Source of the DNA: Peteryoungia algae
GTDB lineage: Bacteria > Pseudomonadota > Alphaproteobacteria > Rhizobiales > Rhizobiaceae
Direction of reading: 5' to 3'
Assembly: GCF_030369675.1 (NCBI RefSeq)
Contig: NZ_CP128477.1
Span: forward strand, 2,494,001-2,558,000
DNA: 64,000 bases
Shown piece by piece: positions 1-64,000 of this stretch. How positions within the stretch are numbered: the stretch's first letter is position 1; each line of letters begins with the position of its first letter. Under the pieces are notes generated by a model that was not told the origin of the DNA, ran no database searches, and saw only the letters and a list, made by a program, of their open reading frames with translations. Made by a program: the position numbers and the translations under genes.

Positions 1-137
1 GAGACGGCATCGCCGTGAGGCTGCCGGAGTCGGCGGAACTGGCGCCGGGAGACGTGCTCGACGTGCGCTACGATATATCCGCAGCCACCGTTGCCAGCGC
101 CTCGCCCCCGGCAATCGTCGCACAGCCCTCACAATGA
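1..137 (+). CDS. C-terminal end of a probable polysaccharide export protein (partial)
   Basis: An open frame enters from the left edge and stops with TGA at 135-137. The visible 44 residues contain LAPGDVLDV, which resembles the 'PGD' turns of polysaccharide export (Wza/OPX, SLBB-type) proteins, followed by a low-complexity Ala/Ser/Pro tail. The next gene, a Wzc/GumC-like protein, starts 35 bases downstream on the same strand, the usual order in capsule and exopolysaccharide operons. The identification rests on a short fragment plus context and could be wrong. Confidence 0.45.
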   Translation, partial: DGIAVRLPESAELAPGDVLDVRYDISAATVASASPPAIVAQPSQ

Positions 138-172
138 TCGCCGGATCCTGAGCCTTGGAAAGGATAGAGCAG

Positions 173-2488
173 ATGGCAGTCCACGAGCTTGCAACGATCG
201 ACGGTCTTCCCGCCCCCGACAGGTCGGAAGCGATGAGATCGGAGGCCGTATCGTTCCGCGACCTGGTCAACTTCCTGCGTCGCAACGCGCGGCTCATGGC
301 GCTGTCGACCGTAGTTGGGCTTTTGCTCGGCGTCATCTACATCGCGAAGACTCCATCCAGCTACGAGGCCCATGCGCGTCTCGTCATCGACCCGGAGCAG
401 AGCCGCATTCTGTCCCAGGACGCGACCACCGGCACGGTTATCATCGAGTCGGCGGAAATCGCCAGCCAGGTGGAGATCGTCAAGTCGGAGGCAATTGCCG
501 CCGACGTCATTGACAGACTGGGTCTCCTGAATGACCCGGAGATCGTCAGCACCTCGTCCTTGTACGGATCCTTCCGTCGGAATCTGGCATTGGCCATCGA
601 TTTCGTCTCTGGCGGCAGTGGGCCCGATGAGACGCCGCAAACGGACGAGGAACGCATGCGGCGAACCATGGAGGGTTTTCTGTCACGTGTGTCGGTGCGC
701 CGCGTCGGCCAATCCTATGTTCTTGAAATCGGCTATCGATCAGGAAATCCCGAGAAGGCGGCCGTGACCGCCAATGCTCTTGCCGAAGCCTATATCCGCA
801 ATGGCATGAACGATCGTGCCGCCGCTGCCAAACAAGGCGCGCTCTGGCTGGAAGGGCGCCTCATGGAGGTCGGCCGGAAGGCACGCGAAGCGGCCCTTGC
901 CGCCGAGGAGTATCGGAACCAGCACGACATCACTGCCATGGCGAACGCCACGACGCTCGATCAGCAACAGCTCTCCGAGGTCAGCAGCCAGATGCTGGCT
1001 GCACGAGCCGCAACGGCAGATGCTTCGGCGAAACTGTCGACGCTCACCAGCATGATCCAGAATGACTCGACCGATGCAAGCCTGCCGGAACTCGTGGACA
1101 ATCAACAGCTGATGAAGCTGCGCGAGGAAATGCGCCTCGCGGAAACGCGCCTCGCCGGGCTGAAGGAACGCTACAGCGCTGGAAATCCGGCCATCACGGC
1201 GGCGGCGGCCGACATTGCCAGGATCCAGTCCAGCCTCGTCGACGAACTGCGTCAGGTCGAGGCGCTGTATCGCTCGAACCTCGAAATCGCCAGAAGCAGG
1301 GAGGCATTGGCCGAGCAGCAGTTTGCCAGTGCCAACCGCCAGGGTGCGGACAAGAACATCGCACGCGTCGAGCTGGCCGAGATCGAAAGCCGCGCAAGCA
1401 CCTACCGGCAGATATACGAGAGCATACTGCAACAGTTTGTCGGCGCCTTTCAGACCCAGTCCTTCCCGCTCGGAAAGGCCCGCATCGTTACGCCGGCAAC
1501 CGAGCCGCTGAGCCGCACCTGGCCAAAACCCTCCGTGCTCCTGCCCTTTTCAATGGTTCTGGGCATGTCCTTCGGCCTGCTCGCGGCCGTCAGCCGTCAC
1601 GTGCTGGATCGGCGTGCAGGGTCGGGAGAACGCCTCCAGCGGGAACTCGGCCTCGCATCGCTGGGGCATGTTCCGATCTACCGGCAGAATGGCCGAGCAG
1701 GCGTCGACACGGAAAACCTCCCGGCAACCCTATTGCCGCTCAGAGCGGTTCTGGACACACCATATTCGCCCTTCTCGGAGGCTTTGCGAGGCGTGAAGAA
1801 CTCGCTCGACTCTCTGATACCGGCGGACGGCTCGATGGTGGTCGGCATCACCTCCGTCGGCAGCGGTGAAGGAAAGACGACGATTGCCACCAATCTCGCA
1901 CAGCTCTTCCAGAATGAGGAGCAATCGGTACTGTTGGTCGATGCGGACTTCGTTTCGGCGAGGTTGACACGGCTGGCCTACAACGCAGCGCCGGACTTTG
2001 CGATCAAACCGATCGCAGCCACAATGCTGGGCGAGCAGTCGGAGGGCGCCACAGTATCGCGGCTCCCTCGCTCGCCGCGCCATCCGGAAAGGGTCGTGAT
2101 CGATCACGATCCCGACTATGGCTCCGAAGAGAGCGCCGTTCCGGTTCCCTTGTTGACGGTGGAGCAGACGCGCCGCATGGCCGTCGCTCCTTATCGCTAC
2201 GGGCACCTGTCCGCACTCAAGGAGGCCCTGGCGAAGCTGAGGACGCAATACAAGCTGATCATCGTCGACATGTCCGGCTTCGAGGAATCGGCCGACGCAC
2301 GGGCGATCTGCTCACATGTCGATGGCATCATCCTGGTGATCGGCAACAGCCGGAAACTGACCATCGAACGTCTGGCAGACGCGCTCAAATCCTTCGGCCG
2401 CTCGCGGATCTCGTTGCTCGGCGTAATCTCGAACCGCAGCAGTTCAGGCTCGGGACGTCGATCCTCCTTCAGGGGCATGTTGGGATAA
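173..2488 (+). CDS. Wzc/GumC-like exopolysaccharide chain-length and tyrosine-kinase-like protein
   Basis: This 771-residue inner-membrane protein has an N-terminal Wzz-type domain with a first membrane helix near residues 42-62. A long periplasmic coiled-coil-rich part follows, then a second helix near 452-473 and a cytoplasmic BY-kinase-like ATPase domain. Walker A is GSGEGKTT near residue 563, Walker A' is LLVDADF and the Walker B-like stretch is KLIIVDMSG. Such proteins control chain length and couple to outer-membrane export. ATG at 173 is preferred over TTG at 155 because GGAAAGGA lies 8 bases before it. The C-terminus is Ser/Arg/Gly-rich and lacks the usual tyrosine cluster, so autophosphorylation may be absent. 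It probably shares an operon with the export protein before it and the glycosyltransferase after it. Confidence 0.9.
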   Translation: MAVHELATIDGLPAPDRSEAMRSEAVSFRDLVNFLRRNARLMALSTVVGLLLGVIYIAKTPSSYEAHARLVIDPEQSRILSQDATTGTVIIESAEIASQVEIVKSEAIAADVIDRLGLLNDPEIVSTSSLYGSFRRNLALAIDFVSGGSGPDETPQTDEERMRRTMEGFLSRVSVRRVGQSYVLEIGYRSGNPEKAAVTANALAEAYIRNGMNDRAAAAKQGALWLEGRLMEVGRKAREAALAAEEYRNQHDITAMANATTLDQQQLSEVSSQMLAARAATADASAKLSTLTSMIQNDSTDASLPELVDNQQLMKLREEMRLAETRLAGLKERYSAGNPAITAAAADIARIQSSLVDELRQVEALYRSNLEIARSREALAEQQFASANRQGADKNIARVELAEIESRASTYRQIYESILQQFVGAFQTQSFPLGKARIVTPATEPLSRTWPKPSVLLPFSMVLGMSFGLLAAVSRHVLDRRAGSGERLQRELGLASLGHVPIYRQNGRAGVDTENLPATLLPLRAVLDTPYSPFSEALRGVKNSLDSLIPADGSMVVGITSVGSGEGKTTIATNLAQLFQNEEQSVLLVDADFVSARLTRLAYNAAPDFAIKPIAATMLGEQSEGATVSRLPRSPRHPERVVIDHDPDYGSEESAVPVPLLTVEQTRRMAVAPYRYGHLSALKEALAKLRTQYKLIIVDMSGFEESADARAICSHVDGIILVIGNSRKLTIERLADALKSFGRSRISLLGVISNRSSSGSGRRSSFRGMLG

Positions 2489-2490
2489 AT

Positions 2491-3432
2491 GTGCAAACGA
2501 TGAAGCCCAGGTCGCTGCCTCCACTCAACAATGCAACGCTCTTTCCCGCATTGACCATAGTCGTCGGCATACCGAGTTCCGGACGTCGGGAGATCGTTTC
2601 CGCCGTCATTCCCGATCTGGCGCGCCAGAACAGAAAACCGGATCAACTGTTGATCTGCGCACCTGCATCTGACGATGTCGATATGGCGGCATTGGCCAAC
2701 CTGCCCTTCCCTGTCCAGTTTATAAAGTCGGAACCTGGCCTCTGCCGCCAACGCAACGCCATCATCGACGCGGTTCCAAACGCTGACATCATCCTGTTCC
2801 TCGACGACGACTTTCTGCTCGCACCCACCTACATTGCCGAGCTGGAGAGGCTGTTCTTGCGAAATCCAGATGTCGATGTCACGACCGGGACCGTGCTTGC
2901 CGATGGCGCGACAGGTCCGGGAATTCCTGTCGATGAGGGGCTGGCGCTCTTGCGCGATGCGCATACGCCCGCTGAAAACCTTTCCATACGCGAGACCTAT
3001 AGCGGCTACGGATGCAACATGGCCGTCCGCATGTCGACGGTGCATATCTGCAGGCTGCGCTTCGACGAGAAATTGCCCTTCTATGGCTGGCTTGAGGACG
3101 TCGACTTCAGCCGCGTTGTCTCCCGCTTCGGCCGCGTCGTCGTTTCCCCCCACCTGCTCGGCGTGCATCTGGGAACAAAGACCGGCCGAATGTCCGGCCT
3201 GCGCCTCGGATATTCGCAGATCGCCAACCCGATTTACCTCGTCGGCAAGCGGTCGATGACCTGGCGTCACGCGCTCACTCAGATGACGAGGAACCTCGCC
3301 TCCAACGCGATCCGAGTCTGGCGTCCGGAACCATGGGTCGATCGGCTGGGTAGGCTGACGGGAAACCTCCTTGCGATCAGCGATTTCCTCAGGGGACGAT
3401 TGTCACCCCAGAACATCCAAGGCATTGACTGA
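2491..3432 (+). CDS. Family 2 glycosyltransferase
   Basis: The 313-residue protein has a GT-A fold signature. The N-terminal strand is LTIVVGIPSSGRREIVSAVIPDL, split by normal GT2 spacing from the acidic metal and nucleotide-sugar motif FLDDDF near residue 101. A later E-D-V-D-F stretch resembles the catalytic-base region. It probably adds one sugar during assembly of the exopolysaccharide repeat unit on the lipid carrier at the cytoplasmic face. The start is GTG at 2491, two bases after the stop of the Wzc-like gene. ATG at 2500 is an in-frame alternative, and neither has a strong ribosome binding site. Donor and acceptor sugars cannot be read from the sequence. Confidence 0.85.
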   Translation: MQTMKPRSLPPLNNATLFPALTIVVGIPSSGRREIVSAVIPDLARQNRKPDQLLICAPASDDVDMAALANLPFPVQFIKSEPGLCRQRNAIIDAVPNADIILFLDDDFLLAPTYIAELERLFLRNPDVDVTTGTVLADGATGPGIPVDEGLALLRDAHTPAENLSIRETYSGYGCNMAVRMSTVHICRLRFDEKLPFYGWLEDVDFSRVVSRFGRVVVSPHLLGVHLGTKTGRMSGLRLGYSQIANPIYLVGKRSMTWRHALTQMTRNLASNAIRVWRPEPWVDRLGRLTGNLLAISDFLRGRLSPQNIQGID

Positions 3433-3491
3433 GGATAGGCGCAGCCTTGCTTCGACCGAAGCAACGAACGCGGCACCAGCGTCTATCTGCA

Positions 3492-3525
3492 GCCGCGGGT
3501 TTCGCCAATGCTGTGAGCCCGCGGC
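3492..3525. terminator. Candidate bidirectional terminator hairpin
   Basis: GCCGCGGG at 3492-3499 pairs perfectly with CCCGCGGC at 3518-3525 around an 18-base loop. It lies in the 95-base gap between two convergent genes (stops at 3432 and 3528), where a shared terminator is expected. There is no long T tract, so termination is inferred from stem strength and position. Confidence 0.5.
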
Positions 3526-3527
3526 AT

Positions 3528-4397
3528 TCAGGTCCCACGAGGTGTCAGCCTGAAATAAAAACCGGCACTTTCACTTGCTCCGATCTCCGGATGCGTGTCG
3601 ATGAGATGCGACAGCGCCGGAATGGACCAGCGATCGATCTGCTCATAGCCGAGCCTCTGAAGATCCTGCACGAAGCTTGCTTCGTCGCGCATCTGATAGG
3701 GCACATAGGCATTTCCGATACGCTCGAGCGTGACGACAGGTTTGCCGTCCCGACGGAAAGACACCTTGTTCAGCAGCAGATGAGGGGGCAGTCGGGGAAG
3801 GTCCGAGAGAAGGCTCGACAGCGGTCGATCCAGATATTGCATCAAACCGGATCCGAGGAACACCGGAAGCGCGGGGGCTGCCGACAGATCGTCGATGAAG
3901 CGCAGCTGCGTTATCCCCTCCTGCGCCGCGCGGCGACGCCCGGCTTCGGCGATCTCGGGCAATTCATAGATCACCCACGGGTAACTGTCTGACAGACCGA
4001 GAAGCCCACGAAAGGCGCGAAACTTTGTACCCATATGTCCACCGGCATCCACGAGCCCCTCGGCTTCGTCGCGCAGCCGAGCCAGCCAGAAAAGCACCGG
4101 ATAGTCCCACGGAGCGACCTTGCACATTTCGTCGAAGGAGACCGGTGCTACCTCCTGATGATTGTAGCCGGCAAGCCTGCCGGCCTTGTGGGCAGCAGCA
4201 TTCGCTTCCTCGAACGAGCGATATGCGCCTGTAAATCGGCGGGGCAGTGGCGACAGATAACGCAGCCTGCCACCAAGTGCCCTTGCCGGCTTCACAGCCT
4301 GACCAAGCGCGGATTCAAGGTTACGAAACACGGTGCGGGCAATCCTTTTGACTAGGGCCGCCCAGCGCCCCATTCCTTCATACTCTGTTTGCAACAT
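3528..4397 (-). CDS. TIGR04325-type putative methyltransferase
   Basis: This protein of about 289 residues carries the pattern FTGAYRSFEEANAA...GYNHQEV that I associate with the TIGR04325 (LIC12133) methyltransferase family of polysaccharide loci. A Rossmann-like VDAGGHMGTKF motif follows, fitting an S-adenosylmethionine pocket. It may methylate a sugar of the repeat unit. The start is uncertain: GTG 4412, ATG 4397 and ATG 4373 are in frame and none has a strong ribosome binding site. All but ATG 4373 overlap the end of the flippase gene upstream, which indicates translational coupling. The fold call is fairly firm, the substrate is unknown. Confidence 0.7.
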   Translation of the reverse strand: MLQTEYEGMGRWAALVKRIARTVFRNLESALGQAVKPARALGGRLRYLSPLPRRFTGAYRSFEEANAAAHKAGRLAGYNHQEVAPVSFDEMCKVAPWDYPVLFWLARLRDEAEGLVDAGGHMGTKFRAFRGLLGLSDSYPWVIYELPEIAEAGRRRAAQEGITQLRFIDDLSAAPALPVFLGSGLMQYLDRPLSSLLSDLPRLPPHLLLNKVSFRRDGKPVVTLERIGNAYVPYQMRDEASFVQDLQRLGYEQIDRWSIPALSHLIDTHPEIGASESAGFYFRLTPRGT

Positions 4398-5949
4398 GCT
4401 CAATGCCGTCACCCCAGTTTATCGTTCCAGCAGGCAGAAACCTGCGCGAGATCTTGTAGAGCAGAGCGATCGTGGCGCCGTAGGCGAGACAACCGGCCAG
4501 CATCTGCAGGATATTGAAAGGCAGACCACCCTCGATCGAATGCGTTCCCACCTTGCCCAGCAAAACGACGACACAGGCCATCGCAACCGATCCCAAAAGG
4601 GGTAGCAGGCAGCCTCTCAGGACGCTGCGCCACTGGACGGCTCCGTATCGGCTCTGCAGCCAGGCGGAAACGTGGAAGGAGAAGACAGCCGCGATCAACT
4701 GCCCGGCGGCTGCGGCCACCACACCCAGCGGCGAGAAGACCAGGATGAGCCCCACGGCGACCAGACTGTTGACGAGGATCGCCGTCGGAACCTTGCGGAT
4801 GGCGTCGCCAAGCGACAGCAAAGGCTCGGTCACATAACCAGGGACGAGCAGGATCTGCTTGATGGAAAGCAGGCTGACCAGGATCGCTGCCGGAGCCCAT
4901 CCGGCGCCGAGCAAGATGTCAACCAGCGTGCCGGACATCAGGGCGAGGCCGAGGTAGATCGGAGCCGAGATCACCATAAGCAGGATGACGAAACCGGTCG
5001 CCTTGCGGCCAAGTGCGGGGGACGCACCTTTTCCTCCGGAGGCAACTCCCCCATCGGTCATCGCAACTTTCCGAAACGAGCTCCAGGCGATCTGCCGTGC
5101 CGGCTCTGCGACAATATCGGAGAAAGCGGAAACGATGCGTTCTGCCGCACGATAATAGCCAGCATCCGCAAGGCCAAGCACGCTACCGACGACCAGCGTG
5201 CCCGAATAGGCCCGGATGAGAACGAGAGCCCGATTGTAGGTGATATGTTTCGAAAACTCGAAGAGTTCGCGAAGGAAGACAAGCTTGATCTTGAGCGCAG
5301 GAAGCCATTTCAGAACAGCCAGCGATGCGACCATGCCGACCACCTGGCTTACGAGCTTTCCAGCCGCCAGGGCATAGATATTCCAGCCATGGAGCAGACC
5401 GTAGATGGCGACGATCATTGCGCAGCATTCAGCCGCAATACGAATGATGCTGAGTTCCTTCAGCCGCGCGTCCGCAATCAGCATGCCCTCACAGACGGAC
5501 GAAAACGGCGTCGGCAGCAACCAGAAACTGAAAATGACGACGAGCCAGGCCTCGGCTTTGAGATCGAACTGAATATCAAGGATTGCTGCCGCGCTGAGAC
5601 CGACGACGGTTGCCCCCATGCCCGCAATCAGGGCCACGGTGGCAATCTGATCGAGCCGCCCGGCTTCATGCGTCGTCTTCATGACGAATTCCCGCCAACC
5701 GCCCTCCGCCACGACGACAAGCAGGGTAACCAGGGCAGCTGTGTAGGAGAAGAGCCCGAATTCGGCCGAGTTCAGCACCCTCGCCGCAATGATGAAGGTC
5801 GCAAGTTGGCTGACCTGCATGACCACTTTGGCGGTGAACGTCCACATGGCGCTGCTGAACATGGTCTGGCCATCACGCCTCCATCGCCCGAGAAGGCCAT
5901 CTCGGGTAAGCCACGTGCAAGCCTTTGCGAATATTCCTGCCATCGGCAT
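4378..5949 (-). CDS. Wzx-like polysaccharide flippase (MOP superfamily)
   Basis: This protein of about 523 residues is strongly hydrophobic, with roughly twelve to fourteen predicted membrane helices. The N-terminal pattern ATFIIAARVLNSAEFGLFSY is typical of Wzx/RfbX-type oligosaccharide flippases. It would move the undecaprenyl-linked repeat unit across the inner membrane. ATG at 5949 is preferred because AAGGCAGGA directly precedes it; ATG at 5964 is an in-frame alternative giving 528 residues. The gene is followed by the overlapping methyltransferase. A polymerase-like and an initiating-transferase-like gene lie upstream on the same strand, which completes a Wzx/Wzy pathway. Confidence 0.85.
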   Translation of the reverse strand: MPMAGIFAKACTWLTRDGLLGRWRRDGQTMFSSAMWTFTAKVVMQVSQLATFIIAARVLNSAEFGLFSYTAALVTLLVVVAEGGWREFVMKTTHEAGRLDQIATVALIAGMGATVVGLSAAAILDIQFDLKAEAWLVVIFSFWLLPTPFSSVCEGMLIADARLKELSIIRIAAECCAMIVAIYGLLHGWNIYALAAGKLVSQVVGMVASLAVLKWLPALKIKLVFLRELFEFSKHITYNRALVLIRAYSGTLVVGSVLGLADAGYYRAAERIVSAFSDIVAEPARQIAWSSFRKVAMTDGGVASGGKGASPALGRKATGFVILLMVISAPIYLGLALMSGTLVDILLGAGWAPAAILVSLLSIKQILLVPGYVTEPLLSLGDAIRKVPTAILVNSLVAVGLILVFSPLGVVAAAAGQLIAAVFSFHVSAWLQSRYGAVQWRSVLRGCLLPLLGSVAMACVVVLLGKVGTHSIEGGLPFNILQMLAGCLAYGATIALLYKISRRFLPAGTINWGDGIEHVANRV

Positions 5950-6154
5950 TCCTGCCTTATTCATCTTCTACGTTGTGCTGAGTGGAAATGCGTTTCGGGT
6001 TCCCTCTCGCGGCGTTGAGGATCGGGGATTACTTTAGATTTTGTTAACCATTCTGCGGTGTAATTCAGGTTTTAAAGGAAGCCCGGACGGTTCAGGCGCT
6101 CTCGTAACTGTCCTTAGGATTCTTCAAGTCACGGCGCTGGCGAGAGGCACATCA

Positions 6155-6247
6155 ATGAGCGAGATTGCTTTGAGACTTCAACTCAGATGGCTCGTCCTTC
6201 TCTTTTGCCTGAGCTTTTGGGTGGCTGTCGCCTACTGGGCACTCTGA
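6155..6247 (+). CDS. 30-residue single-pass membrane peptide
   Basis: A short frame on the strand opposite to its neighbours encodes a 30-residue peptide. It has a basic N-terminal amphipathic stretch (LRLQLRWL) followed by one continuous hydrophobic helix ending in a tryptophan/tyrosine belt. GAGAGG lies 7 bases before the ATG, which is good translation spacing. It sits between the start of the flippase gene and the end of the sugar-transferase gene, both on the - strand. No family is recognised. It may be a small membrane protein acting on the polysaccharide machinery, or a chance frame. The ribosome binding site and the clean membrane helix favour a real gene. Confidence 0.45.
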   Translation: MSEIALRLQLRWLVLLFCLSFWVAVAYWAL

Positions 6248-6255
6248 CCGCGGTT

Positions 6256-6930
6256 TCAACGGTCGTTTCGAGCGAAGAGAACGACGATGATCGTCTTCAT
6301 GATGATCGACAGATCCGTGCGCATCGAACATGATTTGTAGTATTCGACATCGAACTGGATACGTTCCTCGTAGGACGTGTCCGGCCGCCGCGAGACCTGC
6401 CAGAGCCCGGTGAGGCCGGGCGTCATGGCAAGATAGCAGTTCAGGTTCGGACCGTATCGGTCAAGTTCGTCAGCAACGATCGGACGCGGCCCAACGATGC
6501 TCATGTCCCCTGCGAGGATATTGAAAAGCTGCGGCAATTCGTCAAAACTCGTGATCCTCAGCAGCTTGCCGAGCCAATGGATGCGGGGGTCGTTCTTGAG
6601 CTTCTGACTGTTTTCCCATTCCTGCCGCCGCTCCGCATCGGTCTCCAGGAGCTCGGCCAGAACCTTGTCGGCATCTTTGCGCATGCTGCGAAATTTCAGG
6701 CAGGAAAACGACCGCCCACCGCGACCAATTCTCTTATGGCGGAAAATGATCGGTCGGCCATCGATGAGCAGCAGGGCGATTGCGATGACCACCAGAGCAG
6801 GCAACAGGAACAGCGCTGCCAGCAGCGAGAAGACAATGTCGAACACGCGTTTCAGGCTCCACCGCGAGATCTCCGGCGGCGCCACGAGCTCAGCATCACG
6901 CTGGGCAAAATTGTCTGAATACAGCGACAT
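6256..6930 (-). CDS. ExoY-like undecaprenyl-phosphate sugar phosphotransferase
   Basis: The 224-residue protein matches the bacterial sugar transferase family (PF02397): one N-terminal membrane helix (VFSLLAALFLLPALVVIAIA), then DGRPIIFRHKRIGRGGRSF, KFRSM, the DELPQLFNIL motif and VGPRP. It starts repeat-unit synthesis by transferring a sugar-1-phosphate, galactose in the ExoY prototype, to undecaprenyl phosphate. ATG at 6930 is chosen over 6981 because AAAGGACAGGG precedes it, and it gives nearly the same length as rhizobial ExoY. Upstream on the same strand is the Wzy-like polymerase, separated by about 220 bases. Confidence 0.9.
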   Translation of the reverse strand: MSLYSDNFAQRDAELVAPPEISRWSLKRVFDIVFSLLAALFLLPALVVIAIALLLIDGRPIIFRHKRIGRGGRSFSCLKFRSMRKDADKVLAELLETDAERRQEWENSQKLKNDPRIHWLGKLLRITSFDELPQLFNILAGDMSIVGPRPIVADELDRYGPNLNCYLAMTPGLTGLWQVSRRPDTSYEERIQFDVEYYKSCSMRTDLSIIMKTIIVVLFARNDR

Positions 6931-7152
6931 TCCCTGTCCTTTCGATACCCATAGGCTGCCTTCCAAACTGCTGGGAAGCAATTGATCCAGGCAGGCAACG
7001 GTTAGGCCGATAGGGGTAGATCCGCCGCCGATCCTCGGCCGAAAAGGCGAACGCGGCGGACAATGTCGCTCGTCCGGGCCATCGGCAGGTCTGGGTTGGG
7101 GAAAAGAAATCGAACTCGGAGCGCAGACCAGTGGTCTCAGCGGTTCGGACCG

Positions 7153-8535
7153 TCAGGCCGGCTCGGCTGCCGGGCCCCTGACACCGCGAGGAACCGCACT
7201 TCGCAGTCCCGCCATGATGAAGAAGACCAGCCCAAGGTCCACGGTTGAGCCGGAAATCAGCGCGCCAACGATCAGGCAAAGACACCCATTTCGAGCCGCG
7301 AGCCCGACATCGGCCTCATATGTTCGCGGCGTCCCGCGCGGCATGAGAATCCCGGTCAGCAGGAACAGCAGGAAGAACAGCGTTCCCGGCACGCCGACAT
7401 TCGACAGCAAGGCGACGGCAAAGGACGAGGTTCTGACCGTGCCCAGGCCGACCCCCAGACCATAGGAATCGAAGAAATTCGAAATCCCGGACGCGTTCCA
7501 GCTTCCCCGCTCGAGAGCCGACAGGGACGTCGGTTTGCTGAGGATGATCACATCGATGAAATTATAGACCAGCTGATAGACGTCACGGCTCAGGACCAGC
7601 ACGAAAATGAAGAGCAGTGCCGCAATCGGGAAAGCCAGGACCACCGCAAGGCTGGCCCGCGTCCCGGTGGGACCACCGCATCGGAAGAGGCTTGTGGCAT
7701 AGAGTATGGCCAGACAGACCGGCAGGCCCGCGATCCCACCAGACGATGTGGAGCGAACGATCAGGATGCAGGATGCGATGAATAGATACCCGCTGACCTT
7801 GTTGTGCCGACCACAAATCCACAAAGTCCCGCAATAGCCGATCACCGCCATGCTGGCGCCGGCAAAGGCCGACGCCTCCGGCCACGAGCCGATGATGCGT
7901 CGCATGCCGGCCACCAGTTCGTCCGCATGAAACGTGTAGGAGGCATTCCGAATATAGGCGAAGAGACCCTCGATAGGCGTACCGGGGCTGATCAGATCCG
8001 CGATCCCGAAAAATACATTGGCCGCACCGAAGCCCATCAATCCGATCGCCACATGCCGGAAACCCTTTGGTGTCGAAGCAACCGCCAGGATCAGAGTGAA
8101 GGTCACGAGGTCCGCGAAGAGATAGACCGCCTGGGTGAAATTGCCGCTGACCGGGCCGAGAGGAATGGTGCCATTGATGCCGGCGCCAGCCTGTGGACCG
8201 AGCGGCACGATGGTCATCGTATCCTGCAACAGGCGCGGAGCAAAGTAGCCGGCGAGCACGCCATAGAGCACCAGCAAGACCAGCCAGGCGAATGGCTGGG
8301 ACCGAAGGGCACGATCGACCGTAGAACTCGGATTGCCGTGCAGCATCAGCGTCGAGAGCAGAAGGAGACCGAGAAAGAGGTGGCCTGGCTGGATACCCGT
8401 CGAGCCAAGTAGAAGCGCTGCGGCACCGCCGAGCACCGGAAAGATGGAGAAGGCGATGACCGTCGGACCGCTACCCCGCAGGAGGCAGAACACGCCGACC
8501 AGCAGTGTCACTATGCCGATAGGCTCAACACCCAT
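7153..8535 (-). CDS. Wzy/O-antigen-ligase-like polysaccharide polymerase
   Basis: This 460-residue integral membrane protein has about ten to twelve hydrophobic segments and a large loop in the C-terminal half, the topology of Wzy polymerases and O-antigen ligases (Wzy_C-like; ExoQ in rhizobia). It has no other conserved catalytic motif I can name, so the call depends on topology and position beside Wzx- and ExoY-like genes. It would polymerise flipped repeat units in the periplasm. AGGGGG lies about 6 bases before ATG 8535. The gene follows the GT4 glycosyltransferase by 57 bases, probably in one transcript. Confidence 0.75.
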   Translation of the reverse strand: MGVEPIGIVTLLVGVFCLLRGSGPTVIAFSIFPVLGGAAALLLGSTGIQPGHLFLGLLLLSTLMLHGNPSSTVDRALRSQPFAWLVLLVLYGVLAGYFAPRLLQDTMTIVPLGPQAGAGINGTIPLGPVSGNFTQAVYLFADLVTFTLILAVASTPKGFRHVAIGLMGFGAANVFFGIADLISPGTPIEGLFAYIRNASYTFHADELVAGMRRIIGSWPEASAFAGASMAVIGYCGTLWICGRHNKVSGYLFIASCILIVRSTSSGGIAGLPVCLAILYATSLFRCGGPTGTRASLAVVLAFPIAALLFIFVLVLSRDVYQLVYNFIDVIILSKPTSLSALERGSWNASGISNFFDSYGLGVGLGTVRTSSFAVALLSNVGVPGTLFFLLFLLTGILMPRGTPRTYEADVGLAARNGCLCLIVGALISGSTVDLGLVFFIMAGLRSAVPRGVRGPAAEPA

Positions 8536-8592
8536 CCACGCCCCCTCGATTGCGGCAGAGAATGATCTCCGGCAGGAATACCCGTCCGACGA

Positions 8593-9765
8593 TCACGCCA
8601 GTGTCTTCACAGTTTGCACTGCGGCTGTCGCCGTTTGCAACTCCGCCCCCTCGCGCAGGATATCGTGGCTGATCCGGACATGGTTGTGAATGTACTCGTC
8701 TGCCCCCAGCCCGCCGGGCCCCATGCGTCCCTGCGCGCGGACCGCCATCTTGCAAGCCTCTTCGGGGCAATCGCGAACATGGAGCAACGCGTCCAGCAAG
8801 GCAGGTCGATCGCCTGGAGGAACGTAGATGATCTCCTTGTCGGAGAAATAGTGCCGCAATCCGCCGGTATCCGAGGCGATGACCGGAACACCGGCGAGAA
8901 CCGCTTCCTCAATGGCCGTGATCCCGCTGGCATGCAGGTTTTCCTGCAAGGGGACGCAGACGACGCTGGCAGCGTCGAACCCGTCGGTCAGTTCCCGGGT
9001 CGATTTCGCCAGGCGGACTTCGACATTGGGAATGCCCGCGACCACCCGCCTGGGCACGGTACCGGAGAGGATGGTCAGTGCAAAATCAGGCTGCCCTCTC
9101 ACCACGTCGACCAGCGTCCTCCAGTCCCGATGCCTGTCATTGCCGATCGCCAGGATTTTCATCGGCTTCTGGTGGCGCACCCTAGGCGCGACCGTCGTCT
9201 CCGCCGGGATCCCGAAGGAAACGAGACGCAGATCGGAATCGGGAAACAACGTGTCTGCAACCTGCATATTGGCAGGCGACAAGAAGGTCAGGACGTCGAC
9301 CCGCTTGATCAGGAAGGAATACAGGTACCGCTTCGGCGCGGAGAGCATGTTCCAGGAATCGAAGAGCCAGACCGTCTGCCCGATGATCTTCGTTCGGATG
9401 CCCCTGAGCCTCGCCACGGCTGCGACAGCCAGATACTGGGATTCCGTATGGGTCCAGATGACGTCTGCATTCTCGAATTCATGCCGCTGGCGCCAAGCAT
9501 GCACGAAGTCAAACCCCAGCAGCAACCTGAGGCCATAGCGGAGCATCTTGCCAGCAAGCGTCTCGCGGTGAGCCTTTGAAAATGAAACGGTGCAACCGAG
9601 CGCGTTCGCCCGCCCATAACCATAGGGCGTGTCGTCATTGATCCCGACAAGACTTCCGTCCGCAAAGCCCGCTTTCCAGCGACCGGCATCCTTGTTTTCC
9701 GCGAGATGAATAAAGACCCGAAGCTTTGCATTGGACGTCTGGAGATCGACATGACTGACTGACAT
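8593..9765 (-). CDS. Family 4 glycosyltransferase (GT-B)
   Basis: This protein of about 390 residues has a GT-B layout. The C-terminal donor domain carries the motif ASGITAIEEAVLAGVPVIASDTGGL, corresponding to the E-x7-E region of GT4 enzymes. KILAIGNDRHRDWRTLVDV marks the start of that domain. It is predicted to add a sugar to the lipid-linked repeat unit. The longest frame starts at 9894, but ATG 9765 is preceded by GGGTGAG at suitable distance and begins the folded domain, so it is chosen. A 220-base divergent promoter region separates it from the GT8 gene. Confidence 0.82.
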   Translation of the reverse strand: MSVSHVDLQTSNAKLRVFIHLAENKDAGRWKAGFADGSLVGINDDTPYGYGRANALGCTVSFSKAHRETLAGKMLRYGLRLLLGFDFVHAWRQRHEFENADVIWTHTESQYLAVAAVARLRGIRTKIIGQTVWLFDSWNMLSAPKRYLYSFLIKRVDVLTFLSPANMQVADTLFPDSDLRLVSFGIPAETTVAPRVRHQKPMKILAIGNDRHRDWRTLVDVVRGQPDFALTILSGTVPRRVVAGIPNVEVRLAKSTRELTDGFDAASVVCVPLQENLHASGITAIEEAVLAGVPVIASDTGGLRHYFSDKEIIYVPPGDRPALLDALLHVRDCPEEACKMAVRAQGRMGPGGLGADEYIHNHVRISHDILREGAELQTATAAVQTVKTLA

Positions 9766-9985
9766 CGAGCTCACCCGAAGCAAGAATGGAACAAACTTGG
9801 CCGCCCGAACGAATATGACATGACCCATCCGGGCTGCTGCCCGTGAGACCCGTCTGAAGTGAAGCCGCACGGTGGCTGTTGTTCTGCTTAACACGGCCCG
9901 CCTGACGGGAAAACTCTCCTATCGGTCATTGCCGGGGCGCTTGATAGCCTGTACTTTTGGATGAGGTGGACAAGGGGATTTCGAC

Positions 9986-10936
9986 TTGAATATCCAGTGC
10001 ATTGTCTATGTGACTGACGAAAACTATTTCTTCCCCACAGCTGTCTCGGCACGCCAGGCCAGAGATGCGGCTTCCTCGTCGACAGACGTCGTCATCGTAT
10101 TGACAGAGCGCTTCAGCCACAGGGATGAAGCGGAAGAATTCTGCAAGTCATGCGGCATCATCTTGCTCGATTGCTCGCAATTCCTGGCCGGAAGATTCGA
10201 CAAAGTTGACCGGCGGGAATTCGGGGCTCGCATCAGCATCGCGGCAATGGGCCGCCTCCTCCTTTCCGATCTGCTTCCCGAACACTATCGCCAGGTCATC
10301 TATATCGACAGTGACACGCAGATTGTCGGTGACCTCGCCGCGCTGGAGGAGGTGGAAGTCCCCAGGGGCAAGGTTCTTGCCGCATTGGACTACATGTCCA
10401 TCATGGAGGCCGCCCGCACGGGGAAACCACAGAGCTATTTCAATTCCGGTGTTCTGAAATTCGATCCCACAGACTGGATCGGCCCTGCGGCCTTTCAGTA
10501 TTTCAGCGAACACGGGGGCCATCTTCATGATCAGGGCGCGCTGAACACTGTCGCGGGTGACGCCACGATCGTCATGTCCAACCGGTGGAACTTCCCGAGA
10601 CAGTTTCTCCATCTTGCCGAGGAATACCCGACAATCATTCACTTCGCATCCCATCCCAAGCCGTGGGATGGGGTATACTTTCCATGCTCGCGCCGAGAGA
10701 CCGTCGTCTACGAACAGACCTTGAAAGCCTATCCATCTCTCGGACCTTTCGTCCGAAAGGTCTCTCTGCCCAGACGTTTGGCGTATCGCCTGCGCTCGAT
10801 TAGGGACCGAATAGCCAATTATCTGCCCTTGCCGCGACGTGGTACAGATCCGAAGGCCATTCGACGCGTGGTTTGCGACTGGCGCGCCGACCAGACAGCG
10901 CTATCGCCTTCCCGCCATGTCGATGCGCCAGTCTAG
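9986..10936 (+). CDS. Family 8 glycosyltransferase (TTG start)
   Basis: The 316-residue protein begins directly with the GT8 strand MNIQCIVYVTDENYF. It contains the DXD metal motif in VIYIDSDTQIVGDL and the later SYFNSGVLKFDP and IIHFASHPKPW segments typical of the family (LgtC, glycogenin). The start is TTG at 9986, supported by AAGGGGA 8 bases upstream and by the absence of an upstream ATG. It probably adds a hexose or hexuronic acid to the exopolysaccharide. A secreted glycosidase gene follows 71 bases downstream, likely in the same transcript. Confidence 0.85.
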   Translation: MNIQCIVYVTDENYFFPTAVSARQARDAASSSTDVVIVLTERFSHRDEAEEFCKSCGIILLDCSQFLAGRFDKVDRREFGARISIAAMGRLLLSDLLPEHYRQVIYIDSDTQIVGDLAALEEVEVPRGKVLAALDYMSIMEAARTGKPQSYFNSGVLKFDPTDWIGPAAFQYFSEHGGHLHDQGALNTVAGDATIVMSNRWNFPRQFLHLAEEYPTIIHFASHPKPWDGVYFPCSRRETVVYEQTLKAYPSLGPFVRKVSLPRRLAYRLRSIRDRIANYLPLPRRGTDPKAIRRVVCDWRADQTALSPSRHVDAPV

Positions 10937-11007
10937 CCACAGGACGTAGGTCGAGACGTCGGGGTGGCTGGCCCGGCTGGCGGATCTGCGAGCGAGGAGA
11001 GCACTGG

Positions 11008-12384
11008 ATGACGAATGCAAGAGACACGAAGCCCGGATATCTCCGGACGGTCGCCAAGCTGGCGGCGGGTGTCATTCTGACGATTGGCGGGACGCCCACG
11101 GTGCCTGCGGCAGCCGGCGAAGTCCTGGCCCGGCCCACCGCCACCTTCTTGGACAGCATCGGGGTGGTCTCCACCTTCGAGGACCGAGGACAGCCATATG
11201 AGAAAACGCTTGAAATGCTCCGCTTCGGCGGCTTTCGGTGGCTCCGCGGCGGAATTGAAGGTCTGAGGGAGGACGGCCCCCTGAAGATCGACAGCTTCTT
11301 GCGTCTGCACAAGGAAGCGGGCGTAAAGATCAGTTGGGGGCTTGGTAGTGGAATTGGCGACCTCGATCGCCTGCTGTCGACGGGGCGCATCCTGGCCGAG
11401 GCCGGCGCTCTCCTCGCCTTCGAGGGCAACAACGAGCCGAACAACTGGCCAGTCACCTACAAGGGGCGTGAGGGCGGTGGTCGGGCATCCTGGCTGCCGG
11501 TGGCCGAACTCCATGCCGATCTCTACCGCGCTGTCAAAAGCGACCCTGTGCTGGCCGACTACCCGGTATGGTCGGTTTCCGAACCTGGCGCCCAGACGGA
11601 CAATGCCGGCCTGCAATTTCTGGAGATCCCTGAAAATGCAGGTACCTTGATGCCATCAGGCACCCGGTTTGCCGACTACGCCAACGTCCACAATTACCTT
11701 TATCACCCGAATGTGCCGGACCCGGCAGACAACAAGAGCTGGGATGCAGCCGATCCCACGAGTGCCACATCGGTCGATGGCCTCTTTGGCAACTTCGGCA
11801 GGACATGGGCCAATCGGCACAAGGGATACCCTGAAGCGGCCCTGGCAGACCTCCCACGCGTGACGACCGAGACGGGTGTGGCAATCAAGGGTGCGGTGGA
11901 TGAAGCCATGCAGGGTGTCAATCTGGTCAACCTCTACCTGTCTCAATTCTCGCGAGGATACAGCTACACCTCGGTCTATATCCTGCGTGACCGCACGGAC
12001 GAGCAGGGAGCCCAGACCTATGGCTTCTTCCGACCGGACTTCACCCCGAGGCTGGCAGCCGACTACCTGCGCAATCTCACCCGAATCCTTGCCGATTCCG
12101 GTCGCCGGGAAGCACCGGACCGACTCGATTACGAGATCAGCCCGCAACCTGCGACAGTCCATGACCTGCTGCTACAGCACAGTGACGGCGCCTTCCAGCT
12201 GGTCATCTGGGGGGAAGCCCTGGTGGGCGAGAGCAAGGTTCAGGTCACCTTCCGCGAGAAGGCGAAGCAGGTCGAACTATACGATGCCATCAAGGGCAGC
12301 ACGCCAATTGAGACATGGACAGACACATCGCAAATCGAACTCGGCGTGAGCGACCATCCCCTGGTGCTTAAACTCGTGTTCTGA
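11008..12384 (+). CDS. Secreted clan GH-A glycoside hydrolase-like protein
   Basis: The 458-residue protein has an N-terminal export signal (hydrophobic VAKLAAGVILTIGG, then Ala-rich) and a TIM-barrel pattern. The clan GH-A hallmarks are present: the acid/base NEP motif at Glu143 (EGNNEPN) and a probable nucleophile Glu288 in VTTETG. Similar enzymes in exopolysaccharide loci, such as PslG, trim or release the polymer in the periplasm or outside the cell. ATG 11008 is chosen because GAGGAGAG lies about 8 bases upstream and the signal peptide begins there; the frame itself opens at 10873. The family within the clan and the linkage cut are not determinable by eye. Confidence 0.75.
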   Translation: MTNARDTKPGYLRTVAKLAAGVILTIGGTPTVPAAAGEVLARPTATFLDSIGVVSTFEDRGQPYEKTLEMLRFGGFRWLRGGIEGLREDGPLKIDSFLRLHKEAGVKISWGLGSGIGDLDRLLSTGRILAEAGALLAFEGNNEPNNWPVTYKGREGGGRASWLPVAELHADLYRAVKSDPVLADYPVWSVSEPGAQTDNAGLQFLEIPENAGTLMPSGTRFADYANVHNYLYHPNVPDPADNKSWDAADPTSATSVDGLFGNFGRTWANRHKGYPEAALADLPRVTTETGVAIKGAVDEAMQGVNLVNLYLSQFSRGYSYTSVYILRDRTDEQGAQTYGFFRPDFTPRLAADYLRNLTRILADSGRREAPDRLDYEISPQPATVHDLLLQHSDGAFQLVIWGEALVGESKVQVTFREKAKQVELYDAIKGSTPIETWTDTSQIELGVSDHPLVLKLVF

Positions 12385-12424
12385 TGCTGGTAGCCGACCT
12401 GATCGGGAGGAAGGCTGACCAAGT

Positions 12425-12460
12425 AAAAAAGAGCCCGGCATCCTCAAGGGTGGCGGGCTC
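12425..12460 (-). terminator. Intrinsic terminator of the LuxR-type gene
   Basis: GAGCCCG at 12431-12437 pairs with CGGGCTC at 12454-12460, and the stem can extend inward with one mismatch to a TCAA loop. On the - strand the stem is followed by six T residues (complement of 12425-12430). It lies about 65 bases past the stop of the leftward LuxR-type gene, and 40 bases past the stop of the rightward glycosidase gene, which it could also serve in part. Confidence 0.85.
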
Positions 12461-12523
12461 CGATATCTGATCTACGCTGACCGCTTCTCCGTCAGCGAGG
12501 AGGGGACATTTTTGTGGCGTCAG

Positions 12524-13258
12524 CTACTTCAGCTTGAAGGCAACTTGCGTACGGTTGGTGACATTCAGCTTCTTCATGATGTTGCGGATATGCACTTTCA
12601 CCGTGCTTTCGCAGAGGTTCATTTCATAGGCGATGATCTTGTTCGCCTTGCCGCGACGCAGGGACTCGGCGACTTCGATTTCGCGTGGAGTGAAACCTTC
12701 ATGCAGGTAGCTTGATCCCTTGACCACCGAGTTCAGCGCCTCGCGGTTGGCAAGAAGGCTGCTTGCGGGAATGAAGACCCCGCCCGCACGGGCTAGCGAG
12801 ATCGCCTCTGCCGCAACGCTGATGTTCACGCTCGTTGGGATATAGCCGCGTGCACCGCAATCGATCGCCTTCAGGATGTCTCCGAGATCGTCTGAGTCGG
12901 CGATCACGATGACCGGGCTCAGCTTGAAGGCTGCTGTCACGGTTTCGATCTTTTCGGACGCAACCGTCTCGGAGGAATTGGTGCCCGCCAGGACGAGCAG
13001 GATGGCCGACGGATCGGCAGGAAACTGGCGTTTGCGCCATTCTTCGACGGTCCCGACTGCAGCAATCTGCATCGTCGGGTCATAGCCCGAAAGACTGCGA
13101 GAGAGACACTCGCGATCCAGCACTCGGCTGTCGAGAATGAGAATATACTCGCCTGACTTGCCCTCGCCCTCCTGGCTGCCCGTCAGCGAACTTATGTAAT
13201 CGATGTCGGCCTTTGTGACCTTATTGTTATTCGTTGAGGTCGACGCATAGGTACCCAT
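12524..13258 (-). CDS. LuxR/NarL-type regulator with degenerate receiver domain
   Basis: The 244-residue protein has an N-terminal receiver-like domain (about 36-150) and a C-terminal LuxR helix-turn-helix with GFTPREIEVAESL and TVKVHIRNIMKKLNVTNRT. At the strand where response regulators carry the phospho-acceptor aspartate, this protein reads AILLVLAGTN (residues 85-94), with no aspartate. It therefore probably does not respond to phosphorylation in the usual way. It closely resembles the second LuxR-type protein at 39193-40014, which keeps that aspartate. GAGGGG lies 7 bases before ATG 13258. Its place at the end of the exopolysaccharide locus suggests control of polysaccharide or surface genes. 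Confidence 0.82.
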   Translation of the reverse strand: MGTYASTSTNNNKVTKADIDYISSLTGSQEGEGKSGEYILILDSRVLDRECLSRSLSGYDPTMQIAAVGTVEEWRKRQFPADPSAILLVLAGTNSSETVASEKIETVTAAFKLSPVIVIADSDDLGDILKAIDCGARGYIPTSVNISVAAEAISLARAGGVFIPASSLLANREALNSVVKGSSYLHEGFTPREIEVAESLRRGKANKIIAYEMNLCESTVKVHIRNIMKKLNVTNRTQVAFKLK

Positions 13259-13530
13259 TTCATACCCCTCACTCTGATTTTCCGAGCCGCACGGCGTCTC
13301 GAAGTCAAAAAAACCCCGCCCCGAAAGGAGCCCACACTGTCATGTCTAAATTTCCTAAGATTACAGGGGTAAAGTTTCACGGATTTATTAGGAGTGCATT
13401 AACCTACGTTAAGTCGCCCCCAAAGAAGCCATAATTCACCCATTTATGGTCGATCAGGGCGGATTTTGGACAGCCGTTAGGCCGAATAATGCCGATTCTT
13501 GGTCCAAATTGAGGCCTTGGGAATCAGCAA
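13259..13530. promoter_or_regulatory. Upstream region of the LuxR-type gene
   Basis: This 272-base gap separates two leftward genes. It is clearly richer in A and T than its surroundings, especially 13300-13445, which fits a promoter for the LuxR-type gene. No convincing gene or clear operator was found. A 66-residue frame here lacks a ribosome binding site and any recognisable feature. Confidence 0.4.
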
Positions 13531-14292
13531 TCAAGACTGATGGATGTCCTGGAAGCCAGCGGTCTCGCTACCATCAGCAAGATAGCTTGGATCGAAATCG
13601 ACCATTTCGATCAGTTTTCGCCGATTCAGAAACTCGACGATTCCGTTGCGGAAAGAGAGCAGTCCGCCCAGACGCATCTCCTTGAGGACGCGATTGACGT
13701 GAACGGTCGAAAGGCCAAGGGCGTCGCCGATCTCCGATTGCTTCAACGGGCATTCGAACCCATCCAGCCCGGGCCGCGCGGAATTGCCGGCACGAATGGC
13801 GAGCTCCAGCAGCAAGTGCCCGGTGCGACCAAAAGCATCGCGCCGCCCGATGCTGGCGAGGCGTTCTGCGATACGCGCGTGGCGCTTCATCAGTTCGATT
13901 GTCATGATCAGCGGCAGTTGCGATCCACCATCGCCGCCGGAACCAGCCATATGGCCTTGGAATTCATAGCAGTTGACGTCGGAGACGGCATGGACCGTCT
14001 CATGCGACATACTCGTTGAGGCCGACGAAAGAACATCTCCATGCAGGAAGAAGTCGGTCACGATGCGAGTACCGTTCAACATCGTCTTGCTCGATATCGT
14101 CCAGCCGTTCTCAATGAACAAGACACGTGACAGAGGGCTCTCGACGTCGAAGATCGTGGTGCCTGCAGGAAAGTGGCGCAGAACGGCGCGACTGGGTCGA
14201 GCACCGGATTTCCGATGTTCCTGCGCCATTGCTTGGCCTAGGTTAAGTTGATCATCGAACCGCATCAGCTTGCTCACATGTCCGCACCTCAC
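13531..14292 (-). CDS. Crp/Fnr-family transcriptional regulator
   Basis: This protein of up to 253 residues has an N-terminal cyclic-nucleotide-binding-like beta-roll (LRHFPAGTTIFDVESPLSRVLF...ENGWTI...FFLHGDV) and a C-terminal Crp-type winged helix. Its recognition region is CPLKQSEIGDALGLSTVHVNRVLKEM. It has no Fnr-like cysteine cluster at the N-terminus, and the ligand is unknown. The start is GTG 14292 or ATG 14265; neither has a clearly better ribosome binding site. It lies beside the NRPS-PKS operon, divergently oriented across a 650-base region, so it may regulate that operon, the polysaccharide genes or itself. Confidence 0.85.
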   Translation of the reverse strand: MRCGHVSKLMRFDDQLNLGQAMAQEHRKSGARPSRAVLRHFPAGTTIFDVESPLSRVLFIENGWTISSKTMLNGTRIVTDFFLHGDVLSSASTSMSHETVHAVSDVNCYEFQGHMAGSGGDGGSQLPLIMTIELMKRHARIAERLASIGRRDAFGRTGHLLLELAIRAGNSARPGLDGFECPLKQSEIGDALGLSTVHVNRVLKEMRLGGLLSFRNGIVEFLNRRKLIEMVDFDPSYLADGSETAGFQDIHQS

Positions 14293-14945
14293 GAACTAAC
14301 ACTTTATTAACACAATTACTTCTCGGGGTAATCATATTCATTCTGAATTCTGCCAATGTGATTACCCGTTTAGGTTAAGATGACGTCCGAGATAATGTTC
14401 CATGGCGCCAGCGCTGGCTGAAAAGCCAAGATCACCGTGACATTCTGTCAAATCTTGTGCGGCGGAACAAAGAGCCGGGCCATACAACATTTAAACAGGC
14501 CCCTGAGCGGCCACTTCTACCACCGGGCCTGTCCGAAATTGGTAGATATCCAGTTCAGATACTCCTTTCGGACAGAAAGCTGATTGCGCAAAGATTCCGA
14601 ATCGACAGGCGTCTGCGAAGATCGCCAGGCGGGGGCAAGGTGATGTCTCGCCTTTTCTGAATGGAGCGCCGGTCGCGCGCAGAACGAGCGCCCAACCGAT
14701 TGGAATCCGGTCTTCCTTATCCCGCGCCACCGCCCTTACGGCTGACAGCCCGGAGGAATGTTACACCTCACTGGCCAAACGGCTTAGCTCAAGGCTAGCC
14801 GACCGACCCAATTCACCCCAATGACCAGATTTTCATTTCACGGACGCGTGAAATTCTGACGCTCGGGGATTGCCTTGCCGAAAGGTCTCTCGGCCGCAAA
14901 GCCGCATCGAACGAGGTTTCGGCACAGCCAACCAGATGGAGCGGG
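14293..14945. promoter_or_regulatory. Divergent intergenic region between Crp-type regulator and NRPS operon
   Basis: These 650 bases hold no convincing gene. Three dyads are visible: GGGTAATCA at 14326-14334 with TGATTACCC at 14359-14367 near the regulator; TGACA/TGTCA at 14438-14450; and CTGTCCGAAA at 14529-14538 with TTTCGGACAG at 14566-14575. The first lies in the AT-rich promoter region of the regulator and could be an operator. Arms of 9-10 bases at these spacings occur a few times by chance in 64 kb, so only their position makes them worth noting. Confidence 0.4.
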
Positions 14946-16874
14946 ATGACAATGACTGAGCTTCAGGACGAATTAGGGAGCATGAAAACGACGGCCGGAG
15001 GCATGCCTCGACCGCCAGCCCACTTCGACAGGAAGCAGGGCGTGCCGGAAATCGTAAAGGGGCATGCCTCGGCATTCCCCAACGCGCTTGCCATCATCTG
15101 CGATGATGCTCGTTTGACTTATGGCGAACTCGATGCGCTTTCCGACGGTCTTGCGACCTACCTCGTCTCGTGCGGCGTCAAAAAGGGTGATGTCGTATGT
15201 CTGCTCGTCCCGCGCGCGCTTGAAACAGTCGTTGCAAAACTGGCGATATTGAAAGCAGGAGCAGGATATCTTCCGCTCGATCCGGCCTATCCGGCGGACC
15301 ACCTGCAGTACGTGCTGGATGAATGCCGCCCCAAGGTTGTCTTTACGTTTGCCAATCGGAGCTTGGACCCAGGCATACTCAGCGGCTCCGGCAGTCGCGT
15401 TGTCGACCTGTCCACGGTTCTGCAAAGCCTGGGCTCTGGTGATCCGTCCCGCCTCCCGAACATCGAGGGAGGAGACCTCGCATATGTCATGTACACGTCG
15501 GGATCGACCGGGCGGCCAAAAGGCGTCGCAGTTCCCCACCGCGGCATCACGCGCCTCGTCCTCGACCAGAACTACATCGAATTTCGGCCGGGAGACATGG
15601 TCCTCCATTCCACGACCATCTCATTCGATGCATCGACGGTCGATGTCTGGGGCGCCCTCCTGAATGGATCCACTCTGGTCATCATGTCGAAGGCGAACTT
15701 CTCGCTGACCGACATGCGGGATCTGATCAGGAAGCACGAAGTGACGTTCATAAACTTCACCACGGGCCTCTTTAACATCTTCGCAGACCATGCAGATGAA
15801 CCCATGCCCAGTCTGCGCCATGCGATCTTCGGGGGCGAAGTCGCCTCGGCACCGCATGTGAAGCGTTTTGTTGCTGCGCATCCAGGCTGCTCACTGACGA
15901 ATGTCTATGGCCCGACAGAAGCCGCCTGCATCGCAACCACTTTTACCGTCGCCCCAGATTTCTCCGCATCAGAACTGCCAATTGGCAAAGCGATTGCCCA
16001 TACCGATGTCTTTTTGCTCGACGACGATCTCCAGGTCGTACCACCCGGCATCGAAGGCCAGATCGCGATCGCCGGTGATGGGCTGGCCCTTGGATATTTC
16101 AACCGGCCCGACCTGACAGCTGAACGTTTCATCTCGGTCGATACGGCTGAGGGCATCAAGCGCTGCTATCTGACCGGAGATCTGGCGATCCTGGACGAGA
16201 ACGAGACCTTTCACTTCCGGGGCCGCAGCGACCGTCAGGTCAAAATCAACGGCAAACGTATCGAACTGGAAGAGATCGAGACGGCGCTGCGCCGCCACCC
16301 ACGTCTTGCCGAGGCGGTGGTCGAGTGCCGGGAGGCCGGCGGCGTCAAACGGATTATCGCCTATCTCCGCCCGCGCGAAGCGCAGGACATGTCCAATGCC
16401 AATCTCATCCCCTCGGTCATGGAGCGGCTGCGCAACAGTTTGCCAGCCTACATGATTCCGAGCACCGCACTCGTCATGCCCGAGTTTCCCCTGACACGTG
16501 CCGGCAAGATCGACAGGGCACGCCTGCCACTGCCGCCGATCGAGGACATCCAGCCAGCGGCCGTCCGCAGCCGCACCGAGGAAATTCTCATGCGACTTTG
16601 GTGCGATGCCCTCGGATTGGAAATCGTTCCGGCCGATCGAAACTTCTTTGACCTGGGGGGAACCTCGCTGCAGTTGATGCGCGTCCACGCGGGGCTTGAG
16701 CTCGAACTTGGGCAGCGCTGCGAGGTGCTGGCTCTCTTCAAGCACACCACCGTACGCGATATGGCGCGTTTCCTGGACGGCCATGAACAGGCACGCCCCA
16801 GGGCTGCGGCATCCGACCAGCGCGCCGCCCTGCAGCGCAGGACGATGGGCCAATTTCGCCGGAGCACCCCATGA
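14946..16874 (+). CDS. NRPS loading module (adenylation - carrier)
   Basis: The 642-residue protein has an adenylation domain (about 30-515) and a peptidyl-carrier domain (about 540-615). Motifs include YVMYTSGSTGRPKGV (A3), NVYGPTEA (A5), YLTGDLA and RSDRQVKINGKRIELEEIE (A7-A8), LTRAGKIDR (A10) and the phosphopantetheine site GGTSL at Ser574. There is no condensation domain, so it should start the chain. Manual alignment to GrsA gives the pocket D-A-V-N-I-G-V-C-I-K. The leading aspartate, which binds an alpha-amino group, points to an amino acid rather than a fatty or aryl acid; which one is unclear. ATG 14952 is an alternative start. The stop overlaps the next start as ATGA. Confidence 0.9.
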   Translation: MTMTELQDELGSMKTTAGGMPRPPAHFDRKQGVPEIVKGHASAFPNALAIICDDARLTYGELDALSDGLATYLVSCGVKKGDVVCLLVPRALETVVAKLAILKAGAGYLPLDPAYPADHLQYVLDECRPKVVFTFANRSLDPGILSGSGSRVVDLSTVLQSLGSGDPSRLPNIEGGDLAYVMYTSGSTGRPKGVAVPHRGITRLVLDQNYIEFRPGDMVLHSTTISFDASTVDVWGALLNGSTLVIMSKANFSLTDMRDLIRKHEVTFINFTTGLFNIFADHADEPMPSLRHAIFGGEVASAPHVKRFVAAHPGCSLTNVYGPTEAACIATTFTVAPDFSASELPIGKAIAHTDVFLLDDDLQVVPPGIEGQIAIAGDGLALGYFNRPDLTAERFISVDTAEGIKRCYLTGDLAILDENETFHFRGRSDRQVKINGKRIELEEIETALRRHPRLAEAVVECREAGGVKRIIAYLRPREAQDMSNANLIPSVMERLRNSLPAYMIPSTALVMPEFPLTRAGKIDRARLPLPPIEDIQPAAVRSRTEEILMRLWCDALGLEIVPADRNFFDLGGTSLQLMRVHAGLELELGQRCEVLALFKHTTVRDMARFLDGHEQARPRAAASDQRAALQRRTMGQFRRSTP

Positions 16875-19800
16875 CCTTTGACAGTCGGCCAAATGGCCTC
16901 AATCCGGAAACCGAAACCGCAGGCGATCATGACCTTGCCGCTGGTATTGCAATCATCGGGATGTCGGGCCGGTTCCCGGGCGCACCCGATATCTCCACGC
17001 TTTGGGACCTCGTCAAACGTGGCGGCAACGCATTTCGCATCTTCGCCACGGACGAACTGGAAGACGGCTTCACAGACGAGGAACGGGCATCCCCTGAATA
17101 CGTCGCATGTCGCCCTCACCTTGCCGATGTGGATCGGTTCGATGCTGAGTTCTTCGGCATGTTCGCCCGTGAGGCCGCCCTGACGGATCCTCAGCACCGT
17201 GTCTTCCTCGAGATCTGCTGGGAAGCGCTCGAAAGCGCGGGCTATGATCCCTACAAGAGCCCCGGCCTTGTCGGGGTCTTCGCCGGTTGCTCGATGCCGA
17301 CCTATCTCCTGAACAATGTTCTCGCCGACCGCGCGGCCGTGGAGGAGGTAACATCCAACTACCAGATCGGTTGCTACAACCAGCTGATCGGCTCTCTCGG
17401 CGACGCCCTTGCCACCCGGATCGCCTACAAGTTCAACCTCCGCGGCCCTGCTTTCACGCTGCAGTCTGCCTGCTCCACGTCGCTGCTCGCCGTTTCTCAG
17501 GCATGCCAGAACCTTCTGACCTACAGTTGCGACATGGCGCTGGCAGGCGGCGTCTCCATCTCCATTCCCCAAAAGCGTGGCTATATCTATCAGGAAGGCG
17601 GGATGGTTTCTCGCGACGGCGTCTGCCGGCCCTTTGATGCGGAAGCTTCGGGCACCGTCTTCGGCAGCGGTGCTGGGGTGGTGTTACTGAAGCGCCTGGA
17701 GGACGCTGTGGCGGACGGCGACGTCATCTACGCGACCATCCGCGGTTACGCCGTCAACAATGACGGCTCCGACAAGATCGGGTTTACCGCACCGAGTGCA
17801 GAAGGACAGGCTGATGCCATCAGCGCTGCGATTGCCCATGCCGGCATCGACCCGGCAACCATCGGCTATATCGAATGCCATGGAACGGCGACGCCCCTTG
17901 GCGACCCCATCGAGTTCTCCGGTCTCAAGGAAGCCTTCACAGGCGCGCATCACCAGAAGGAGACATGCGCGCTCGGATCGCTGAAAGGGTCGATCGGACA
18001 TCTCGATGCGGCCGCCGGCGTCGCGGGATTGATCAAGGCCACACTCGCCTTGCATCACCGCAAGATCCCGGCCATGCCGAACTACAACACACCCAATCCG
18101 CGGATTGATCTGGACAATACCCGCTTTCACATTCCACGCCGGACAACGGACTGGTTTTCGGGCTCGACGCCCCGGCGGGCGGGCGTGAGCGCCTTCGGCG
18201 TCGGCGGAACCAACATTCATGTCGTGCTGGAAGAGGCACCGAAACGGCTGGAATCCTCAGCCCAAGTCGCCGGCCCGATGATCCTGCCGCTTTCCGCCCG
18301 CTCCGAGCCTGCATTGGCAGAAATGCGCAAGAACCTTGCAAGCCACCTGGAGGAAAACCGCGACATCCCCCTGCAGGCCGTCGCAACGACGCTTCAGCAT
18401 GGCCGACACGCTTTCAAGAGGAGAACAGCCGTTTCGGCGGCCACGGTCGATGAGGCCATCCAGGCCCTGAGACGGGACGGCTTGGTTACGGCGACCGCCG
18501 AGGATCAACCGCCGCCGATCGTCTTCATGTTCCCCGGGCAGGGCGCACAGTATGTCGGCATGGGAGCAGCCCTCTATGAAGGCGAGCCGGAGTTTGCCCG
18601 CTGGATCGATCGCGGCACCGAGCTTTTGAAGATGCGCTTCGGCATCGATCTCAAGGAATATATCTGCCATGCCGGCGCCGTGAGTGGCGCGATGGCGGCA
18701 GAGCAGCGGGAAACCCGGATCGCGCAACCCTGCCTCTATCTCGTGGAATACGCCCTCGCGCAGCTTTGGATGAGCCGTGGTCTGCGGCCAACGGCCATGA
18801 TCGGACACAGCGTCGGCGAGTTCGTCGCGGCCACGCTCGCCAATGTCATCTCGTTCGAGGACGCCTTGACCCTGGTCGCAACCCGCGGGCAACTGATGCA
18901 GGATCAGGAGCCTGGCGCGATGCTGTCCGTTCGCGCAGCGCCCGAGGTGCTCCGCGAACACCTTGAGGGGCGCGCGGAGATTGCCGCGATCAATGCGCCG
19001 AAGCTTTGCGTCGCCTCGGGCCCTCTCGACGACATCGAGGCACTCTGCTTCAGGCTCGAGAAGGCAGGGGTGGCATTCAGCCGACTGCATACCTCTCATG
19101 CCTTCCACTCCGCGATGATGGAGCCCTGCATCGATGCTTTGCGCGATGTCGCCTCGAAAGTGACCTACGGCCGGGCCACCATCCCCTACATTTCCTGCGT
19201 GACGGGCGACTGGCAAAACGACGCAGTGGGATCGTCTCCGGACTATTGGTCTCGGCATTGTCGCGAACCCGTGCGTTTCTCCGATGGACTTGTTACCCTG
19301 TGCAAAGATCAGAGCCCTATCCTTCTCGAAGTGGGACCTGGCCGAACCCTTTCGGTCTTCTCGGCACAGACCATCGGGCGCGACCAATTGCCGGCCATTG
19401 TCCAGTCCCTGCCCGAGCACGACAACGCCGCTGCAGCCCGGCACTTCGTAGCCGACGCCCAGGCTCGTCTTTGGATGGCGGGCAGCGAGATCCCCTGGCC
19501 CGCCATGCCGAACGAAGCTCGCAGAGCCGTATCCCTGCCGACCTACGCCTTCCAGCGGCAGCGACACTGGATCGACGCCCCACCGTCCATCCGACGGGCC
19601 CGCGCCGCGCAATCCGCACGTCAGACAGAACCCGAGAGCATCAAGAGCGAGCCTTTCGCAAGAAATGAGGTGGAAACCATGAACGCCATCAGCACCATCA
19701 CGGTCGCCGGCCGCACTCCGGAGCTTGAGACTGCGCTGATCACCCTTTTGAGCGAAATGTCGGGCGAACCGATAGACTCGGGCAACGTCAACGACAGTTT

Positions 19801-22800
19801 CCTCGAACTCGGCTTTGATTCCCTGTTCATTGGCCAGTTCGCCCAGAAGATCGACAAGCAGTATCGCGTGAAGATCTCCTTCCGCGAACTGCTCGGCAAC
19901 ATCCCCTCGGTCGCAGCCCTGGCTAAATATCTGGACCAGGCCCTGCCACCGGAGCCTGCAAAGGTGGAGGTTGCGCTTAGCCCCACGCCTGCAGCCGACA
20001 TGCAACCAATCTCTGCCCAACCTGCCATGGCCCCGGCTGCGCCACAAATTCCGGCACCGGTCCAGACGCCACTTCCGGGCATTGCCGCCAGCGTCCAGAC
20101 CATGCCGGCGGGCAACATCCCGGTCGGTGCAGGTCTTGAGGCGCTGCTGCAATCGCAGCTTTCTCTCACGCAGAACCTCTTTGCCCAACAATTCCAGCTT
20201 CTCCAGGGCGCAGCATCGGCGCCTGCAGGCGTCGTGGCGACGGCAAAGCCGGAAACGGCTCCGCCGATTGTCGCGCCGGTCGCCGTGGCCGCGCCCCAGG
20301 CCGCGGCGACACCGCAGGTCATGCAGAGCAACCATCCAGCAGAAGAGATCGGCGGAGATCGATATCGCCACTATCAGCAGGGAGGATCAAAGGCCAAGAC
20401 AGACATCACTCCTGAAAAGGAGACCTTCATCAATGATCTGGTCATCGCCTATTCCAACCGCAACAAGCGGTCCAAGGAATATACCCAGACGCACAGGGCC
20501 CGGCTTGCCGATCCCCGCACGGCCTCCGGTTTCCGCGCAGAATGGAAGGAAATGATCTTCCCCGTAGTCTGCGATCGCTCGAAGGGCGCCCGCATCTGGG
20601 ATATCGACGGCCATGAATACATCGACCTGGTCAATGGTTTCGGCCAGACGGCATTCGGCCACGCGCCGGACTTCGTTGTCGACGCCATGAAAATCCAGAT
20701 GGACGATGGCTTCGCCATCGGCCCCCAGACGCCGCTCGCCGGCGAAGTCGCCGAACTGTTCGGCGCCATGACCGGCCATGAACGCGTCACCTTCTGCAAC
20801 ACTGGCTCCGAAGCCGTCATGGCAGCCATGCGCCTCGCCCGTGCTGTAACTGGCCGCGACCGCATCGTCGTTTTCGCCAACGACTATCACGGCCAGTTCG
20901 ATGAAGTTCTGGTGAAGGGTCGCGCCAAGGCCAAGGAACCGATTGCCCTGCCCATCGCGGCCGGCATACCGTCCGGTTCCGTCGGCAACATGATCGTGCT
21001 CCCCTATGGCGCGCCGGAAAGCCTTGATTGGATCAGGGCGAATGCCGAGGATCTGGCTGCCGTGATCATCGAGCCGATCCAGAGCCGCCATCCCGAACTC
21101 AGGCCGCGCGATTTCGTCGCCGAATTGCGCAAGATCGCCGACACATCGGGCTGCGCGCTCGTCTTCGATGAGGTGGTCACCGGCTTCCGAGTCGATCCCG
21201 GCGGCGTCCAGGCCATATGGGGCATCAAGGGCGACATGGCGACTTACGGCAAGGTCGTCGGCGGCGGCATGCCGATCGGTGTCCTGGCGGGCAGCAGCCG
21301 CTTCATGGATGCACTGGACGGCGGACACTGGAACTATGGCGACGACTCCGTGCCGAATGTGGTCCCGACGTTCTTCGCAGGCACCTTCGTCCGCCATCCC
21401 GTGGTGCTGGCAGCGGCCCGCGCCGTGCTTCACCATATCCAGGGCGAAGGCGCGGCCCTCTACGACCGTGTCGCCCGGCGCACGGAAGCTCTGGTCGAGG
21501 AGATCAATTCGGAACTCGCCAAGCGCGGCGTCCCGCCCTGCCTTCGCGGCTACAAGAGCTGGTTCGTCACCGATTTCGGCAGCCAGGATCCTCTTGGCGG
21601 CCTCTTGTACCCCTATCTGCGCATGAACGGCATCCATATCCAGGATGGCTATCCCTGCTTCCTGACGACGGCCCATACCGAAGAGGATTTCACGACGATC
21701 GCAAGAGCGTTTCGCGACGCGATCGACGCGCTGCAATGCGTCGGCATCTTCTCCCCCAAAACCGAAAGCGAACTCGCCGGCCCTGCAACCACACCAGACC
21801 GTGGTCCCAAGCCGACCTTGCATCAGGCACCCCGCGCCGAGAGCGCCGCGTTGACGGAAGCACAATCAGAGATCTGGCTGGCAGCGCAGGCGGGTGACGA
21901 AGCATCGTGCTCGTTCAACGAGTCCCTCTCGCTTGAACTGAACGGTTCTTTGGACCGCAAGGCCTTGCTTGCCGTCATCGATGCGGTCGTTGCCCGGCAT
22001 GACGCCCTGCACATCCGTTTCGACCGAAACGGCGAACGGTTTCGCTTCATCTCCAACTTCAGGCTTCCGGTCGAAGTCGTGGACCTGACAGAAGAGGCTG
22101 ACGCCAAAGCCGCTCTGGACGACTTGATCGAGACCGACGCTAGGACACCTTTCGATCTGGTCGAAGGCCCGCTGGCTCGCGCCTACCTCGTGGCGCTCAC
22201 GCCGGAGCGTCATGTGCTGGTCTTCACTGCGCATCACATCATTTGCGACGGCTGGTCACTGAACGTCATCATCAACGAACTGGCCGCGACCTACTCGGCC
22301 GCATTGAAGGCGGAAGAGCTCTCGCTGGAGCCGGCCATGTCTTTCGCGGACTATGCCGAAAACCATGCGCCCGGCGCGGACGTCAACACCACGACCTCTC
22401 AGTTCTGGCATGAGCAATACAAGGAATTGCCGGAACTGCCGGACATGCCCTTTGATCGCCCCTACCCCGATCGACGCAGCTATGCCGGCGGGACTTGCAC
22501 AGTCATCGTGCCTCCGGAAGTCACGACTGCAGTCCGCAAACGAGGCGCACGAACAGGGGCGACCATGTTCTCGACCATGCTGGCGGCCCTTCAGATCATG
22601 CTGGCGCGCCTGTCCGGCCAGAATGATGTCGTCATCGCTGTACCTTCTGCCGGACAGAGTCTGCTCGATGAACGCATCCTCGTCGGACACTGCGTGAACC
22701 TGTTGCCGATCCGCCAGATGGTCGATCCGTCGACTTCGTTCGAAGATCACCTGAAGACCACGCAACAGCTCGTCCTCAAGGCCTTCGAGCATCAGGACTA

Positions 22801-25045
22801 CACGTATGGCACACTGGTGAAGACGCTGGGGGTCAAGCGCGATCCGCGCCGGCTGCCCCTGACGGGCATCCAGTTCAACCTTGAACGCATGGCGGCGAAC
22901 GCGGAATTCGATGCGCTCGACGCGACGATCGTTCCCAATCCGAAGTCATTTGCGAATTTCGACATGTTCCTCAACATGATCGAAAGCAGGGACGGTATCC
23001 GCATCGACGTGGACTACAATGCCGACGTCCTTGACCGTGAAACGGTTGAACGCTGGATCGGCCATCTCGTCACGTTGATCACCGCGCTGGCGGAAGACAC
23101 CAGCCGCCCCGTGACCGACCTCCCTCTCCTGTCTTCTCGGCAGGTGAAATGGTTGGCCCAAGACCTCAATCAGAGTGCCCTGGACTATCCCAAGGATGAA
23201 TTCGCATTCTCGCTCATCGCAAGAAGGGCGCAATCGACCCCCGAAGCCGTCGCGGCGCGTCACGGGGAAAAATCCATCACCTATGCCGAGCTCGAGGCGA
23301 GAACAAACCGCTTTGCCCGGTATCTCGGCAAAGCCGTCCCCGGCCAGGGTGAACGCGTGGCCCTGCTCGAAGAACGCTCACTCGACCTGCTGGTGGCCCT
23401 TATCGGCATCATGAAGGCAGGACACGCCTATGTCCCGCTCGATCCCGGTCATCCCGAGACACGGCTTCGCCAGACGCTTGCTGCGGCAAGACCGGCCGCC
23501 CTTGTCTGCGGGACCGAGGCAGCAGCGGCGCTCGCCACGGATGGCATGGTGACCATCCGCCTGGACCAGGAGGCCGACAGCATTCAGGCCCTTTCCGGCG
23601 CTCAGCTGGAGCGCGTTCCAACCAGCACGGAATCGACTGCCTATGTGATCTTCACCTCAGGCTCCACGGGAACGCCGAAGGGTGTGGCAATCTCCCATCG
23701 TTCGCTGACCAACTTCCTCCTGTCCATGGCCAGGGAACCGGGCTTCACCGCCGACGACGTCATCGTCGCCGTGACAACCATTTCCTTTGATATCGCCGGC
23801 CTGGAACTCTACCTGCCGCTTGTTGCGGGCGGCAGCGTCGTCATCGCCGACAGGTCGGAGGTCGAAGATGGTTTTGCCCTCGTTCGGCTGATCAAGGGCA
23901 GCAAGGCGACCATCCTGCAGGCAACGCCGACCCTTTGGCAGATGCTGGTGGAAGCCGGGCTCGATGGCGACAGCCCCTTGAAGAAGCTGTGCGGCGGGGA
24001 AGCTCTGCCCAAAGCGCTCGCCCGCACACTTGCCGCCATGCAGGGCTCGCTCTGGAACATGTACGGCCCCACCGAAACGACGATCTGGTCTTCCGTCGCG
24101 CATATTGAAGACGGAGAAGCACCGATTACCATCGGCCACCCGATTGCCAATACCCAGATGCACATTCTGGGCGCGGACGGTCGCCTCGCGCCTCCCGGCA
24201 TCACCGGCGAACTCGTCATCGGAGGCGATGGCTTGGCCCAGGGCTATTTCGACCGTCCCGACCTCACCGACGCAGCCTTCGTTTCGCTCGACATCGGGAC
24301 CGACTCCAGGCAACGCCTTTACAGGACGGGCGACCTGGGGCGGCGGCTGGAGGATGGTTCCCTGCAGCTGCTCGGCCGCCGGGACAACCAGGTCAAGCTG
24401 CGCGGCTTCCGCATCGAGCTCGGTGACATCGAAGCGGTCGTCTCGCAGGTCGAGGGCATGCGCCAATGCGCGGTTGTCGGCGCGAGGAACGGTCGCGGCG
24501 ACCTGGTTCTCGCCTGCTACTTCGTGGCCGACCCCGACACCCCGGCAGCCGATGCGACGCAATTGGCCACCGCGGTCCGTGCCCAGTTGCCGGCCTATAT
24601 GGTGCCCGCCGTCTGGTCTCTGGAGACGGAGCTGCCGCTGACGAGAAACGGAAAACTGGACCGCAAGACATTGGAGTCCCGCGAGCTGAGGCGCGACGAA
24701 AACCAGACTGCAGCGCCCAAGACCGCACCCCGCACGCCGATGGAAGAAAAGCTCATGGCGATCTGGAAGGGCGTTCTGGAGGTCGATCAGATCGATGTCG
24801 AGGACAATCTTTATGCGCTCGGCGCGGACTCGCTGACGATCTTCCGCATTGCCGCACGCATGCTGGATGCGGGCCTGCCGCTCGAAGCCAAGCACCTGCT
24901 CCGCCATCCGTCGATTGCCGAGCTCGCCGCCTATGCCGATGAAGCGGCCAAGGCCCCGACATCCACCGGCGGGGTCGTCTACCAGATACCCTCGCTCGCC
25001 AGCTTCCGGAATGGTGCGCGGCGCAGGATGGAGAGCTTGTCATGA
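16871..25045 (+). CDS. Hybrid PKS-NRPS: KS-AT-ACP-aminotransferase-C-A-T
   Basis: The 2724-residue protein has, in order: ketosynthase (about 20-440, Cys201 in SACSTSL, plus ECHGTATPLGDP and GSIGHLDAAAG); acyltransferase (about 545-830, Ser647 in GHSVGE, HAFH motif indicating malonyl); ACP (Ser984); Ala/Pro linker; class III PLP aminotransferase (about 1170-1580, Lys1461); condensation (HHIICDG at 1788-1794); adenylation (A3 near 2258); and carrier (Ser2654). There is no ketoreductase or dehydratase, so the beta-keto group should be transaminated to a beta-amine, as in the MycA/iturin type. The second adenylation pocket reads DILQLGMIWK, close to known glycine codes. It starts inside the previous stop, and its own stop overlaps the next start (ATGA), so the three genes are translationally coupled. 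Confidence 0.93.
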   Translation: MTFDSRPNGLNPETETAGDHDLAAGIAIIGMSGRFPGAPDISTLWDLVKRGGNAFRIFATDELEDGFTDEERASPEYVACRPHLADVDRFDAEFFGMFAREAALTDPQHRVFLEICWEALESAGYDPYKSPGLVGVFAGCSMPTYLLNNVLADRAAVEEVTSNYQIGCYNQLIGSLGDALATRIAYKFNLRGPAFTLQSACSTSLLAVSQACQNLLTYSCDMALAGGVSISIPQKRGYIYQEGGMVSRDGVCRPFDAEASGTVFGSGAGVVLLKRLEDAVADGDVIYATIRGYAVNNDGSDKIGFTAPSAEGQADAISAAIAHAGIDPATIGYIECHGTATPLGDPIEFSGLKEAFTGAHHQKETCALGSLKGSIGHLDAAAGVAGLIKATLALHHRKIPAMPNYNTPNPRIDLDNTRFHIPRRTTDWFSGSTPRRAGVSAFGVGGTNIHVVLEEAPKRLESSAQVAGPMILPLSARSEPALAEMRKNLASHLEENRDIPLQAVATTLQHGRHAFKRRTAVSAATVDEAIQALRRDGLVTATAEDQPPPIVFMFPGQGAQYVGMGAALYEGEPEFARWIDRGTELLKMRFGIDLKEYICHAGAVSGAMAAEQRETRIAQPCLYLVEYALAQLWMSRGLRPTAMIGHSVGEFVAATLANVISFEDALTLVATRGQLMQDQEPGAMLSVRAAPEVLREHLEGRAEIAAINAPKLCVASGPLDDIEALCFRLEKAGVAFSRLHTSHAFHSAMMEPCIDALRDVASKVTYGRATIPYISCVTGDWQNDAVGSSPDYWSRHCREPVRFSDGLVTLCKDQSPILLEVGPGRTLSVFSAQTIGRDQLPAIVQSLPEHDNAAAARHFVADAQARLWMAGSEIPWPAMPNEARRAVSLPTYAFQRQRHWIDAPPSIRRARAAQSARQTEPESIKSEPFARNEVETMNAISTITVAGRTPELETALITLLSEMSGEPIDSGNVNDSFLELGFDSLFIGQFAQKIDKQYRVKISFRELLGNIPSVAALAKYLDQALPPEPAKVEVALSPTPAADMQPISAQPAMAPAAPQIPAPVQTPLPGIAASVQTMPAGNIPVGAGLEALLQSQLSLTQNLFAQQFQLLQGAASAPAGVVATAKPETAPPIVAPVAVAAPQAAATPQVMQSNHPAEEIGGDRYRHYQQGGSKAKTDITPEKETFINDLVIAYSNRNKRSKEYTQTHRARLADPRTASGFRAEWKEMIFPVVCDRSKGARIWDIDGHEYIDLVNGFGQTAFGHAPDFVVDAMKIQMDDGFAIGPQTPLAGEVAELFGAMTGHERVTFCNTGSEAVMAAMRLARAVTGRDRIVVFANDYHGQFDEVLVKGRAKAKEPIALPIAAGIPSGSVGNMIVLPYGAPESLDWIRANAEDLAAVIIEPIQSRHPELRPRDFVAELRKIADTSGCALVFDEVVTGFRVDPGGVQAIWGIKGDMATYGKVVGGGMPIGVLAGSSRFMDALDGGHWNYGDDSVPNVVPTFFAGTFVRHPVVLAAARAVLHHIQGEGAALYDRVARRTEALVEEINSELAKRGVPPCLRGYKSWFVTDFGSQDPLGGLLYPYLRMNGIHIQDGYPCFLTTAHTEEDFTTIARAFRDAIDALQCVGIFSPKTESELAGPATTPDRGPKPTLHQAPRAESAALTEAQSEIWLAAQAGDEASCSFNESLSLELNGSLDRKALLAVIDAVVARHDALHIRFDRNGERFRFISNFRLPVEVVDLTEEADAKAALDDLIETDARTPFDLVEGPLARAYLVALTPERHVLVFTAHHIICDGWSLNVIINELAATYSAALKAEELSLEPAMSFADYAENHAPGADVNTTTSQFWHEQYKELPELPDMPFDRPYPDRRSYAGGTCTVIVPPEVTTAVRKRGARTGATMFSTMLAALQIMLARLSGQNDVVIAVPSAGQSLLDERILVGHCVNLLPIRQMVDPSTSFEDHLKTTQQLVLKAFEHQDYTYGTLVKTLGVKRDPRRLPLTGIQFNLERMAANAEFDALDATIVPNPKSFANFDMFLNMIESRDGIRIDVDYNADVLDRETVERWIGHLVTLITALAEDTSRPVTDLPLLSSRQVKWLAQDLNQSALDYPKDEFAFSLIARRAQSTPEAVAARHGEKSITYAELEARTNRFARYLGKAVPGQGERVALLEERSLDLLVALIGIMKAGHAYVPLDPGHPETRLRQTLAAARPAALVCGTEAAAALATDGMVTIRLDQEADSIQALSGAQLERVPTSTESTAYVIFTSGSTGTPKGVAISHRSLTNFLLSMAREPGFTADDVIVAVTTISFDIAGLELYLPLVAGGSVVIADRSEVEDGFALVRLIKGSKATILQATPTLWQMLVEAGLDGDSPLKKLCGGEALPKALARTLAAMQGSLWNMYGPTETTIWSSVAHIEDGEAPITIGHPIANTQMHILGADGRLAPPGITGELVIGGDGLAQGYFDRPDLTDAAFVSLDIGTDSRQRLYRTGDLGRRLEDGSLQLLGRRDNQVKLRGFRIELGDIEAVVSQVEGMRQCAVVGARNGRGDLVLACYFVADPDTPAADATQLATAVRAQLPAYMVPAVWSLETELPLTRNGKLDRKTLESRELRRDENQTAAPKTAPRTPMEEKLMAIWKGVLEVDQIDVEDNLYALGADSLTIFRIAARMLDAGLPLEAKHLLRHPSIAELAAYADEAAKAPTSTGGVVYQIPSLASFRNGARRRMESLS

Positions 25046-27591
25046 CCCAGCAAGAAAGCCAGGCCACATCGTCGAGCGCAGCACCGGAGGTCATTGGCGA
25101 GTTTCCCTGCACGCAGACCCAGCTTCGGTTTTGGATCCTCGACCAGCTGCAGCCTGGAAATCCGGCCCTGAACGTATCGGTACGCTGGGAGATCAGAGGA
25201 TCGTTCAAGGCATCGACGATCGAGGCCGCCTTTCGCAAGATCATCCAGCGTCACGAGATCCTGCGCACGCGTTTCGTGGAGCGGGAAGGCAATCCGTATC
25301 AGCAGGTTCTCGATGCAGTAGACTTCAAGCTGTCGGTCATCGACCTCAGGAGCATGCCACCGGAGCAGCGCGAACAACGCATCCTGTCGATCGGTGAGGA
25401 AACAGCGTCGGCCCCTTTCGATCTCACGCGCGGCGGTCTCTTTCGCGTCGCCTTGCTGATGGTCGAGAACAACCGCGCCTTTCTGCTGATCACCGCGCAT
25501 CATACCTGTTTCGACGGCTCCTCCATCCGCGTCATGGGCCGCGAACTTGGTGAAATCGCATCGGCCATGGAAGCAGGCCGCGCACCTGTCCTGCCGGATC
25601 TATCCCTGCAATATGGTGATTTTGCCCTGTGGCAACAGGAATATCTGTCGAGCTACGGCTTCGAGACGGAGCAGAGCTTTTGGACGGAAACCCTGGCAGG
25701 CGCGCCGTATTTCGAGGTGCCGAGCGATCACCCGCGACCAGCGATCAGGACCACAAGCGGAAACATCATCTCCGTCGCGAAATCGGTGGAGTTCGGCGAG
25801 CGTGTCGAGGCCGCCGCCCGCGATCACAAGGTTTCGCTCTTCGCCTATGGCGTTGCGGTGCTCAGCACCGTCCTCCACCGGTTGACCGGGGCAGACGATA
25901 TCCTGCTTGGCACCCAGATCGCCGGGCGTGAACAGTCCGATCTCGAACCGATGATCGGCGTCTTCATCAACAATCTGGTGCTGCGTCTCCCGGTCCGACC
26001 GAACGTGAGCTTCGAAGATCACCTGAAAACCGCAACCAAGGTGGTGAGTGCCGCTGTCGACCACCACCGCATGCCCTTCAACAAGCTGGTCGAAGTCATC
26101 AACCCGGCGCGAGATCCCTCGCGCACCCCGCTGATCTCGGTCAACTTCAACCTGTCCAAAGCCTTTATGGAGGATCGCCACTATGGCGACTTCGAACTGA
26201 TCAGTGCGGCGTCGCAGTCCCCGGGCGTGGTCTATGACATCGGCTTCGGCATGGTCGGACGCCCGTCCGGCTGGCGTATGTCGATCGAATACAATACCGA
26301 TCTCTTCGATCCGTCCACGATCGAACATATCCTGCAGCTTTGGCAGGATGTCTATGAGCAGGCGCTGAGCGCCCCTTTCGAACCCCTGTCGCCCGACAGC
26401 ATCAGCGAGCAGACGCCCGCCTCCGCAACCCCGGCAATTCTCGACTCTTCCGCAGTTCCGCTTTCAGGCAGCCACGCCACAGCCCCGGTCGACGCCATTC
26501 CGCCCGGACCTGAAAACATGGCGGCACTTTCGTCCGCCGACCGTATCAGGCTCGTCGGCGAGATCTGGGCGAAGGTCCTCGACGTCGAAAAGGTCGGACC
26601 GGAGGGTGACTTCTTCTCGCTTGGTGGACATTCGCTGCTGGCGCTTCGCATGCTGTCTGCGGTCAGAGAGCGGTATAGGGTCAAGCCGGATCTCGCCTTG
26701 CTTTTCAGGCATTCGACGCTCCGCAGCTTCACGGAGGCCGTAATGGGGCCGGCGGAGGCCGAAGTGCGCGCGCAAGCGAAAACGGCGGCCCCTGCCTGGG
26801 AGCGCAACAGCTACAAGCAGGGAACAGGCCGCTGTGCGATCTATACGATCAATCACCCGTTTCTCTACTACCATCTCGCCAACCGCCTGAGCGATGACAT
26901 CTCGGTCTACAACGTCAACATGTTCAGCGCGGCGGAAGCCGAAATGGCGGCAGAGGTGACGCTGGAGGATATTGCCGCATCAGCGATCCGCGCGATGGAC
27001 ATACGGGCTGATGCCGGACCGGTGGGCATCATCGGATTGTGCGTGAACGGAAGTGTGGCGCTCGAAGTGGCGCGCCAATTGCGCCAGTCCGGCGTGACTG
27101 TCGCCTTCACGGCTGCAATCGATTCCTGGGCGCCGGGATATTTTAGCACTCTGCCCTGGCTGAACAAGCGACTCTGGATCGCCGAACGCCGGATAAAGCG
27201 TCTTGCCTATTTCGTCCGGAAACTCCTGTCTGGCCGGATGCGCCCCACCACCTTCCTCAAGGAATTCCGCGTGACGCGCTGGCTCCTCGGTATGTTCAGC
27301 CCGGATCGGGCGAAAGCGAGCGCCGAGGAAAAGACCAATTCCCGCGTCACCGAGTTTCTTGTGCGCAGCGCCCGGAATTTCAAGGCGGAACCGGTCGGCG
27401 ATTTTCTGATCTTCCGCAGCGAAGCAAGCCCGGCGCGAGCGAGAAAACTCCTGTTCGGGTGGAACGCGGATGTAGCGGGAAAGTCGTCCGTCATCGACCT
27501 GGAAGGATGGCACGAGGACTCACTCACCGTCGGTGGAATGCGTCGACTGGCCAGCGTCATCGAAGAGCGTTTCGCACACGGAAAACACTGA
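25042..27591 (+). CDS. NRPS termination protein (C-T-TE) with cysteine-type thioesterase
   Basis: The 849-residue protein has a condensation domain (about 15-440, intact HHTCFDG from residue 153), a Ser/Pro/Ala linker, a carrier domain (about 500-575, GGHSL at Ser531) and a type I thioesterase-like domain (about 600-849). No adenylation domain is present, so the carrier must be loaded in trans or receive the chain from upstream. The nucleophile elbow reads GLCVNGSVALEVA, with Cys667 where most such domains have serine. Candidate Asp (AAIDSWAPG) and His (GWHEDSL) complete a triad. Cysteine thioesterases are known in beta-lactone (obafluorin) and beta-lactam (sulfazecin) formation, but also elsewhere, so the release mode here is open. 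Confidence 0.88.
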   Translation: MTQQESQATSSSAAPEVIGEFPCTQTQLRFWILDQLQPGNPALNVSVRWEIRGSFKASTIEAAFRKIIQRHEILRTRFVEREGNPYQQVLDAVDFKLSVIDLRSMPPEQREQRILSIGEETASAPFDLTRGGLFRVALLMVENNRAFLLITAHHTCFDGSSIRVMGRELGEIASAMEAGRAPVLPDLSLQYGDFALWQQEYLSSYGFETEQSFWTETLAGAPYFEVPSDHPRPAIRTTSGNIISVAKSVEFGERVEAAARDHKVSLFAYGVAVLSTVLHRLTGADDILLGTQIAGREQSDLEPMIGVFINNLVLRLPVRPNVSFEDHLKTATKVVSAAVDHHRMPFNKLVEVINPARDPSRTPLISVNFNLSKAFMEDRHYGDFELISAASQSPGVVYDIGFGMVGRPSGWRMSIEYNTDLFDPSTIEHILQLWQDVYEQALSAPFEPLSPDSISEQTPASATPAILDSSAVPLSGSHATAPVDAIPPGPENMAALSSADRIRLVGEIWAKVLDVEKVGPEGDFFSLGGHSLLALRMLSAVRERYRVKPDLALLFRHSTLRSFTEAVMGPAEAEVRAQAKTAAPAWERNSYKQGTGRCAIYTINHPFLYYHLANRLSDDISVYNVNMFSAAEAEMAAEVTLEDIAASAIRAMDIRADAGPVGIIGLCVNGSVALEVARQLRQSGVTVAFTAAIDSWAPGYFSTLPWLNKRLWIAERRIKRLAYFVRKLLSGRMRPTTFLKEFRVTRWLLGMFSPDRAKASAEEKTNSRVTEFLVRSARNFKAEPVGDFLIFRSEASPARARKLLFGWNADVAGKSSVIDLEGWHEDSLTVGGMRRLASVIEERFAHGKH

Positions 27592-27592
27592 G

Positions 27593-29212
27593 ATGGACGC
27601 ATCCACCGCATCCAAGGCAACAGCCACTGATCGACCTTCGCTGGCGCCCCTTCGGATCGGCTTGCTGACCGATGGACGGCACGGCCTCGCAAACTGGCAG
27701 TTCGCCCTGATAGACCGGATTTTGGCCGATGACCGGTTTAGCCTGAGGGCCATGATCGTCTGTCCGCCGAAGGTTGGCGCGGCACCGGTCGCCTTTCGGC
27801 TGGCCGCAGCGGTGGAACGCAGGACCTTGGGGCGCCAGCCGGTCTACCGCCCCAAGGGTCCCGGATTTGCGGCCATCACATCGGTCACGCTCGGCGAGCA
27901 GGTCGGCCGGGACGGAGGCTCGGAGTTGGATCTGGTTCTGGCCATCTCTCCCTTGGACTTGCCGCAGGATGCCTTCTCGGACTTGCCCTTCGGCTCCTGG
28001 CAATTTTCCTTCTCGCATGCGGCCAACGCCGATGCAGACTGGTACGGCTATCACGAAGTGATCGCCGGAAAACCGGCCACGGAACTGCGCATCACCGTTC
28101 GCCGCGCCGGCCGGGAAGACGAGACGTTGGCCATGGCGGAATTCAACACCAAATTCAGCGCCGCCCGCAACGCTGACTTCATCAAGGAACGCGCGGTGAC
28201 ACTGGCCATGCGGGAACTGCGCAAGCTCGCGGACGCCCGTGCCCTTACCGTTCTGCCCCCTCCGGCGACCATGCCCGCCCCTCGTCCGCCGGGCCTCAGC
28301 AAGCTATTGCCCTACGCCGCCTCGCTCGGGCGCAATCTTCTGGCGCGGGGACGGCAGGCGGTGGAGGAAAAATTGGGGATCGGGGCAGCGCCATGGGTGC
28401 TCTTCGTCGGCGATGGGCGCCCGGAAGACTTTGACCCGCGGACCTCTGTCCTGCTGGAGCCTGATGATGACGAGCTCCGAGCCGATCCCTTCCTGTTTCC
28501 ACATGAGGGAGAAACCTATGTCTTCTACGAAGCCTATACGCCAAGCAACACCAAGGCGCATATCGCCGTGGGCCGGCTTGTGGGAAACAGGCTTGAGAGA
28601 CTGGGCATCGCCCTGAAAGCGGAGCATCACCTCTCATATCCCTTTACCTTTCGTCACGATGACGGGATCTTCATGATCCCTGAAACGAACAGGGCCCGCC
28701 GGCTGGAAGTCTGGCGCTGCGTCGAATTTCCCCTGCGCTGGGAACTGCATGCGACAGCCCTCGAAGGCCAGTCCTCGGCCGATTCTGCTCTTTTTCTCTT
28801 CGATGGAAGGTGGTGGCTTTTCACCAATCTCTCCGAGTTCCATGCCTATGAGGATCATTGCAGCGAATTGCATGTCTTCGAAGTGGATGGGCCGGACCTG
28901 AAATGGATGAAGCCCCATCGCAACAATCCGGTGGTCATGGGCAGCACCGAAGCGCGCAACGGCGGACGGCCGTTCGAGCAAGGAGGGCGGCTCTACCGCC
29001 CGTCCCAACGAAATGAATACGGCATATATGGCTACGGGCTGAACATCATGCAGGTCGAGGAACTCGACCTCGAGACCTACAGCGAGCGCTGCGTGCGGAC
29101 CATCAAACCGGACTTCGCACCTGGCATCGTGGCCTGTCATCACATGGACGCTTCGAACGGCCGCTACATCATCGACGCCATGTTCGCGGACCAGGCCGAC
29201 CTGCGGCGGTAG
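27593..29212 (+). CDS. Formyltransferase-like / beta-propeller (GINT1-N-like) protein
   Basis: The 539-residue protein has two parts. Residues 15-240 resemble a formyltransferase-like Rossmann domain (LRIGLLTDGRHGLANWQFALIDRI). Residues 265-530 resemble the five-bladed, GH43-like propeller annotated as the N-terminal region of glucosamine inositolphosphorylceramide transferase. Features of this part are ADPFLFPHEGETYVFYEA, HHLSYPFTF, IPETNRARRLEVWR and GGRPFEQGGRLYRPSQ. Related proteins occur in polysaccharide and natural-product loci; the reaction is not established. ATG 27593 starts one base after the NRPS stop, and the frame itself extends back to 27533. It ends overlapping the convergent phosphopantetheinyl transferase gene by 49 bases. 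Confidence 0.65.
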   Translation: MDASTASKATATDRPSLAPLRIGLLTDGRHGLANWQFALIDRILADDRFSLRAMIVCPPKVGAAPVAFRLAAAVERRTLGRQPVYRPKGPGFAAITSVTLGEQVGRDGGSELDLVLAISPLDLPQDAFSDLPFGSWQFSFSHAANADADWYGYHEVIAGKPATELRITVRRAGREDETLAMAEFNTKFSAARNADFIKERAVTLAMRELRKLADARALTVLPPPATMPAPRPPGLSKLLPYAASLGRNLLARGRQAVEEKLGIGAAPWVLFVGDGRPEDFDPRTSVLLEPDDDELRADPFLFPHEGETYVFYEAYTPSNTKAHIAVGRLVGNRLERLGIALKAEHHLSYPFTFRHDDGIFMIPETNRARRLEVWRCVEFPLRWELHATALEGQSSADSALFLFDGRWWLFTNLSEFHAYEDHCSELHVFEVDGPDLKWMKPHRNNPVVMGSTEARNGGRPFEQGGRLYRPSQRNEYGIYGYGLNIMQVEELDLETYSERCVRTIKPDFAPGIVACHHMDASNGRYIIDAMFADQADLRR

Positions 29213-29913
29213 TGGACCATGACCTCACGACCGGCCGAACAGACGGCGAGCGCACCAGAAAAACCATCGACCACGTGGAGATTGAGGAGGGCCCACTCAG
29301 ACAGCTGGCCTATATCCCGGTCCAGACGCTGGAGCAGACGCTGGCCCTCCACGGCCTCTATCGAAACATCGAACCTGTCCAGCGGAACCGACAGACCTGC
29401 CCCGTGCGCCTTCACGAAGGCCTCTTTTCGTGTCCAGCACCGGTAGAAGCCCGCCAGTTGCTCCCCGCCCGGCAGAGCTGCAAGGGCCGCACATTCGGAT
29501 GCCGAGAAGAAGCGGCTGGCAATATCCTCCTGGAGTGGCCGGATCTCTTCGATGTCGATGCCGACTCTAGCATGCGCCGAGACGGCGAGCATCGCCTCGC
29601 CGGCGCTGTGGCTCAGATTGAAGTGAAGCCTGCCCCGATCGGCGAGATCAAATTCAGGCTTGCCCCAATCGTTGTAGCCGAAGCGAACAGCCCTGGGATC
29701 AATCCCGAGATAGGTCGCAAGGATCAGGCGAAGGCCGGCGCGTCCGACGATGTAATGTTGACGGTCGCCGTCTTTGAGGAAGCGCTGGGCTCGACCGCGT
29801 TCGTCCTCGCTGAGCAAGCTACGCGCATGAGAGGGGTCCGCAAAGGACTGGTCCAGGGACCAGTTCCAGATATCGACCGCAACGGGATCTGCTGAACCAG
29901 GATCGCTTGGCAT
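29164..29913 (-). CDS. Sfp-type 4'-phosphopantetheinyl transferase
   Basis: This 249-residue protein has the Sfp-family hallmarks: YNDWGKPEF and HFNLSHS in the N-terminal half, then VGIDIEEI and FYRCWTRKEAFVKAHGAGL, where Asp/Glu bind Mg2+ and Lys/Glu act in catalysis. It transfers phosphopantetheine from CoA to carrier-domain serines. In this position it should activate Ser574, Ser984, Ser2654 and Ser531 of the neighbouring assembly line. ATG 29913 is preferred over TTG 29922, although neither has a strong ribosome binding site. The last 49 bases overlap the convergent propeller-protein gene on the opposite strand. Confidence 0.92.
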   Translation of the reverse strand: MPSDPGSADPVAVDIWNWSLDQSFADPSHARSLLSEDERGRAQRFLKDGDRQHYIVGRAGLRLILATYLGIDPRAVRFGYNDWGKPEFDLADRGRLHFNLSHSAGEAMLAVSAHARVGIDIEEIRPLQEDIASRFFSASECAALAALPGGEQLAGFYRCWTRKEAFVKAHGAGLSVPLDRFDVSIEAVEGQRLLQRLDRDIGQLSEWALLNLHVVDGFSGALAVCSAGREVMVHYRRRSAWSANMASMM

Positions 29914-30018
29914 CGGCAACAAGGGCTTTCGACCGAGGGGACGGAACTGTCATCCCGAACTGCCCACGACCCTGCCGCGCTTGACGTGAAGCGTCAACAC
30001 GCCCTATCGGTCAGGTCT

Positions 30019-30036
30019 ATCCGTCTTCGGACGGAT
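30019..30036. terminator. Stable TTCG hairpin between PPTase and GntR genes
   Basis: ATCCGTC at 30019-30025 pairs perfectly with GACGGAT at 30030-30036 around a TTCG tetraloop. It lies about 105 bases past the end of the leftward gntR gene and about 105 bases before the PPTase start. There is no T tract, so it may be a terminator for the peptide-transport operon or a leader structure. Confidence 0.45.
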
Positions 30037-30141
30037 CCGCTCGGGCCCCAACCTCTCACCCGAAAATGGCACTGCGATCCCGGCAGGCTTTGCCTTTTGT
30101 GATCAATGCTCGGCGCAACGACGAACCCAATCCGTGAGAGG

Positions 30142-30927
30142 TTACGGGCCAAGCGTTTTCGCACGCGCCAGCATGTAGGTCTCGGCGAATGCCATGTGCT
30201 CCGTCGCAATGCGGCGCGCATCATCCGCGCGACCATCTTTCAGCGCAGCCATCAGACGATACTGGAAAGACAGCCCCTCCTCCCGGGAACTCGGTGAGGG
30301 ATCGGCATAGATTTGCCTGGCCAAAGGCAGATCGCGCAAGAGATTATGCATCAGGCCGCAGAGGAAGCCGAGCAGCGGGTTGGGGCTGAGTTGCGCGAGC
30401 TGCGAGTGGAAATCGAGTTCTGCCACGCGCTGGCGATACCGCTCCTTGGAATCGGTCGGCGGATGATCGTAGATAAGGATCGTGCTTTCGAGGAGCGCCA
30501 ACTGTTGCGCTGTCATGCGGCCCGCCAGCAATGCCGCGACTTCGGGCTCCAGCGCCTTCCGGATCGCGTAGATATCGGACAGACTGGGCGGATCGAAGAA
30601 GAAGTGGGTCGCCAGCAACTCCATAGCATGCTGGGCGGAGGGTGCGGCAACGAACGCCCCACCACCGGGGCCGCTGCGGGTGAAAATGAGGCCCTGTGTT
30701 TCCAGCGCCTTCATCGCCGCTCGCACGGTACCCTTCGCAGCCTTGAAGCGGTCGATCAGTTCACGCTCTTGTGGCAGGCGGCTCCCGGGAGCAAGGTTCT
30801 GCGACCGGATGAAGTCCTTCATCAGGTCGGCAATCGCCTCCGGCCGGCGCTTCGCCTTGCCGGCAGGAATAAAGAGGCTTTTGCCGTCTGGGCCGACCTT
30901 GTCCGGCTTCTCCTGCATGGCCTTCAT
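30142..30927 (-). CDS. GntR-family (FadR subgroup) transcriptional regulator
   Basis: The 261-residue protein has an N-terminal GntR winged helix (IRSQNLAPGSRLPQERELIDRFKAAKGTVRAAMKALETQGL) and an all-helical FCD effector domain. Metal-ligand candidates are Asp in ELDFHSQLAQLSPN and His in LCGLMHNLL and TEHMAFAE. It is the last gene of the peptide-transport operon. GGGAGAGAG, which overlaps the stop of the ATPase gene, can serve as its ribosome binding site. It probably controls the operon; the 18-bp palindrome at 36144-36161 is a candidate operator. Two possible starts are ATG 30927 and ATG 30918. Confidence 0.88.
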   Translation of the reverse strand: MKAMQEKPDKVGPDGKSLFIPAGKAKRRPEAIADLMKDFIRSQNLAPGSRLPQERELIDRFKAAKGTVRAAMKALETQGLIFTRSGPGGGAFVAAPSAQHAMELLATHFFFDPPSLSDIYAIRKALEPEVAALLAGRMTAQQLALLESTILIYDHPPTDSKERYRQRVAELDFHSQLAQLSPNPLLGFLCGLMHNLLRDLPLARQIYADPSPSSREEGLSFQYRLMAALKDGRADDARRIATEHMAFAETYMLARAKTLGP

Positions 30928-30933
30928 GTACAG

Positions 30934-31731
30934 TCACTCTCTCCCAATGCGAGGCGCACTCGCGACAAGCCGTCTTGTATAGGCGTGCTCTGGATTGGCA
31001 AAGAGCCGTGCCGCCGGCGCCGTCTCGACGACCTCGCCGTAATACATGACTGCCACGCGGTCGCTGATCGCCTCGACGACGGCGAGATCATGGCTGATGA
31101 AGAGATAGGAAAGGTCGAACCGTGTTTTCAGATCGCTGAGGAGCAGCAGCACCTGCGCCTGCACGCAGACGTCGAGCGCACTCACCGGCTCGTCGAAGAC
31201 AATGATTTCAGCTTCCGCCGCCAGCGCCCTTGCAATCGCGATACGCTGCGCCTGGCCACCGGAGAATTCGTGCGGATAGCGGGTGAGCGTGTCAGCCGGC
31301 ATCTGGACTGCGTCCAGAAGCTCCGTCATCCGCGCGCGGCGCCTCGATGGCTCGTAGCCACACAGCAACTTGAGCGGCGTATCGAGAATTTCCCTCACCG
31401 TCTTGCGCGGATTGAGCGAGGCCACCGGATCCTGAAAAACATACTGGATCGTCTTCCCGAAGGCGCGTGGCCCATCGCGACGCAGCGCAGCCGCATCCTT
31501 TCCACCGATCAGCATGCTGCCCGAAGTCGGCCTTTCCAGACCGACGAGCATGCGGGCAAGCGTGCTTTTGCCGGAACCGCTCTCACCAACGACCGCAAGC
31601 GTTTCGCCGCGAGCAAGGTCAAGCGATACGGAGCTCACCGCCTTGATTTCGTGGTGCTTCTTGCCGAACAGGCTCCTGCCACCGCCGAACGACTTGGAAA
31701 GATCGCGGACCTGGATCGCGGTACTCGTCAT
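30934..31731 (-). CDS. Peptide ABC transporter ATP-binding protein (OppF/DppF-like)
   Basis: This 265-residue single ATPase has Walker [13 protein letters not shown], signature [15 protein letters not shown], Walker B EIIVFDEPVSALD and an H-loop in FISHDLAVV. It belongs to the oligopeptide/dipeptide importer family, and it pairs with the ATPase half of the fusion protein encoded upstream. ATG 31731 is chosen because it overlaps the upstream stop as ATGA, and the sequence before it in the same frame is an artefact of the overlapping gene. It is shorter than many DppF proteins (about 330) and lacks the usual C-terminal oligopeptide extension. Confidence 0.9.
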   Translation of the reverse strand: MTSTAIQVRDLSKSFGGGRSLFGKKHHEIKAVSSVSLDLARGETLAVVGESGSGKSTLARMLVGLERPTSGSMLIGGKDAAALRRDGPRAFGKTIQYVFQDPVASLNPRKTVREILDTPLKLLCGYEPSRRRARMTELLDAVQMPADTLTRYPHEFSGGQAQRIAIARALAAEAEIIVFDEPVSALDVCVQAQVLLLLSDLKTRFDLSYLFISHDLAVVEAISDRVAVMYYGEVVETAPAARLFANPEHAYTRRLVASAPRIGRE

Positions 31732-33524
31732 GACACCTCCATCTCGCTGCGTGCGAAAAGTCCAGAGACGCGTTCGAGGAAGGCGCCGCCCGTACCGAGT
31801 TCCGGCACGCAGGCGATAAGCCGTTTCGTGTAGGCATGCTGCGGGTTGGCGAGCACCTCGCGGGTCTCTCCCGTTTCGACGATCTCGCCATCCTTCATCA
31901 CCGCCACCCGGTCGCAAATCTCCGAGACGACACCGAAATCATGGGTAATGAACAGCAGGGCCATGCCGCGCTCCCTCTGCAGGTCGCGCAGGAGTTCGAG
32001 TATTCGCGCCTGCACGGTCACGTCGAGGGCCGTCGTCGGCTCGTCGGCAATGATGATGTCGGGGTCGTTGGCAAGCGCCATGGCAATACCGATACGCTGG
32101 CGCTGCCCCCCTGAAAGCTGGTGTGGATAATGCTTTGCCCGTTCCTGGGCTTCCGGTATGCCCACCTTTTCCAGAAGCTCCAGCGCCTTTTCACGACACG
32201 CCGTAGCACCAATCGACTGGTGCGCGGAAATCGCCTCCTCGACCTGCCGCCCCACGGGATACAGCGGGTGGAGCGTCGTCAACGGATCCTGGAAGACATA
32301 TGCGACACGATTGCCGCGCATGGAGATGAGGCGCGTCTCCGGCATGGCCAGCACATCCTCATTGCCGACATAGATCGCGCCGTTTTGGATGACGCCTGGC
32401 GGCGACGCCACCAGCCCCATGACGGAAAGCGCTGTCACGCTCTTTCCCGAGCCGCTTTCGCCAATCAGACCGAGACACTCGCCCGGCTTCACATGCAGTG
32501 AGACCCCACGCACTGCCGGAACGACTTCGCCACCACTGCGGAAATTGGTATCGAGTCCTTCGATCGAAAGGGCTGCATCCTCCACGGTATTCGATCGAAT
32601 TGCTCGGTCATCCGCGATGTCCGTCACCGGCCCTGGCCGCGAAAGCGCCCCGGAACGCAGGCGTGGATCGAGCACGTCGCGGATCCCGTCGCCCAGCACA
32701 TTCAGGCTGATGACGACGAGAAAGATCATCACGCCAGGCACGATGGACACATGCGGCGCCGTGAAGAGTTGTGCTCGCCCTTCGCCAAGCATGGAGCCGA
32801 GATCGGCTTGCGGCGGCTGGGCGCCAAGACCGAGGAAGCTCAACCCCGCCGTCTCGAGGATCATCCAGCCTGCCGTCGTCGACATGGTGATGACGATGAC
32901 CGGCGCGACGTTCGGCAGGATCTCGGTGAGCATGACCGATAGATGCCCCTTGCCGGATAGCCGTGCTGCATCGACGAACTCGCGATGGACATATCCGAGC
33001 GTCACGCCGCGCACATTGCGCGCGAAGAACGGGATATTGACGATGGCGATGGCATAGAGCGCATTCATCAGGCCTGGACCCAGCGCGGCCACGATTGCCA
33101 GTGCAAGCAGGATGTAAGGAAAGGCCATCAGCATATCGATGCCGCGCATCATGGCATTGTCCGTACGCCCGCCGACGTAACCTGCCGCGATGCCGATGGC
33201 CGATCCGACGAGTGCGGCGATCAGGGTGGCGGCAAAGCCGACGGTGACCGAGAGACGCGTGCCCCATAGCAGCCGGCTCAAGATGTCGCGGCCGAGTTGG
33301 TCAGTGCCGAGCAGATGCCCGGCCGTCAACAGCGGCTTCAGACGGTTGGCAGGTGCGGTTGCGTCGGGATCGGGCAGCGGCAGGATCGGCACCAGCACGA
33401 TCATGAGAGCGATCACCCCCAGCAGCAGGAGGCCGACGAAGGCCAGGCGATTGTTGAACAGAAGCCGCCAGGACGATATCCGCCGGGATACCGGGGGAAG
33501 AGATGTGTCGACAGCGATGGTCAT
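31728..33524 (-). CDS. Fused peptide ABC permease (DppC-like) and ATPase (DppD-like)
   Basis: The 598-residue protein joins two normally separate subunits. Residues 1-290 form a DppC-type permease, with LLGTDQLGRDILSRLLWGTR, the EAA-like loop REFVDAARLSGKGHLSVMLTEILPN and FLGLGAQPPQADLG. After a linker, residues 330-598 form an ATPase with Walker [13 protein letters not shown], signature [15 protein letters not shown], Walker B DEPTTALD and a C-terminal segment HAYTKRLIACVPE. Such fusions are known in alphaproteobacteria. It overlaps the downstream ATPase gene and, by 4 bases, the upstream permease gene. Confidence 0.92.
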   Translation of the reverse strand: MTIAVDTSLPPVSRRISSWRLLFNNRLAFVGLLLLGVIALMIVLVPILPLPDPDATAPANRLKPLLTAGHLLGTDQLGRDILSRLLWGTRLSVTVGFAATLIAALVGSAIGIAAGYVGGRTDNAMMRGIDMLMAFPYILLALAIVAALGPGLMNALYAIAIVNIPFFARNVRGVTLGYVHREFVDAARLSGKGHLSVMLTEILPNVAPVIVITMSTTAGWMILETAGLSFLGLGAQPPQADLGSMLGEGRAQLFTAPHVSIVPGVMIFLVVISLNVLGDGIRDVLDPRLRSGALSRPGPVTDIADDRAIRSNTVEDAALSIEGLDTNFRSGGEVVPAVRGVSLHVKPGECLGLIGESGSGKSVTALSVMGLVASPPGVIQNGAIYVGNEDVLAMPETRLISMRGNRVAYVFQDPLTTLHPLYPVGRQVEEAISAHQSIGATACREKALELLEKVGIPEAQERAKHYPHQLSGGQRQRIGIAMALANDPDIIIADEPTTALDVTVQARILELLRDLQRERGMALLFITHDFGVVSEICDRVAVMKDGEIVETGETREVLANPQHAYTKRLIACVPELGTGGAFLERVSGLFARSEMEVS

Positions 33525-34468
33525 GTGCGGATCCTTGGGTCAAGCATGGATTGCACGACGTCGGCAAGGAGATTGAAAAGCACATAACTGGCAGCGACCA
33601 CCAGAACGCCCCCCTGCACCAGGAGAATATCTCGGGTCGAGATTGCCTTGACCAGCATCGCGCCGATGCCCGGCCATTGGAACACGGTCTCGATGTAGAC
33701 GGCACCGCCGAGCACGAAGCCGGACTGGATCCCGATGACGGGAATGATGCTGACGAGCGCGGCCCGAAAGGCGTGCGCATAGATCACTCGTCGCTCCGGC
33801 AAACCCTTGGCACGTGCCGCACGGACATAGTCCTGCCGCAGCACCTCCAGCATGGCGCCGCGAGTCAGTCGGGCGATGACGCCGGCAGCGACGACCGCCA
33901 GTGTGACAGCCGGCAAGATCAGGTGAAGCAGGAGATCCGGCAGATCACCACCGCCATAGACCGCATACATGCCCGAGGCCGGAAGTACGCGCCAGTGTAC
34001 GGCGAAGAGGTAGATGAGCAAGAGGCCGAGCCAGAAGGAGGGCATCGAAATTCCGGCCAGAACGAGGAAGGTGATCACCCGATCCGCCCAGCCGAACTGC
34101 CGAACGGCAGACACCACACCCGCAAGCAGGCCAATCACCGAGCAGAGCACCAGGGAAACCCCCGCCAGAACCAGCGTCGCCTGGAAGCGCTCCAGCACCT
34201 CGTCCAGCACGGGGCGGTTGAGCGCGAAGGAACGGCCGAAATCGCCGTGCAGGACATTGCCGATCCAGATCAGATATTGCTGCACCAGAGGCTTGTCGAG
34301 GCCGAGATCGCGGTTGATGCGCTCCACGTTTTCAGGTGTGGCATAGGCGCCGAGGATGGCCGTGGCGGTGTCGCCGGGGATAAGTGCCATCACGAGGAAG
34401 ACGATCACGGAGAGCCCGAACAGCACGGGCACGACCGCGATCAGCCGCTTCAGAATATAGGCCGGCAT
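33521..34468 (-). CDS. Peptide ABC transporter permease (DppB-like)
   Basis: This 315-residue permease has the family N-terminus MPAYILKRLIAVVPVLFGLSVIVFLVM, the LGLDKPLVQQYLIWIGNVLHGDFGRS region and the cytoplasmic EAA-like loop DYVRAARAKGLPERRVIYAHAFR. About six membrane helices are predicted. It forms the translocation channel with the DppC-like half of the fusion. ATG 34468 is chosen because GGAGGT lies 5 bases upstream; the frame could extend to 34507 without a ribosome binding site. Confidence 0.92.
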   Translation of the reverse strand: MPAYILKRLIAVVPVLFGLSVIVFLVMALIPGDTATAILGAYATPENVERINRDLGLDKPLVQQYLIWIGNVLHGDFGRSFALNRPVLDEVLERFQATLVLAGVSLVLCSVIGLLAGVVSAVRQFGWADRVITFLVLAGISMPSFWLGLLLIYLFAVHWRVLPASGMYAVYGGGDLPDLLLHLILPAVTLAVVAAGVIARLTRGAMLEVLRQDYVRAARAKGLPERRVIYAHAFRAALVSIIPVIGIQSGFVLGGAVYIETVFQWPGIGAMLVKAISTRDILLVQGGVLVVAASYVLFNLLADVVQSMLDPRIRT

Positions 34469-34538
34469 GGAAACCTCCGGGGCATCTGTCGCTGCCGCTG
34501 CCGGCAAGACTTGCCGGCAGCGGGTCAGCGCACGAGGA

Positions 34539-36104
34539 TCACGGCTTTGTCACGCCATGCAGATTGAGCAGGAAGGAGGGCTGCAGTTTGAAGCCCTGCA
34601 CCGCGGCAGTAGTGACCGCGTTCTGCTTCCAGTTGGCAACGAAAAGCCAGGGTGCATCGTCATGCACGATCTGCTGCACCTGCCCGTAAAGCTTGCCGCG
34701 TTCAGCCTGATCGGTCGACGTCCGCGCTTTTTCCAGAAGCTCGTCCACCTCGGGATTGGAGTAATAGCCCGAGTTGAAGCCGCCCTTGTCCGGCATGGCG
34801 TCGGTGCGCAACGCCAGATAAGGCAAGGTGTCGGGATCATTGGTCATCCAGGCCATTTCGGCCATGTCGGCCTTGCCCTCGAGGCCTTCATTGACCCGGC
34901 CGAGGAAGGTGTTCCATTCATAGGTCTCGATCTTGACCGAGAATCCAACGGCCTGGAGATCGGCCTTGATCGCCGCCCCCATCGTGATCGGATCGAGCAT
35001 GCCGGAGCCGCCCTCGGTGACATAGAAAGTCAGTTGCGGATTCTCGACACCCGCCTCTGCAAGCAGCGCCTTCGCCTTCTCGGGATCATAGGCATAGGCA
35101 TCGACTGCGCCTTCAACCCAGTTGAATGCTGGTGGAATGGGTCCTGCGGCCACCGTCGCGGTCCCCTGGAGGACATCGTTGACGAGGGTTTCCTTGTTCA
35201 CCGCATAATTGGCCGCCTGACGCACGCGCTTGTCGGCAAAAGGACCGCTCCGGGTATTCAGGATACCGAACCAGACATGCGGACCCGCTTGTTCCGCAAC
35301 GGCGAAACCTGCATCCTGCTTGAACGTCGCCAGATTGTCCGGCGGGACCTCGACCATGACATCGATGCCCCCCGCCATCATCTCAGCCACGCGCGTATTG
35401 GCATCGGTGATCGGCCGGAACACGACGGCTTCGAGGCTGGCTGCACCATCCCAGTAATCCGGGTTGCGTTCGATGACGACGCGCTGGCTAGACTGCCACT
35501 CGACGAACTTGAAAGCCCCTGTACCCGACGGATTGCGACCGTAGTCCGCACCGTGCTGCTCCACGGCGGCCGGCGAGACAATCAGCCCTGTCGGATAGGC
35601 AAGATTGGAAAGAAACGGCGCAAAGGCCTCGCTCAACTTGAACTCGACGGTCTGAGGATCGATCGCATTGACAGCTTCGACCGAGGCGAAGTTGAAGGAC
35701 AGCGGAAAAGGTCCGGTGCTGTAGAATGGATGATCCTCCTTCAGCATGCGGTCGAAATTGAATTTCACCGCTTCCGCGTTGAAATCGGAACCGTCGTGGA
35801 ATTTCACACCCTGGCGCAACTTGAAGGTATAGGTCTTCCCGTCTTCGGAAACATCCCAGCTTTCGGCAAGCGCCGGCTCGACTTCCAATGTGCCATCCTT
35901 GAAGCGCACCAGTCCGTCATAGACATTGACGAGGATCCGGAAGTCATTCGTCGCAGTGACCGTGTGCGGATCGAGAGACTTTGGCTCTGCGATCTGACCG
36001 ACCACGAGTACATTGGGGGGAGTCTGCGCGCTCGCGGACGCAGCAGCAACCGTGGCGGCAAAGAGGGAGGCGGCCGCAAGGACGCTCCGAAACAGCCTCT
36101 TCAT
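34539..36104 (-). CDS. Peptide ABC transporter substrate-binding protein (family 5)
   Basis: The 521-residue protein has a Sec signal peptide (MKRLFRSVLAAASLFAATVAAASASAQ, cut after AQ or nearby) and no lipobox. The family 5 pattern follows: EPKSLDPHTVTATNDFRILVNVYDGLVR, LAESWDVSEDGKTYTFKLRQGVKFHDG and RVRQAANYAVNKETLV. It binds a peptide or related ligand in the periplasm and delivers it to the transporter encoded downstream. AAAGGA lies about 8 bases before ATG 36104. It is the first gene of the operon. The ligand cannot be inferred from sequence alone. Confidence 0.93.
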   Translation of the reverse strand: MKRLFRSVLAAASLFAATVAAASASAQTPPNVLVVGQIAEPKSLDPHTVTATNDFRILVNVYDGLVRFKDGTLEVEPALAESWDVSEDGKTYTFKLRQGVKFHDGSDFNAEAVKFNFDRMLKEDHPFYSTGPFPLSFNFASVEAVNAIDPQTVEFKLSEAFAPFLSNLAYPTGLIVSPAAVEQHGADYGRNPSGTGAFKFVEWQSSQRVVIERNPDYWDGAASLEAVVFRPITDANTRVAEMMAGGIDVMVEVPPDNLATFKQDAGFAVAEQAGPHVWFGILNTRSGPFADKRVRQAANYAVNKETLVNDVLQGTATVAAGPIPPAFNWVEGAVDAYAYDPEKAKALLAEAGVENPQLTFYVTEGGSGMLDPITMGAAIKADLQAVGFSVKIETYEWNTFLGRVNEGLEGKADMAEMAWMTNDPDTLPYLALRTDAMPDKGGFNSGYYSNPEVDELLEKARTSTDQAERGKLYGQVQQIVHDDAPWLFVANWKQNAVTTAAVQGFKLQPSFLLNLHGVTKP

Positions 36105-36143
36105 GGGAAAGATCCTTTCGATTTGGCATCGTTCGTAAAGCGC

Positions 36144-36161
36144 TATTTATAGCTATAAATA
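36144..36161. promoter_or_regulatory. 18-bp perfect palindrome, candidate operator of the peptide-transport operon
   Basis: TATTTATAGCTATAAATA at 36144-36161 is a perfect palindrome in the AT-rich gap 40 bases upstream of the binding-protein start. It overlaps where a promoter is expected. A GntR-family regulator is encoded at the end of the same operon, and such regulators bind short palindromes, often near their own promoter. That this protein binds this site is inference. Confidence 0.55.
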
Positions 36162-36285
36162 CTCAACAATCAAATATTTATCATTATAGATTTCAGGAAG
36201 ACGCAAAACGTCGCCCCGCCGCACATGGCAAATGTGCTGCATCTGAAGCCCTGCAACGATGGATGATAGGCTCGGTCGGATGCGA

Positions 36286-37443
36286 TCAGGACTCGTCAGT
36301 TTCGTCCGCGCTGAGGCTCTGTTCAGCGGGCGCAACCTTCTGCCGGGTAAAGCCGCGCAAGCCCGAGACTTCCTCGGAATCACGCTCGATCTGAACTTCG
36401 CTCGCCACGTAGTAGATCACGAGTTTTGCCACCGACATCAGTGCATGGAGATGGATGCGCTCATATCCGTGCGAGGCGTCGACGCCGAAGGCCAGAAGGG
36501 CAGTGCGCACATCGTGTCCGGCCTCCACTGCCGAGGCAGCGTCGGAGCGATAGTAGCGGAAGACATCCTTCTGCACCCGGATCCCGTGCTCGCCACAAAG
36601 CTCGTAAAGCTTCTTGGACAGGTGATAGTCGAAGGGACCCGTTTGATCCGCCATGGCCAGCGTCACCCCGAATTCGTCGGAATTCTGGCCCGGCGCAGTC
36701 GTGCCGTTGTCTACCGCAACGAGGGAGGCGATCTCCGGCAGCAGGGCGGCTGAAGCACCAACGCCGACCTCCTCGCCGATCGTGAACAGCCAATAGGTAT
36801 CGACGGGCGTTTCAATCTTTTCGCGTTGCATGGCCTCGAGTGCGGCCAGCATGATTGCCACCCCGGCCTTGTCGTCCAGATGCCTGGAGACAATGAACCC
36901 ATTCTCGAGGAATTCCGGCTGAGGATCGATCGCGACGATATCGCCGATGTCGATGCCGAGTTGCACGATATCGTTTCGGTCGCGCGCCAGAGCATCGATG
37001 CGCAATTCCACATGCCGCCAACCGGTCGGCTGCGTGTCGATCTCTTCGTTGAAAGTGTGGCCTGAAGCTTTCAGCGGCAGGATGGAGCCGCGATAAATCC
37101 CCTTGCCGGAAAAAACCGAAGCGCGGGCGCCCTCGGCGAACCGCGCGGACCAATGACCGATCGAAACGAGTTCGAGCCGGCCATTCTGCTTCAGCGACTT
37201 GACTTGAGCGCCGAGCGTATCGAGATGGGAGACGATCGCGCGCGCTGGTCGCTCCGCAGCGCCGGGACGCCTGGCGCGGATCGCGCCGCGACGAGTGAGC
37301 TTGACCTCAAGTCCGAGACGTTCCAGTTCGCGCGCCGTATGCCGAACGGCCTCGTCGGTGAAACCGGTGGGGCTGGGAATGGCGAGCAGTGCTTTCAGCC
37401 GAGCTCTCAGATATTCCGGATCGATATTGATCGGTGTCTGCAT
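36286..37443 (-). CDS. M42-family metallopeptidase, NAGGN-system type
   Basis: The 385-residue protein matches M42 glutamyl aminopeptidase-like enzymes. Candidate metal ligands are His in VSHLDT, Asp in RHLDDKAG, Glu in FTIGEEVG, Asp in VAVDNGT and a C-terminal His in ASHGYERIH. The segments IGHWSARFAEGARASVF, LKASGHTFNEEIDTQPTGW and VAIDPQPEF resemble the subgroup annotated as 'osmoprotectant NAGGN system M42 peptidase'. No NAGGN synthase gene is visible nearby. A peptide importer lies immediately downstream on the same strand after 180 bases, suggesting hydrolysis of imported peptides. The C-terminal 35 residues are polar and probably disordered. Confidence 0.85.
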   Translation of the reverse strand: MQTPINIDPEYLRARLKALLAIPSPTGFTDEAVRHTARELERLGLEVKLTRRGAIRARRPGAAERPARAIVSHLDTLGAQVKSLKQNGRLELVSIGHWSARFAEGARASVFSGKGIYRGSILPLKASGHTFNEEIDTQPTGWRHVELRIDALARDRNDIVQLGIDIGDIVAIDPQPEFLENGFIVSRHLDDKAGVAIMLAALEAMQREKIETPVDTYWLFTIGEEVGVGASAALLPEIASLVAVDNGTTAPGQNSDEFGVTLAMADQTGPFDYHLSKKLYELCGEHGIRVQKDVFRYYRSDAASAVEAGHDVRTALLAFGVDASHGYERIHLHALMSVAKLVIYYVASEVQIERDSEEVSGLRGFTRQKVAPAEQSLSADETDES

Positions 37444-37867
37444 AAGCGCTTTGTCGCAGCGAAAGGGGAACAGGTCAACCTGAGCGTTTGTGCAGACATG
37501 GGGTGTGGAAGCCGTCTTGGCCTTTGGTCCAGTCCGAAAACCGGCACGTTAGGGCGCCATTTTTCGGGATCTGAAGGACACCGGTGCATTACCTTCCGGC
37601 CCGTCTTCTCGCCGGCACCAGGCCCTTGCGCCAGACCGCAAAGACGGGAATTACGGGACGCGTCTTGACCGAAGGGTTCGGAGATCAGCCCCTATCGACA
37701 GACCAGCCACGCCTCCTTGAGAGGTGGCTGGCATGAAAATTCGGACCGTTATATTGAGAAAAAGCCGCATAGTGAGGCCAAACGTCCCGGTGGATGACCG
37801 AGTCGGACTTGCTGATCGGCTCCACAACCGCTATGCGATCTTGTCGCATAAATTCCACGAGGACATC
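37444..37867. promoter_or_regulatory. Divergent gap between M42 peptidase and cold-shock gene
   Basis: The 424-base gap has no convincing gene. CCAGCCAC at 37703-37710 pairs with GTGGCTGG at 37724-37731, a perfect 8-bp stem with a 13-base loop. It lies about 135 bases before the cold-shock start and may be in its leader. Cold-shock genes often have long structured leaders, but function here is not shown. Confidence 0.35.
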
Positions 37868-38071
37868 ATGGCTACTGGCATCGTAAAATTCTTCGCTCAG
37901 GACAAGGGCTTCGGCTTCATCACCCCGGACAATGGCGGCCCGGACGTCTTTGTTCATATTTCCGCAGTCGGCTTTGGCGGCGCGTTGCAGGACGGCCAGA
38001 AGGTCAGCTACGACGTAGGCCAGGATCGCAAGACCGGCAAGTCCAAGGCAGAGAACGTCACCGTTATCTGA
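37868..38071 (+). CDS. CspA-family cold-shock protein
   Basis: The 67-residue single-domain protein has both nucleic-acid-binding motifs of the cold-shock fold: RNP1 KGFGFI and RNP2 VFVHI, within MATGIVKFF...[10 protein letters not shown]. Length and sequence are typical of alphaproteobacterial CspA proteins, which act as RNA chaperones in the cytoplasm. GAGGA lies about 5 bases before ATG 37868. The longer frame from 37724 is not used, because the fold starts exactly here. It stands alone with a strong hairpin 25 bases downstream. Confidence 0.95.
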
Positions 38072-38095
38072 TACGCCGCTCGGCACAGACAAAGT

Positions 38096-38131
38096 GCGAC
38101 GCGCCTTGGGACCTCCCATCTGGCGCGTCGC
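38096..38131 (+). terminator. Candidate terminator after the cold-shock gene
   Basis: GCGACGCGCC at 38096-38105 pairs perfectly with GGCGCGTCGC at 38122-38131, a 10-bp GC-rich stem with a 16-base loop, 25 bases after the cold-shock stop. There is no T tract after it, so it is an atypical terminator candidate. Confidence 0.55.
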
Positions 38132-38717
38132 TCGACACTCCATCCGAGACCGTGACGCCCGACATTCGAACAGGCCCGCTACAGCCTCGGCACCCGGATC
38201 GCGATTGCCTTCCAGCGGCCTGCAATTGACATAGGCTGCACGACCCGCTCTGCTCTCCCCTTTCTGGCCGTGTCATCGGCACCTTCGCGTGCAGCCTTGA
38301 CCGCAGCGTCAAGCCTTCGGCAAGCCGGCGTGTGCCGGCGCCAGTGCATCGATCAACCTTCGATCGCCGCCCCAACCCCGACTTCCTGCATCCGCGAAAG
38401 CCCGGCCCTCAGCGCGTCACGCAGGCCATCGGCAAGCGCCACGACGGACACCGGATTGCTCCTCGGAAGTCCTGACCAGGCGGACGGACATTCGGGGACC
38501 AAAGCCTCCGAGATTGGGATCAGCGCCTAAGGCTGGCGCCGTCCACCACCGGAAGCGCGATCCGCCTCATGTGGGTCTGGCTCAAGCATTGCGAATGAAT
38601 CGCATCGAAGCGAAATCTTTGAACTGGCCATGCAGGCCCACGGCGAAGCCACGCTGTCGCCACCGAATCGATTCGTCGCCCGTCCGCGCCGTCCGCATTT
38701 TCGCGCTGGGCGCTGCC
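38132..38717. other. Gap of about 590 bases without a supported gene
   Basis: Frames of 86 and 103 residues exist on opposite strands, but both are Ser/Arg/Ala-rich with no ribosome binding site or recognisable domain. I see no RNA gene, repeat or clear promoter here. Confidence 0.4.
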
Positions 38718-39263
38718 CTACTTCGGAAATCCATACTTCTCGGTTATGTGCCAGAAGGACTGGTTGATCCTGACCAGGGAGCGGATGCTCTCGCGGATGC
38801 GCTCAATTTCCTGATCGTCGAGTTCCTCGATCTTGCCGTACTTGATGTCGTCCCGGCCCTCGAAAATGCGCATGGACTGGGTCAGTCCGCGGCCGCTGTC
38901 CGGGTCGAACGAATAGATGCAATGATTGTATTTGTTGCGAAGCTTGGCTTGCTCCGACAGGCGTCGCGTGGAATCCAGCACATCGGCACGACAATCCGCC
39001 GGTGTCTTCTGCATCTTGGCCAGGCGCTCGACGAGATCAATGCGCGCGCGCGGCGTGTTCAACGTCAGAAAAATGACGATCGCGGTCTCCTTGTCCGAAT
39101 GGGCAAGGCCGGCGATCATGTGGATCAGGAGACTTTCGGTGTTGGTCCAAGTGTAGTTCAACTGCCCGATCAGCAGCAGCACATCTTGAAATCTACGCAT
39201 CGCCGCCAGGCGCCGGATTGCTGCTCGGCCTTTGAACATAGCCGGAGCTTGAACCGTCGCCAT
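38718..39263 (-). CDS. HEPN-like hypothetical protein
   Basis: This 181-residue protein is mainly helical. It contains LTLNTPRARIDLVERLAKM and, further on, LSEQAKLRNKYNHCIY. The latter holds Arg109-x4-His114, which matches the R-x4-6-H pattern of HEPN-domain proteins, many of them RNases or nucleotide-binding folds. No known family name is certain. ATG 39263 is chosen because AGGGACAGGG precedes it; this makes the gene overlap the end of the LuxR-type gene by 71 bases, so the two are coupled. No partner nucleotidyltransferase (MNT) gene is visible, so a toxin-antitoxin reading is not supported. Confidence 0.6.
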   Translation of the reverse strand: MATVQAPAMFKGRAAIRRLAAMRRFQDVLLLIGQLNYTWTNTESLLIHMIAGLAHSDKETAIVIFLTLNTPRARIDLVERLAKMQKTPADCRADVLDSTRRLSEQAKLRNKYNHCIYSFDPDSGRGLTQSMRIFEGRDDIKYGKIEELDDQEIERIRESIRSLVRINQSFWHITEKYGFPK

Positions 39264-40014
39264 CCCTGTCCCTGTGCTCGAAATAAAGCGCGACCGCTTC
39301 TGTTCGATTATGCACACCGAGCTTGGTAATGATGTTGTGGATGTGGATCTTGACCGTGTGTTCCGACACACCGAGGGCTGCGGCGATGATCTTGTTCTGG
39401 TTGCCCAGGGCGATTCGGCCCAGAATCTGGTTTTCGCGTTTGGTCAGCTGGTGCATGATCTTGCCTTGCACCTCTCTCACAACCCGCGGTTTCGTCACGT
39501 CTTGCGAGCTATCACCTTCGTTTCTCCAGCGAATGCCGTCCTGGTTTCGATAGGCGATTGACGGAAAATAGGTCCCGCCCCTCAGGATGATCCGCAGCAT
39601 TGAAAGCAGGACATCGAGGCTGACGTTCAGCGGCAGGACACCCTGGACATGGCTGGTGTCGATCTGATGGAACCGCTCGACGCTGCCGCGCAAATCGCTG
39701 TCCGTGACAATTGCGATGGCGGCAGACGGATGCTGGCCAAGCAATTCATTGGCACACTCGCCCAACTCCTGCGCATGGAGCAGATCGACCAGCACAAGCC
39801 GCAGCGGAACATCGAATTCCTCCAGAGCCGATTGCATGCTGACACTTTGGGAGACCCTTAAGAACGGGAATTCTCTTTGGATGGCCGCAGCCATCGCCCC
39901 GGAAATAACATCCGGTGGACCAACATACAGAAGCGTCCGTAGATTGGGCATCGCCTCCAGAGAAGCCACCAAATCCGCACCGTCGCTCCAGACGTGAGGC
40001 GCAAGTTGTTTCAT
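39193..40014 (-). CDS. LuxR/NarL-type response regulator
   Basis: The 273-residue protein has a receiver-like domain with LRLVLVDLLHA, giving a candidate phospho-acceptor Asp77, and a LuxR helix-turn-helix (LTKRENQILGRIALGNQNKIIAAALGVSEHTVKIHIHNIITKLGVHNRTEAVALY). The DNA-binding part closely resembles the regulator at 12524-13258. ATG 40014 is chosen because GAGGAGG lies 8 bases upstream. It is divergent from the type I secretion operon and overlaps the HEPN-like gene downstream. It is a natural candidate regulator of the secretion operon. No sensor kinase is encoded nearby. Confidence 0.85.
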   Translation of the reverse strand: MKQLAPHVWSDGADLVASLEAMPNLRTLLYVGPPDVISGAMAAAIQREFPFLRVSQSVSMQSALEEFDVPLRLVLVDLLHAQELGECANELLGQHPSAAIAIVTDSDLRGSVERFHQIDTSHVQGVLPLNVSLDVLLSMLRIILRGGTYFPSIAYRNQDGIRWRNEGDSSQDVTKPRVVREVQGKIMHQLTKRENQILGRIALGNQNKIIAAALGVSEHTVKIHIHNIITKLGVHNRTEAVALYFEHRDRDGDGSSSGYVQRPSSNPAPGGDA

Positions 40015-40822
40015 GCAGCATGCCTCCTCAAAACACAATCAAGGCGTGCAAAAATGGCACAACCTTCGTTGATTTAGGAAACGGTAAACCAAACAGCAGC
40101 GGTTGGGAATAGTCCGAACGATCTACTGGACCCGCGCCTAGACATCATGGGCGAGAATATTTTCTGCAGAAGCCAGGATGCGGCGCAATTTCCGTCGGAA
40201 AAACAAGCATAAATCTAGATCATCTACACAAAACGAGGGAGATACTGGTGAGGACCTACGCCTTTTGATCCCGCTTCGGCGCCGTAAACTGGCGGTGGAG
40301 GCGGGCAGCTTTGGCGCTTAAGGCCCTCAGCCCACGGCTTCAACACGCGATTCGGGCGCGAGTATGGGCGAGAAAAATCAACCCTGAGATGAAGTTCTAG
40401 AACAATGTCATTTAGGACCAATATTCCTGTGGACGAGCTCGATCGCAGAACAGTCAAGGAATTTTGCGGCCCATCGATAGTCTAGTCCCTGCCGGGAAAT
40501 GCTGCGGCGCACATTACTAGCTCCATCTATCAGCTTATCTTCTGCCTCAGACAGGGACAGACTTGGAGATGAGGCGGTGACCTGGTTGTTCGCGTTGAGC
40601 ATGCCGCTCCAAGACATGGTCCGAACGAGGATCTGCGCCTCATGACTGCATTCAGGAGGAACACATAAACACATCAACAACCGTCCCCATGGCGATGTCG
40701 ATACCGACCTCGTGGGGAATCATCTTTCAACCACAGATCAATCCGGAATTCGCATGTGAAGACCGTATAGAAGATGAATAACGGTCAAGCAGTCGCGGAA
40801 TCCGATGACGGAGGATACGACT
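40015..40822. promoter_or_regulatory. Long divergent region upstream of the type I secretion operon
   Basis: These 808 bases separate the LuxR-type gene from the glycine-rich protein gene. The region is AT-richer than its neighbours. A strong AGGAGGA at 40654-40660 is not followed by a usable start codon at proper distance. A 90-residue leftward frame at 40408-40680 and a 30-residue frame at 40689-40781 are not convincing. The promoter and LuxR-type binding sites of both flanking units are expected here. Confidence 0.45.
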
Positions 40823-42520
40823 ATGGCAGGCAGATCGAGGCAGCACTACGACAACGGCAATGAGCAGGAACAAGAGCAGGCGCAGAGCGAACTGCAGGCT
40901 CAGGCACAGGCTCAACTCGAGGCTCAAGCCCAGGGACAAGGCCAAGGACAGCATCAGTCGAGCACGTCCGAAAGCCTCAACGGTAACGGCAACCTCAATG
41001 GTAACGGCAATCTCAACGGCAACGGCAATGGGAACCTGAACGGTAACGGGAACCTGAATGCCAATCTCAACGTCAATGAAAACGTCAGCTCCACAACGGT
41101 TTCCGTCGGCGTGACGGTAGATCCCGGGATTGAGGGCTACCTCCCCACAGACGATGATTTCGCCGATATCGATGTGTCCAAGGGCTCGTCCGTGGACGGC
41201 CTGTTCAATGTCCAGTTCGAGGACATCATGAATGGTGCTCTCACCGGAGAAGGCAACGACAGTGGCAATGTCTTCAACCAGATCGCCAATCTCCAGGACA
41301 ATGACAGGCTGGACAATGCCGAAGTCAGGAACGAAGCCAGCTTCGCGGTAGATGCCAGAGCCAATGGCGGCAGTGCCAAGGCCGAAGAAGGCATCAGTGG
41401 CGGCGGTGAAGGCGGAAACGGTGGCGGCAATGCCGACGCTGACGGTGGCAATGGAGGAGACGGCGGCACCACATTCGGCGGCTCGGCACTCGGCGGCATC
41501 GGGCTTGGCGGCCTGGCGCTCAGCGGCGCTGAGGGTGGCGATGGCGATGGCGGCGACTCCGACGGCGGCGACGGTGACTCCGGCAGTGCTGACTCCGGCG
41601 CTGCATTCGGCGGCATCGGCATCGGCGGTGACGGCGGCCATGGCGCATCTGGCGTCGGCCTTGGCCTTGGCCTCGGGCTTGGTCTGGGAGCCGGTCTGGC
41701 TATGGCTGGCGAAGGCGCGAGCGGCAGCAATGGCACAGGCAGCGGTGGCGAAGGCGGCAACGGCGGGGACGCTGAAGGCGGCGACGCGGACGACGCCGGT
41801 GACAGCGAAGCCACAGGCGGCGAAGGCGGCAACGGCCTCGGCCTGTCGCTGGGCCTGATCAACCCGATCCTCATCGACAATGAAGGCGGCAATGCCGGAG
41901 GCAGTGGCTCCGGTGGCAGCAATACTGGCGGCGCAGCAACCGGCGGTGGCGCCGGAGGCGCTGGCGGTGGCAGCGGCTCGGCAACCAATGCCGGCAATGG
42001 TGGTGACGGTGGCGATGCCGGCGGCATGGGGCTTGGCCTCGGCGCGGGCAATGGCGCGGGCCTTGGTGTCGGCGGGGACGGTGGCGCAGGTGCTGCGGGC
42101 AATGGCGGCGGCGGTGCATCCGGCAATGCCAACAGCGGTGACGCCTGGGGCGGTGCATCCTGGGCAGACGGTGGCGATGGCGGCGCGGCTCTCAGCGGCG
42201 CCTGGACATCCGGCACCGGTGGCGGCGCAGTCGGCGGCTGGGCTCAGGGCGGCGACGGCGCATTCGGCGGCGCGGGCGGCAGTGCGTCCACCGGTTATGG
42301 TGGCGTGGGCGATGGCGGCTCCTGGGGCTCGGGCAATGGTGATGACGGGTTTGTCACCGGCAACAGTTCTGCGAGCGCAGATGCTGGCATCGACACCAGT
42401 GCCTTCAACCAGGACATCGTCATGGGCGCCAACCTGCAGCAGAATGCCATCGACATGACAGTTGTCGGCGGCAGCCTGACCAGCACGGTCGTGGGCGAGG
42501 ATGGCGACGACGGCGTGTAA
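40823..42520 (+). CDS. Glycine-rich probable type I secreted surface protein
   Basis: The 565-residue protein starts with a Gln/Glu/Ala-rich stretch, then tandem GNGNLN repeats (about residues 50-80). A short mixed region contains NQIANLQDND (152-161). About 300 residues of Gly/Asp/Ala/Ser-rich sequence follow (GGNGGDGG, LGLGLGLG), and the acidic C-terminus is TSTVVGEDGDDGV. There is no Sec signal peptide and no clear RTX nonapeptide series. It is the first gene before a second cargo-like protein, an ABC exporter and an HlyD adaptor, so C-terminal-signal secretion is likely. GGAGGA at 40810-40815, 7 bases before ATG 40823, decides the start over ATG 40805. The function, possibly adhesive or matrix, is inferred. 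Confidence 0.75.
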   Translation: MAGRSRQHYDNGNEQEQEQAQSELQAQAQAQLEAQAQGQGQGQHQSSTSESLNGNGNLNGNGNLNGNGNGNLNGNGNLNANLNVNENVSSTTVSVGVTVDPGIEGYLPTDDDFADIDVSKGSSVDGLFNVQFEDIMNGALTGEGNDSGNVFNQIANLQDNDRLDNAEVRNEASFAVDARANGGSAKAEEGISGGGEGGNGGGNADADGGNGGDGGTTFGGSALGGIGLGGLALSGAEGGDGDGGDSDGGDGDSGSADSGAAFGGIGIGGDGGHGASGVGLGLGLGLGLGAGLAMAGEGASGSNGTGSGGEGGNGGDAEGGDADDAGDSEATGGEGGNGLGLSLGLINPILIDNEGGNAGGSGSGGSNTGGAATGGGAGGAGGGSGSATNAGNGGDGGDAGGMGLGLGAGNGAGLGVGGDGGAGAAGNGGGGASGNANSGDAWGGASWADGGDGGAALSGAWTSGTGGGAVGGWAQGGDGAFGGAGGSASTGYGGVGDGGSWGSGNGDDGFVTGNSSASADAGIDTSAFNQDIVMGANLQQNAIDMTVVGGSLTSTVVGEDGDDGV

Positions 42521-42640
42521 GCCTGGATCGTACTTAGCCACGAGATAGACACCACGGGGCTGCGCAGGCTTCCTGCGCAGCTCCTTTATGCCTCATGACG
42601 CGCAGTCATGCCGGCACCGCAGGAACAAGGAGTTACGGCC

Positions 42641-44650
42641 TTGACAACGATGGACAAATTTACCGAAGAGATCAGTCACTTCATCGGCTTCTTCCACATC
42701 AGCGTCGAAAATGCTCGGGCCCGGGAAGCTTACACTGAATTCGGCTTCACAAAGGCCGAGTTGCACGTCGAGAAGCTATCGGTCCACAGCAGCGATTTCG
42801 GGGCTCCCTTCGACCTTCTGGGGTTTGATCCGGGTTTCGGCTATCGTTCTCCGGCGCCCGATCACTGGTATGTCCCGACAAGGCTCGCTGACGCACCGCC
42901 CCTCCCTGCCGGCAGAACGGTCGGCTATGCCATGGAAGGCCGCCCATTTCCCGATACGCTCAGGGATGCTCTGGGCGCGCCCATGAAGACGGTGCAGTCC
43001 TTCTCCGCAGAGATCGACCCGCCGGGATCGATCGTCAATCATTTCAGCCAGGCCATAAGCCTGTCCGATGACGACTACTTCGGCGTCGGTGGACACGGGT
43101 TGACCTTCAATGCTGAAGCCGTCGATGACGCCACCGTACTGGAGGGCTTCGAAAAGGCTTCTGCTCTGTCGCCTCTCGGAGACTTCGCACGCGCGGGTTC
43201 GAGCGAAGACCTGATCGGCGTGATCAAGACAATCATCGAACAGTTGGAGGATGTACCCGACGACAGTGACGCGGTTCAGGTCCACATCAGCACAGCGTCA
43301 ATTGACGGTACCTATGTCAACGGCGAATTGGTCGAGGAGGTCCCGCTCATCGAGGACTATCATTCCATCGGCCGCGACGAGAGCGAGGAAGAAGACACCG
43401 ACAACGGGGGCTCCAACACCTGGATTTCGGACAACGGCACCATCGCCATGAACGCTTCTGTGGAAGTGCTTACCGGCGGCAATACTCTGATCAACAATGT
43501 CGTGCTGCAGAACTTCTGGACCGGAGCAACGACCACCCTCGTGGCCGGAGATCATATCGAGGTAAACGCGATTGTTCAGATCAACGCCCTTTGGGACACC
43601 GACTCGATCACGTCGACGGTCAGCAACTGGACCAATGATGCTGCCGCGAACGAAATTTTCAATGTCGCCACGTTCGATCATCTGGACACGTCCAACGGCT
43701 CGGCGACCGAAGCGAGCAGCGCCAACGGCTATCCTGCATTCTGGGCCGTTACCGAGATCCATGGCGACCTGATGATCGTCAACTGGCTTGAGCAGATCAT
43801 CTTCATGAGTGACAATGATGTCGGAATCCTCTCGTCGTCCGGCGTCACCACGAGCGTGATCGCCGGCGACAATTTCGGCGTCAATCATGCTTCGGTCTTC
43901 GAACTGGGCTTTTCCTACGACCTGATCATCATTGGCGGCTCGATCTACGACGCGAACATCATCCACCAGATGAACATCCTGTTCGACAATGATCTGGTCG
44001 GCACAACGGCCGATTTCCAGACATCGGGCGAAGGCTCTTTTTCTTCATCCGGCAACCTGCTCTGGAATCAGGCCCGTATCAGCACGATCGGCGATGCCGA
44101 CCGTTTCGACAGTCTGTCGCAGGACCAGATCGGCACGCTGGAGTCCTTTGCCGATGGCGAGGGCAATATCGCGCCGGAACTGCTGTCCAACCCGGACTTT
44201 GCCGGGCTTCAGGGCTTGCGAGTCCTCTATGTCAGCGGCGACCTGATAAACCTTCAATACATTCGCCAGACGAACATTCTCGGTGACAACGATCAGATCG
44301 CGCTGGCGATGAATGCAATCGCCCCGGATCTGGACGCCAGCTGGACAATCGAAACCGGATCCAACGCACTGATCAACAATGCAACGATCATTGATCTGGA
44401 TTCGGTGGGGAAGACCTATATCGGCGGAGAACAATATTCGCAGGAAACGCTTTTTCAGGCGGAACTGATCTCGTCGCATCCCGATTTCGGCAGCCCGAAT
44501 CCGGATGCCCTGGTCAACGAAGCCGTGCTTTTTCTCGATGATTCCATGCTCGACCAAAACGATCAGGCGACAACACACGATGCCTCTTGTCTGCCGTCAG
44601 ACTACGACGGCCATACGGGTGATGGCGTGAACAGCATGATAGGCCATTGA
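42641..44650 (+). CDS. Large probable type I secretion substrate with Q-N-L-DND motifs
   Basis: This 669-residue, acidic protein has no Sec signal. Residues 1-240 form a unique N-terminal region. After an acidic linker (DESEEEDTDNGG), Asn/Ile-rich strands recur with motifs QINALWDTD (from residue 313), QIIFMSDND (385), QMNILFDND (443) and QTNILGDND (543), suggesting a beta-helix or beta-roll. The glycine-rich protein upstream has a related NQIANLQDND. The start is TTG 42641, because AAGGAG lies 8 bases upstream; the in-frame ATG at 42608 has no ribosome binding site. Similar genes beside rhizobial exporters are annotated as type I secretion proteins. A role in surface attachment or the biofilm matrix is a guess. 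Confidence 0.65.
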   Translation: MTTMDKFTEEISHFIGFFHISVENARAREAYTEFGFTKAELHVEKLSVHSSDFGAPFDLLGFDPGFGYRSPAPDHWYVPTRLADAPPLPAGRTVGYAMEGRPFPDTLRDALGAPMKTVQSFSAEIDPPGSIVNHFSQAISLSDDDYFGVGGHGLTFNAEAVDDATVLEGFEKASALSPLGDFARAGSSEDLIGVIKTIIEQLEDVPDDSDAVQVHISTASIDGTYVNGELVEEVPLIEDYHSIGRDESEEEDTDNGGSNTWISDNGTIAMNASVEVLTGGNTLINNVVLQNFWTGATTTLVAGDHIEVNAIVQINALWDTDSITSTVSNWTNDAAANEIFNVATFDHLDTSNGSATEASSANGYPAFWAVTEIHGDLMIVNWLEQIIFMSDNDVGILSSSGVTTSVIAGDNFGVNHASVFELGFSYDLIIIGGSIYDANIIHQMNILFDNDLVGTTADFQTSGEGSFSSSGNLLWNQARISTIGDADRFDSLSQDQIGTLESFADGEGNIAPELLSNPDFAGLQGLRVLYVSGDLINLQYIRQTNILGDNDQIALAMNAIAPDLDASWTIETGSNALINNATIIDLDSVGKTYIGGEQYSQETLFQAELISSHPDFGSPNPDALVNEAVLFLDDSMLDQNDQATTHDASCLPSDYDGHTGDGVNSMIGH

Positions 44651-44661
44651 AGGGGACTTGA

Positions 44662-46851
44662 ATGACGGAGATCCGTAAGCGGCTGGAGCCCCCGAGCAAA
44701 TCCGCAGAGGCCCCGGCTCCGAAAATGCCACGGTTGGAAGCATCGAACGATACCGGTGGCCCCTATGCCCAGCTCGAACAAGCCGTCGAAGACTATCTCA
44801 AAGCCGAAATCGACAGCTCCAAACTTCAGTCGTCAGTAGCGGCAGAGCCGAACCGCCCGCCGAACAACTTGCGAGTTGCCTACAGCCAACGCCCCGCTGC
44901 GGAGACATCTCTGGCCGAACCGGCGGCAGAGGCAGAGGCCAGGCAGGAGCCGCCGCCGGAGGAAGATACACCGAAGGCTCGTCCGCTCGAATCCAGAGCG
45001 CCGGACGGCATGAAGGTGATCGATGGGGATCAGGGCCCTGTCAAAGCCGAGCCGGCAAACCCAGACAGCTCGCCCGCAACAAGGAGCGGCAAGGGTGGCG
45101 GCGGGGGCAGCGGCACGTTCCACAAGCGGCTGGGACAGGTCGATTTCAATGCCAGCCTCAAGGCCGGGATTCAAGCGGTCAAGCGCAACCTTCTGATCGT
45201 CATGATATTTACTGTCGCCAGCAACGTTCTTGTGCTGGCCATACCGATCTATCTGTTCCAGATCTCGGACCGGGTCCTGACCAGCCGGTCTACTGATACG
45301 CTGATCATGCTGACGATCGTGATCGTCGGTGCAATCGTTCTACAGGCGGCTTTCGACGCGTTGCGCCGTTTCATCCTCATGCGAACCGCGGTGGAATTTG
45401 CAGCTCAACTCGGAGCACCGATCCTGAGTGCGGCAGCGCGGGCGTCCCTGCAGGGAAACGGGCGGGAATACCAGACCCTCGGCGACCTGCAGCAGGTTCG
45501 ATCGTTCCTCGTTTCGCGCACGCTGCTTGCCTTCCTGGATGCCCCGATCGCGCCAATTTTCCTGCTCGCGGTCTTCCTCATCCACCCCCATCTTGGCTCC
45601 ATCGTCGTGGTCTCGGCGGTGCTGTTGCTGGTATTCACACAGATCAACCAGCGCACGACCGCGCTACCGTTCGCCGATGCGAATGCGGCGCAGGTCAAGG
45701 CCAACCTGCATCTGGATTCGATGACGCGCAATTCGCAGATCATCAACGCCTTGGCGATGATCCCGGAGGCTGTGCACATCTGGGGCAAGGACACCGCCGC
45801 ATCCCTCAAGGCGCAGGTGATTGCGCAGGACAGGAATATCGCGATCGCAGCCGTGTCGAAAGGCGTGCGCCTCCTCACTCAGGTGGCCATGCTCGGCTGG
45901 GGAGCCTACCTGTCGATCGAAGGCGAATTGACCGGTGGCATGGTCATCGCATCTTCGATCATTGCAGGGCGCGCGCTGGCGCCCATCGAAGGCGCCATCG
46001 AAGGATGGAACCAGTATAGCCAGTCGCGCGCCGCCTATGGTCGGATCGCCACTTTGCTCAGAGCCTCGCCGCTCAATTTCGAGCGCCTCAACCTGCCGAA
46101 ACCAGAAGGGCGACTCGACGTGGAGCGGCTGCTCTACGTGCCACAGGGGACCAAGCGGGTTGTGCTGAACGGAATTTCCTTTGCTCTGCAGCCCGGCGAG
46201 TCGCTTGCCGTCATCGGAAATTCCGGTGCGGGAAAGACCACGCTGGGCAAGATGCTCGTCGGATCGATCCTGCCCACATCCGGCAATGTCCGCCTCGACC
46301 TGATGGATCTGCGCAACTGGGACCAGCGCCAATTCGGCGAAAACATCGGCTATCTGCCGCAGGACGTGCAGCTGTTCCCCGGAACGATCAAGGCCAACAT
46401 CGCCCGGATGCGGTCCGATGCGGACGATGAACAGATCTATCGCGCTGCAATGCTTGCCGACGTGCACGAGATGATCGCAAGTCTTCCCCATGGCTACGAG
46501 ACGATGGTGGCTGCCGATGGCTCTCCCCTGTCCGGCGGTCAGAAGCAGCGCATCGCCCTGGCGCGTGCCTTTTTCGGAGATCCCCATCTGGTTGTGCTCG
46601 ACGAGCCCAATTCCAACCTCGACAGTGCCGGCGACGTCGCGCTGATGCGGGCTTTGCAGCATGCCAGGGAACAGAAGATCACCATGATCACCGTCACCCA
46701 GCGGCCGTCCCTGCTCGCCAGCGTCGACAAGATCCTGCTGCTGGTCAATGGCACCGTTGCCCTGTTCGGCATGCGCATGGATGTGCTGAAGGCGTTGCAG
46801 GCCCGCGGCATCGATATCGAAGGCGGCTCGTTTGGTCACCAGCTACAATAG
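44662..46851 (+). CDS. Type I secretion ABC exporter (PrsD/HlyB-like)
   Basis: The 729-residue inner-membrane ABC exporter has about five to six membrane helices (about 175-460) and a nucleotide-binding domain with Walker A GNSGAGKTT near 519, signature LSGGQKQRIALARAFF and Walker B LVVLDEPNSNLD. No C39 peptidase domain is present. The first about 160 residues are an unusual polar, Pro/Glu/Ala-rich extension ending in a glycine run, absent from typical PrsD-type exporters of about 570-600 residues. AAGGGGA lies 6 bases before ATG 44662. It would drive secretion of the two proteins encoded upstream with the HlyD-like adaptor downstream; the outer-membrane TolC partner is not in the window. Confidence 0.92.
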   Translation: MTEIRKRLEPPSKSAEAPAPKMPRLEASNDTGGPYAQLEQAVEDYLKAEIDSSKLQSSVAAEPNRPPNNLRVAYSQRPAAETSLAEPAAEAEARQEPPPEEDTPKARPLESRAPDGMKVIDGDQGPVKAEPANPDSSPATRSGKGGGGGSGTFHKRLGQVDFNASLKAGIQAVKRNLLIVMIFTVASNVLVLAIPIYLFQISDRVLTSRSTDTLIMLTIVIVGAIVLQAAFDALRRFILMRTAVEFAAQLGAPILSAAARASLQGNGREYQTLGDLQQVRSFLVSRTLLAFLDAPIAPIFLLAVFLIHPHLGSIVVVSAVLLLVFTQINQRTTALPFADANAAQVKANLHLDSMTRNSQIINALAMIPEAVHIWGKDTAASLKAQVIAQDRNIAIAAVSKGVRLLTQVAMLGWGAYLSIEGELTGGMVIASSIIAGRALAPIEGAIEGWNQYSQSRAAYGRIATLLRASPLNFERLNLPKPEGRLDVERLLYVPQGTKRVVLNGISFALQPGESLAVIGNSGAGKTTLGKMLVGSILPTSGNVRLDLMDLRNWDQRQFGENIGYLPQDVQLFPGTIKANIARMRSDADDEQIYRAAMLADVHEMIASLPHGYETMVAADGSPLSGGQKQRIALARAFFGDPHLVVLDEPNSNLDSAGDVALMRALQHAREQKITMITVTQRPSLLASVDKILLLVNGTVALFGMRMDVLKALQARGIDIEGGSFGHQLQ

Positions 46852-46863
46852 GAGGCGACGCGC

Positions 46864-48207
46864 ATGGCAGACATCGCCAAGGTCCACGACATCGAGTGGT
46901 ATTCCGAAGTGCCACGATCGATCCGCAAGCAGACGATTGTCGGCCTCGTTCTCGTGGCCGTCGCCTTCGGCGGTTTTGGCACATGGGCATCGACAGCGCC
47001 GCTTGCCGCCGCGGTCCTTGCCCAGGGCAGCTTCGTCGCCACCGGCCAGAACAAGATCCTGCAGCATCTGGAAGGTGGCATCATCGAGCAGATTCTCGTC
47101 AGCGAGGGTGACGAGGTGGTCGAAGGGCAGGCTCTCGTGCAACTGGACGAGACTGCGGCGCTGGCGAAGAAGCGCGAACTTTTTCTGCGCCATATGCGAC
47201 TCGATGTGACCGCAGCGCGGTTGACCGCTCAATTCGAGACCATGGAAAAGCTCGATCTCTCCTCCTTGGTGAAAGAATACCGCGGCGATACCGATGTCTG
47301 GGCGATCCTTGTCAGCCAACAACTCAGCTTCAGATCCCAACAACAAAAGCTGTCCAGCGAGATCTCCCTGCTGCAGCAGAATATCAGGGCGCTCGAATTC
47401 CGTGAGATTGGCTATACGAGGCAGCGCGATGCATCGATCCGTCAGCTCGATCTCCTGAAGGATGAATATGCGGCAAAGGAGATCCTGCTGAAGAAGGGTG
47501 TTGCACGCGCAAACGAGGTCAAGGCCATTCTCCGGGCGATTGCCGAGGCGGAAGGTCAGATCGGAAGACTGGAGGCGGAAATCGCCGAGACCCAGACACA
47601 GCGAACGAAAGGCGAGCAGGAGGTGCTGCGCGCCACAAGTGCCTATCGGGAAGACGCATTGGAGCGCCTGCAGGCCATACAGGGCGAGCGTGACATGGTG
47701 CGACAGCAGCTGCGGGAGGCGTCCAACATCCTGGAGCGCGCAACAATCAATGCACCGGTTTCCGGGACCGTCGTTCGGATCCACTATCACACCAATGGCG
47801 GTGTCATCGAAAGCGGCAAGGCAATCCTTGAGATCCTGCCGGCTGATGTACCGCTGATCATCGAGGCACAGATTTCGCGCAATGATATTGACAGCGTCAA
47901 GCTCGGGCAGGAAGCAACCGTTCGGCTGGTCGCACTGAACCAGAGAACGACGCCTGTGATCCAGGGGGAGGTCTTCTATCTCTCCGCCGACGCGCTTCAG
48001 CAATCGGGAAACGGATCAGCCTCCTCAAACGACGTCTACCTCGCCCGGATCAACATTGCGCCCACTGAGCTGGCGCGTGTGCACGGCTTCACACCGACCC
48101 CCGGCATGCCGGCGGAAGTGATGATCCAGACCAACGAAAGAACCTTCTTCAACTACATCGCAAAGCCCATAACCGACAGCATGTCGCGCGCCTTCTCGGA
48201 ACAGTGA
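46864..48207 (+). CDS. HlyD-family membrane-fusion protein (PrsE-like)
   Basis: The 447-residue adaptor has a short cytoplasmic N-terminus, one membrane helix (about 22-45), a lipoyl-like half (GGIIEQILVSEGDEVVEGQALVQLD), a long coiled coil (about 110-290), then the second half (RATINAPVSGTVVRIHYHTNGGVIESGKAILEILP) and a beta-barrel region. It bridges the ABC exporter to an outer-membrane channel. AGGAGG lies just upstream of ATG 46864, 12 bases after the exporter stop, so the four genes from 40823 form one operon. Confidence 0.93.
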   Translation: MADIAKVHDIEWYSEVPRSIRKQTIVGLVLVAVAFGGFGTWASTAPLAAAVLAQGSFVATGQNKILQHLEGGIIEQILVSEGDEVVEGQALVQLDETAALAKKRELFLRHMRLDVTAARLTAQFETMEKLDLSSLVKEYRGDTDVWAILVSQQLSFRSQQQKLSSEISLLQQNIRALEFREIGYTRQRDASIRQLDLLKDEYAAKEILLKKGVARANEVKAILRAIAEAEGQIGRLEAEIAETQTQRTKGEQEVLRATSAYREDALERLQAIQGERDMVRQQLREASNILERATINAPVSGTVVRIHYHTNGGVIESGKAILEILPADVPLIIEAQISRNDIDSVKLGQEATVRLVALNQRTTPVIQGEVFYLSADALQQSGNGSASSNDVYLARINIAPTELARVHGFTPTPGMPAEVMIQTNERTFFNYIAKPITDSMSRAFSEQ

Positions 48208-48555
48208 AACCCCAGGGAGACAATGGTGGGCGGAGATAGTGAGCTTGGCTTGACCGTTCGGCACCGGCGGCAAGCCCCCCCTCAAGCTGAGGAACATGCT
48301 CCGGGAGTGGGCTTCCGATATCGCCGCCACAACTTTTTGTGTTGGACGAACGATCATCCGCGTCACTGACACCAGGAAGCCGGAGGCTTCCAGCAGCCGG
48401 CTCTTGCACATCTGGTCGCCGCGCCTATCGCGCCTGAACCGGATCAGTACAGCAGATTTCAGCAGCAGCTGGAGGATGGTGATGGTTCAGGCACGCCGAG
48501 CGGGTTGGATTTGTACCCGCCCCGTCCGTCCGAACCACCACCTCTCCCCATGCCG
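48208..48555. other. Convergent gap after the type I secretion operon
   Basis: This 348-base gap lies between convergent genes and holds no supported gene. GGCTTG at 48247-48252 pairs with CAAGCC at 48271-48276, about 40 bases after the HlyD-like stop. The 6-bp stem without a T tract is only a weak terminator candidate. Confidence 0.35.
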
Positions 48556-49335
48556 TCAAACGGTCCCGCCGAGGGAACCTTCGAGCGTCGCCAATTCCTG
48601 ACCGCCGGCCATCATGTCCTGAAGCTCTTCTGAAGAGATGTCGCCTCGCAAAGCCGTACCAAGTGTGCGGCCGCGGTTGAGAACCGTGAAGCGGTCACCC
48701 ACGGCGAGCGCATGGCGGACGTTGTGGGTGATGAAGACCACGCCGATCCCCTGCTTGCGAACCTTGTCGATGGTCGCGAGGACGTTGGCGGTTTGGCGAA
48801 CGCCAAGCGCTGACGTCGGCTCATCGAGGATCAGTACCTTTGCGCCAAAATGCACCGCCCTTGCGATGGCTACGGTCTGCCGTTCACCGCCAGACAGCGT
48901 GCCGACTGCCTGGTTGGGACCGCGCAGGCTGATGCCCATGTTGCGCATTTCCTCCATGGTCACCCGATCGGCATAAGCGTGGTCGAAGAAGTTGATGCCC
49001 AGCACCTTCTTGACTGGTTCATTGCCCATGAAGAAATTGCGGGCCACGGACATCAGCGGGATCATCGCCAAATGCTGGTGCACCGTTGCGATACCAGCGG
49101 CGATGGCGTCACGCGGGTCATCGAACTGCAGGGGCTGCCCTTCAAACTCGATCTGTCCTTTGGTCGGTTTGTGGACACCTGACATGGTCTTGATGAAGGT
49201 GGATTTGCCAGCACCGTTATCGCCGAGCAGACAATGACATTCACCGGCATATACTTCCACCGTAACGCCGGCCAGCGCGATGACGGAGCCAAAGTGCTTT
49301 TCGATATTCATCATCCGGATGATGGGATCGGACAT
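48556..49335 (-). CDS. Sugar ABC transporter ATP-binding protein (IatA/FrcA-like)
   Basis: This 259-residue single ATPase of the monosaccharide (CUT2) importer type has Walker A GDNGAGKSTF, signature LSGGERQTVAIARAV, Walker B VLILDEPTSALG and an H-loop in FITHNVRHA. Many CUT2 ATPases have two domains of about 500 residues; this one has a single domain, as in rhizobial FrcA. ATG 49335 has GGGAGAA upstream and overlaps the permease stop by one base (TGATG). Its neighbourhood of inositol genes suggests myo-inositol import, though the substrate is inferred from context only. Confidence 0.88.
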   Translation of the reverse strand: MSDPIIRMMNIEKHFGSVIALAGVTVEVYAGECHCLLGDNGAGKSTFIKTMSGVHKPTKGQIEFEGQPLQFDDPRDAIAAGIATVHQHLAMIPLMSVARNFFMGNEPVKKVLGINFFDHAYADRVTMEEMRNMGISLRGPNQAVGTLSGGERQTVAIARAVHFGAKVLILDEPTSALGVRQTANVLATIDKVRKQGIGVVFITHNVRHALAVGDRFTVLNRGRTLGTALRGDISSEELQDMMAGGQELATLEGSLGGTV

Positions 49336-50459
49336 CAGCGTTCTCCCGTAATGACACGGCGGATATAAGTGTTCAGGATCACTGCCATGAGCAGGATGCA
49401 CCCGAGGAAGACGCGAAACAAGGAACTCTCCACGCCAGCAAAGAACAGGCCCTGTTGCACGACGCCGAAGATCAGCGCTCCGAGTGCCGCACCGATGACC
49501 GAACCATAACCGCCGGTCAGCAAGGCTCCGCCGATGACAACGGCAATAATGGCCTCGAATTCTTTCAGCAGGCCGCGATCGGCACCTGCGGATCCGAATT
49601 CCATGACCTGGCAGGTGGCGAAGACGGTCGCGCAGAAGGCCGTGAACATGAACATCAGGACCTTGACCCGAGCCACCGGCACGCCGGAATTGCGGGCCGC
49701 CTCTGCGTCGCCACCGGCAGCGAAGATCCAGTTGCCGAACCGGGTTCGGGTCAGGAGAACATGGCCGAAAATGATGAGCGCGAGAGCCCAGACGACCAGC
49801 ATCGGAATGCCATCAACCACGGGCTTGCCAATATTGGTGCCACGATCAAAGACGGTGAGGATGCCGGCATCGCCCAGCCATTGAAACAGCGGCGCCCCGA
49901 TTTTTCCGCCGAAGACCGTCGCGAGCCAATCGCCTTCAGCCGCATCGCGTATGCCGCCGATGATGGTTTTACGCTCGATCGTTTGCGGCAGGTAAATGGT
50001 GAACCCGCGTAGGATGAAGAGAGAGGCAAGTGTCACAATAAAGCTGGGAAGTCCGGTGCGAATGACGATGTAGCCATTGAGGGCACCGATGAGGACACAG
50101 ATCACAAACGTGACGATGATGACGATCCACATCGGCCAGGCCAGTACCACGCCGAAGATCGCGATCATCATGCCCGCGAAACCGATCATGGAGCCGACCG
50201 ACAGGTCGAACTCGCCGGCGATCATGAGCAGGCAGGCGCCAACCGCGATGATCATGAACTGGGCCGAGACCAGTCCCCAGTTGAGGATGCCCTGGCCTGA
50301 GAACATGCCGCTGCCGGAAGCAAAAACGGCAAAAACGGCAAAAACGATGATGGTTCCGCAGATCCCGCCCAGTTCCGGCCGGATCAGCCAGCGGCGAAAT
50401 GCCGACATTTCTTTGATGCGCTCGTCGATGACGGCGTCGCCTTGTGTGGCGTCAGACAT
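49335..50459 (-). CDS. Sugar ABC transporter permease (IatP/FrcC-like)
   Basis: The 374-residue permease has eight to ten membrane helices and the CUT2 signature GEFDLSVGSMIGFAGMM. A cytoplasmic loop pattern SGVPVARVKVLMFMFTAFCA is also present. A perfect 9-base tandem repeat encodes VFAVFAVFA near residue 40 in the first helix. GGGGA lies about 6 bases before ATG 50459. It forms an importer with the ATPase overlapping its end and the binding protein encoded 127 bases upstream. Confidence 0.9.
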   Translation of the reverse strand: MSDATQGDAVIDERIKEMSAFRRWLIRPELGGICGTIIVFAVFAVFASGSGMFSGQGILNWGLVSAQFMIIAVGACLLMIAGEFDLSVGSMIGFAGMMIAIFGVVLAWPMWIVIIVTFVICVLIGALNGYIVIRTGLPSFIVTLASLFILRGFTIYLPQTIERKTIIGGIRDAAEGDWLATVFGGKIGAPLFQWLGDAGILTVFDRGTNIGKPVVDGIPMLVVWALALIIFGHVLLTRTRFGNWIFAAGGDAEAARNSGVPVARVKVLMFMFTAFCATVFATCQVMEFGSAGADRGLLKEFEAIIAVVIGGALLTGGYGSVIGAALGALIFGVVQQGLFFAGVESSLFRVFLGCILLMAVILNTYIRRVITGER

Positions 50460-50586
50460 GGCCTGTCCCCAGTTTCACTCGTCGATTGATGGAAGTGGCC
50501 GCGCCCTGCAAGGGCAAGCCGCAGCCAAGGCGGTCCACACGCCCAAGGCGTGTGCACGCGCCAGAACGATCCTCAGACCGTCGGGA

Positions 50587-51537
50587 TCAGCGATACTCGC
50601 CGGCGAACTTCTCGACCTTGACGAGACCGTCCTTGGTCACGAAGCCCGGGCCGGAGTTGATGTTGTTGCCCGGCAGCACGCCGTAGCGATCCCAGTTGGC
50701 GAGGATCACGACGGGCATGTAGGCCTGCAGGAACGGCTGCTGGTCGATGCCCCAGTTGATCACGCCGTCCTTGATCGCTTTGACGATTTCTTCGCCGAGG
50801 TCGAAGGTGCCGAAGTGGACGGCGCCGGCCATCCCGTTTTCCTTGAGCGCCGCGATGGTCGGATCGGCGGAGACCGGCCCGAGCGTCAGGATCCCGTTCA
50901 CGTCCGGATTGGCGGAAAGATAGGCAAGCACCTTGTTCTTGATTTCCGCCGGGTCGGTGCCGGAATCCATCATGGAATTGCCGAGATCGATGCCGAGGCC
51001 GTCGGCGTAGCCGCGGCAGCGTTCGCCGACAGTCGGTTGCTGGATGGCGTGGTTGACACAAAGGAACTTTGTCACGCCCTCGCTCTTCGCTCGCATGCCG
51101 GCGGCGACGCCGGCATCGTATTCCGGCTGCCCCACATACATCAGCGCACCCACTTCGCGCGCCTGGTCCGGGGTCCCTGTGTTCATGATGATGACATCAA
51201 TGCCCTGGTCGACGGCGGCCCTGATAGGCCCCTTGAGCACATCGAAGTCTGCGAGTGTGGTGATAATGCCGTCCGGCGCCGAGGCCGCAGCCTGCTCGAT
51301 GATGCGGGCCATGTCGGCAATATCGCCGGTCGGCGGATTGCGGTATTCGACGTTCGCTCCGACCTGCTTGCCGGCCAGCGCAATGCCGTTCTTGATGGTG
51401 TTCCACCAGGTGTCGCTGTCTGGCGCGTGGCTGACAAGCACATAGGTTTCGCCCTCGGCTTGGGCCGTCGAGACAGCCATCAGCGGGGTCAGTGCGACGG
51501 TCACCGTCGCCAGAAGTGTCTTCATCACGGATTTCAT
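50587..51537 (-). CDS. Sugar ABC transporter substrate-binding protein (IbpA-like)
   Basis: The 316-residue periplasmic protein has a Sec signal peptide (MKSVMKTLLATVTVALTPLMAVSTAQA, cut after AQA) and a type 1 periplasmic-binding fold (PF13407-like). Its pattern includes ADMARIIEQAAASAPDGIITTLAD and NPDVNGILTLGPVSADPTIAAL. GGGAGGA lies 5 bases before ATG 51537; the frame extends to 51825 without support. Its promoter region is shared with the divergent LacI-type regulator and holds the operator at 51626-51645. It is the likely inositol receptor of the transporter, judged from context. Confidence 0.88.
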   Translation of the reverse strand: MKSVMKTLLATVTVALTPLMAVSTAQAEGETYVLVSHAPDSDTWWNTIKNGIALAGKQVGANVEYRNPPTGDIADMARIIEQAAASAPDGIITTLADFDVLKGPIRAAVDQGIDVIIMNTGTPDQAREVGALMYVGQPEYDAGVAAGMRAKSEGVTKFLCVNHAIQQPTVGERCRGYADGLGIDLGNSMMDSGTDPAEIKNKVLAYLSANPDVNGILTLGPVSADPTIAALKENGMAGAVHFGTFDLGEEIVKAIKDGVINWGIDQQPFLQAYMPVVILANWDRYGVLPGNNINSGPGFVTKDGLVKVEKFAGEYR

Positions 51538-51625
51538 GGTGTTCCTCCCGGGTAAATATCCTCGCGGGGCGGCAATCCTGTTCCCTTGACCGTCCCGCCA
51601 CATTAGGGAACCACATCTTGCGGAA

Positions 51626-51645
51626 TTTTGCAACCGCTTGCAAAA
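51626..51645. promoter_or_regulatory. LacI-type operator 1 (transporter/regulator promoter)
   Basis: TTGCAACCGCTTGCAA at 51628-51643, flanked by TT and AA, has TTGCAA half-sites around a central CG, typical of LacI-family operators. It lies 91 bases before the binding-protein start and 35 bases before the regulator start. The reverse complement of the same core occurs at 55928-55943. Confidence 0.8.
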
Positions 51646-51679
51646 ATTGTATTGCCCCTGCGGCCATGATACAGACCGG

Positions 51680-52720
51680 ATGAGACCCCAAGCAAACGAC
51701 TCGGATGGAGACAATGACTTGCCGGTGACCTTGAACGATGTGGCTGCCCGCGCCGGCGTTTCGCCCTCCGCGGTATCGCGCACTTTCACCGAGGGCGCCT
51801 CGGTCTCGCAGAAGACCCGACACAAGGTTGAAAAGGCGGCGCGCGAACTGGGCTACACGCCAAGCGCCCTGGCCTCCGCCCTGAGCACCGGGCGCACCAA
51901 GCTGATCGGCCTCGTCTCAAACAACTTTCACAATCCGATCTTCCTGCAGGTCTTCGACCTGTTCACCCGGCACCTGCAGGAGCGCGGGCTTCGGCCACTG
52001 CTGGTCAACCTCTCGAACGAGATCGACCCGGCGCAGTCGCTGCGGATGCTTCGACAATACTCTGTCGACGGGGTGATCGTGGCCTCATCCACCCTTCCCC
52101 CGCATTTTGCCGAGGCGTTCAAGAACGCCGGCATGCCTGTGGTTCACTCCTTCGGGCGCTGGTCTTCGTCCCCCAACGTCAATGTGGTCGGGATCGACAA
52201 CGTCACTGGCGGCCGTATCGCTGCAGACACGCTGATCCAGCGCGGCTACAGGCGGGTGGCTTTTCTTGGCGGACCGGAGCAGGCGACATCGACGATCGAC
52301 AGGCGCGCGGGATTCCACGAGGCGATCCGCGCGCATCCCGCCATGCGCTACACCGAATCCTTTGCAAGCGCCTATTCCTTCGAGGCGGGGCGGGCGGAAA
52401 TGCAGCGCCTGATGGCGGCGGGAGATCTGGCCGAGGCCTATTTCTGCGGCGACGACGTGCTGTCGATCGGCGCAATGAGCGCGCTGAAGGACGGCGGCCT
52501 TGCCATTCCCGACGACGTCGGGATTATCGGGCTCAACAATATGCAGATTGCCGGCTGGGAAAACATCGCCCTGACGACCATCCATCTGCCGGTGAAGGAG
52601 ATCATCCAGTCATCGATCGAACTGGTCGTGTCACTGATGGAGGACTCCGAGCGCCACCCCGAAGCCCGCATTTTCCCGTGCCGGCTGGTGGAGCGCAAGA
52701 CCTTGCGCCCCCTGCCCTAG
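51680..52720 (+). CDS. LacI-family transcriptional regulator of the inositol locus
   Basis: The 346-residue protein has the LacI helix-turn-helix (VTLNDVAARAGVSPSAVSRTF) with a hinge ending in LGYTPSALASALSTGRT, then a periplasmic-binding-like effector domain (IGLVSNNFHNPIFLQVF...DDVGIIGLNNM). It probably represses the divergent transporter and the iol genes and is released by an inositol-derived ligand. Two identical operator cores (51628-51643 and 55928-55943) support one regulon. ATG 51680 is chosen although no strong ribosome binding site is present. The stop lies 7 bases before the end of the convergent oxidoreductase gene. Confidence 0.9.
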   Translation: MRPQANDSDGDNDLPVTLNDVAARAGVSPSAVSRTFTEGASVSQKTRHKVEKAARELGYTPSALASALSTGRTKLIGLVSNNFHNPIFLQVFDLFTRHLQERGLRPLLVNLSNEIDPAQSLRMLRQYSVDGVIVASSTLPPHFAEAFKNAGMPVVHSFGRWSSSPNVNVVGIDNVTGGRIAADTLIQRGYRRVAFLGGPEQATSTIDRRAGFHEAIRAHPAMRYTESFASAYSFEAGRAEMQRLMAAGDLAEAYFCGDDVLSIGAMSALKDGGLAIPDDVGIIGLNNMQIAGWENIALTTIHLPVKEIIQSSIELVVSLMEDSERHPEARIFPCRLVERKTLRPLP

Positions 52721-52727
52721 CGGATCC

Positions 52728-53861
52728 TCAGCGAAACATCGTTGGCCGAGCATCGACCCAGACACCGCCGCGCCCGGCCGAGTCCACCGCAGCGTGCACG
52801 GCCGCCATCGAGCGCAGCCCGTCCGCAGCGCTCGGCAGCGCCGCCCGGTTTTCCCCGGCAATGGCAGCCGCCAGATCGACATAGATATTGGCGACGGCCA
52901 GCGGGAAGCCTTCCGGATGGGCGATCGCGACGCGGCTGAGGCGGGTCGCCTCGTCCGACAGGCCGGACTCGCCCTTTTCCATGATCTGCGTCCGACCGCC
53001 GACCGGAGTGTAATACACTTGGTTCGGCTGCTCTGACGCCCAGCGCATGCCGCCGGTCTCACCGAAGACCTGAATGTCGAAACCGTGCTGGCGGCCAATG
53101 GCGACCGACGAGGTCCATAGCCGCCCGACGGTGCCGCCCTCCATGCGGAAATTGACCATCGCATCGTCTTCCAGCGTACGGCTATCGATGGTGGAGGCAA
53201 AGTCCGCCGACAGCGAGCGCACCTCGTCACCGGTGATGAACGATGCCATGTGCAGGGCATGGATGCCGCAGTCGGCAAATTGGCCGGAAATGCCCGCCAT
53301 TGCCGGGTCGTAGCGCCAGCGCACGCGCGGATTGTCGGCATCGGCTGCATTGCCATGGTGGCCATGGCTGAAATTGGTAATGACGAGCCGCACCTTGCCG
53401 ATCTGGCCGCTCGCCACCATGTGCCGCATCTCGCGCACCATCGGATAGGCGCTGTAGCAGTAATTGACGGCGCAGATTCGGCCGCTTGCCCGCGCCACAC
53501 GTACGATCTCCTCGCCTTCCTCGACCGTCATCGTCATCGGCTTTTCGCAAAGGACGTTGAATCCGGCCTCAAGGAAGGCCTTGGTGATCTCGAAATGGGT
53601 GGAGTTCGGTGTGGCTACCGTAACGAGATCGACGCGGTCGTCACGGCCGCGCTCGCCGGCCAGCATTTCCGTCCAGTCGCCATAGGCCCGGTCGGCGGCA
53701 CAGCCCAGGCGCTGCGCATATTCGCGTCCCTTCTCCGGATTGACGTCCAGCGCCGCCGCGGTCAGGGCGAACAGGCCATCGGCCTGGGCGCCGAGCCGAT
53801 GAGCCGGGCCGATCTGACTGCCCTCCCCGCCACCGATCATGCCCCATTTCAGCTTCTTCAT
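52728..53861 (-). CDS. Gfo/Idh/MocA-family oxidoreductase
   Basis: The 377-residue protein has an N-terminal dinucleotide-binding motif (WGMIGGGEGSQIG), the family EKP motif (CEKPMTMTVEEGEE) and a C-terminal substrate domain with candidate catalytic residues in GQFADCGIHALHM. Family members oxidise sugars and inositols with NAD(P). In this locus it probably acts on an inositol isomer or a keto-inositol. GAGGAGC lies about 7 bases before ATG 53861. It is the last gene of a three-gene leftward operon, 11 bases after the IolE-like gene. Confidence 0.87.
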   Translation of the reverse strand: MKKLKWGMIGGGEGSQIGPAHRLGAQADGLFALTAAALDVNPEKGREYAQRLGCAADRAYGDWTEMLAGERGRDDRVDLVTVATPNSTHFEITKAFLEAGFNVLCEKPMTMTVEEGEEIVRVARASGRICAVNYCYSAYPMVREMRHMVASGQIGKVRLVITNFSHGHHGNAADADNPRVRWRYDPAMAGISGQFADCGIHALHMASFITGDEVRSLSADFASTIDSRTLEDDAMVNFRMEGGTVGRLWTSSVAIGRQHGFDIQVFGETGGMRWASEQPNQVYYTPVGGRTQIMEKGESGLSDEATRLSRVAIAHPEGFPLAVANIYVDLAAAIAGENRAALPSAADGLRSMAAVHAAVDSAGRGGVWVDARPTMFR

Positions 53862-53872
53862 GTCAGCGCTCC

Positions 53873-54766
53873 TCACTTGAACCCGATTGATTCGAGATAT
53901 TCGCGGTTGGCAATTGCATCGACCACCGGCCTGCCTCCGAGCGTCGGATCGCAATCCTGCTCGACGGTGCACCAGCCTTCGAAGCCATGATCGACCAAAA
54001 CGTCGCGTACCGCCGAGAAATCGACGCTGCCCTTGCCGAGATTGCAGAAGATCCCCTGGCCGCAGGCATCGTAGAAGCCAGTGCGATTGGCCACCACATC
54101 GGCGCAGACGACAGTGTCTATATCCTTGAAATGCATGTATGAAATTCGTCCGGCGTGGCGCTTCATGAACGCCACGGGATCGAAGCCTGCATAGGTGTGA
54201 TGGCCCGTGTCGAAGCAGATCTTCAGCACGGACGGATCGACCTCATCAAGCAGTCGCTCCAGTTCCGGCTCGAAATCGATGAAGCCGGCGGCATGGGCGT
54301 GGATGCCAACCGTCAGGCCGAACTCCTCCGCGCCCAGCCGCGCGACGTGGGCGATGCGGTCGCGGAAGGCCCGCCATTCATCCGGCCCCATCTGCTCGGC
54401 CTCGCCGGCACGCCCCGCTGTCGGCGCACGCCGCGGCGAGATGCTGTCGATCAGCACGAGATGCCGGGCACCATGCGCGACCAGCGCCTTGCAGGTGCGC
54501 ACGGACGCGTCAAGCACGTCGTCCCACTGGGCCGGATCATGAAACGGCCGGAACACGACGCCACCGATGAGCTCAAGATCGTGCTCGTCAAGGGCCTCGG
54601 CCAGCACCGCCGGGTCTTCCGGCATGAAGCCGACCGGCCCCAGTTCAATGCCCTTGTAGCCGGCCTGCGCGCATTCCTTCAGCACCGTCTGCCAGCTGGG
54701 ATTGCGCGGGTCGCTGGCAAATTCGACGCCCCACGAGCACGGGGCATTTCCGATACGGATCGTCAT
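53873..54766 (-). CDS. iolE: IolE-like sugar isomerase/inosose dehydratase
   Basis: The 297-residue TIM-barrel protein (AP-endonuclease 2-like family) begins RIGNAPCSWGVEF. It has the metal-site pattern VGIHAHAAGF, KICFDTGHHTYAG, YMHFKDID and a late Glu in CTVEQD. IolE removes water from scyllo-inosose to give the diketone that IolD opens. Placement between two oxidoreductases and opposite iolD-iolC-iolB supports that role. A xylose-isomerase-like enzyme for another inositol derivative is possible. AAGGAAA lies upstream of ATG 54766. Confidence 0.75.
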   Translation of the reverse strand: MTIRIGNAPCSWGVEFASDPRNPSWQTVLKECAQAGYKGIELGPVGFMPEDPAVLAEALDEHDLELIGGVVFRPFHDPAQWDDVLDASVRTCKALVAHGARHLVLIDSISPRRAPTAGRAGEAEQMGPDEWRAFRDRIAHVARLGAEEFGLTVGIHAHAAGFIDFEPELERLLDEVDPSVLKICFDTGHHTYAGFDPVAFMKRHAGRISYMHFKDIDTVVCADVVANRTGFYDACGQGIFCNLGKGSVDFSAVRDVLVDHGFEGWCTVEQDCDPTLGGRPVVDAIANREYLESIGFK

Positions 54767-54782
54767 CGGACAGTTTCCTTTT

Positions 54783-55898
54783 CTAGATCGATGAGATGGC
54801 AACCCACCGTTTTTCGGCGGCAGAGTGCAGGGCGGCGGCGACGATCTGATTGACGATCATGCCGTCTTTGAAGGAAGGCCAGGCCGACTTTCCTGTGGCG
54901 ATAGCCTCAAGAAAGTCGCGAGCCTCGATGATGATCTGGTCCTGGTAGCCGGTGCCGTGGCCCGGCCCCTGGCAGAACGGCTGGTAGTCGGGATGTTCGG
55001 GGCCTGTCAGGATCTTGCGAAACCCACGCTGTGCGGCCGGCCCTTCGGCGAGATAGAGCCAGAGCGCGTTCTGATCTTCCTGATCGAAGCGGATCGCGCC
55101 CTTGGTGCCGTGCACCTCGTAGGCGTATCCCATCTTCCGCCCGGTCGCCACGCGGCTGAAAAAGAGGTGACCCATCACGCCGCTCTCGAAGCGGCACATG
55201 AGATGCGCCTGGTCGTCGTTGGTGACCGCGCGCATACCCTCCGGCGATGGGCGCTCCTTGTGAACGGTCTCGATCTCTGCGCTGAGCGACGCGATAGGGC
55301 CGAGCAGGGTCAAGGCACAATTGATCATGTGCGGGGCGAGATCGCCCATCGTGCCATTGGACACGCCCTCGGTCCGCCAGGTGGCCGGCGCCAGCGGATC
55401 AGCCAGGAAGTCCTCGGTGTGCTCGCCCCGGAACCAGGTCACTCGGCCGATCGCCCCATCCTCGATCAGCTGCCTTGCAAATTGCGTTGCCGGCGTGCGG
55501 ATGTAGTTGAAGCCGACCAGGTTGACGGCACCCGCCTTATCCGCCGCCTCGACCATGGCCTGGCTGTCGGCCAGCGATGCGCCCAGCGGTTTTTCGCAGA
55601 ACACCGGTTTGCCGCGCGCGAAAGCCGCTTCGGCGATCGCGCGATGCTGCGACTGCGGCGCCGCGATGACGACGGCCTGAACCATCGGGTCATCGACCAG
55701 TTCCTGCCAGTTTGCCGTCGCCCGCGAAAAGCCGTAGGCGGCCCGATAGCGCTCCGCCGTATCGGGGCTCGAGGCGGCGACCATCTCCAGGCGCGGCCGA
55801 AGCTCGGTGTTGAACACGGCACGCACGGCCGCATAGGCGACCGCGTGGGCCTTGCCCATATAGCCGCCGCCAATGATGCCGATTCCGATCTCGGTCAT
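54783..55898 (-). CDS. Gfo/Idh/MocA-family oxidoreductase, inositol dehydrogenase-like
   Basis: The 371-residue protein has GIGIIGGGYMGKAHAVAY at the N-terminus, the EKP motif in FCEKPLGASLADS, NYIRTPATQFARQLI and the catalytic-region pattern GTMGDLAPHMINCAL. It is the promoter-proximal gene of the leftward iol operon, divergent from iolD across an operator. It is therefore a good candidate for inositol 2-dehydrogenase or a related isomer dehydrogenase. GGGAGGG lies 5 bases before ATG 55898. It differs clearly from the second oxidoreductase at 52728, so the two likely handle different substrates. Confidence 0.85.
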   Translation of the reverse strand: MTEIGIGIIGGGYMGKAHAVAYAAVRAVFNTELRPRLEMVAASSPDTAERYRAAYGFSRATANWQELVDDPMVQAVVIAAPQSQHRAIAEAAFARGKPVFCEKPLGASLADSQAMVEAADKAGAVNLVGFNYIRTPATQFARQLIEDGAIGRVTWFRGEHTEDFLADPLAPATWRTEGVSNGTMGDLAPHMINCALTLLGPIASLSAEIETVHKERPSPEGMRAVTNDDQAHLMCRFESGVMGHLFFSRVATGRKMGYAYEVHGTKGAIRFDQEDQNALWLYLAEGPAAQRGFRKILTGPEHPDYQPFCQGPGHGTGYQDQIIIEARDFLEAIATGKSAWPSFKDGMIVNQIVAAALHSAAEKRWVAISSI

Positions 55899-55925
55899 GC
55901 TTCCCTCCCATCCGCCAAAAAAACT

Positions 55926-55945
55926 TTTTGCAAGCGGTTGCAAAA
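55926..55945. promoter_or_regulatory. LacI-type operator 2 (iolD / oxidoreductase promoter)
   Basis: TTGCAAGCGGTTGCAA at 55928-55943, flanked by TT and AA, is the exact reverse complement of the core at 51628-51643. It lies 30 bases before the leftward oxidoreductase start and 83 bases before the iolD start, so it can control both operons. Confidence 0.82.
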
Positions 55946-56026
55946 TTGGTAACGTGGGTTCAAGCTTTAATCAACGGCCTAAATGTGTCGGCTAGCCAAA
56001 AAAAGATAGCCGGTCGAGGGAGAGAC

Positions 56027-57898
56027 ATGACCAAGCCCGTAGAAACCGTACGCCTGACGACCGCGCAGGCGATCGTGCGCTTCCTGGTGAACCAGTACGT
56101 CGTGATCGACGGGCGGGAGACAAGGTTGTGCGGCGGCGGATTCGGCATTTTCGGCCACGGCAATGTGCCGTGCCTCGGCGAAGCCCTCTATGCCGTTCGC
56201 GACGAGCTGCCGCTCTATCGCGGCCAGAACGAGCAGAGCATGGGCTTCGCCGCCGCCGCCTATGCCAAGTACCACCTGCGCCAGCGCTTCATGTTCTGCA
56301 CCGCCTCGGCCGGACCAGGCACCGCCAATCTCCTGACGGCCGCCGCACTGGCGCATGCCAACCGGCTGCCGATGCTGATGCTGTGCGGCGACAGCTTCGT
56401 CACCCGGCTGCCGGATCCGGTCCTGCAGCAGCTCGAACACTTCAACAACCCGACGCTCGGCGTCAACGACGCGTTCAAGTCCGTCACGCGCTACTGGGAC
56501 CGGATCACCCACCCCGCGCAGATCATCCAGGCGCTGCCGGCGGCAATCGCCACCATGCTCGATCCGGCCGACTGCGGCCCGGCCTTCATCGGACTTCCGC
56601 AGGATGTTCAGGGCTGGGCCTACGACTACCCGGTCTCCCTGTTCGACAAGCGCATCCACCGGATTCGCCGCCAGACCCCTGACGTCGCCGAGATCGCCGA
56701 CGCCGCCGCGCTGCTGAAGACGGCACAGCGGCCGATGATCATCGCCGGCGGCGGCGTGCAATATTCCCAGGCCGTGGCCGAGCTCACCGCCTTCGCCGAG
56801 CGTCACGGCATCCCCGTCGTCGAAACCATTGCCGGGCGCGCGAACCTCCTCAACGATCATGAGCTCAACATCGGCCCGCTCGGCGTCACCGGTTCGAACA
56901 GCGCCAACGCCATTGCCGAGAAAGCCGATGTCATTCTGGCTGTCGGCACCCGCATGCAGGATTTCACGACAGGCTCCTGGACTGCCTTTGCTCATGACGC
57001 CCGCATCATCGGCCTGAACGCGGCCCGTCACGACGCGATGAAGCATCTGTCGCTGCCGGTCGTCGGCGACGCGAAACTCGGCCTGCTCGCGCTTGGCGAG
57101 GCGCTCGGCACCTATCGGGCGCCCGGCACATGGGTCGAAGCCGCCGCGGGCGAGCGCAAGGCGTGGAACGCCTATGTCGCGACGAACGTGGCGCCCGGCA
57201 ACCGGCCCAACTCCTATGCTCAGGCGATCGGCGTCGTGAACGCACTGTGCGACAAGCGCGACCGCGTTGTTGCTGCGGCGGGTGGACTGCCCGCGGAACT
57301 GACGGCCAACTGGCGCACGCTGGAGGTCGGAACGGTGGACGTCGAGTTCGGCTTCTCGTGCATGGGCTACGAGATTGCCGGGGGATGGGGTGCGCGCATC
57401 GCCCAGTCGGAACGTGAACCGGACCGGGACACGATCGTCTTCGTCGGCGACGGCTCCTACCTGCTGATGAATTCCGACATCTACTCCGCGGCGCTGACCG
57501 GCAAGAAGCTGATCATCCTGGTGCTGGACAATGGCGGCTACGCCGTCATCAACAAGCTGCAGAACAACATGGGAGGCGACAGCTTCAACAACCTGATCGC
57601 CGATTGCCCGACCATTCCCGCCCCGTTCACGGTGGACTTCGAGGCCCATGCAGCCGCCATGGGCGCCGAGGCCGTCTCCGTGACCAGCCCGGAGGAACTG
57701 GGCAACGCCTTCAAGGCGGCCAAGGCCAGCAGCCGCACCAGTGTCATCGTGATGAAGGTCGACCCCTACGAGGGCTGGACGCAGGAGGGACATACCTGGT
57801 GGGAGGTCGGCACGCCGCAGGTCTCTGGAAGTGAGCGCGTTCTCGACGCCCACAGGAAGGTCGAAGACAGCCGCCATCGTCAGAGGAAGGGCGTATGA
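56027..57898 (+). CDS. iolD: 3D-(3,5/4)-trihydroxycyclohexane-1,2-dione acylhydrolase
   Basis: This 623-residue thiamin-diphosphate enzyme has the catalytic-Glu region YRGQNEQSMGFAAAAYA, the acetolactate-synthase-like middle domain and the ThDP motif VGDGSYLLMNSDIYSAALTGKKLIILVLDN. It hydrolytically opens the ring of the diketo-inositol to 5-deoxyglucuronate. GAGGGAGA lies about 6 bases before ATG 56027; the frame extends back to 55928 through the operator and is not used there. It is the first gene of iolD-iolC-iolB-iolJ, and iolC starts within its stop. Confidence 0.95.
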   Translation: MTKPVETVRLTTAQAIVRFLVNQYVVIDGRETRLCGGGFGIFGHGNVPCLGEALYAVRDELPLYRGQNEQSMGFAAAAYAKYHLRQRFMFCTASAGPGTANLLTAAALAHANRLPMLMLCGDSFVTRLPDPVLQQLEHFNNPTLGVNDAFKSVTRYWDRITHPAQIIQALPAAIATMLDPADCGPAFIGLPQDVQGWAYDYPVSLFDKRIHRIRRQTPDVAEIADAAALLKTAQRPMIIAGGGVQYSQAVAELTAFAERHGIPVVETIAGRANLLNDHELNIGPLGVTGSNSANAIAEKADVILAVGTRMQDFTTGSWTAFAHDARIIGLNAARHDAMKHLSLPVVGDAKLGLLALGEALGTYRAPGTWVEAAAGERKAWNAYVATNVAPGNRPNSYAQAIGVVNALCDKRDRVVAAAGGLPAELTANWRTLEVGTVDVEFGFSCMGYEIAGGWGARIAQSEREPDRDTIVFVGDGSYLLMNSDIYSAALTGKKLIILVLDNGGYAVINKLQNNMGGDSFNNLIADCPTIPAPFTVDFEAHAAAMGAEAVSVTSPEELGNAFKAAKASSRTSVIVMKVDPYEGWTQEGHTWWEVGTPQVSGSERVLDAHRKVEDSRHRQRKGV

Positions 57899-58896
57899 TG
57901 GACCGGGTATTGTCCGGCATCGGACGCAACAGCTTTCTCGTCGTCGGCCGCGTAGGCATGGATACTTTCCCGGAACCGCCAGGCACGGCCATCGAGGACG
58001 CTGAACTGCTGCGCGTCGACATCGGCGGCTCGGCCGCCAACATCGCCGTGGGGCTCGTCAAGCTGGGCGGAGTGGCCGCGCTCGCCACCCGCGTCTCCGA
58101 CGATGCTGTCGGCCGCTATTGCGTCGCCAGACTGCGGCGATACGGCGTCAGTGCCGATCACGTCCACCCGGTCTCCGGTCCCGGTGCCTCTGAGCGCCGC
58201 AATTCCTTCGCCATCTATGAATCGCGACTGGAAGGGCACCAGAGCGTCATCTACCGCAATGGCGCCGCCGACTTCGAGATGGATGCCGCCGACATGGACG
58301 CGGTCGACCTGGCGCCCTATGGCGCGGTGATCGCGGCGGGCACGGTGTTCGCCGCCGAGCCGTCACGGAGCGCGGCCTTCCACGGGTTCAAGCGGGCAAG
58401 GGCCGCCGGCATGCCGGTGATCTTCGATGTCGACTACCGGCCCTATTCCTGGCCCTCGCCGGAGGTCGCAAGTTCGGTCCTGTCGGAAGCGGGTGCGCTT
58501 GCCGACATCATCGTCGGCAACGAGGAGGAGTTTGGCTTCATGGCCGGCGGCATCGACCGCGGCCTGGACATGGCCCGCGACCTGGCGCGCACGAGTGCTG
58601 CCATGGTGGTCTACAAGATGGGCCATCGCGGGGCGATCACCCTGGTCGGCCAGACCGAAACCCGGACCGGAATCTACAAGGTCCAGGCGCTCAAGCCGAC
58701 CGGTGCCGGAGACAGCTTCATGGCCGGCCTGCTGTCGAGCCTTGCTGACGGCCGTGAGTTGACGGAAGCGGTCCTGCGCGGATCGGCCTGCGCGTCCATC
58801 GTCGTCTCGAGGCCAGGCTGCGCCCCGGCCATGCCGACCCGCCTGGAACTTGACGCGTTCCTTGCCTCGCATCTCGGCCCTGAACTGGTCGACTGA
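57895..58896 (+). CDS. iolC: 5-dehydro-2-deoxygluconokinase
   Basis: The 333-residue PfkB-family kinase has VDIGGSAANIAVGLVKLGG near the N-terminus and the catalytic anion-hole motif PTGAGDSFMAGLLSSL near residue 265. It phosphorylates 2-deoxy-5-keto-gluconate, made from the IolB product. ATG 57895 overlaps the iolD stop (ATGATG); ATG 57898 is one codon later. iolB follows 16 bases downstream. Its length equals that of ordinary IolC, so the aldolase-like fusion seen in some proteobacteria is absent here. Confidence 0.93.
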   Translation: MMDRVLSGIGRNSFLVVGRVGMDTFPEPPGTAIEDAELLRVDIGGSAANIAVGLVKLGGVAALATRVSDDAVGRYCVARLRRYGVSADHVHPVSGPGASERRNSFAIYESRLEGHQSVIYRNGAADFEMDAADMDAVDLAPYGAVIAAGTVFAAEPSRSAAFHGFKRARAAGMPVIFDVDYRPYSWPSPEVASSVLSEAGALADIIVGNEEEFGFMAGGIDRGLDMARDLARTSAAMVVYKMGHRGAITLVGQTETRTGIYKVQALKPTGAGDSFMAGLLSSLADGRELTEAVLRGSACASIVVSRPGCAPAMPTRLELDAFLASHLGPELVD

Positions 58897-58912
58897 AACG
58901 GAGAGCCCCTTC

Positions 58913-59755
58913 ATGCACATTCCGCCCTATGACAATCGCAACGAGCCGATCGTCGGCATAGACCACAAGCTGGTTCCGCTGAACTATTTCAACATCGTCA
59001 AGCTCAGGCGCGGAGAGACGTTCGACTACCGGCTCGCCGGTTACGAGACCTGCATCGTTCCCGCCACCGGCACAGTAACTGTGGAATGCGCCGGAGAGAC
59101 ATTCGCCGACATCGGCACCCGCGTCACCGACGTCTGGGATGGCGATCCGGAAGGCGTCTATGTCCCGACCGATGTCGCTGCCCGCATCACTTGCCGGAGC
59201 GAAACGGCGGAGGTCTTCGTGGCGGGGGCGAAATTTGCCGAGACGCTCAAGCCTTTCGCCGTGCGCGCCCAGGATCTGGACGTGGTCCAGTACGGCTCGG
59301 ACGAGACCAAGACCCACCGCAAGATCAAGCATGTTCTTGGAAGCGCCTACCACGACCGGGTCGGTCGTTTGCTGGTCAGCGAACTCTACACCGTCGGCAC
59401 TGGTGGCTGGTCGGGCTTTCCCAGCCACAAGCACGACACCGACCGGCTGCCGGAGGAGACCCGGCACGATGAGACCTACAATTTCCGCTTCAAGCCCAAC
59501 CATGGCTCCGGTCTGCAGATGCTGCAACGTGTCGACAACGAACCGGGTGACGCCTACCACGTCGTCGACGGATCGACGATCGTGCTCGACAAGGGTTACC
59601 ACCCGTGCTGCGTGCTGCCGGGTTACGAGATGTACTATTTCACCGTCCTCGGTGGCCTCAGCCAGCGCAGCCTGAAGCAGTATTTCCAGCCCACACATGC
59701 CGATCAGTTGAAGACCATTCCGGGCATCATGGACATGGTGGCGAGGTTCAAATGA
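58913..59755 (+). CDS. iolB: 5-deoxy-glucuronate isomerase
   Basis: The 280-residue cupin-type protein has the IolB motif GGWSGFPSHKHDTDRLPEETRHDETYNFRF with histidine and glutamate metal ligands, and VLPGYEMYYFTVLGG near the end. It converts 5-deoxy-glucuronate to 2-deoxy-5-keto-gluconate. GGAG lies 9 bases before ATG 58913; the frame extends to 58850 inside iolC and is not used. The stop overlaps the next start as ATGA. Confidence 0.93.
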   Translation: MHIPPYDNRNEPIVGIDHKLVPLNYFNIVKLRRGETFDYRLAGYETCIVPATGTVTVECAGETFADIGTRVTDVWDGDPEGVYVPTDVAARITCRSETAEVFVAGAKFAETLKPFAVRAQDLDVVQYGSDETKTHRKIKHVLGSAYHDRVGRLLVSELYTVGTGGWSGFPSHKHDTDRLPEETRHDETYNFRFKPNHGSGLQMLQRVDNEPGDAYHVVDGSTIVLDKGYHPCCVLPGYEMYYFTVLGGLSQRSLKQYFQPTHADQLKTIPGIMDMVARFK

Positions 59756-60603
59756 CCGTCGCCACCCTGGCCGAAGCCCTCCAGCCCGCCTTGCAAGGCG
59801 GCTATGCCGTCGCCGGACTGGTCTGCCTCGGCTGGGAAGACATGCGCGCCTATGCCCAGGCGGCCGAGGCGGAAGCGTGTCCCGTGATCCTTCAGGCAGG
59901 ACCCGGATGCCGGGCGCATACCCCGCTCCCGGTACTGGGGGCGATGATGCGTTGGCTCGCCGAAAGCGTCAGCGTGCCGGTCGTGCTGCATCTGGATCAT
60001 GCCTACACACGTGCCGAATGCGAAGAAGCAATTCGTTGCGGCTTCACCTCGGTCATGTTCGACGGATCGAAGCTTTCTCTGGAGGATAATATCGCGCAAA
60101 CCCGCTCCATTGTGGCCATGGCACACGCTGCCGGGGTCTCATGCGAAGGCGAGATTGGCTTTGTCGGATATGCGGGAGGCGCAGGATCGAAGGGGACTGA
60201 GCCGGCAGAAGCCGAGATCTTCGCGCGCGAGACGGGCGTCGATGCCATGGCCATTTCGGTCGGCAATGTCCATCTTCAGATCGGGGTCGATAAAGGCCTT
60301 GATGAGGATCGCATTGCTGAGATTTCCGAGCGTACCAGCGTTCCGCTCGTCATTCATGGAGGATCGGGGGTTCCCGTCGCACAACGCGCCCGCCTGGCAA
60401 AGAGCACGACGATCTGCAAATTCAACATCGGCACCGAACTGCGACGAGAATTCGGAGCAGCGCTCCGCCATTCTCTGGCGGCTCAGCCCGACAAATTCGA
60501 CCGCATCGAACTGCTCAAGCCCATCCACAAGCCCCTGATGATTGCGGCTCGACAGATAATCCGCAACATCTCGAAGCCTATGGTGAACGATCAGGATGAG
60601 TGA
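59752..60603 (+). CDS. iolJ: Class II aldolase, IolJ-like
   Basis: The 283-residue protein is of the class II fructose-bisphosphate aldolase family, with PVVLHLDHAYTRAECEEAI, SCEGEIGFVGYAGG, ISVGNVHLQ and LVIHGGSGVP carrying the zinc and phosphate site residues. In this operon it most likely cleaves 2-deoxy-5-keto-gluconate 6-phosphate to dihydroxyacetone phosphate and malonate semialdehyde (IolJ). The start overlaps the iolB stop. The last enzyme of the pathway, IolA (malonate semialdehyde dehydrogenase), is not in the window. Confidence 0.87.
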   Translation: MTVATLAEALQPALQGGYAVAGLVCLGWEDMRAYAQAAEAEACPVILQAGPGCRAHTPLPVLGAMMRWLAESVSVPVVLHLDHAYTRAECEEAIRCGFTSVMFDGSKLSLEDNIAQTRSIVAMAHAAGVSCEGEIGFVGYAGGAGSKGTEPAEAEIFARETGVDAMAISVGNVHLQIGVDKGLDEDRIAEISERTSVPLVIHGGSGVPVAQRARLAKSTTICKFNIGTELRREFGAALRHSLAAQPDKFDRIELLKPIHKPLMIAARQIIRNISKPMVNDQDE

Positions 60604-60901
60604 GGTCGTCGACATCTTTCCAAACGACGATGCCATTGCTCGTCTCGTCGACGCGCTGCGCGATCGAACAGAACGATGAAGGGTTGTCCACCGGCCCCGC
60701 GACGTGACACTGGAACCCATCGCCTGATGAGCGATGATCGGTTCATCAGCCGGCCAGCGGCACGCTGACCCGTTCCCGGCTCTGTCCGGAGAGCACGGCG
60801 AGGCCAATGCCCAACCGTGTTACGGAACAGACACACGACTGAAACGACCGCGATACCGGCACGACCAGGCGGATTGAGGCGCAGTCAGCGAGGACTGCCG
60901 A
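60604..60901. other. Convergent gap after the iol operon
   Basis: This 298-base gap lies between convergent genes and holds no supported gene. CTGATGA at 60724-60730 pairs with TCATCAG at 60743-60749 around a 12-base loop, which may terminate the iol operon. There is no T tract. Confidence 0.4.
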
Positions 60902-61792
60902 TCAGCCCCTGGCGACAACACCATATCGGCGCAGGATCTCCGCAATCTTCGCGTCCTGCTCCGGATCCGGCAGCAGCGCCGGCTGCCGACTGGCGCCGAC
61001 TGTCGCATCCTGCAGGTAAAGCGCCCGCTTGACCATGGCCGGAGCGAAACCAAGGGCGTAGAGATCCGTGCGAAAGGCGGCAAAGACCGCCTGCTGGCGC
61101 TCGGCCTCGGTGAGATCGCCGCTATTGTAGCCCCTCAGGATACCGGCCAGCACATCGGGCAGGGCATTGCCGAGACCGGAAATGCAGCCCGCAGCGCCGT
61201 TCTGCAGCGCCCAGAGCACGAGATGATCAGGACCGGAATAGACATCGAAGCCCGGCATGTCGCGAGACACGGCGAGATAGGCTTCCAGTGTCTCCTTGGC
61301 ACCACCCGAGTCCTTGATGCCGGCGATGTTGCCATGGGACGCAAGCTTGCGCGCCGTCTCCGGCTCGATGTGGTTCTGCGTGCGGGCCGGAATGTCATAG
61401 AGATAGATCGGCGTCTTTACCGCATCCGCAACCGTCGAGAAATGCCTGACAAGGCCGTCCTGGGTGCAGGCGATGAAGAAGGGCGTGATGACGGCGATGG
61501 CCGTCACGCCAATACGGTCAAATTCCTTCGCGAGCTTGATCGTCTCGAAGGTCGCAGGCATGCCGGCATTGACGATCACGTCGACGCGCCCGCCGACTTC
61601 GTCGACCACCGCTTCGGCAAGCGTCACCTTTTCCTCAAAGGTCAGCGCCGAGAAATCACCATTGGTGCCGGCACACATGATGTTGTTGCCAGCCGCGACC
61701 TGACGGCGGACTTGCGCACGTGTGGCTTCGTAATTGATCGTCTCGTCCTCGTTGAAGCAGGTGACGAGCGCGACGAAGGCCTTTTTCGACAT
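60902..61792 (-). CDS. DapA-family lyase/aldolase
   Basis: The 296-residue class I aldolase-fold protein has GTNGDFSALTFEEK near the N-terminus, the general-acid Tyr in IYLYDIPARTQ and the Schiff-base Lys in IAGIKDSGG. It belongs to the dihydrodipicolinate synthase/N-acetylneuraminate lyase superfamily, whose members cleave or form many keto acids. The lysine-biosynthesis copy is usually elsewhere. Placement beside a peptide/opine-type ABC transporter suggests a catabolic role, for example on a keto-deoxy sugar acid or hydroxyproline-derived compound. GGAGAA lies 6 bases before ATG 61792. The substrate is unknown. Confidence 0.87.
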   Translation of the reverse strand: MSKKAFVALVTCFNEDETINYEATRAQVRRQVAAGNNIMCAGTNGDFSALTFEEKVTLAEAVVDEVGGRVDVIVNAGMPATFETIKLAKEFDRIGVTAIAVITPFFIACTQDGLVRHFSTVADAVKTPIYLYDIPARTQNHIEPETARKLASHGNIAGIKDSGGAKETLEAYLAVSRDMPGFDVYSGPDHLVLWALQNGAAGCISGLGNALPDVLAGILRGYNSGDLTEAERQQAVFAAFRTDLYALGFAPAMVKRALYLQDATVGASRQPALLPDPEQDAKIAEILRRYGVVARG

Positions 61793-61817
61793 GGGTATTC
61801 TCCGGTAATTCTAAAGG

Positions 61818-63437
61818 TTAGGAGGCGCGGCTCAGACGGGCAGCGCGGTTCTGCGCCTGCACATCTGGATCGGGATCGAGCCCGGCAGCGAGCAGCGCCT
61901 GGGTATAAGGCTTCTGCGGTGTGTCGAAGATTTCGCGCACGGTCCCAAGCTCGACGACCTCGCCCTTCTGCATGACCATGACGTGATCCGCGAAGTCGCG
62001 CACCACGGGCAAATCATGCGCGATGAAGATGAAGGCGATGCCCATCGTCTTTCGCAGCCCGTCGAGAAGCGCGATGACCTGCGCCTGGACCGACACGTCG
62101 AGCGCGGATACGGCCTCGTCGCAGATGATCAGCTGCGGCTCGAGCGCAAGCGCCCGAGCAATCGCGATGCGCTGGCGCTGTCCGCCGGAAAACTGGTGCG
62201 GGTAGCGACCCATATGCTCAGGCCCCAAGCCCACCTGGGTCAGCAGTTCGGCAACCCGGTCCCGCCACTTCGCCTTGGGCAAGATATCGGGGTGGATGAC
62301 CCAGGCTTCTGAAATGAGCTGGTAGACGGTCATGCGTGGATTGAGCGACTGGGTGGGGTCCTGGAAGACCATCTGCAGGTCGCGCCTGAGCTTGTAAAGC
62401 TCCGCCGGCGACAGCTGGAACAAGTCCCTGCCCTTCCACAGCGCGGTGCCCGAATCCGGTTCGTCGAGCCTGAGCAGGATGCGGGCGAGCGTCGATTTGC
62501 CCGAACCGCTTTCGCCAACAATGGCAAGAGTCTCGCCGGCCAGAAGGTCGAAGGATACACCCTTCAACGCCGTGAAGGCACCATAGTTCTTATGCACGTC
62601 CCGCACACGCAAGACCGGTTCTTTACCCTTCAGCGGTTCATGCATCTCGCCCTTGCCGGGCGCTGCAGCGATCAGCTTTTTCGTATAGGCATGCCGCGGG
62701 TTCTTGTAGACCTCACGCACCATGCCGGCCTCGACCAGAACGCCCTTCTCCATCACCACGACACGGTCCGCGATCTCGGCCACTACGCCGAGATCGTGCG
62801 TGATGATAAGGACGGCCATTCCGGTCTCGCGCTGCAACTCCTTGAGAAGCGCCAGCACCTCGGCCTGCACGGTGACATCGAGCGCGGTTGTCGGCTCATC
62901 CGCGATCAGAAGGTCGGGACGCAGGGCGAGCGCCATGGCGATCATGACACGCTGACGCTGACCGCCGGAGAACTCGTGCGGATATTTGTCGAGCGCATGC
63001 GCGGGGTCGGGAATGCCGACGCGTCCGAGAAGCCGGAGCGCCTCGGCCTGCGCCTTCGCGCGCTCTGTCCCATGGGTGGTGAGGGCCTCCCGGATCTGCC
63101 AGCCGACGGTGTAGACCGGATTGAGATGGCTGAGCGGATCCTGGAAGATCATCGCAATCTTGCGACCGTTGATTTCGCGGCGCTCCGACAGGGGCATCGT
63201 CAGCAGGTCGACACCATCAAGCAGGATCTCACCCGAGGAGATGCGACCGGGCGGCATGTCTATGAGGTCCATGATCGCCGAAGCCGACACCGACTTGCCC
63301 GACCCGCTTTCGCCGAGGATCGCCAGCGTCTCGCCGCGATCCAGATGATACGACATGTCGCGTACGGCCTTCACCACGCCAACCGCGGTATGAAATTCGA
63401 CCGAGAGGTTGCGGACTTCGAGAAGATGGTCAGCCAT
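61818..63437 (-). CDS. Peptide-type ABC transporter double ATPase (DppD-DppF fusion)
   Basis: The 539-residue protein carries two complete nucleotide-binding domains. The first (about 1-265) has [27 protein letters not shown] and DEPTTALD. The second (about 280-520) has [28 protein letters not shown] and CDEAVSALD. Each is followed by the oligopeptide-family [12 protein letters not shown] or [12 protein letters not shown] segment. It energises an oligopeptide/dipeptide/glutathione-type importer with the permease overlapping upstream. AGGGG lies about 6 bases before ATG 63437. The DapA-family gene follows 25 bases downstream. Confidence 0.93.
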
Positions 63438-64000
63438 GCTTGGCCCCTTTCATTTCCAGGCGCCAGCGCTGCACCGGATCGAGCGCAATCCGCAGCCAGT
63501 TGGACAGAAGGTTCAGCGACATCGTCGTGAGGATGATCGCGAGCCCCGGCCAGAAGGAAAGCCACCAGGCATTGGTGAGATATTGGCGCCCCTGGCTGAT
63601 CATCAGGCCCCAGGTGATCTCCGGCGGCTGGATGCCGATGCCGAGGAAGGACAAGGCACTTTCGGCAAGCATCACATAGGCAAAGTCGAGTGTGGCGAGC
63701 GTGGTCAGGGTCGGGAGAACCACCGGCAGGATGTGCCGGAACAGGATGCGCTTGCTCGATGCACCCATGACACGTGCCGCCTGCACGAACATGCGTTCGC
63801 GGATTTCCAGCACCTCCGCGCGTGTGGTGCGCAAATAGACCGGGATCCGGGTGATCGCGAGCACCATCATCAGATTGAGGATCGAAGACCCCAGGATATA
63901 GAGGACGATTACAGCGATAAGCAGCGACGGAAATGACATGATGACGTCTGCGAGACGCATGATGATCTGGCTGACGCGCGGCGTGGTAAAGCCGGCGATC
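63430..64000 (-). CDS. Peptide ABC transporter permease (DppC-like), partial
   Basis: The frame runs off the right edge; at least 190 residues of the C-terminal part are visible. It has IMRLADVIMSFPSLLIAVIVLYILG, the EAA-like loop ERMFVQAARVMGASSKRILFRHILP and FLGIGIQPPEITWGLMI, which is the DppC pattern. The codons before ATG 63960 remain open to position 64000 and read as the same family, so 63960 is not the start. Its stop overlaps the double-ATPase start by 8 bases. Confidence 0.9.
   Translation of the reverse strand, partial: IAGFTTPRVSQIIMRLADVIMSFPSLLIAVIVLYILGSSILNLMMVLAITRIPVYLRTTRAEVLEIRERMFVQAARVMGASSKRILFRHILPVVLPTLTTLATLDFAYVMLAESALSFLGIGIQPPEITWGLMISQGRQYLTNAWWLSFWPGLAIILTTMSLNLLSNWLRIALDPVQRWRLEMKGAKHG

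Follow-up and report, generated by a model that had tools for sequence, protein, structure and literature searches.

What does a hybrid NRPS-PKS assembly line make when it lies directly downstream of exopolysaccharide (EPS) genes, and where does its product go? In the window, which is the whole stretch of 64,000 nucleotides analyzed here, the line comprises three genes and is part of a Wzx/Wzy-type EPS locus (Table 1). The explanation that we favor, to which as a whole we give about an even chance, is that the three genes act as a single collinear line belonging to the EPS locus and that, as this linkage suggests, the product would be attached to a sugar of the exopolysaccharide. An earlier note on this DNA had proposed an amino acid starter, malonyl extension, and beta-transamination; this part of its interpretation is supported, but it missed the cysteine thioesterase (TE), the third module without an A domain, and the EPS locus.

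Table 1. Features of the window in the EPS locus, the assembly line, and the adjoining genes
Feature	Position	Strand	Basis or remark
Poly_export/SLBB (Wza-type) gene end, 440 aa	1-137	+	Starts upstream of window; Poly_export 35 bits, cut-off 28
Wzz/Wzc-type chain-length and autokinase-like protein, 777 aa	155-2488	+	
Family 2 glycosyltransferase	2491-3432	+	
TIGR04325 methyltransferase	3528-4412	-	172 bits, cut-off 80
Wzx-type flippase	4378-5964	-	Polysacc_synt_3
Priming undecaprenyl-phosphate sugar transferase	6256-6981	-	Bac_transf
Putative Wzy polymerase, 460-aa membrane protein	7153-8535	-	Role inferred from topology and context
Group 1 (GT4-like) glycosyltransferase	8593-9894	-	
GT8 glycosyltransferase (9986-10936) and 503-aa protein	9986-12384	+	503-aa protein without family match
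LuxR-type and Crp-type regulators	12524-14292	-	Between EPS genes and line
Starter gene, A-T, 642 aa	14946-16874	+	A ~15063-16508, T ~16587-16775; Pfam
KS-AT-ACP-aminotransferase-C-A-T, 2724 aa	16871-25045	+	Pfam; catalytic residues over 77 rows
Embedded class III aminotransferase, residues 1181-1620	20411-21730	+	Pfam Aminotran_3; Lys1461 in YGKVVGGG
Second A domain, pocket DILQLGMIW	23219-24655	+	Published Gly code
C-T-TE gene without A domain, 849 aa	25042-27591	+	Cys nucleophile codon 27040-27042
GINT1_N-domain gene, C-terminal five-bladed GH130/GH43-like beta-propeller	27593-29212	+	ATG start inferred
4'-Phosphopantetheinyl transferase (PPTase)	29164-29922	-	Pfam ACPS; NCBIfam HetI below cut-off

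Domain order and predicted chemistry of the line

The three genes are intact open frames with a 4-bp overlap at each junction, and Pfam gives the same order of A-T, KS-AT-ACP-aminotransferase-C-A-T, and C-T-TE that the earlier note had read from three overlapping genes. Its claim that a ketoreductase is absent also agrees with the Pfam search of the three proteins, which returned no KR, DH, or ER match. All key residues had been described as intact, which is correct for the motifs of the KS, AT, ACP, aminotransferase, C, and T domains but not for the TE, whose nucleophile is Cys667 and not serine. The second protein carries ACSTSL (Cys201), HGTA, and GHLDAAAG in the KS, GHSVGEF and SHAFHS in the AT, GFDSL in the ACP, HHIICDG in the C domain, and GADSL in the T domain; the third protein carries HHTCFDG in its C domain and GGHSL in its T domain. 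When the second protein was aligned with those of 76 relatives that have a long second protein (77 rows), the KS cysteine was found in 76 rows, with a gap in the remaining one, and both KS histidines, the AT and ACP serines, the aminotransferase lysine, the His-His-Asp of the C domain, and the T2 serine were found in all 77.

The amino acid starter is supported by Asp235, which is present in all 73 starter A domains with a readable pocket (L063, L072, L073, and L077 have no readable A-T in the DNA covered), and by the fusion of A-T ahead of the KS in 9 of the 77 rows, from which we argue that A-T feeds the KS. Rhodobacter sp. CZR27 and Jannaschia sp. M317 each encode one protein that by Pfam combines A-T with KS-AT-ACP-aminotransferase-C-A-T. 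The solved structures closest to A1 are amino acid A domains, with linear gramicidin synthase at the top. Across the 73 rows the A1 pockets are mostly aliphatic (DALFLGAVF in 12, DAFLLGAVM in 7, DAFWLGGTF in 5), where all assignments except the Val code are our own, by resemblance. The window pocket, DAVNIGVCI, also occurs in five relatives (L003, L007, L008, L009, and L014), and no published code was found to fit it, which counts against the favored explanation. DAFWLGGTF has been reported as a Val code (PMC9113097). The five rows that carry it (L055, L071, and three from Reyranella) are not close to the window, which is a further point against that explanation. From pocket codes and homology, the A1 substrate is predicted to be an aliphatic amino acid.

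It is improbable that A-T instead acts as a carrier that charges the T domain of the third gene in trans, an arrangement that we liken to SyrB1, with the KS primed by some other acyl group. Such a carrier would account for a third module that has a T and no A domain, a feature that also counts against the explanation we favor. However, the fused rows and the 4-bp overlap of the A-T and KS genes in the window argue against this role, as do five third proteins (L071, L076, L078, L079, and L080, among 76 rows) in which the T motif is degraded, with A-T present in all four of those whose upstream DNA was covered.

Malonyl extension is supported by conservation over 73 to 77 rows, and SHAFHS, which we take to be a malonyl signature, is found in the AT of all 77. 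For the embedded transamination, the invariant lysine is joined by a best solved-structure match to mycosubtilin synthase A (MycA; 6kfm, 415 bits, versus 183 bits for the best GSA aminomutase). By Pfam, the class III aminotransferase is placed between the ACP and the C domain of a PKS-NRPS protein, as it is in MycA of the mycosubtilin/iturin lines. MycA starts with a fatty acyl ligase, whereas the window line has an amino acid A-T with Asp235, has no fatty acyl ligase, and is EPS linked. The microcystin and nostophycin lines (McyG/McyE) likewise have an A-T starter that feeds a PKS with an embedded aminotransferase (A-T ... KS-AT-AMT), but they start from a phenyl acid and have several PKS modules with KR, whereas the window line has one KR-less extension straight after the amino acid.

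The second amino acid that had been proposed is predicted to be Gly, since the pocket of the second A domain corresponds to DILQLGMIWK, reported for Gly-activating domains (PMC12283262). A DILQ-type pocket is found in 72 of 77 rows, 63 of which have exactly DILQLGMIW; four Reyranella loci and Novosphingobium depart from it. The predicted core is thus an aliphatic amino acid, converted to a 3,4-diamino acid and followed by Gly, as judged from pocket codes and homology. In this scheme A1 would load the aliphatic amino acid onto T1, the KS would condense it with malonyl-ACP, the embedded aminotransferase would convert the beta-ketone to an amine to give a 3,4-diaminoacyl-ACP, and the C domain of the second protein would couple this unit to Gly-T2.

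A thioesterase with a cysteine nucleophile

The nucleophile of most TEs is serine, whereas the window TE has GLCVNG with Cys667, together with Asp694 and His824. In an alignment of the third protein with those of 75 relatives (76 rows), the Cys is found in all 76 rows, the Asp in 73, and the His in 70, and the Cys nucleophile is a constant part of this protein. Two of the six rows that lack the His are truncated at contig ends (L006 and L053). The other four have a different residue at this position (L055, L062, L063, and L081), with Asn in place of the Asp in L055 and L062, and these incomplete triads count against the favored explanation. In an AlphaFold model, Cys667 lies between a strand (661-666) and a helix (668-682), which fits a nucleophile elbow, while the mean pLDDT of 77.6 and the pTM of 0.53 make the arrangement of the C, T, and TE domains unreliable. 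The top fold match of this model is AB3403 from Acinetobacter baumannii (4zxh), which is also the top sequence match given for the TE segment, with a weak E value of 0.011.

ObiF, SulM, and AB3403 are type I thioesterases that, like the window TE, have a Cys in the nucleophile elbow, and in AB3403 the Asp is located after beta-6 (PMC6668435, PMC11298585). Unlike the modules of these three, the window module has no A domain. Asp694 follows the strand next after the elbow, which is the AB3403/EntF place; an Asp on the later strand of a RifR-like triad, the ObiF/SulM place, was looked for in the window TE and was not found. Formation of a beta-lactone or beta-lactam was set aside because of this difference in the place of the Asp.

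The window and six other rows keep the second His of the HHxxxDG motif in the C domain of the third protein; the remaining 69 of the 76 rows have Gln (58 rows), Asn (7), Ala (3), or Ser (1) in its place. This suggests that in most relatives the domain probably does not perform ordinary His-catalyzed condensation, and the loss is counted against the favored explanation. The C-T-TE protein would move the chain onto Cys667 and then release it via the thioester. A thioester should favor attack by an amine more than a Ser ester does, which makes transfer to an amino sugar, or cyclization through either of the two amines, plausible.

Exopolysaccharide genes in the window and in relatives

The EPS genes of the window lie directly upstream of the line, and three further glycosyltransferases and a second flippase are encoded upstream of the window, such that a priming transferase, flippase, Wzc/Wza, and glycosyltransferases are found together over the window and the preceding 20 kb. 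A simple hydropathy count gives the putative Wzy nine hydrophobic segments, and it has no Pfam or NCBIfam match; the 503-aa protein is one that we take to resemble a glycoside hydrolase. Like Wzx/Wzy-dependent EPS loci of Rhizobiales and Rhodobacterales, the window locus has a priming transferase, flippase, Wzc, Wza, glycosyltransferases, and a putative Wzy; it is unlike them in holding a hybrid NRPS-PKS. Farther downstream (39193-48207) are genes for a LuxR regulator, a Gly-rich protein (177 Gly in 571 aa), a 680-aa protein with no Pfam match, an ABC exporter-type protein, and HlyD. Each of the five has a match among genes grouped likewise inside an NRPS-less EPS locus of another genome (G405; 69% identity for ABC, 54% for HlyD, 36% for LuxR, 30% for the 680-aa protein, and a partial match for the Gly-rich protein), and a type I secretion set may thus accompany EPS loci of this kind as they move. 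A sugar ABC transporter and inositol-catabolism-like genes (KduI/IolB family, TPP enzyme, PfkB, aldolase, and MocA-type dehydrogenases) occupy 48556-61792.

The C-terminal part of the protein encoded just after the line was confirmed to have a GH130/GH43-like five-bladed fold, in searches that covered almost only residues 277-537; the N-terminal half is poorly conserved. Conserved Asp/Glu positions (e.g., ADPF and PET) are at most suggestive of glycosidase, phosphorylase, or transferase activity. The N-terminal half gave us a formyltransferase-like impression, but amine formylation is not claimed, as there is no such Pfam domain and this half is poorly conserved. Near or just after C-T-TE, five neighborhoods (G515, G520, G527, G529, and G533) encode a family of about 390 aa (e.g., L055:17409-18587, with relatives near L062, L069, L071, and L080), and four of the five have no propeller protein; one member has weak alpha/beta-hydrolase matches (PETase-like and PAF-acetylhydrolase). 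A GntR regulator, a dipeptide-type ABC transporter, and an M42 aminopeptidase adjoin the line at 30142-37443; with oppB-like relatives in 5 of 26 neighborhoods, these probably represent unrelated peptide uptake.

When species genomes were searched with the aminotransferase region, 128 places were confirmed, of which the best 80 were kept as loci. They occur in Rhizobiaceae, Chelativorans, Nitratireductor, Stappia, Rhodobacterales, Hyphomonadaceae/Caulobacterales MAGs, Novosphingobium, and Reyranella. The line is an accessory trait: at the thresholds used, and with the window genome counted, matches occur in 11 of 297 family genomes and, for the order, in 6 of 199. Three of these, with 43-46% identity, may represent other lines, and three further genomes of the same genus had no match.

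EPS linkage was assessed in 50 genomes hand-picked for spread from the best 80 of 128. Among the matches listed, a Bac_transf priming transferase is found within 30 kb of the aminotransferase in at least 45 of the 50 (median distance, 15.6 kb; range, 6.1 to 24.3 kb), compared with a chance expectation of 1.99 when the genomes are taken as independent random sites. Poly_export is within 30 kb in at least 32. No Bac_transf was among the matches listed for G517 (R. tubonense), whose contig extends 21 and 30 kb around the line, for G522 (8 and 29 kb), within 39 kb on either side on the contig of Reyranella G531, or anywhere in the genome of Reyranella G532, and in G533 (R. massiliensis, 5.8-Mb contig) the nearest listed priming transferase is 1.0 Mb away. 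The cassette in the last genome (L080; G533:C1:3221701-3235124) consists of A-T, KS-AT-ACP-AMT-C-A-T, a C-TE protein with the degraded T motif, and PPTase, has the gene of the 390-aa family, and sits among genes that by eye look like housekeeping genes; its second A code, DVTQIALIY, differs from the Gly code. Thus, the line can exist without EPS genes, which counts against the favored explanation. In all six annotated plasmid records examined (Rhizobium sp. SL42, Rhizobium sp. CCGE531, two of Loktanella salsilacus, Rhodobacter sp. CZR27, and Jannaschia sp. M317), the NRPS-PKS genes are mixed with EPS genes. The genome note for strain 11515TR, one of the plasmid matches, itemizes EPS, NRPS, and PKS genes and draws no connection (PMC6256449).

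As a control, condensation domains were sought at E 1e-20 in 25 of the 50 genomes, another and overlapping choice. The line was the sole condensation-domain locus in 18. Of the other such loci, 1 of 7 had a listed Bac_transf no more than 30 kb away, versus 24 of 25 for the line (Fisher P = 5.2e-5), and that one, in G535, is 38 kb from the line itself.

Neighborhoods of up to about 60 kb from the window and 25 of the 50 genomes were clustered by use of nonoverlapping frames of at least 120 aa chosen by a GC-position rule, which misses some genes. Among these 26, the recurrent families are Bac_transf and C-T-TE (25 each), Wzc (24), Wzy-like (23), Wzx and PPTase (22 each), GT391 and the propeller protein (21 each), the methyltransferase (19), and LuxR-type (18) and Crp-type (14) regulators; Rhizobium, Rhodobacterales, and the window type differ in gene order. 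Ten neighborhoods, not including that of the window, have an aminotransferase family that is DegT type by Pfam on one member; it adjoins PPTase in annotated records and could supply an amino sugar acceptor. Pairwise identities of these families follow those of the KS protein (Spearman correlation, 0.90 for Wzx and C-T-TE, 0.87 for Wzc, 0.82 for GT391, 0.81 for the methyltransferase, 0.79 for the propeller protein, 0.72 for Bac_transf, 0.70 for PPTase, and 0.69 for Wzy-like), values that include species relatedness.

The Wzy-like protein of the window is 69-86% identical to those of G489, G490, and G499 and at most 31% identical to those of the remaining neighborhoods, among them G492, whose other EPS proteins are 60-75% identical to those of the window. 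In the family sample it is closer to the proteins of two NRPS-less genomes (G187 and G295; 48-49%) than to those of the nine other NRPS-bearing genomes that have it (27-35%). Thus, the line has persisted through a change of the putative polymerase and, with it, probably of the polysaccharide backbone. Of 297 family genomes, 31 have the Wzy-like protein but not the line, which indicates that this EPS type does not need the line and counts against the favored explanation.

Possible destinations of the product

The position of the line among EPS genes in the window and in most relatives checked suggests a product for the coat and not a free antibiotic. The product would most likely be joined to an EPS sugar as an amide or ester, in a transfer carried out by the Cys-TE, possibly with the adjacent beta-propeller protein. 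No dedicated sugar-acyltransferase was recognized, which counts against this. The Dlt system, which D-alanylates cell-wall polymers, is our working analogy, in that adenylation and a carrier feed the acylation of a glycopolymer; the window differs in having a multimodular PKS-NRPS chain and no MBOAT-type transferase that we could recognize.

Doubtful but quite possible is that the line makes a small molecule containing a 3,4-diamino acid that the Cys-TE releases or cyclizes and that is secreted in free form as a signal, protease inhibitor, or antimicrobial, with EPS genes as neighbors through shared regulators and the same biofilm or surface state. We retain this glycan-free reading because Reyranella has the cassette by itself; in addition, the line is complete, its TE and PPTase included, it is separated from the EPS genes by LuxR and Crp regulators, and the Cys-TEs of obafluorin and sulfazecin have been reported to release small cyclic products (PMC6668435, PMC11298585). 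However, the linkage survives rearrangement in at least 45 of the 50 genomes, and other NRPS loci in the same genomes are seldom EPS linked among the matches listed. Furthermore, the non-Wzx transporter-like families found in at least 5 of 26 neighborhoods all look like importers (ugpC-like ATPase in 8, oppB-like permease in 5). That the line is an ordinary secondary-metabolite cluster whose EPS adjacency is a historical accident in one lineage is very improbable. The relatives share kinship, so that the 50 hand-picked genomes are not independent, but linkage with differing gene orders in Rhizobiaceae, Stappia, Rhodobacterales, Hyphomonadaceae, and Novosphingobium argues against such an accident.

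The favored explanation, attachment to EPS, can be extended to a nonribosomal decoration module that, in several alphaproteobacterial orders, would covalently bind a diamino acid peptide to EPS with varied backbones; we propose this tentatively, at a little under an even chance. If the product is polysaccharide bound, multimodular natural-product lines would serve surface-glycan synthesis, and the product, being fixed on a polymer, would escape screens of culture extracts. The predicted vicinal (3,4-)diamino acid would give the EPS of marine and plant-associated bacteria an unusual group, either cationic or able to bind metals, and, if present, would alter how host contact and the charge of biofilms are viewed. 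Individually, embedded aminotransferases, Cys-TEs, and EPS loci are known; in the mainly open-access literature covered, we found no description of their combination, of such lines, or of NRPS in polysaccharide loci. The PPTase-linked PKS/NRPS genes of Agrobacterium vitis, which we considered as possible relatives of the line, yielded nothing usable in the literature, and no link to them is claimed.

Two other EPS loci (L139:1701-6522 and L141:982-5770) have propeller and Wzy-like proteins together with asparagine-synthase, AMP-binding, and NAD-synthase type enzymes. Their AMP-binding enzymes are stand-alone, with no PKS-NRPS within the 40 kb examined, and these enzymes may possibly represent a second acyl or amide decoration module.
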